IMG/VR virus record: IMGVR_UViG_3300030110_001330
Coordinates: 1-21,411 of that record
DNA from: a virus
Length of the DNA stretch: 21,411 bases
Strand: one strand, 5' to 3'
Position numbers and translations under genes: made by a program
Shown here: positions 1 through 21,411 of the stretch, in pieces
Numbering within the stretch: the stretch's first letter is position 1
How the letters are laid out: each line of letters starts with the position of its first letter
The notes under the pieces: generated by a model
What the model was told of the DNA's origin: nothing
Database searches by the model: none
Seen by the model: only the letters and a program-made list of their open reading frames with translations

Positions 1-540
1 ATTAATCTTGGTATGATGTATGGTATGGGTAAAGGTAAACTTGGATCTCAATTAGGATTAGATAAAGAAGATGTTGACGATGTTTTTAAACAATATCATT
101 CTACAGTTCCTTTTGTAAAAGTATTGACTGATGGTACAATGAATAGAGCACAGAAGAGAGGACATATTCGCACTATACTAGGACGTAAATGTCGTTTTGA
201 TTTATGGGAACCTTCAACCTATGGTATTCATAAACCATTACCAAAAGAACAAGCAGAGATAGCGCATGGTGGTATAAATAGAATAAAACGTGCTTGGACA
301 TACAAAGCTTTAAATAGATTAATTCAAGGATCCGCTGCTGATCAAACAAAGAAAGCAATGATAGATGTTTTTAAAGAAGGTATTACACCTTTAATTCAGG
401 TACATGATGAACTAGATATTTCTGTATACTCTGAAGAACAAAAGAAAAAAGTTATTGAGATTATGCAAAGTGCTGTGCCATTAAAAGTTCCTTGTAAAGT
501 GGACTGCGAGGTAGGACCTTCGTGGGGAGAGATTGAATAG
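1..540 (+). CDS. polA: DNA polymerase I (family A), C-terminal part
   Basis: This is the end of a replicative family A DNA polymerase; the gene starts before the window and is open from base 1. The first residues (INLGMMYGMG) are the second half of motif B of the fingers helix, which contacts the incoming nucleotide. The segment NRLIQGSAAD (about residues 105-114 of the partial protein) is a conserved family element. IQVHDELDIS holds motif C, with VHDE at about 134-137; its Asp is a catalytic metal ligand of the palm. The residue equivalent to E. coli Pol I Phe762 is Leu here (INLG rather than INFG). The protein ends normally, shortly after motif C. Its last 8 bases overlap the next gene. Family assignment is very secure; a replicative role is inferred from the phage context. 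Confidence 0.96.
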   Translation: MNLGMMYGMGKGKLGSQLGLDKEDVDDVFKQYHSTVPFVKVLTDGTMNRAQKRGHIRTILGRKCRFDLWEPSTYGIHKPLPKEQAEIAHGGINRIKRAWTYKALNRLIQGSAADQTKKAMIDVFKEGITPLIQVHDELDISVYSEEQKKKVIEIMQSAVPLKVPCKVDCEVGPSWGEIE

Positions 541-829
541 AAAGCAAAAGATTGGTTTTTTAAACCATCTTGTAGCCATGCACTGGCTAACTAAAAGAAA
601 TTACTACGTTTTTCATAACATCAGTGGCCTTGGGCCGTGCGACTTGATTGCTTTGAATGATAACGGAAGAATAATTAAAATAGATGTAAAGAGCGAAAGC
701 ATAAGAAAAACAGGCACACATGCTGGTCATAAGATAAGAAGAATGACTACAAAGTTACAGAAAAAAATGGGTATAAAATTACTCATGGTAACTAAAGAAG
801 GAAAGTGCTACTTCTATAAGAATGATTAA
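533..829 (+). CDS. PD-(D/E)XK-type nuclease, 98 residues
   Basis: A small basic protein with the layout of a minimal PD-(D/E)XK nuclease. An N-terminal helix is followed by GPCDLIAL (Asp37), then IDVKSE (Asp51-x-Lys53), then a basic helix and a final strand (KLLMVTKEGKCYFY). Asp37, Asp51 and Lys53 would be the metal-binding and catalytic residues; the usual Pro-Asp is Pro-Cys-Asp here. Single-domain enzymes of this kind include Holliday junction resolvases and repair or restriction-like endonucleases, and the position directly after the polymerase fits a role in replication or recombination. The start is TTG at 533, a few bases after GGGGAG at 524-529 and overlapping the polymerase stop. The next in-frame ATG (578) would remove part of the first helix. 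The exact substrate cannot be read from the sequence. Confidence 0.72.
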   Translation: MNRKQKIGFLNHLVAMHWLTKRNYYVFHNISGLGPCDLIALNDNGRIIKIDVKSESIRKTGTHAGHKIRRMTTKLQKKMGIKLLMVTKEGKCYFYKND

Positions 830-1025
830 AACATTTGTATTAGTGGTAAGTTTATGGGGATTTAATGGTAGCTCTTGGGTGTATACAGGTAATCAATCCG
901 TTTTAAGTATGCAACTTAATCAAGAACAATGTGAGATGATTGAACAAAGCTGGACTAAATTTGAAAAGAATCCATACTTTCGTTTTTCTATTGAATGTGT
1001 AGAAGAAATTAAAAAAGAAACTTAA
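822..1025 (+). CDS. Small secreted-type protein of unknown function
   Basis: A 67-residue protein that I do not recognise. It starts with one Lys and a hydrophobic run (residues 4-20, FVLVVSLWGFNGSSWV) that resembles a signal peptide or signal anchor, followed by a polar body. The body has two cysteines (Cys37 and Cys59) that could form a disulphide in the periplasm. It overlaps the nuclease gene by 8 bases. It also runs into the opposite-strand gene at its 3' end, sharing 4 bases of stop codons. No strong ribosome binding site is visible just before the ATG, so translation may be coupled to the upstream gene. Small membrane or secreted phage proteins of this size are sometimes involved in lysis or superinfection exclusion, but nothing here proves that. 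Confidence 0.6.
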   Translation: MIKTFVLVVSLWGFNGSSWVYTGNQSVLSMQLNQEQCEMIEQSWTKFEKNPYFRFSIECVEEIKKET

Positions 1026-1225
1026 TCAATAGCTTCGTCTATCTTATCATTAATAGCCACTACTGTAGCTTCAATGACCGAGAGCCGTGCGTCTATACGC
1101 AACATATCTAAATCTTTTATCTTACTTTCATTGGCAACAACTCTATTTACTAACATCCCATAACTGTAGATAACAGTTATACCTGCAATAATAACTGCGG
1201 TAATGTTGATAGTTTTAAGATTCAT
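1022..1225 (-). CDS. Small single-span membrane protein with coiled coil
   Basis: A 67-residue protein with one clear membrane segment (about residues 8-27, ITAVIIAGITVIYSYG). A heptad-like helical tail follows (about 30-65: NESKIKDLDMLRIDARLSVIEATV and on to the end) and could form a coiled coil. There is no enzyme motif. This architecture occurs in phage holin or spanin-like proteins and in small virion membrane proteins, so a lysis or envelope role is possible but unproven. It is the last gene of the minus-strand operon, only 2 bases after the Arg-rich gene. No Shine-Dalgarno sequence is visible before its ATG, which suggests translational coupling. Its stop codon overlaps that of the convergent plus-strand gene. 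Confidence 0.62.
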   Translation of the reverse strand: MNLKTINITAVIIAGITVIYSYGMLVNRVVANESKIKDLDMLRIDARLSVIEATVVAINDKIDEAID

Positions 1226-1227
1226 TT

Positions 1228-2478
1228 TTACTGTTGTAATGATTGATAATAACTTTGCAAAGCTTCGTCTATTAGAGGGTTGGTTCCTATTCTTGGATTG
1301 GGAAAGTAATTAGTCCCCTCTTCTAAAAGACCTTGACCAAATAAATCATTTATTATGTTTTCATTTAAGTTGTATCCAGACCCCCCTAAAATTTGTGATG
1401 TTTTTTGCATTTGCATGTCATCTGCCAAAGATTGTTGTAAAGCATTTTCTGCTTCTATTCGTTTTTGATCTTCTTGAAACTGTTTATCTAACGCACTAAA
1501 ATCTTGAACACCTGAGTCTATAATATCGCCCATAGTTTGATCAACTACTTCTGATCTTGTGTTAGGATCTATTACTGGAAACTGATCTGGAAGAGGTCTT
1601 TCACCAAACTCTATATCTATTAATGGAAGAGGTACTGGTTTAGGGTCTAAGGGTTTTTGTCTATCCGAAATAGTAAAAGGTTTTTCATCCAAAGGATCTT
1701 GTCTATCTGATCTTGTTGTTATAGGAGTTGCACCCTCACCTGCGCCAAACCCTATGTCTAAAGGATATCGTACCCCTGGCATGTCAGGTAGATTGTATGG
1801 TATTTGTTTATTATTATTTGCTCCAAACAAACTCTTTATTCCTTGAACGGCTACAGGACCTTTTTGTAAAAAATTTCCAAATGGATACATCTTACCATAA
1901 GCATCCCCTCCTGTGTTTTGTATTTTTCTTGTTGGATCTATAAAGTCTTGATCCATTGTTTCTTGAAACACATCAAAACCTGTTGTGGTCATCATATTTG
2001 GATTGGCTCTTAGACGTTTGCTAACTTGATCTCTCATATTAAGAGGAGCCTCATTAATCATAGCCCTATGTGCTCTTTTAGTTGCTAATTTTTTAACAAA
2101 ATTTTTCTGTCGTGAACGAAGATCTTTTACTAAATTAGTGTCACCTTTTTTTAAAGCATTTTCAATTCGTCTGTCAAGACTACCTACACTTTGCTCTAAA
2201 CTTTTAGTATCTTTTTTTGGAACGTACTTATTAGCAGCAGCAATACCACTTTCTCTGCCTGTGCTTGTGCCGCCTGTAGCTTGTCTACTTTCTCTTTTAG
2301 TCTGACCACTACGTGCTCTATCTCTATTTCTTTCAGAACGTCTATTAGCTTCACGTCTAGCTGCCGCACGTCTACTACCGCCTCCTCGTCTACCGCTACC
2401 ACTACCGCTAGGACGTCTACGTGGTCTATTTCTTTTAGGCCTATTTGGTCTATTCTTTGGTCTATTTGGTGGTGGCAT
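1228..2478 (-). CDS. Arg-rich, probably virion-associated protein
   Basis: A 416-residue protein with no domain that I recognise. By hand count, residues 1-67 contain 22 Arg mixed with Pro, Gly and Ser (for example RPNRPKRNRPRRRP), an intrinsically disordered nucleic-acid-binding type of tail. The middle (about 85-180) is a basic helical region. Residues about 257-281 hold a short duplicated unit, SDRQDPLDEKP and SDRQKPLDPKP. The C-terminal third is acidic and Gln/Leu-rich. The start is supported by AGAGGA a few bases before the ATG, and only 4 bases separate it from the stop of the 1330-residue protein upstream. Position in the ejection-protein operon and the basic tail suggest a virion protein that contacts packaged DNA; this is inference. 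Confidence 0.72.
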   Translation of the reverse strand: MPPPNRPKNRPNRPKRNRPRRRPSGSGSGRRGGGSRRAAARREANRRSERNRDRARSGQTKRESRQATGGTSTGRESGIAAANKYVPKKDTKSLEQSVGSLDRRIENALKKGDTNLVKDLRSRQKNFVKKLATKRAHRAMINEAPLNMRDQVSKRLRANPNMMTTTGFDVFQETMDQDFIDPTRKIQNTGGDAYGKMYPFGNFLQKGPVAVQGIKSLFGANNNKQIPYNLPDMPGVRYPLDIGFGAGEGATPITTRSDRQDPLDEKPFTISDRQKPLDPKPVPLPLIDIEFGERPLPDQFPVIDPNTRSEVVDQTMGDIIDSGVQDFSALDKQFQEDQKRIEAENALQQSLADDMQMQKTSQILGGSGYNLNENIINDLFGQGLLEEGTNYFPNPRIGTNPLIDEALQSYYQSLQQ

Positions 2479-2482
2479 ATTA

Positions 2483-5400
2483 TTATCCTCTGTTTACTAT
2501 AGCTTCAGTTATATCAATATCTCCGCTTTTGGCAAGTTGAGATCTGTCTGTTTGTGAAATTGTTCCAGCAGGAGGCGTTGTCATTGATAAAGGAACCTCT
2601 GGTATAGCAAGATCTCCTGCTCCATAAGCACCACTAAATGAAGGAGTAACTACATTAGGTGTTCTATCTTCCTCTCTCAAGTCTATTTCTAGCGGTCTGT
2701 CAAATAAACTATCTGGGTTTTCAAATAAATCTTGTGTTGCAAAGTTAACAAATATTCCAGATGTTAATCCATTTATTAAAGGTAAAGGATTTGGTTGATT
2801 TCTTATAGAAGCATTGTTCATTATTTGTCTTTTAATAAAGTCTGATATTCTAAAAGGAACAGCCTTATTGTTTATAATTCTAGTTGTTTCTGTTTTTGAA
2901 AATCTTTCCCCCAACTTTTTAATAATGAAAGGCTTACTTAAACCTAAGTTTTCTGCAGCTTTTAATTGTTTAAATAATATTTGATCACCTTTTTTCTTTC
3001 TTTCATTTGCTTCTTGATAAGCTTTTGCTATTTCTTGAGGAGTAGAACTTCCATCTCTTGCAGTTTTATTAAAGTAAGCTACTGAATTTTCAGAATTCTT
3101 TTTATTGTCTGACATTTTAAATTGTATACCTTGTTCAATAAATGGATCTTGTATTCTAAAACCAAGTATACCTAGTGCTTCATTAACAGGTTTATAACCT
3201 CTGTTGTATTTTTGAACAGATCCTACTCCTGATAAGTAAGTTCTATACAATTGATTCATTGATCCAGGCGATGCTCTCTTAACAAGTTCAGCCATAGTTT
3301 TAAAAACTTTATCACCTGTTGAGTCTGTTGGATTCCATAATCTTACCCCATCTCTTGTTTGTCCTCCTCGTACCAAAACATCTCCATAAAATTGAGTTAT
3401 AATACTTTCTGCAAGAAATGGCTGAAGAAGTTCTTTACTTGCTTCAAACGCTGCACTTTCAATTGCTTGTAATGCTCCTTGTTCGTTAGCAAATCCATCA
3501 TTAAATCCATTCATTGCTGCACGGAGTGGTCTTGTTAAATAATCGTATGCATTACTATGAGAGTAATCAATGTAATATATTTGACCGTCTTGTTTAATAG
3601 GTATGAGTGTAGAATTTTGAGACCATTTAGGTAAAAATTCTCGTAGCGAATTTAATGTTTCATTACTAACCCCTGTCATAAATTGAGCTGTTTCTTCTAC
3701 TATTTTACCTGAACCAATACCAAATAATCCTACACCAAGAAGTCTTTGTCTTCCTATACTTCTTAAATTTTTATCTCCCATTTCTTTTGCACCTCTTGTT
3801 ATCGTATTTATTCCTGTTCTTAAAATTTCCGCAGGAAAAGATATAAAGTTTCCAAGAGGAGCCTTACGAAGTTCTTTTATAAAAGGACTAACATAATCGT
3901 AATTGGGTATATTGTTTCTTACTATGTCAGCAGCTTCTTCTTTTATAAACTGATTATATTGAACCTCGTCAGTTAAATCTGTAAGTCCGTATTTGTCTTT
4001 AGCTTCATCGCCATATTGACGAGCAAAATTAGTGGGGCTTGTTTTATACGCTTTATCAAAAGCTGTTCTATATTTTGATTGTTCTGCAAAATAATTTTGT
4101 ATTTTATAAAAATCATCTTCAGCAGAATAAAATGTTCTTGCACCTTCTCTTAATCTTTTTAATCCTGTTTTTTCATTAAATCTTTTCAATACATTAAACA
4201 TTGTTCCCTCTGAACTAATGTTTTCTATGCCAGTTGTCATATCATCTATTAAATTTTTTAAATCACCTAGTCTTGCACTGGTGTTAACAATACCAAGACG
4301 TTGCATTTCCATATATTGTTTTAAAGCTTCTTTATATTCAGAGTCTGTCTTAAATAATTTTCTTCCTGCTTGTGTTTCCAATTCACCTTTAACAATAGAC
4401 TTAGTTATTTTATAAGACTTAGCTGCCTCACTTATAAACCTTGATGGATTAAATAGATTACCATTTATACCTGAAAAAAATAAAGCACTAGACACGTTTC
4501 TAAAGTGTGTAATAGGAGATAAAGTTGTTTTTGATTCTTGTATTATGGCTTTTGGTGCTAGTAAAAATCCATTATAAAAATTAGAAAGCATTCCTGGTTT
4601 TTGACTTATACTAGATAATCGTTCTATGTTTGCAGCTATTTCAGGTGTAGTGTATTTACCATTTAAAGGATTCCATAAATCAGTTTTTATTTGTGTGGTA
4701 AAATTTTGTCCTCCTTGACTTACAGTTGATTTGTTAAAAAAATATTTATCTAAACCATCATCTGCTAATTTTTGATAATACTTAGATGAAGATAAAAAGT
4801 TATTTATCTTTGTTGATGTTTCTAATAGTTGCACACTAGGGTCTTTTATTTCTCCTAGTAATTCTCGTATTTCTTTTGGAACTTGTTGTCTTGTTTTGAA
4901 CACTGCATCATCAACAGCTTTTAATCTTACAAGTTCATTTCCTAAACCCCCCATTTCATTAGCTTCCACAATAGCTTTAATTTCTGCATCCATGGCTTTT
5001 CCTTGAGCCGAACTACCAGGAACAAATCTTCTATTATTTCCTGTTCCAATTACAGTTCCCCCATAAGCCGAAGGATCTTTTTCAGCTAAAAATATTTTTG
5101 CTCTTTCAATTATTTCTTTTCCTTTGTCAGTATTATACAGTTTATCAAACCAATCTTTTTTTGTTTCTGAACCAAATGTTCTATAACTTCTCGTTAAATA
5201 TTCTCCTACGTTTGCAGCCACTGTTCTTACAAAAGAATCCGATGCAGCTATAGCCAAAGGATTTTCTTTTAATTTACCACTTAAATTATCTACATATGAC
5301 CTTACTTCATTAACTTGTTCAAGTAATTCTTTAGGAACTTTTGTTGCATCTTTTGCATTTTTAGGAGCGGTTAGATAATCATATATATTTTCCATTATCT

Positions 5401-6475
5401 CTTCTCTTTGTTTTATCTCTACATCATCTAACTTTCCTCCAAGTGGTCGAACTAATTTTTGAACAGATTGTTCTAAAGATCTTACAATATAACCAGCTTC
5501 TGATAAGGAAGCTCTTTGCTCACCAATCATTTTTCTTTTTGCATTGAAACCCATCGCTGTATCGTCTCCTCTTGGACGAAGTCTAGCTAATACATGTTTA
5601 TCAAATGCACGAAGAATATTATTTTTATTAAATTGAAAACCTTGTTCTAGTTTTAAAGTTTCTGCAACTTTTCTACCTGTTGGAAGTTTAGTCACTGGAT
5701 CTATTTCATCAACCATTCTTACAACTTCATCGGCTGATCCAGTTGATCTGGTTAACACACCTTTCAACGCAGGAACTGCTTTTGAAAAACTAAATTTTAT
5801 TGCAGGCATTAAAGCTTTTTCAAACAAACCAAAACCAAGAGCTCCTTCTAAACCAAACTTAAATCTATTTTCTAGTTTTCTTATTGCATCTCTTCGACCA
5901 GACTCTCCTTGATTTTCTCTTGTTTGAGTTATTCCAAACCCCATTGCATCTCCAACTGTTCCTAAATCTTCAGTTGCTGCCGCTAGTTCTGCTCCACCAA
6001 CTGCTGCCATTCTAGTTGTTGTAGGTAGCATTTTAGCAGTTCTACCCAAGGTTCCTAAATTTTTAGCTTTTACTAACGCATTAGCTCCTTTTAAAGCAAT
6101 ACCACCCGGCACACCAAGTTGTGTTAAAATTTCTGTTACTGACCCTGTCCATCTATCATCAGCTAAATCTTCCATGCCACTTAAAAAATTATTATCATCA
6201 AAAGCTTTTTCAACTTTTTTTGTTAATTGTGTATTTAAACCTAAGTCAACTAATGTAGTACCAAGAGTTGTAATACCTTCTGTGGCTTTACCTAATCCTG
6301 AAATAACACCTGCTCCCGCAGATTTTATAAGACCTGTTTTTTCTAATCCTATTTTTTTATAAAAAACATTTTTATCTACATTAGAGTAAAATTTACTGTG
6401 TAGTTTATCCGCTAGTTCACTATCCGATATGTTACTGTATTGAGGATATTTTTTTCTAATTTCATCTATATTCAT
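2483..6475 (-). CDS. Large internal virion / DNA ejection-type protein, 1330 residues
   Basis: The largest gene of the window. The N-terminus (about residues 8-33, KKYPQYSNISDSELADKL) is a short helical motif found at the start of many phage internal virion or DNA-transfer proteins. Gly/Ala-rich, weakly hydrophobic stretches follow (for example residues 52-80 and 115-175). The rest is a long, mostly helical body rich in Lys, Asn and Phe. Its length is close to that of T7 gp16 (about 1,320 residues), a core protein ejected into the cell envelope with the genome, but I see no lytic transglycosylase motif, so the likeness is in size and context. It overlaps the upstream gene by one base (TAATG) and has no strong ribosome binding site, so it is probably translationally coupled. 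The structural role is likely; the precise function is not known. Confidence 0.72.
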   Translation of the reverse strand: MNIDEIRKKYPQYSNISDSELADKLHSKFYSNVDKNVFYKKIGLEKTGLIKSAGAGVISGLGKATEGITTLGTTLVDLGLNTQLTKKVEKAFDDNNFLSGMEDLADDRWTGSVTEILTQLGVPGGIALKGANALVKAKNLGTLGRTAKMLPTTTRMAAVGGAELAAATEDLGTVGDAMGFGITQTRENQGESGRRDAIRKLENRFKFGLEGALGFGLFEKALMPAIKFSFSKAVPALKGVLTRSTGSADEVVRMVDEIDPVTKLPTGRKVAETLKLEQGFQFNKNNILRAFDKHVLARLRPRGDDTAMGFNAKRKMIGEQRASLSEAGYIVRSLEQSVQKLVRPLGGKLDDVEIKQREEIMENIYDYLTAPKNAKDATKVPKELLEQVNEVRSYVDNLSGKLKENPLAIAASDSFVRTVAANVGEYLTRSYRTFGSETKKDWFDKLYNTDKGKEIIERAKIFLAEKDPSAYGGTVIGTGNNRRFVPGSSAQGKAMDAEIKAIVEANEMGGLGNELVRLKAVDDAVFKTRQQVPKEIRELLGEIKDPSVQLLETSTKINNFLSSSKYYQKLADDGLDKYFFNKSTVSQGGQNFTTQIKTDLWNPLNGKYTTPEIAANIERLSSISQKPGMLSNFYNGFLLAPKAIIQESKTTLSPITHFRNVSSALFFSGINGNLFNPSRFISEAAKSYKITKSIVKGELETQAGRKLFKTDSEYKEALKQYMEMQRLGIVNTSARLGDLKNLIDDMTTGIENISSEGTMFNVLKRFNEKTGLKRLREGARTFYSAEDDFYKIQNYFAEQSKYRTAFDKAYKTSPTNFARQYGDEAKDKYGLTDLTDEVQYNQFIKEEAADIVRNNIPNYDYVSPFIKELRKAPLGNFISFPAEILRTGINTITRGAKEMGDKNLRSIGRQRLLGVGLFGIGSGKIVEETAQFMTGVSNETLNSLREFLPKWSQNSTLIPIKQDGQIYYIDYSHSNAYDYLTRPLRAAMNGFNDGFANEQGALQAIESAAFEASKELLQPFLAESIITQFYGDVLVRGGQTRDGVRLWNPTDSTGDKVFKTMAELVKRASPGSMNQLYRTYLSGVGSVQKYNRGYKPVNEALGILGFRIQDPFIEQGIQFKMSDNKKNSENSVAYFNKTARDGSSTPQEIAKAYQEANERKKKGDQILFKQLKAAENLGLSKPFIIKKLGERFSKTETTRIINNKAVPFRISDFIKRQIMNNASIRNQPNPLPLINGLTSGIFVNFATQDLFENPDSLFDRPLEIDLREEDRTPNVVTPSFSGAYGAGDLAIPEVPLSMTTPPAGTISQTDRSQLAKSGDIDITEAIVNRG

Positions 6476-7539
6476 TACATAATACCAAGTGGATCACCCG
6501 TTGTATTTGTATTTGATTCACCTTTTTTGGAAGAAGAAGGTTGTGTCTGTCCTGAAATAGCAGACCACATTCGTTCAGCCATACTCAAAGCTTGGTTTTC
6601 ATCATAAACTTGCATGGTTAAAGGATCTTGTGTTTGCATTAATTGAGGAATGATACTAGCAAAAAATTCTTTTTTACTTGTTGTTCCCCCTGCTTTTGCC
6701 ATATTAATTAAATCCTCTTGAGGTATTGTTAGTTCCCCCTCTTTATCTGTAAACATAGTTTTTAATGTAGCTAAATTCTTTTGAAAAGTTGTACCATCTG
6801 TGTCACCCGCTCTGTCTAACGCAGCTTCTTGTGCTTCAATACCAGATTCAATAGCGGCCATTTTAATTTTATCTGCTCTATCTTTAGCTGCCATACCTAT
6901 TGCGGTAAAAGTTTTTAGCGGATCTTTTGCGGAACGAGCAATTTTATCCATGAGATTACCACCTCTAGCACTAGCTAAATTTAAACCAAATTCTGTTAAT
7001 GCTGCGAATCCACCACTCTTTACTTGTTCTTTATCACTACCTAAATATTTATCAAACAAATCCATTCTCTCTTTAATGAAATCGTCTAAATCACCTTTTT
7101 TAATTTTATTATCCAAGTCAGTAGCGTCATCCTTTTTCTTTTTTTTAATTTTTTTATCACCCTCGCTTGCAAATAATCCTGGCTGTCTATCAGATGGTGG
7201 TCTTTGTGTTTCTTTTTTTTGATCTTCAACACTTTGTTCAGCACTATCTGTTAAAGCGTCATAGGCTAGCATACCTCCATATCCAGCGGCACTTTGCCCT
7301 ACTATATTTTTAATAGACGGTTTAAATAATCCTGGTCTTGATCTTGGAAGAACTGGACCAATGCCTGAAGTAGGTGTTCTAGCTCCAGTGCCTAAAAAAT
7401 AACTTTTTATATTACTTGGTTTAACAATACCTTTTGCACCTCTTCCAAGAGCCATAGCACCTCTAACAGCATAAGGAGCAGCCATTGTAGCACCTCTTAA
7501 AGCTAACGCACCTAAACCATAAGCAATTGGTAAAACCAT
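6475..7539 (-). CDS. Putative internal virion protein with hydrophobic N-terminus
   Basis: A 354-residue protein. Its first 35 or so residues are hydrophobic and Gly/Ala-rich with scattered Arg (VLPIAYGLGALALRG). A Pro/Gly linker follows, then a lysine-rich patch (GDKKIKKKKKDD, about residues 128-139) and a helical C-terminal half. No enzyme motif is visible. I place the start at ATG 7539, which overlaps the preceding TGA stop (TGATG) and lies 6 bases from GGAGG. A TTG one codon earlier (7542) is open but only 3 bases from that site. It sits between two other ejection-type genes in one operon, which suggests an internal or core virion protein. It resembles no named family that I can identify with confidence. 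Confidence 0.68.
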   Translation of the reverse strand: MVLPIAYGLGALALRGATMAAPYAVRGAMALGRGAKGIVKPSNIKSYFLGTGARTPTSGIGPVLPRSRPGLFKPSIKNIVGQSAAGYGGMLAYDALTDSAEQSVEDQKKETQRPPSDRQPGLFASEGDKKIKKKKKDDATDLDNKIKKGDLDDFIKERMDLFDKYLGSDKEQVKSGGFAALTEFGLNLASARGGNLMDKIARSAKDPLKTFTAIGMAAKDRADKIKMAAIESGIEAQEAALDRAGDTDGTTFQKNLATLKTMFTDKEGELTIPQEDLINMAKAGGTTSKKEFFASIIPQLMQTQDPLTMQVYDENQALSMAERMWSAISGQTQPSSSKKGESNTNTTGDPLGIM

Positions 7540-8564
7540 CAACTACCTCCGAATAACCCTGATAAGCCACTTGCACCTTGACCAAATTGACCAAGAGCTC
7601 CCACTCCTGCAATACCAAGACCAAGTGCTTGAGCAAATGGATTAGTTTGTGGTTGTTGAGTGTAACTAATTGATCCACTTGGTACACCTCGTAGTATATC
7701 ACTAGCAAATCCAAGTCTATTAAATGGTTCACGTTGTGCCATCAACTGTTGTTGTCTTTGAGCTTCTAGCATTCCTTGACCTATTTGTTGCTGCATACCA
7801 CCTACACCTAGTAGTGATTGAATATCTCCTTGACCTAATTGTTGACCAAGTGCACCAAGACCAGCTTGAGTTTTACCAAGATCACCAAGACCTTGTCCTG
7901 CTTGACCAAGTGTCTGCGCTGCTTGTAATTGTCTTCTTTGTTGTGACTCTTGAGCACCCATTGCTGCTTGTTGAGCTTGTTGATAGTTACGTGACATATC
8001 TTCAAAAATACGTCGTGATTTAATGTCTGCTAAATTTTTACCAAGCTCTGCTTCTTGAACACCCATACGTGAGCCTCCAAAAGCACCTACCTTTTGTGCT
8101 TGAGAAGCTAAACCTTGTTGAGCAATCTGCGCTTGTTTATCATATTCAGCTAATGCTTGCTGTGTAACTTGTTGTTGATACGGATCCATGAACGCTTGTG
8201 CTGAAGCTGGATTGTATGCTTGTGTTGCACCAAGTGCTTGAGCAATACCACCTGTTAAAGCACCTCCTCCAAGAGCTGCACTACCCATACCTTGTTGTAA
8301 AGATGGTGCATAAGCACCTACTTGTTGTGATGCTAATCCAAAAGCTCGTTGTTGTTCTGGAGTGAAGCCTGCAAATTGAAACTTTGGTATAGCTTGAGCA
8401 ATACCTGCTCTACCAAACTTACGTAATTGAAAAGCTTCATCTGTTTCACCTTCTTTTTTTACAGCGTTTGGATCTCCAAATACGGAAGCAAGTAATTGTT
8501 CTGTTCTCTTTTCAATGTATGGCGGTTGAGCCTGTACCTGTGTTATTGTATCGCCTTCAGCCAT
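7539..8564 (-). CDS. Gln/Ala/Gly-rich internal virion (ejection) protein
   Basis: A 341-residue low-complexity protein rich in Gln, Ala and Gly. Residues about 160-185 contain GAFGGSRMGVQEAELGKNLA followed by a helical Q/R-rich stretch. This arrangement (a glycine turn with Ser-Arg, then a long amphipathic helix) recurs in phage internal core or DNA-ejection proteins of the T7 gp14 or P22 ejection type. The C-terminus is Gly-rich and moderately hydrophobic (QALGLGIAGVGALGQFG). The ATG overlaps the stop of the upstream gene by one base (TAATG), and a GGAGAC lies about 10 bases before it. Its place as second gene of the operon and its composition support a virion role. The assignment to ejection proteins is by resemblance, not by a catalytic signature. 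Confidence 0.66.
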   Translation of the reverse strand: MAEGDTITQVQAQPPYIEKRTEQLLASVFGDPNAVKKEGETDEAFQLRKFGRAGIAQAIPKFQFAGFTPEQQRAFGLASQQVGAYAPSLQQGMGSAALGGGALTGGIAQALGATQAYNPASAQAFMDPYQQQVTQQALAEYDKQAQIAQQGLASQAQKVGAFGGSRMGVQEAELGKNLADIKSRRIFEDMSRNYQQAQQAAMGAQESQQRRQLQAAQTLGQAGQGLGDLGKTQAGLGALGQQLGQGDIQSLLGVGGMQQQIGQGMLEAQRQQQLMAQREPFNRLGFASDILRGVPSGSISYTQQPQTNPFAQALGLGIAGVGALGQFGQGASGLSGLFGGS

Positions 8565-9418
8565 TATCTTTTGTCTCCATATTTATCTTGTAAACTATAA
8601 AGGAATTTTGATCCTCTGTCTCTAGTATCTTGTTTACCTTTACCACCCATTGCTCTGCCAAGTCCTCTTACAGTTCTTGAATTAATAACAAACTCACCAT
8701 CACTTAACATTGCTGGTATATCATCACTGATCTCGGTTCCAGGTCCTGCGATCTTACCATTCTTACGAGGAAAACCACCTTGTCTTAAACCCAAAGTTTT
8801 TAAACCATTTATTTGTCCACCCATGGCTCTACGTGTTAAATTAGGTTCATATTGAGAGAAAGGAACCAATTCAACTCCACCTATAGGTGCATCGCCTATA
8901 TTAGCAAAGCCTGGTACGGTGCCATATACATCTTCATAAGGTGTTGATTTCTTTTCTTCTTCTTTACTAGCAAGAAGTCCAGTTAATCCTGCGATAGTTC
9001 CTGCAGTTTTTAAAGGATTAGCTTTTGCAAAATTTAATATTGATCCAAGAACACTTGGACTTTTTACTTGTCCTTTCATTATAGCATCTTTAAGTGCAAT
9101 TCTATTAGCAATTGGATTACTACCTGTGGTAGCACCAAGAATGTTTTGTGGTACTGCTGTTCCTGTTGCAGCCGTTCTACCAAGTAGCCCACCCAATCCT
9201 TGACCAGCTTGAAGACCACCAAATTTACTAAGAGCTCCACCTGTTAATCCAGATAATGCGGCAAATTTAAGAGCATCTTTTGGGCTCTTGCCTGCAACTA
9301 GACTACCGAGACCACCGCCCAAAGCTGAACCCAACATAGGTCCACCATATAAAAAGCCTAGTCCTGCGCCGATAATGGGAGCTGCTTTTTTGGCAGCTTT
9401 AAAAATCTTCTTTAGCAT
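8564..9418 (-). CDS. Membrane-active-looking virion protein with Gly-zipper segments
   Basis: First gene of the minus-strand operon, 284 residues from ATG 9418. The N-terminus (MLKKIFKAAKKAAPIIGAGL) is a cationic amphipathic helix, followed by Gly-zipper-like hydrophobic segments (GGPMLGSALGGGLGSLVAG, about 25-43; LSGLTGGALSKFGGL, about 55-69). The C-terminal part has DDIPAMLSDGEFVINS, a motif seen in many phage virion-associated proteins, and a basic end. An upstream in-frame ATG at 9526 would add 36 residues, but I reject it: that stretch lies inside the promoter and has no ribosome binding site, whereas AAAAGGAGA (9421-9429) directly precedes 9418. A role in membrane penetration during genome delivery is a reasonable inference from the composition and the operon. 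Confidence 0.7.
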   Translation of the reverse strand: MLKKIFKAAKKAAPIIGAGLGFLYGGPMLGSALGGGLGSLVAGKSPKDALKFAALSGLTGGALSKFGGLQAGQGLGGLLGRTAATGTAVPQNILGATTGSNPIANRIALKDAIMKGQVKSPSVLGSILNFAKANPLKTAGTIAGLTGLLASKEEEKKSTPYEDVYGTVPGFANIGDAPIGGVELVPFSQYEPNLTRRAMGGQINGLKTLGLRQGGFPRKNGKIAGPGTEISDDIPAMLSDGEFVINSRTVRGLGRAMGGKGKQDTRDRGSKFLYSLQDKYGDKR

Positions 9419-9421
9419 GTT

Positions 9422-9470
9422 CTCCTTTTGCAAATCATGATTGTTGTATAATGCAAGGAGGCTGACCTTG
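9422..9470 (-). promoter_or_regulatory. Leader with two alternative hairpins around the ribosome binding site
   Basis: In the transcript of the minus-strand operon, CTCCTTGCA (9460-9452) can pair with TGCAAAAGGAG (9432-9422). The nine pairs, with a two-base bulge, would hide the Shine-Dalgarno sequence of the first gene. The CCTTG part of the first arm (9458-9454) can instead pair with CAAGG just upstream (9470-9466, seven-base loop), which would free the site. The two folds exclude each other. No known riboswitch consensus is recognised and no folding energy was calculated. Confidence 0.35.
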
Positions 9471-9491
9471 TAATTAAGCCAAGTATTTAAT

Positions 9492-9516
9492 CCTATATTT
9501 ATAGGCAAATATTTGC
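9492..9516. promoter_or_regulatory. Overlapping palindromes, candidate operator
   Basis: Two perfect inverted repeats share one base: CCTATA-TT-TATAGG (9492-9505) and GCAAATATTTGC (9505-9516). The first covers the -10 hexamer of the minus-strand promoter and the second fills most of its spacer. The placement is what one expects for a repressor or activator site able to control both divergent operons, but no regulator is known from this window. AT-rich DNA yields short palindromes by chance. Confidence 0.35.
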
Positions 9517-9526
9517 TATATGACAA
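9498..9526 (-). promoter_or_regulatory. Sigma-70-type promoter for the minus-strand virion operon
   Basis: Read on the minus strand, TTGTCA (9526-9521) and TATAAA (9503-9498) are separated by exactly 17 bases. Each hexamer differs from the bacterial consensus at one position. The start of transcription would fall near 9490, giving a leader of about 72 bases before the ATG at 9418. The spacer contains the 12-base palindrome GCAAATATTTGC. It is the only match of this quality I found in the window. Confidence 0.6.
9514..9522 (+). promoter_or_regulatory. Possible extended -10 promoter for the plus-strand operon
   Basis: TGCTATATG fits an extended -10 element (TGn followed by a 4/6 match to TATAAT). 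Transcription would begin near 9529, about 28 bases before the first plus-strand ATG at 9557, with AAAGGGA (9546-9552) as ribosome binding site. No good -35 lies 16-18 bases upstream. It overlaps the minus-strand promoter, so the two would compete. Confidence 0.28.
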
Positions 9527-9556
9527 TAGATATTTAAAAAGAATGAAAGGGATATC

Positions 9557-10219
9557 ATGTCAACTAAAGTAGATTTCCATGCTATCAGACCATTTGGTCC
9601 AACAATATTACAAGGAAAATTACCTGATACTTTAATTAAAGTTTTAGATGATAGAGCAACAGAGTTATTAGATAATGAAAAATTATCAAAAAAATATGAT
9701 CACTCTATGAATTTAGCTGGTAATGTTCAAAAAGAAATTCGTTATCCTCAAGAAGATCTTGAAAGTAAAAACTTTCAACCATTAATTGGTGCATTAGGTG
9801 AAATAGTTAAACAGTATATATCTATACCTCCTGCTAGTGATACTATATCACCAGCCTTTGTTGGTAGAATGGTTATTGAATCTATGTGGGTCGTGAGCCA
9901 ATGGTCGGGAGACTTTAATCCTTTTCATATACACCAAGGAGAGTTATCTGGTGTTATTTATTTACGTGTGCCTCCTAGTCTTAAAGACGAATACGCAAAA
10001 GAAGATCACTATCCTTGTGTAGGTGATATTGTTTGGCATGCTGGTCAAGCTGCTACATTTAGCGGTCATAAACATCAGGCAACACCAGAGGTAGGCGCAA
10101 TATATCTTTTTCCTTCTTGGCTTTCACATGGTGTATATCCATTTAGAACACCAAATGAGGAGAGAAGATCAGTGTCTTTTAATTTACATTTAAAGAAAAA
10201 GGATCCTATTAATGATTAA
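9557..10219 (+). CDS. 2OG-Fe(II) oxygenase-like protein, Oxy_5 (PF13759) type
   Basis: A 220-residue protein with the C-terminal signature of the PF13759-type putative 2-oxoglutarate/Fe(II) oxygenases. NPFHIHQGELSGVIYL gives His124 and His126, FPSWLSHGVYPF gives the distal His191, and EERRSVSFNLH supplies the Arg203/204 expected to bind 2-oxoglutarate. The proximal motif reads His-x-His rather than His-x-Asp, as is usual in this subgroup. An insertion of about 35 residues (140-175, with several His) lies between the LSGVIYL strand and the FPSW strand. It is the first gene of the plus-strand operon, with AAAGGGA in front of its ATG, and overlaps the next gene by 8 bases. Such enzymes usually hydroxylate proteins, small molecules or nucleic acids; the substrate is unknown here. 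Confidence 0.8.
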   Translation: MSTKVDFHAIRPFGPTILQGKLPDTLIKVLDDRATELLDNEKLSKKYDHSMNLAGNVQKEIRYPQEDLESKNFQPLIGALGEIVKQYISIPPASDTISPAFVGRMVIESMWVVSQWSGDFNPFHIHQGELSGVIYLRVPPSLKDEYAKEDHYPCVGDIVWHAGQAATFSGHKHQATPEVGAIYLFPSWLSHGVYPFRTPNEERRSVSFNLHLKKKDPIND

Positions 10220-10676
10220 AACATATGATGATGTTTTACCAGAACCTCTTTTAGATTTTATTAGATTTGAAGTTGATAATCTTTCTTTTAGAAAACACGC
10301 CTCCACCCCAGAACTGTTAGATAAAGGGATTTTCTTTTTTGCCTCAGTAGAAGAAAATTTATTATCTCATAGGTTTTTATTTAATATTTTTTGTGAGAAA
10401 TATAACTTACCTAACAAAGATGTTAAAAGGTCCTACACTAATTGTTACCCTCCTTTAACAAGTGGAGAGTTTCATGAAGACGACGGTGATCAAACTTTTT
10501 TATTTTTTCCCGATAAAACAGAAAATAAAAAAGGAGGAACTTCGTTTTTAGATGGAACTACAATTGAGTACAAAACAAATAGATTAATTATTTTTGATGC
10601 AAGTTTACCACATAAAGCTGATAAAAATGAATCAAATCAAATGAGACACTCAATAGCATGGAAAACTTTGATATAA
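10212..10676 (+). CDS. 2OG-Fe(II) oxygenase-like protein (HxD type), short
   Basis: A 154-residue protein with a complete set of facial-triad residues. SGEFHEDDG gives His88-x-Asp90, LPHKAD gives the distal His134, and MRHSIAWK gives Arg145, the expected 2-oxoglutarate anchor. The strand-turn pattern between them (QTFLFFP, GGTSFLDG, NRLIIFDASLPH) is that of the double-stranded beta-helix of prolyl-4-hydroxylase-like enzymes. It is clearly different from the protein before it, so this is not a recent duplication. AAGGA at about 10199-10203 serves as ribosome binding site, and the gene overlaps its neighbour by 8 bases. Substrate unknown; enzyme activity is inferred from motif completeness only. 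Confidence 0.76.
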   Translation: MIKTYDDVLPEPLLDFIRFEVDNLSFRKHASTPELLDKGIFFFASVEENLLSHRFLFNIFCEKYNLPNKDVKRSYTNCYPPLTSGEFHEDDGDQTFLFFPDKTENKKGGTSFLDGTTIEYKTNRLIIFDASLPHKADKNESNQMRHSIAWKTLI

Positions 10677-10939
10677 ATAAAACACCCATGGTTCGTGTGA
10701 CGTGGCTCGATGCCCGGGATACAGAGACAGGTTGGCTAGATATAAAAGAAGTTCTTAATGCACCGTTGGCCGTGTGCCAAGAAGTAGGATGGATGATTAC
10801 AAATAATGATCAAAGAATAGTTATTATGAGATCTTACAGTAAAGATAAAGATGATATTACAGGTGGTGGTGCTATCGCTATACCTAAAGATTGGGTAAAA
10901 AAAATAGAATATTTAAAAGTAGATTATGCAACACAATAA
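10658..10939 (+). CDS. Small conserved-looking phage protein of unknown function
   Basis: A 93-residue soluble protein without a recognised domain. From residue 11 on it looks well folded (MVRVTWLDARDTETGWLD, then EVGWMITNNDQRIVIMRS), ending in GAIAIPKDWVKKIEYL. The alternating strands suggest a small beta-barrel or SH3-like fold, which is only an impression. Two starts are possible: ATG 10658, overlapping the upstream gene by 19 bases, and ATG 10688, 11 bases after its stop. Neither has a strong Shine-Dalgarno sequence, and the later one begins directly at the conserved-looking part. It lies between two oxygenase genes and overlaps the next by 14 bases, so it is cotranscribed with them. Confidence 0.66.
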   Translation: MENFDINKTPMVRVTWLDARDTETGWLDIKEVLNAPLAVCQEVGWMITNNDQRIVIMRSYSKDKDDITGGGAIAIPKDWVKKIEYLKVDYATQ

Positions 10940-11438
10940 AAACACAAAGTTTGTTATGTACGTTGATGATTTTTTAGGAGAGGATACTTTAAAATCATTA
11001 CAGGATACTGTTACAAACTTAAAGTATCAGGAAGTAAAAAACCCAGAGGGTCAACTTTATGGTATGAGACACACTTTTGATAAAAGCATTCACGATGATC
11101 CGTTATTAAAGTTAATTAAACAGTATTTTTTTCCACATAGAAATCTTGAACCAATATCAGTGAGTGCTCATCTAAGAGAAAATAAAAAAGAACCTTTATT
11201 TCATACTGATGATGACAAAGAAAATGTAGCAAACTTTCTTTTGTTTGTAAAAGGTGAGTCTCTTCTTAATAATGGCACAGGGTTTATGCGTGATAATAAA
11301 CTGTCTTCACATATAGGCTTTGTAGAAAATAGGGCTTTGTTTTTTAATGGCATGAAAATACCACATTCAGATCTACAATCTTTTGGGGATAGCTCTAATA
11401 GATATACACTTAACATTTTTTATAAGGAAAATAGTTGA
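10926..11438 (+). CDS. 2OG-Fe(II) oxygenase-like protein (HxD type)
   Basis: A 170-residue protein, third of the oxygenase-like genes. LFHTDDD gives His93-x-Asp95, KIPHSD gives the distal His147, and SSNRYTLNIFY gives Arg159. Between them are the strand NFLLFVKG and the strand ending in ALFFNG, as in the jelly-roll core of the superfamily. N-terminal residues 9-30 (FVMYVDDFLGEDTLKSL) resemble the usual helical start of 2OG hydroxylases. The Fe and cosubstrate residues are all present, so it may be active. It is more similar in layout to the second oxygenase than to the first. The substrate cannot be deduced. Confidence 0.75.
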   Translation: MQHNKNTKFVMYVDDFLGEDTLKSLQDTVTNLKYQEVKNPEGQLYGMRHTFDKSIHDDPLLKLIKQYFFPHRNLEPISVSAHLRENKKEPLFHTDDDKENVANFLLFVKGESLLNNGTGFMRDNKLSSHIGFVENRALFFNGMKIPHSDLQSFGDSSNRYTLNIFYKENS

Positions 11439-12193
11439 AAATAAGTTTTACGAGTGCGTGGGCTGATCACATTATTCATCCAGTTCCTGTAAAAAAAGTT
11501 GTTCCTAATTGGTATAAAGAACTACAATTAATATTAGAACAGGATGTTTTTGAACAAACCATAAAAAAATGTCAACCAGTTTTAGATAGTATTACCATGG
11601 GTTACGCTATTTTATCTCCTTGTGATTTAATATTTTCTAAAGATAAAACTTTTACTGAAAATAAAGAACCTGTATTTGAAATAAATGTGCATGTGGCTAA
11701 CACAAAAACTTTTGAAAACTTACACAAAAAAGAAATAAAGTTTGATATGAATATCGGAGTAGGTGATCATAAAATATCACAAATAAGTCCATCAATGATT
11801 TATCCAGATGAGTTATCAATAGCCTTTAAGTTCTTAAATCCTTGGATGATTAAAACACCTCCAGGTTATAGTTGTCTTTTTACCTCTCCTTTTAACACAG
11901 AAAAACAAGATATTAGAATAGTTACAGGAATAGTAGACACAGATAATCATAATGCATTTGTAAACTTTCCATTTTTTTTAAGAGATTGGGATCATAATAA
12001 AAACAGACAAAAAATAGTAAAAAAAGGAACGCCTATATCTTTAGTGTTTCCTTTTAAAAGAGATACTTGGGTAATGAGTGTTATTAAAGATGTTCATTTA
12101 AAAGAGAAAACAAGTAAGTGGGATTGGAATTATTTTAGCACTGTCTTAAACACTTACAAAAATAAAGTATGGACAAAAAAGAGTTATAAATGA
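11435..12193 (+). CDS. DUF6065-like conserved phage protein
   Basis: A 252-residue protein whose conserved-looking pieces (VPNWYKEL at 24-31, TIKKCQPVLDSITMGY at 42-57, NPWMIKTPPGYSCLFTSPFN at 135-154, GIVDTD at 165-170, KKGTPISLVFPFKRD at 196-210) match what I remember of the DUF6065 family of phage and bacterial proteins. That assignment comes from memory, not from a search. The C-terminal half looks like a cupin or jelly-roll fold. It has no clear facial triad, so I do not call it an oxygenase. The start is TTG at 11435 with AAGGAAA (11424-11430) in front, overlapping the upstream gene by 4 bases. Being placed between oxygenases and a glycosyltransferase suggests a shared modification pathway, which is inference. 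Confidence 0.68.
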   Translation: MKISFTSAWADHIIHPVPVKKVVPNWYKELQLILEQDVFEQTIKKCQPVLDSITMGYAILSPCDLIFSKDKTFTENKEPVFEINVHVANTKTFENLHKKEIKFDMNIGVGDHKISQISPSMIYPDELSIAFKFLNPWMIKTPPGYSCLFTSPFNTEKQDIRIVTGIVDTDNHNAFVNFPFFLRDWDHNKNRQKIVKKGTPISLVFPFKRDTWVMSVIKDVHLKEKTSKWDWNYFSTVLNTYKNKVWTKKSYK

Positions 12194-12975
12194 CAAAAAT
12201 ATTTATTGGAACACCATGTTATGGAGGAATGATAACAGCAGATTATTTTAAAAGCTGCTTACAATTAACGGCTTTAGCCGCTACCAAAAAAATAGAATTA
12301 CAATTTGGTACTATTGGTAATGAATCTCTTGTAACAAGAGCTCGTAATACATTAGTGCAGTTATTTATGGATGAACCTAAATACACTCATCTTTTATTTA
12401 TTGATGCTGATATTGCTTTTAATCCTGAAGCAGTATTTCGTATGTTAGATTTAGATGAAGATGTGGTAACAGGCGTATATCCACGAAAGACCATTGATTG
12501 GACAAAAGTAAAAAGAAAAGTAAATGAAAATCCAAATGTATCGGAAGAAGAACTTCATGCATCGTCTTTACAATATAATTTAAATATAACTAATCCTAAA
12601 AAAATTTCTGTAGTAAAAGGTTTTATAGAAGTATTAGATGGGGCTACTGGTTTTATGTTAATAAAAAGAAATGTTTTTAAAAAAATGGCTTTGGCTTATC
12701 CTCATTTACGATTTAAATCAGATCAACATTTAGGAGATCCACATGATAAAACATTTGGTTATCACGATACCTCTGATTGGAATTATGCTTTTTTTGATAC
12801 AATGATAGAGCCTGATACAAAAAGATATTTATCAGAAGATTATGCTTTTTGTCGTTTGTGGCAGAAAATAGGTGGTAAAATATACGCTGATATTGCTAGT
12901 GGCATGACTCACTATGGTAATTACAGCTTTAGAGGTAACGTAGGCACTCAATTCTTGCCACAAAACAATAAATAA
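12190..12975 (+). CDS. GT-A-type glycosyltransferase
   Basis: A 261-residue protein with the features of a GT-A glycosyltransferase. The N-terminal strand IFIGTPCYGG is followed by SLVTRARNTLVQLF (47-59) and then LLFIDADIAF with the metal-binding Asp-Ala-Asp at 72-74. Later come LDGATGFMLIKR (149-160), SEDYAFCRLW (215-224, the probable catalytic acidic region) and a C-terminal MTHYGN with His241, a usual third metal ligand. The order and spacing resemble the Anp1-like or single-domain phage glycosyltransferases. It would move a sugar from a nucleotide-sugar donor to an unknown acceptor such as a virion protein, surface glycan or modified base. The ATG overlaps the preceding stop (ATGA), so it is in one operon with the oxygenases. 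Confidence 0.82.
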   Translation: MTKIFIGTPCYGGMITADYFKSCLQLTALAATKKIELQFGTIGNESLVTRARNTLVQLFMDEPKYTHLLFIDADIAFNPEAVFRMLDLDEDVVTGVYPRKTIDWTKVKRKVNENPNVSEEELHASSLQYNLNITNPKKISVVKGFIEVLDGATGFMLIKRNVFKKMALAYPHLRFKSDQHLGDPHDKTFGYHDTSDWNYAFFDTMIEPDTKRYLSEDYAFCRLWQKIGGKIYADIASGMTHYGNYSFRGNVGTQFLPQNNK

Positions 12976-12991
12976 TTTAGTATACTCCGAC

Positions 12992-14836
12992 ATGAAATTA
13001 GTCGATTTAAAATTCCAACCAGGTATAGATAAACAAGACACCGCTTATTCAGCAGGAGATCAACGTAAATATGTTGACTCTGACTTTGTAAGATTTCATT
13101 ACGGAAAACCTGAAAGATGGAAAGGTTGGTCATATCTACCAAATCCTAACAAAACTATTGTGGGCGTGGTCCGTGATACGCATAGCTGGATTGGTCTAGA
13201 TGGAACCAGATACCTTGCTTTAGGTACAGACAGAAAACTATATTTATACTCTGAAGGTAAGGTCTACGATATAACACCTATAAGAGAAACAGCATCATTA
13301 ACCAATCCTTTCACAACAAATGGTACAACAACAGTTACAGTTACAGATTCTAGTCATGGTGCTTTAGTAGGTGATTTTGTCACTTTTGATTCTTTTAGTT
13401 CTATTGATGGTTTGGACATGAATAATGAATTTGAAGTTATTACAGTCCCAACCGCAAATACTTATACAGTAACTCATACAAGCGCAGCCTCTGGATCAAC
13501 TTCAGGTGGCGGTGGATCAGGTAACGCTAATTATCAAATTAATGTAGGACCAGCCACCTCAACATTTGGGTATGGATGGAGCACTTTAACTTGGAATTTA
13601 AGTACTTGGAATACACCAAGGTCTTCTTCAAATGTTGTTGTAGATGCAAGAAATTGGTCTTTAGACAATTTTGGTGAAGATTTAATTGCTACTGTTTTAA
13701 ATGGTGGAACATTTATAAAAGATATTTCAGGAACAATCACTGCAAGAGCAACAGCTTTATCAAATGCTCCTACGGCATCAAGATTTAGTTTGGTATCAAC
13801 TGATACAAGACATTTAATGATGTTTGGAACGGAGACAACCATAGGAAATACAGCTACTCAAGATGATCTATTATTTAGATTTTCTGATCGGGAAGATGCT
13901 ACAGACTATACACCAGTAGCAACAAACGAAGCTGGCTCATTACGTATATCTGATGGTTCTAGAATAGTAGGGGCTGTTAAATCATCAGGTCAAATACTTG
14001 TTTGGACAGATACATCTCTTCATGGTGTTCAGTTTGTTGGTACACCTTTTACTTTTGGTCTTAGACAACTTGGAGCTAACTGTGGTTTAATATCACAACA
14101 CGCTGCTATTGAAATAAACGGCCGCTCTTATTGGATGTCAGACAATGCTTTTTACATGTATGATGGTGTTGTTAAAAAAATGCCTTGTTCAGTACAAGAC
14201 TACGTATTTGATGATTTAAGTTATACTAATAAACAAGACATTGCTTGTGGCTTGAATACAGCTTTTAATGAAATTATTTGGTATTATCCTTCGGCAAATG
14301 CTTCACAAATAGATAGAGCTGTAGCTTATAATTATTTGGAAAATACTTGGTACACTATTAATCTTAGTAGAACAACATGGCTTGGTGCTTATGTATATGA
14401 ACAGCCAATTGCTACAGAATATGGTGCGAGTTTAACGGCAAATGTATCAACTATACTAGGTCTAACAGCGGGAGCTTCTTATATTTATGAACATGAGTCA
14501 GGTAATAATCAAGCAGATGGCACAGCTATTTCTGCTTTTTTAACAACAGGATCTGTTGAAATTGCTGATGGTGATGAGCTTATGTCGGTCAGTAGATTAG
14601 TTCCAGACTTTGATAATCTTGCTAATACAATGACAGCTACTTTAACGCTTGAACAATATCCACAATCTGCAGCTAATGTAACTACAACAGGCAGTATTAC
14701 TAGCACCACAGAGAAAATTGATGTAAGAGGTAGAGGAAGAGCAGTTAAGATTAAATATCAAACCAATACAGTTAATGACACAGCTTGGAGACTTGGATCA
14801 ACAAAATTACAACTTAGACCAGATGGTAGACGATGA
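12992..14836 (+). CDS. Large tail/stabilisation-type virion protein with beta-propeller-like body
   Basis: A 614-residue protein. Its N-terminus (residues 1-48, DLKFQPGIDKQDTAYSAGD, then SDFVRFHYGKPERWKGWSYL with Trp-rich end) is typical of marine phage virion proteins annotated as tail or DNA-stabilisation proteins. Repeated strand pairs with WIGLDGTRYLALGTD, GGTFIKDI, GQILVWTD and YWMSDNAFYMYDG suggest a beta-propeller like that of P22 gp10. Residues about 105-180 look like an inserted beta domain ending in a Gly/Ser linker (GSTSGGGGSGN). C-terminal residues about 520-614 are a separate beta-sandwich-like part. It is probably a tail hub or gatekeeper. No Shine-Dalgarno sequence is obvious before the ATG. 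The structural role is likely; the exact position in the tail is inferred. Confidence 0.74.
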   Translation: MKLVDLKFQPGIDKQDTAYSAGDQRKYVDSDFVRFHYGKPERWKGWSYLPNPNKTIVGVVRDTHSWIGLDGTRYLALGTDRKLYLYSEGKVYDITPIRETASLTNPFTTNGTTTVTVTDSSHGALVGDFVTFDSFSSIDGLDMNNEFEVITVPTANTYTVTHTSAASGSTSGGGGSGNANYQINVGPATSTFGYGWSTLTWNLSTWNTPRSSSNVVVDARNWSLDNFGEDLIATVLNGGTFIKDISGTITARATALSNAPTASRFSLVSTDTRHLMMFGTETTIGNTATQDDLLFRFSDREDATDYTPVATNEAGSLRISDGSRIVGAVKSSGQILVWTDTSLHGVQFVGTPFTFGLRQLGANCGLISQHAAIEINGRSYWMSDNAFYMYDGVVKKMPCSVQDYVFDDLSYTNKQDIACGLNTAFNEIIWYYPSANASQIDRAVAYNYLENTWYTINLSRTTWLGAYVYEQPIATEYGASLTANVSTILGLTAGASYIYEHESGNNQADGTAISAFLTTGSVEIADGDELMSVSRLVPDFDNLANTMTATLTLEQYPQSAANVTTTGSITSTTEKIDVRGRGRAVKIKYQTNTVNDTAWRLGSTKLQLRPDGRR

Positions 14837-15630
14837 TTGACGCACCTTTATATGACAATCCTTTAGCTGGTGGTATTAGTGCTACACCTGGTATTGGTGG
14901 TGGAACCGTATCAGACACGGCAGATAGAACTATTCAAGATCCATATGAAATTGGTGGTGGTGGACAATTAGGCCTTGCATCAGCTATTGATGGGAGTGGT
15001 GGCGGTGCACTTTTTTTACCCGATGAAAACAGACCAAGATCCGAAGAAGATATTAGAAACAGATATGAACAAGCAAAAGCACAAGCGGCTGAATCGAGAA
15101 GAAATGGATTCTTAGGTCAAGTAATATTGCCCGGTGAAATGAAATATGAAGATTTTAAAAATATGCAAAATTCTTTTTTCTTAAAAAGAAATCCAAACAT
15201 ACCAGAATCTGCTTACGATAATTTTGATTTAACAAATGTTGGTGGATTTGATAATCCAACAATGGATGCATCTATGAAAGGTTTACCAGAAACAAATGAA
15301 CCTCCTATGTTTGCTACACCAGGCTTACCGCCTCAACAAGAAGAAATACCTGGTGCAAGAGATCTCATAGAAACTATAGGAACTGTAAAAGGCCCTGAAG
15401 ACACACTGTTTGATGTAGCAAATAACCCTTACAACAGAGTTGGACAACAGCTCATGGGTCCTAATCAAGATGAGATGCTTGGCACATTAAAAAATATTGA
15501 ACAAGGTATTGCGAGTTTAGTTGGAAATTATGGACAAGATTTTAATTCAAACAAATCATCTAACTACGGTGATTTTGATAACTTTGGTATAGGTTCTTTC
15601 TTCCCGCCTTACGGAGGAATGTATGGCTAA
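14833..15630 (+). CDS. Gly-rich protein of unknown function, probably virion-associated
   Basis: A 265-residue acidic, Gly/Pro/Asn-rich protein with no recognised domain. The N-terminal third is glycine-rich and probably flexible (GIGGGTV, EIGGGGQLG, GSGGGALFLP). A short helical segment (about 70-93) and a mixed central part follow, and the end is aromatic and glycine-rich (FGIGSFFPPYGGMYG). The ATG overlaps the stop of the tail protein upstream (ATGA). The stop overlaps a 55-residue gene by 8 bases, so it is in a tight tail-gene cluster. It could be a tail accessory or linker protein, but composition is the only support. Confidence 0.7.
   Translation: MIDAPLYDNPLAGGISATPGIGGGTVSDTADRTIQDPYEIGGGGQLGLASAIDGSGGGALFLPDENRPRSEEDIRNRYEQAKAQAAESRRNGFLGQVILPGEMKYEDFKNMQNSFFLKRNPNIPESAYDNFDLTNVGGFDNPTMDASMKGLPETNEPPMFATPGLPPQQEEIPGARDLIETIGTVKGPEDTLFDVANNPYNRVGQQLMGPNQDEMLGTLKNIEQGIASLVGNYGQDFNSNKSSNYGDFDNFGIGSFFPPYGGMYG
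15613..15617 (+). promoter_or_regulatory. Ribosome binding site that marks the 55-residue gene
   Basis: GGAGG lies 5 bases before ATG 15623, inside the end of the preceding gene. It is among the strongest sites in the plus-strand operon and supports the short gene that follows. Confidence 0.7.
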
Positions 15631-15790
15631 ACTAACAATAACACGATTACCAAACGCAACGCCAGAATACAGTCCCAATCAGTTTGATCAAATGATTGCA
15701 TTACTAGATCAAATTATTCTTTTACTTAACACAAACTACCAACAAGATCTAAAAGAAGAATCGCAGTCGGAGGCTTTTTTCCTTGGCTAA
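15623..15790 (+). CDS. Small conserved-looking virion-cluster protein, 55 residues
   Basis: A short gene that length filters miss. Reading from ATG 15623 gives 55 residues beginning MAKLTITRLPNATPEY, followed by a helix (NQFDQMIALLDQIILLLN, about 19-36) and ending KEESQSEAFFLG. The opening 'ITRLPxATPEY' and the acidic end followed by aromatic residues resemble small phage proteins placed next to tail genes; that comes from memory. Strong support is GGAGG at 15613-15617 and 8-base overlaps with the genes on both sides, a pattern repeated through this operon. It has no transmembrane segment. Function unknown; a small virion or assembly protein is the simplest guess. Confidence 0.74.
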   Translation: MAKLTITRLPNATPEYSPNQFDQMIALLDQIILLLNTNYQQDLKEESQSEAFFLG

Positions 15791-16145
15791 TGTATTTAAA
15801 AGCGCAATGGTGGATATTACCACAACGAATTTAACAACTGTTATAACAGTTCCTACAGCTGATGCTGGTGCATCACCACCTGTTCCGCCTACTACGGATG
15901 TAGTAAAATCTCTTTTAGTTTGCAATGACTCTGGTTCAACAACTTTGGTTGATGTTGAAGTTGTCCGAGGAGCTGCAACTTTTGAATTATTTAAAGCAAA
16001 GAGTGTTGCTACAAACACAACAACAGAATTACTGACACAACCTTTAGTTCTGCAAGAAAGTGATATTCTTAAAGTTCAAGCCAATGCTGCCAATCAGGTG
16101 CACATTATAGCTAGTTTTATGGAGGTCACGAAAGGACAACTCTGA
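15783..16145 (+). CDS. Putative small virion beta-sandwich protein
   Basis: A 120-residue protein made almost entirely of predicted beta strands. The strand MVDITTTNLTTVITVPTADA is followed by a proline-rich loop (GASPPVPPTTD), then VKSLLVCNDSG, TTLVDVEVVRG, FELFKAKSVA, PLVLQESDILKVQAN and VHIIASFMEV. This layout (regular short strands, few charged residues) is common in marine phage head or tail decoration proteins. The start is TTG 15783, 9 bases after CGGAGG (15768-15773) and overlapping the previous stop by 8 bases. No better ATG exists in frame near it. A virion role is likely from position and fold type; the exact part is unknown. Confidence 0.68.
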   Translation: MANVFKSAMVDITTTNLTTVITVPTADAGASPPVPPTTDVVKSLLVCNDSGSTTLVDVEVVRGAATFELFKAKSVATNTTTELLTQPLVLQESDILKVQANAANQVHIIASFMEVTKGQL

Positions 16146-16738
16146 TTAATTTACATTCTCTATTTATTACTCCCGTATTTTCACTACAACTTAAAGGCCA
16201 TGAACATCTTATTGATAATATATATCAATTAAAAGAAAAAGATGAGATGGGTATGCCTCGATCTAATGTCGGTGGTTGGCATAGTCACGATGAAATATAT
16301 AGTATTAAAAAATTTAGACCTTTAGTTGGTGACATTCTTAAATATGCTAAAGATTGTTTTAATCACATGGATGTACAAGATCATTACATTCCTGAGATGA
16401 CTGGTATGTGGGGAATGATAAATCCACCCGGATCACGAAACAATGTACATACGCATCCATATAACTACTTGTCTGGTGTATTTTATCTTAAAGCTCCTAA
16501 AAAATGTGGAAATATTGTGTTTCTAGAGCCTAAACCACAGTCAGAGGTACTATCACCACCAAAAACAGAAAAAGCCTCTATACACCTCGCTCATAGCGTA
16601 CAATGGGAACCTATTGAAAATTCCTTGATTTTTTTTCCTTCATGGTTACAACATGAAGTACAAACAAATAGTTCTAATGATGATAGAGTTATTATTAGTT
16701 TTAACATAAATTGGAGAAAAGAAGATGCCGATAGTTGA
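16142..16738 (+). CDS. 2OG-Fe(II) oxygenase-like protein, Oxy_5 (PF13759) type, non-AUG start
   Basis: The C-terminal part has the PF13759 signature: VHTHPYNYLSGVFYL with His-x-His, FFPSWLQHEV with the distal His, and DDRVIISFNINW with the Arg (His68, His70, His136 and Arg147 counted from ATG 16247). The first in-frame ATG is 16247, but the frame is open upstream to a TAG at 16112. The extension reads INLHSLFITPVFSLQLKGHE, the N-terminal strand expected of this family, leading into the SNVGGWHS motif. No ATG, GTG or TTG lies in that stretch. CTG 16142 (sharing bases with the previous stop, CTGA) or ATT 16145 would give 198 or 197 residues, with AAAGGA at 16131-16136 as ribosome binding site. 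The exact start is uncertain; the family is secure. Confidence 0.78.
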   Translation: MINLHSLFITPVFSLQLKGHEHLIDNIYQLKEKDEMGMPRSNVGGWHSHDEIYSIKKFRPLVGDILKYAKDCFNHMDVQDHYIPEMTGMWGMINPPGSRNNVHTHPYNYLSGVFYLKAPKKCGNIVFLEPKPQSEVLSPPKTEKASIHLAHSVQWEPIENSLIFFPSWLQHEVQTNSSNDDRVIISFNINWRKEDADS

Positions 16739-16976
16739 ACCTGCTGAATTACTAGGACATATCACAACAGAAGATGGAAGAAGAATTCCACACTATAAAG
16801 TAAAAACTGAAACTACAATTACTCATGCTGACACTGGTGCTGAGTATGAATCTGAAACTGCAGCACAAGCTGATGTTGATAATCCAGGAACATCAACAAC
16901 TGCTGAAAAAATAAGAAGAGATGTAAAAGTATTTGCTCCTTCTTTAGCAGATATGTTAGGTGAAACTCCTGAGTAA
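16725..16976 (+). CDS. Small acidic protein of unknown function
   Basis: An 83-residue soluble acidic protein that I do not recognise. Its middle (THADTGAEYESETAAQADVD, about 34-53) is Ala/Glu/Asp-rich and preceded by a strand-like part (HYKVKTETTITH). The end is IRRDVKVFAPSLADMLGETP. GGAGAAAAGAAG lies just before the ATG, and the gene overlaps the oxygenase by 14 bases. It is the last gene of the plus-strand operon; its stop codon touches the stop of the opposite-strand gene with no base between. Proteins of this size and composition are common at the edges of phage tail gene clusters. No function is assigned. Confidence 0.66.
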   Translation: MPIVEPAELLGHITTEDGRRIPHYKVKTETTITHADTGAEYESETAAQADVDNPGTSTTAEKIRRDVKVFAPSLADMLGETPE

Positions 16977-17210
16977 TTAAGCGCTACAAGCCTCACACTC
17001 TACATCAGAATCTAAACCCGTTACTATAACTTGTGTATCAGAGTTATGCGGTTGACCTTGAATAGCATGTATATGTGGACCATTTTTATGTTCTAACAGT
17101 TCTTTCTGTAATTTTTCATTGTCTCTTTCTACTGCTAATAAACGTTCATGATAGCGACTCACCTTATCAGCAAGGGTAGCTATAGCCTTCAATACTTCTT
17201 GATTTTCCAT
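16977..17210 (-). CDS. Small coiled-coil protein with His cluster and C-terminal CxxC
   Basis: A 77-residue protein. Residues 5-42 form a heptad-patterned charged helix (LADKVSRYHERLLAVERD) and so probably a coiled coil. It is followed by a His-rich linker (GPHIHAIQGQPH, His46, His48, His55) and a C-terminal tail ending ECEACSA with Cys72-x-x-Cys75. The His and Cys residues could bind a metal, though nothing proves it. A good ribosome binding site (CAGGAG, 7 bases before the ATG) supports the start. It is the last gene of the right-hand minus-strand block, 101 bases beyond the oxygenase. I recognise no family. Confidence 0.6.
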   Translation of the reverse strand: MENQEVLKAIATLADKVSRYHERLLAVERDNEKLQKELLEHKNGPHIHAIQGQPHNSDTQVIVTGLDSDVECEACSA

Positions 17211-17292
17211 AATATCTCCTGATTTATAATTTTTGGGTGAGATCTAATTTAAACATGTGTACAGAATAGATCAAGTAATCTTTTTATAATTG

Positions 17293-17310
17293 TTTTCTTG
17301 ACAAAGAAAA
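17293..17310 (-). other. Perfect 7-bp inverted repeat just after the oxygenase stop
   Basis: TTTTCTT and AAGAAAA (17293-17299 and 17304-17310) flank a 4-base loop, starting 1 base after the stop of the minus-strand oxygenase gene. The stem is nearly all A-T pairs and no run of T follows in the reading direction, so it does not qualify as an intrinsic terminator. It could be a weak pause or mRNA 3' end structure. The rest of the 101-base gap to the next gene holds only that gene's ribosome binding site. Confidence 0.3.
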
Positions 17311-17311
17311 T

Positions 17312-17869
17312 TTATATGGATTTAGGTCCGTTTATAAAATAAGAGAGTGTTATTCTTTCTCCTTTAGTAACAGGAGTTACTTCATGATTAAGAAAAGATC
17401 TAAACAATATAGCGCTACCAGGTTTTTTAAAATTAGTTACTTCTTTATTAACAATTAAATCTCCACCTTCGTACTCATCTTCTGATAAATTTAAAAGAAA
17501 AGTTAATTTACAATCAGATATTGCGTCTCTAGATCTATCCATGTGCTCACCATAATGACCACGTATACTACTAGAGTAAACATTATATAATAAATTATCA
17601 TACATGTTTGGAGGAAAAGTTAATGCACCAAAAGTATAATGTGCAAAATGAAAAGCCAAGTGAATTAAACGATTATACTCCTCTGGCATTCTTAATAATT
17701 GTATATTTTTAGGTTTTATATTTTTTAAATAATCACCTTTTAAATCTTTTGCACCTTGATCTATTTCTTCAGTTGAATTAATATTACTTACAATAGTTTG
17801 ATTAAATTTTTTTATTAATTCAAGATCTAGTAATGGCTCTGACCAGGTTTGTAAATCTGTAAGTTTCAT
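17312..17869 (-). CDS. 2OG-Fe(II) oxygenase, prolyl-4-hydroxylase/PKHD-like
   Basis: A 185-residue protein with the clearest oxygenase signature in the window. YNVYSSSIRGHYGEHMDRSR carries His109-x-Asp111, and KLTFLLNLSEDEYEGGDLIV is the typical core strand pair with the Gly-Gly-Asp turn. GSAILFRSFLNHEVTPV gives the distal His162, and KGERITLSYFING gives Arg172. This order is that of the P4Hc/PiuC-like PKHD hydroxylases of bacteria and phages. The family usually hydroxylates protein or small-molecule substrates in the cytoplasm. No Shine-Dalgarno sequence precedes its ATG; instead a perfect A/T palindrome abuts it. It lies 27 bases downstream of a DGSGN-repeat protein, in the fibre block on the opposite strand from the other four oxygenases. 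Confidence 0.84.
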   Translation of the reverse strand: MKLTDLQTWSEPLLDLELIKKFNQTIVSNINSTEEIDQGAKDLKGDYLKNIKPKNIQLLRMPEEYNRLIHLAFHFAHYTFGALTFPPNMYDNLLYNVYSSSIRGHYGEHMDRSRDAISDCKLTFLLNLSEDEYEGGDLIVNKEVTNFKKPGSAILFRSFLNHEVTPVTKGERITLSYFINGPKSI

Positions 17870-17888
17870 ATATTATTTTAAATAATAT
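17870..17888. repeat. A/T-only palindrome at an oxygenase start codon
   Basis: ATATTATTT-T-AAATAATAT is a perfect 9-bp inverted repeat with a one-base centre. It ends directly against the ATG (17869) of the minus-strand oxygenase and fills most of the 27-base gap to the next gene. There is no purine-rich ribosome binding site there. It may be an A/T-rich promoter, a protein-binding site or a structure affecting initiation. Confidence 0.35.
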
Positions 17889-17896
17889 ATTATTTT

Positions 17897-18202
17897 TTAT
17901 TCGGCTGCTATTGCCCCGTGATCTCCGTTAACAAGAGCTGTGTATAAGTCTTTTCCATGCTGTTGGTCATCATCAGCCATTGCGGTAAAAGGCAACCAAT
18001 CTTGAGAACTATCGCCTAAATGTGACCATTTAGCTTCACATTCAATACCTTTAATATCATTTCCGCTACCATCTTTTTTAGTTTCCCAAACAAGATTTCC
18101 ACTACCATCCACTTCAGGATTTCCACTACCATCATTTTTTATTGTTTTCCAAGTTTTCCACTTTGGGTTTCTTATTGCTAGTAAAGTTGTATTAAAAGCC
18201 AT
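17897..18202 (-). CDS. DGSGN-repeat protein of unknown function
   Basis: A 101-residue acidic protein with three copies of DGSGN (residues 24-28, 32-36, 44-48) separated by short strands (PEV, LVWETKK). The spacing by multiples of four residues and the Asp/Gly/Asn content recall calcium-binding beta-turn repeats, but the series is too short to claim binding. The N-terminus (MAFNTTLLAIRNPKWKTWKT) and the C-terminus (WLPFTAMADDDQQHGKDLYT) are ordinary folded sequence. AAGGAG precedes the ATG. It sits between a fibre-like protein and an oxygenase, so it is probably a virion or fibre accessory protein. In PF-type family terms I cannot place it. Confidence 0.66.
   Translation of the reverse strand: MAFNTTLLAIRNPKWKTWKTIKNDGSGNPEVDGSGNLVWETKKDGSGNDIKGIECEAKWSHLGDSSQDWLPFTAMADDDQQHGKDLYTALVNGDHGAIAAE
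18059..18133 (-). repeat. Three 15-base direct repeats encoding DGSGN
   Basis: On the plus strand the unit ATTTCCACTACCATC occurs at 18095-18109 and 18119-18133, and with one change (G for A) at 18059-18073. The copies are 36 and 24 bases apart, so the frame is kept. Near identity at the third codon positions points to recent duplication rather than protein-level convergence. Confidence 0.7.
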
Positions 18203-18213
18203 TTATTTTCTCC

Positions 18214-18558
18214 TTATGAAATTCTTTGCCATACTGTTGAACAGTTTACCCAACTACCTGCTGATGAAGCACCGTGTCTTCTCCAAGTTCCACTTCCAGG
18301 GCCTTGACTATCTTGCCCTTGAAAAGAAACGTAGTATATATTACCACCTGCTGCGGTAGATCCAGCTTGACCACCTATGTAAGAGTTACCTTGCACTTGC
18401 CCTGCTCCAATAAAAGAACCTGTATCAGTTAAACCTGGCACTGATGCTGGCAAGCTTGTTAGACTTGCACCTGAAATTGCGGGCAAATTTCCCGTAAGGG
18501 TTGTCGCATCCAAAGTTTGTGTTCCTGTAACTGTTGTTCCACCTACTATTAAAGCCAT
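18214..18558 (-). CDS. Fibre-like virion protein, short
   Basis: A 114-residue Gly/Ser/Thr-rich beta-type protein. It begins MALIVGGTTVTGTQTLDATT and continues LTGNLPAISGASLTSLPASV, a wording found at the ends of marine phage tail fibre or fibre-accessory proteins. It then has a Gly-rich beta part and ends with aromatic strands (GTWRRHGASSAGSWVNCS). Its ATG overlaps the stop of the larger fibre gene by one base (TAATG), and the Shine-Dalgarno GAGGAG lies inside the last codons of that gene. The two are therefore translationally coupled and probably act together, for example as fibre shaft and tip. No chaperone or enzyme motif is seen. Confidence 0.72.
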   Translation of the reverse strand: MALIVGGTTVTGTQTLDATTLTGNLPAISGASLTSLPASVPGLTDTGSFIGAGQVQGNSYIGGQAGSTAAGGNIYYVSFQGQDSQGPGSGTWRRHGASSAGSWVNCSTVWQRIS

Positions 18559-19772
18559 TATTTAATCTCCTCTAAGTTGAATTTATATTTTTTACCATTT
18601 AATCTATTTAAAATAAAGAGGTTTTCATCGCCCTCTTGAATAGTCCAATGTCCTGCTGTGCCATCTACTTCATTTGCTCTTGATCTTGTATTATTTAAAT
18701 TTAAGTCACCTGTATATATGTCACGCCATTGTGCAGTACCTGATCCTAAATCATACGAATCATCAGCGCCTGGAAGAACATGACTTCCAAATACAGCACC
18801 AGAATTAAATGTTGCTTTACCAGCATCACTACCATCAATAGTTAAAAATGTTGTATCACTATTGCCATCAGTACCTTTAAGAATAATGTCTGTGTCATTT
18901 CCTTGTGCGTCAATTGTAATATTACCTGCGCTAGTTGCTAAAGTAGAAGCTGCATCTCCTGTTGCAATATCATCTAATTTAGTTGTGGTTGATACTGTTC
19001 CAAAAGAAAGCGTTCCTGATCCGTCAGTTTTAATAAACTGATCGGCTGAACCATCTGCTGTTGGTAAAGTCATTGCTGTTGTGCCAAAACCTATTGCATC
19101 CATACGAACTGTGCCGTCAAAGAATGCATCTTTAAACTCTAAAGATGAAGTTCCAAGATCTATATCATTGTCTGTAGAAGGTGATAAAGCACCATCAGAT
19201 AATGTTAATTGATTTTGATTGGCAACTTTAAAAGTTACTACGTCATCAGAAGCTGCTGAAATAGTTGTGTCTGCATCAGCATCTAAAGTTAATGTTTGAC
19301 CATTAAGATCTACTGGAGCGGTAACTGTACCAGGTCCTGCAAATACGTCATACCAATTTGTTCCATCAGTAGCTACTAATCTAGTTGCACCATTTTCAAT
19401 TGAAAGAGTATTACCAGAAGCACCAAGTCTTACAGTCATAGCGTAAGGACCTGAAGATCCTGAATCAGTTGTTGCGTTAGTAATTAAATAAACTTTTTGA
19501 GTAGCTGGAAATTGAGCTATTCTTACTGCACCATGTGCACCTGTTAACCTTATATGAGCATTTCTTGCTTGGTTATTAGCCTGTGATTGTGGTCCGTCAG
19601 CATTTGTAAGCGTTGTTACAGCACTATCGCCACATGCTACATTTACTATACCAGCGATTGAAAATTCTAATGATTGAGAAAAGTTATTGTTTGTAATAGT
19701 ACCCCAAGTTCCTGAATTTTCTCCAGAACCTTGTAGCTCTATTCTTAAACTTGTTGAATATGTTGAACTCAT
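18558..19772 (-). CDS. Tail fibre-like protein
   Basis: A 404-residue protein. The N-terminus (STYSTSLRIELQGSGENSG, then TWGTITNNNFSQSLE) is the usual start of marine phage tail fibre proteins and probably attaches the fibre to the virion. Residues about 95-150 form a beta domain ending in TDGTNWYDVFAG. Residues about 200-400 are Asp/Gly/Thr-rich repeats, with two similar units ending in DIDLGTSSLEFKDAFF (203-218) and SYDLGSGTAQWRDIY (339-353). The C-terminus is basic (LNGKKYKFNLEEIK). AGGAG lies 5 bases before the ATG. It probably takes part in host recognition; receptor and fold are unknown. Confidence 0.8.
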   Translation of the reverse strand: MSSTYSTSLRIELQGSGENSGTWGTITNNNFSQSLEFSIAGIVNVACGDSAVTTLTNADGPQSQANNQARNAHIRLTGAHGAVRIAQFPATQKVYLITNATTDSGSSGPYAMTVRLGASGNTLSIENGATRLVATDGTNWYDVFAGPGTVTAPVDLNGQTLTLDADADTTISAASDDVVTFKVANQNQLTLSDGALSPSTDNDIDLGTSSLEFKDAFFDGTVRMDAIGFGTTAMTLPTADGSADQFIKTDGSGTLSFGTVSTTTKLDDIATGDAASTLATSAGNITIDAQGNDTDIILKGTDGNSDTTFLTIDGSDAGKATFNSGAVFGSHVLPGADDSYDLGSGTAQWRDIYTGDLNLNNTRSRANEVDGTAGHWTIQEGDENLFILNRLNGKKYKFNLEEIK

Positions 19773-19805
19773 CTAATCTCCTATATAATTTGTAATATTT
19801 AAATT

Positions 19806-19823
19806 AAAGTTTGTCAAAACTTT
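19806..19823 (-). other. Perfect 7-bp inverted repeat just after the large fibre stop
   Basis: AAAGTTT and AAACTTT (19806-19812 and 19817-19823) flank a 4-base loop and reach into the stop codon of the 492-residue fibre protein. As after the oxygenase at 17293-17310, no T run follows, so it is not a classic terminator. The same stretch holds TTGACA on the minus strand with a weak TACAAA 17 bases on, but a start there would fall on the ribosome binding site of the next gene. Confidence 0.3.
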
Positions 19824-21301
19824 TATGCGGCTTGATGAACTTCTGTCCAGCTTATATCCGAGTTAGAGTCATCTACTTCTGACCAAAAAGTCCCTTGTAA
19901 AGTCCCTGTGCTACTTGTAACAGAAACACCTGTCAGTGTCAAAGTAGAAGTTCCTGTAATTGTTAAGGTTCCTATGTTACTTGTAACAGAAACACTAGGT
20001 GCTTGATAACTTGATTCTTGTGATTCTTCTCCTAAACTTGATGTTAAAGCAAGACCTGTAATGGTTGGAACAACAGAAATATTAACTGTTGGATAACCTG
20101 TAACACTGGTTGCTCCATTAGCAGTAAAGGCATTTGCATCAGCAGCAGGGGTATTAGCCTGACCACCCATTCCTGAATGATTACTACAATAATAATATAA
20201 AGTAGGTGCACTAGAAGCTACTGTTATTTGAGTATATGCTCCTGCGTTACCTGGAGTTCCACTTGTGGTTACACCAGTCGTATATTCAGATCCTCCACCA
20301 TGAGTGCCGTCCGAAGTTTCACTAAATCTAAAAGGATGATTGTTATTACTTGCATCGGATTGATCAAACTTGTAAGTATTACCCTCAGCTAACTCTAGAG
20401 TTTCTTGTTGAACACCATCAATAAAATACTTATTTCCACTTGCTGTGCTTACAACTGTTACTGTTCTTGTAACAAGACCTCCTACACCAACGACGTTAAC
20501 ATCAGTAGATGCTACTTCAGTTCCTATACTGCCAGTTAAATTAACACCTGTTGGTGAAATTACACCAGTACCAGTTACAGTTAAAGAACCTAAACTACTT
20601 GTTATAGCATTTCCTGAAGGGAAAGCTGTCTTACCAATTGCAACTGATACAGTTCCTGTAAGTGCATCCATTTCTGGTTCACTTGCAGCAACAACAGTTA
20701 ATGTTGAATCTCCTGATATAGAGAATGTTCCAATAGATGCAGTTAAAGGTAGTGTTCCAGCTTCAGCGAATCCACCAACTTGTCCTACAGTAGCTGTTGT
20801 ACCAAGTCCAGTTGGAACTATATTAAAGTCAGTTGTACCAACAGCTTGACCAACTGTAGAAGTTGCAGAAGCTCCTGTTAAAGCATATGACGATTGAAGA
20901 GTGTTCCAAAGATTATCATTCCACCCTATTTCTTCACCCGTATCAGCGTTAGCTCCACGGTTCCAACCTGATTGTGGAACACCAAGAGCGGTTTCATCAC
21001 CAACTGATAATGTCATCCCTATACCAGTAAGTGTATGTGCTGAGGATCCTACAACAGTTTCTGTTCCAAGAGCAGAAGTTATTTGTATTCCTGTCGCTGT
21101 TAAACTTTGACCACCTGTAGCAACACCTGTCCCTGTTGTAGAGGTAGTGCTTACACCAGTAAGTGTAATATTACAATCGCCCGTAAGCGTTAACGAACCT
21201 AGAGATGACGTGAGGCCATTACCTGTTGCGGCAACGGGTGCGAATGTATTCCATGCACCCGAATTCCAGGTTTGTCGGCCCCATCCTTGGACGGTGGCCA
21301 T
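19823..21301 (-). CDS. Repetitive fibre-like virion protein with embedded cupredoxin-like domain
   Basis: A 492-residue Gly/Ser/Thr/Val-rich protein without long helices. Near the N-terminus are Trp-rich pieces (QGWGRQTWNSGAWNTF, 5-20; GEEIGWNDNLWNTL, 122-135). Repeats of about 30 residues follow, of the style GLTSSLGSLTLTG ... LTGVSTTSTTGTG, at about 29-60, 71-104, 139-155, 165-200, 230-262 and 434-470. Inserted at about 279-385 is a domain with the ligand set of a type I copper protein: His322 (NNNHPFRF), Cys372, His375 and Met378 (YYYCSNHSGMGG). The end (SDISWTEVHQAA) is a typical fibre terminus. AAGGAG lies 8 bases before the ATG. A surface-exposed fibre role is likely; copper binding is inferred from the residues only. 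Confidence 0.8.
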   Translation of the reverse strand: MATVQGWGRQTWNSGAWNTFAPVAATGNGLTSSLGSLTLTGDCNITLTGVSTTSTTGTGVATGGQSLTATGIQITSALGTETVVGSSAHTLTGIGMTLSVGDETALGVPQSGWNRGANADTGEEIGWNDNLWNTLQSSYALTGASATSTVGQAVGTTDFNIVPTGLGTTATVGQVGGFAEAGTLPLTASIGTFSISGDSTLTVVAASEPEMDALTGTVSVAIGKTAFPSGNAITSSLGSLTVTGTGVISPTGVNLTGSIGTEVASTDVNVVGVGGLVTRTVTVVSTASGNKYFIDGVQQETLELAEGNTYKFDQSDASNNNHPFRFSETSDGTHGGGSEYTTGVTTSGTPGNAGAYTQITVASSAPTLYYYCSNHSGMGGQANTPAADANAFTANGATSVTGYPTVNISVVPTITGLALTSSLGEESQESSYQAPSVSVTSNIGTLTITGTSTLTLTGVSVTSSTGTLQGTFWSEVDDSNSDISWTEVHQAA

Positions 21302-21312
21302 GAATTATCTCC

Positions 21313-21411
21313 TTATGCTATTCTTAGAATTGCAGCAGTTGATTCAGCGGCAGGGAATGTAATAGTAAACGTTCCTGAAGTTGAAGTTTTAACCGCACCA
21401 AAATCTAATAC
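21313..21411 (-). CDS. Fibre-type virion protein, C-terminal end (partial)
   Basis: The window ends inside a gene read on the minus strand. The last 32 residues are visible (VLDFGAVKTSTSGTFTITF, then PAAESTAAILRIA) and end with TAA at 21313-21315. The alternating Thr/Ser-rich strands and the final ILRIA are typical of the C-termini of marine phage fibre or tail proteins. The stop codon merges with the ribosome binding site of the next gene (TAAGGAG), so the two are in one operon. Nothing can be said about the rest of the protein. Confidence 0.62.
   Translation of the reverse strand, partial: VLDFGAVKTSTSGTFTITFPAAESTAAILRIA

Follow-up and report, generated by a model that had tools for sequence, protein, structure and literature searches.

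The 21,411-nucleotide stretch of marine phage DNA analysed here (the window) carries five 2OG-Fe(II) oxygenase-like genes among genes for virion and tail proteins, which raises the question of what their products modify. We favour a late, virion-linked modification module with tail or virion proteins as the putative substrate, and give this reading a probability of a little under one half (about 0.48). The oxygenase island is bounded by internal virion and DNA-ejection genes on the (-) strand (1228..9526), which encode a virion structural protein (phrog_22602), a DNA ejection protein (phrog_4287) and tape-measure matches; two of these five genes were without a match to PHROG profiles. On the + strand then lie oxA (9557..10219), oxB (10212..10676), the small conserved gene p93 (10658..10939; phrog_25889, 4e-12), which stands between oxA and the glycosyltransferase, oxC (10926..11438), a gene for a DUF6065 protein (11435..12193) and a GT-A glycosyltransferase gene (GT; 12190..12975). 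Overlaps of 4-19 bases run from oxA through GT, and 16 bases separate GT from the gene directly 3' of it, which encodes a virion structural ('stabilization') protein (12992..14836, + strand; phrog_3287, 2.5e-78). GT and the DUF6065 protein share a tightly overlapping operon with the virion protein. Further along the same strand are g14 (14833..15630), a variable gene 3' of the virion gene that has no PHROG match and is carried by only some relatives, the conserved small gene g15 (15783..16145; phrog_1276, 1e-6), whose stop codon overlaps the start of oxD (16145..16738), and, 3' of oxD, the conserved small gene g83 (16725..16976; dN/dS 0.103). The fifth oxygenase-like gene, oxE (17312..17869), is on the (-) strand at the end of the tail-fibre strand, 3' of four genes (17897-18202, 18214-18558, 18558-19772 and 19823-21301), three of which have PHROG tail-fibre matches.

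Profile searches bore out the preliminary description of all five open reading frames as 2OG-Fe(II) oxygenase-like, with a correction to the start of oxD. Three exceeded the curated Pfam cut-off of 27 bits: oxA (67 bits; also phrog_81, 6e-27) and oxD (82 bits) in PF13759, and oxE (47 bits), which has PKHD-type relatives, in PF13640. As oxB scored 22.3 bits against PF13759, below the cut-off, it was placed with oxC in the phrog_274 type (E = 3.5e-18 and 4.6e-14, respectively); oxC matched no Pfam oxygenase family in the Pfam profile search, and both are tied to the double-stranded beta-helix fold by profile only. Each protein has the expected HxD or HxH motif with distal His and Arg residues (oxA, HIH..H..R; oxB, HED..H..R; oxC, HTD..H..R; oxD, HTH..H..R; oxE, HMD..H..R), and these catalytic columns are 89-100% conserved within the families. 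The metal triad, HxD/E...H or, in PF13759, HxH with the distal His, is 95-100% conserved in the oxygenase families (HxH 98% and distal H 95% in PF13759), and the distal Arg for 2-oxoglutarate is found in 89% of the PF13759 family and in 100% of the oxB, oxC and oxE families. All HxD, H and R columns are at 100% in the oxB and oxE families, and H93, D95, H147 and R159 of oxC are invariant in 27 sequences. Pairwise BLASTP related only oxA to oxD (27%, 8e-12), in agreement with the earlier count of at least three sequence types, and profile-profile comparison linked the oxB family to the oxA/oxD family (1e-5) and oxC to oxB (1e-5). By sequence match to solved structures, oxD aligned with PDB 3bvc (2.4e-16) and 2rg4 (2.2e-12), with the HxH common to all, and oxE with 3dkq (2.2e-5) and 9ghl, PiuC (0.03); PDB profile searches with the alignments of oxC, of the f32 family of relatives and of DUF6065 returned nothing meaningful. 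The five are oxygenase-like proteins of three sequence groups, and their residues predict enzyme activity.

The oxD start initially proposed, 16142, is an in-frame CTG, and there is no ATG, GTG or TTG there. On comparison with relatives we place the start probably at an ATT at 16145, and the oxD gene probably uses an AUU/AUC start codon that is conserved. Median dN/dS was 0.157 for oxA, 0.104 for oxC and 0.095 for oxD, the value for the virion protein being 0.092; for oxB and oxE the sequence pairs were too few to give a value. Thus oxA, oxC and oxD are under purifying selection. The median for p93 was 0.132.

Both other proteins named in the preliminary description held up. GT matched phrog_1574 (E = 1e-44) and a second glycosyltransferase profile, phrog_34859 (4.5e-4), and its DxD motif (D72xD74) is invariant in 23 sequences, with a dN/dS of 0.093. 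Its score against GT8 (20 bits) fell below the cut-off of 24.3, as did matches to MGS and GT2, and it is assigned to GT-A by the conserved DxD motif together with its match to GT-A families. The nearest solved chain, and the one PDB entry that the GT profile matched, was 2c0n, A197, a protein of the archaeal virus STIV; the DxD region aligns, although the two are distant (4e-4). That this only solved relative is a viral protein is in keeping with a virion-linked module. The DUF6065 protein scored 29.6 bits against PF19541, above the cut-off. Its structure model is of low confidence (pLDDT 61); the 50 Foldseek matches listed were all dUTPase, dCTP deaminase or a dUTPase partner (6h4c), the best at 7e-4, and the fold is possibly dUTPase/dCTP-deaminase-like.

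Using the virion gene as anchor, we surveyed the gene neighbourhood in 81 related loci; the virion protein has relatives in DSL-LC04, HTVC023P, HTVC027P and 023Pt_psg01. Around this gene, 241 of 884 genes (27%) in the 81 loci were 2OG-like, versus 6 of 857 (0.7%) in a sister clade from fresh water that shares the virion gene, and the density of oxygenases is therefore far above chance. Related contigs carry up to ten oxygenases, and GT was present in 78 of the 81 loci. An oxA-family oxygenase opens island 1 in 29 of the 30 loci that span it, the remaining locus having one gene before the oxygenase, and p93 is present in island 1 of all 30. Whereas oxA, p93, GT and oxD are near-constant, oxygenases other than oxA and oxD are swapped between relatives. 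The placement of these genes among virion and tail genes, as first described for the window, recurs in relatives, whose oxygenases lie between the ejection-protein genes or the virion gene and the tail-fibre genes. In one relative of 60 kb, HMM search recognised eight oxygenases, which lie with a ninth (DUF6445) at 8.9-18.6 kb, and none outside that interval; in the four complete relatives with annotation, all matches to phrog_81, 274 and 61 fall in the tail region. If the tail region were an insertion hot spot that accepts unrelated genes without shared function, and oxygenases were common in the marine phage pool, the 13 gene orders in 30 island-1 loci would be expected, as would the DUF6065, sulfotransferase, carbamoyltransferase and JmjC genes that also occupy the islands of relatives. 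The strong bias of the cargo towards 2OG-like genes relative to the sister clade and the near-constancy of oxA, p93, GT and oxD make this unlikely. A tolerant insertion site could by itself account for the tail position, which weighs against the module.

The oxygenase set beside the tail fibres tracked the tail-fibre type in all 14 loci that span both. Loci of the tf101/tf114 tail type have an OX41 gene or none, all five of the f31 type have OX41 and f32 plus others, and all four of the f105/f90 type have OX2 and DUF6065; the combination f31/OX70/OX41/f32 recurs in HTVC023P-like phages. Under the module that we favour, the swapped oxygenases would hydroxylate residues in the tail fibre or in the small proteins accessory to it, and each tail-fibre type would consequently travel with its own set. 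This could amount to a tail-type-specific modification code, in which every tail-fibre type has hydroxylases of its own and enzymes that transfer glycosyl, sulfo or carbamoyl groups lie close by, a proposal that we consider speculative and rather unlikely. Were it true, the phage would diversify its receptor-binding apparatus chemically after translation, instead of or besides sequence change. The linkage of oxygenases with tail type may also be physical linkage, a possibility that weighs against the module.

The oxygenases may instead be directed at the host late in infection, with the tail region as a tolerant site for cargo. They would then hydroxylate translation factors (EF-Tu, for example), ribosomal proteins, molecules of the envelope or surface, or small metabolites. 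The nearest solved structures of the f32 protein include a prolyl hydroxylase-EF-Tu complex (4j25, 4iw3), oxE resembles the PKHD-type PiuC, gene swapping is typical of cargo, such oxygenases have been regarded in print as auxiliary metabolic genes, and HTVC027P infection raises host iron transport. Free cargo would not, however, be expected to include two oxygenases that hardly change position and are selected as strongly as the virion gene, to keep to the tail interval in distant groups, or to be linked to tail-fibre type, and we regard a host-directed role as plausible but doubtful.

In the virion-linked module, the oxygenases would be expressed late, together with the virion genes, and the host would supply Fe(II), O2 and 2-oxoglutarate. 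The target of the near-constant oxA and oxD would be invariant and produced together with them; the simplest candidates are the adaptor, ejection or virion proteins whose genes are adjacent. The tail-fibre gene products are candidate substrates as well. GT, joined in relatives by sulfotransferase and carbamoyltransferase, would attach further groups to the virion itself or to surface glycans of the host, with no dependence on the oxygenases. A phage modification system acting on virion proteins or the host surface, as originally suggested, survives as the best inference, but a single pathway of hydroxylation and then glycosylation is not supported. Four HTVC023P-like loci have GT and no oxygenase in the region examined, DSL-LC04 has one oxygenase-like gene and 023Pt_psg01 five without such a GT, and because the two occur separately we reject an obligate partnership. 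A collagen-type target was rejected, as the window proteins tested have no Gly-X-Y run of at least 4 units, which counts against the module. Among the papers listed in our literature searches, none was by its title an experimental study of phage oxygenases or virion hydroxylation.

The same two steps might also act on phage DNA, as in TET/JBP base modification. Two relatives carry methyltransferase genes (C5-cytosine in L336, Dam in L334), DUF6065 may be dUTPase-like, and Syn9 oxygenases near repair genes have been read as repair enzymes. Against this, the methyltransferases are grouped with genes for replication, at a distance from the oxygenases, which are themselves among virion genes; no window oxygenase matches PF12851 (Tet_JBP); the relatives searched gave no match to PF12851 or PF18723, in searches whose positive control was also silent; and one base does not need five different oxygenases. 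We therefore consider DNA modification highly improbable.

The phage 'ferrochelatase' phrog_2954 has been published as a heme-linked partner of 2OG oxygenases. The model of this protein has a 2OG oxygenase fold (best structure match 3.9e-9), and we predict that it is itself a 2OG oxygenase. Neither profile nor fold supported a ferrochelatase identity: there was no ferrochelatase among the 50 structure matches listed and no Pfam match, and the phrog_2954 profile matched none of 14 control genomes. If the prediction is right, the published heme interpretation falls and survey counts that use the label change. Abundant marine phages often carry such oxygenases, for which there is as yet no explanation; according to PMC9602691, no study has looked specifically at what they do in viruses. 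With their position conserved, two of them near-constant and other sets linked to tail type, the question narrows to a direct proteomic test in phages available in culture, among them HTVC023P and HTVC027P, which grow on HTCC1062.

The arrangement itself is not new, having been published for pelagiphages (SAR11 phages) of the HTVC023P type and for cyanophages. Among solved structures, the uncharacterized PF13759 proteins 3bvc and 2rg4, from Roseovarius and Oceanicola, match oxD over its whole length with the same HxH, distal H and R, but are distant (2e-12 to 2e-16). Oxygenase arrays occur in cyanomyoviruses (24 in S-SCSM1 and 10 in S-CREM1; PMC9602691, PMC9964418), which, like the pelagimyophage Mosig, have many divergent PF13759/PF13640 genes; these are large T4-like genomes, whereas the window's nearest complete relatives are of about 60 kb. 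In Mosig a like cluster, which supports the module, lies between tail-fibre and neck genes, beside genes labelled 'ferrochelatase' and 'endonuclease V'. Weighing the other way, a P-SSM2 oxygenase is near recombination genes, and a run of eight oxygenases and a JmjC gene in S-CREM1 is outside a virion cluster. Closest are the HTVC023P-type pelagiphages (HTVC023P, HTVC027P; 023Pt_psg01), with eight non-orthologous 2OG-Fe(II) genes close together, plus glycosyltransferases (PMC9599517). They share with the window the virion gene anchor, the tail-region position, the non-orthologous oxygenases and, in the isolates HTVC023P and HTVC027P, a glycosyltransferase, and with its clade the families f31, OX70, OX41 and f32. 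The virion proteins are nevertheless only ~40% identical, and gene order, compared for the window only, differs though modules are shared. The window's clade is set apart by its two islands around the virion gene, by DUF6065, by the near-constant oxA, p93, GT and oxD, and by an oxygenase density of 27% of genes versus 12% in the HTVC023P type.

The 21,411-base virus record is apparently a fragment, which includes the end of a DNA polymerase gene, ejection/internal virion genes (1228-9526) and tail-fibre genes (17897-21301), both on the minus strand, and a gene run (9557-16976) on the plus strand. Its virion protein (12992-14836) is most similar to those of the annotated phages DSL-LC04 (46% identity), 023Pt_psg01 (42%), HTVC023P (41%) and HTVC027P (40%). 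All five 2OG-Fe(II) oxygenase-like genes named in the preliminary description proved to be real, and its claim of at least three sequence types was borne out by Pfam, PHROG and pairwise comparison, which gave three groups: oxA (9557-10219) and oxD (16145-16738) in PF13759, with an HxH motif; oxB (10212-10676) and oxC (10926-11438), of the phrog_274 type, with HxD; and oxE (17312-17869, minus strand, downstream of the tail-fibre genes) in PF13640, also with HxD. Among the five, only oxA, oxD and oxE passed the Pfam cut-off; oxB and oxC were assigned by PHROG matches, profile-profile links (~1e-5) and invariant residues. Since the solved PF13759 proteins 3bvc and 2rg4 also carry HxH, this motif is a family trait and not the mark of a dead enzyme. 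Median dN/dS values revealed that oxA (0.157), oxC (0.104) and oxD (0.095) are under purifying selection, like the glycosyltransferase (0.093) and the virion protein (0.092).

In the ORF list on which this analysis drew, the oxD protein begins ~34 residues too late. In 46 loci (28 distinct sequences) the oxD start abuts the end of the small upstream gene g15 (15783-16145), with ATT in 24 distinct sequences and ATC in four, and a Shine-Dalgarno-like AAAGGA lies upstream. Judged from this conservation, oxD in the window probably starts at ATT (16142-16147 region), overlapping the g15 stop codon, and some relatives would use ATC. Alternatively, CUG could be the start, as an in-frame CTG immediately before ATT/ATC is invariant too. 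ATG stands there instead in L075, and also in three relatives in which another gene is inserted between the two.

In a survey taking at most 80 IMG/VR contigs for each anchor, we found that 2OG-like genes made up 241/884 genes (27%) in the window's clade, 90/742 (12%) in HTVC023P-like phages and 6/857 (0.7%) in the freshwater DSL-LC04-like clade, membership being set by the query that retrieved each contig and contigs not being independent of one another. The maximum was ten per contig (L059, with families f32 and f380 counted in as well). Upstream of the virion gene, 30 loci displayed 13 gene orders; all 30 contained the glycosyltransferase and p93 (10658-10939), a small conserved protein, and nearly all opened with an oxA-family gene. 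In a 60-kb relative every recognised oxygenase lies at 8.9-18.6 kb, and in four annotated complete relatives matches to phrog_81, phrog_274 and phrog_61 are confined to the tail region. In more distant polymerase-anchored contigs (L275, L278, L299, L305), p93 and a PF13759-type oxygenase lie 0.9-2.5 kb apart.

The DxD motif of the GT-A glycosyltransferase (12190-12975) is invariant, and profile searching linked the enzyme to a single protein of solved structure, a viral one. It occurs in 78 of the 81 loci of the window's clade. In four HTVC023P-like loci no oxygenase accompanies it over the stretch available of each, and DSL-LC04 and 023Pt_psg01 carry oxygenases but lack the glycosyltransferase. 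Because each occurs without the other, it is not tied to the oxygenases. The same islands in relatives hold a sulfotransferase, a split carbamoyltransferase and JmjC-type proteins (L032, 2947-3777; L068, 243-803 and 9347-10360; L089, 727-1236; L059, 15270-15935). The DUF6065 protein (11435-12193) has conserved VDTD and PPGYS motifs, and its low-confidence model matches dUTPase/dCTP deaminase structures.

Three types on the tail side (tf101/tf114; f31; f105/f90) occur among the 14 loci that reach from the tail-side island into the tail genes, and each type goes with a different gene set. Physical linkage can explain this association, although the f31/OX70/OX41/f32 combination recurs in HTVC023P-like phages in a different gene order. 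An oxygenase adjoins f31 (phrog_7759, a small protein by the tail fibres; L047, 10464-10952; L006, 6990-7505; L005, 25268-25621) in 16 of 25 cases, among them three of the nine from the oxygenase-poor clade, two of these three (L091, L092) being close relatives.

Family f32 (HTVC023P gp67 and relatives; L006, 9302-9922; L008, 9439-10095; L038, 14928-15545 and relatives) corresponds to phrog_2954, labelled 'ferrochelatase'. Its proteins had no Pfam match. HxD and a distal His are invariant, and the PDB matches that Foldseek listed for the model (pLDDT 81) were 2OG oxygenases together with uncharacterized proteins sharing their fold, headed by prolyl hydroxylases (3.9e-9). No Arg is apparent where the distal 2OG contact usually lies. 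Fold and motif predict that phrog_2954 is a 2OG oxygenase rather than a ferrochelatase; a heme-linked pairing was built on that label (PMC9599517), and the family has been counted as ferrochelatase (PMC11561400). Two further labels are predicted, on the same basis, to mislead likewise: phrog_274, 'DNA endonuclease V', matched by both oxB and oxC, and phrog_1644 ('minor coat protein')/DUF6445, which matches a protein with HTD..H..R (L333, 10602-11333) that looks like another 2OG oxygenase.

The genes, their residues, position and swapping, and selection on oxA, oxC and oxD are established. Modification by the phage would involve late expression, active enzymes and virion or tail proteins as substrates. 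We favour virion or tail proteins as the oxygenase targets, with a probability of about 0.48; host proteins or metabolites are a less likely target, a mere insertion hot spot is an improbable reading, and DNA is a very improbable target. Pelagiphages and cyanophages are already described in the literature as carrying such oxygenase clusters (PMC9599517, PMC9602691, PMC9964418); the window's clade is a further member of this kind, of unusual density.
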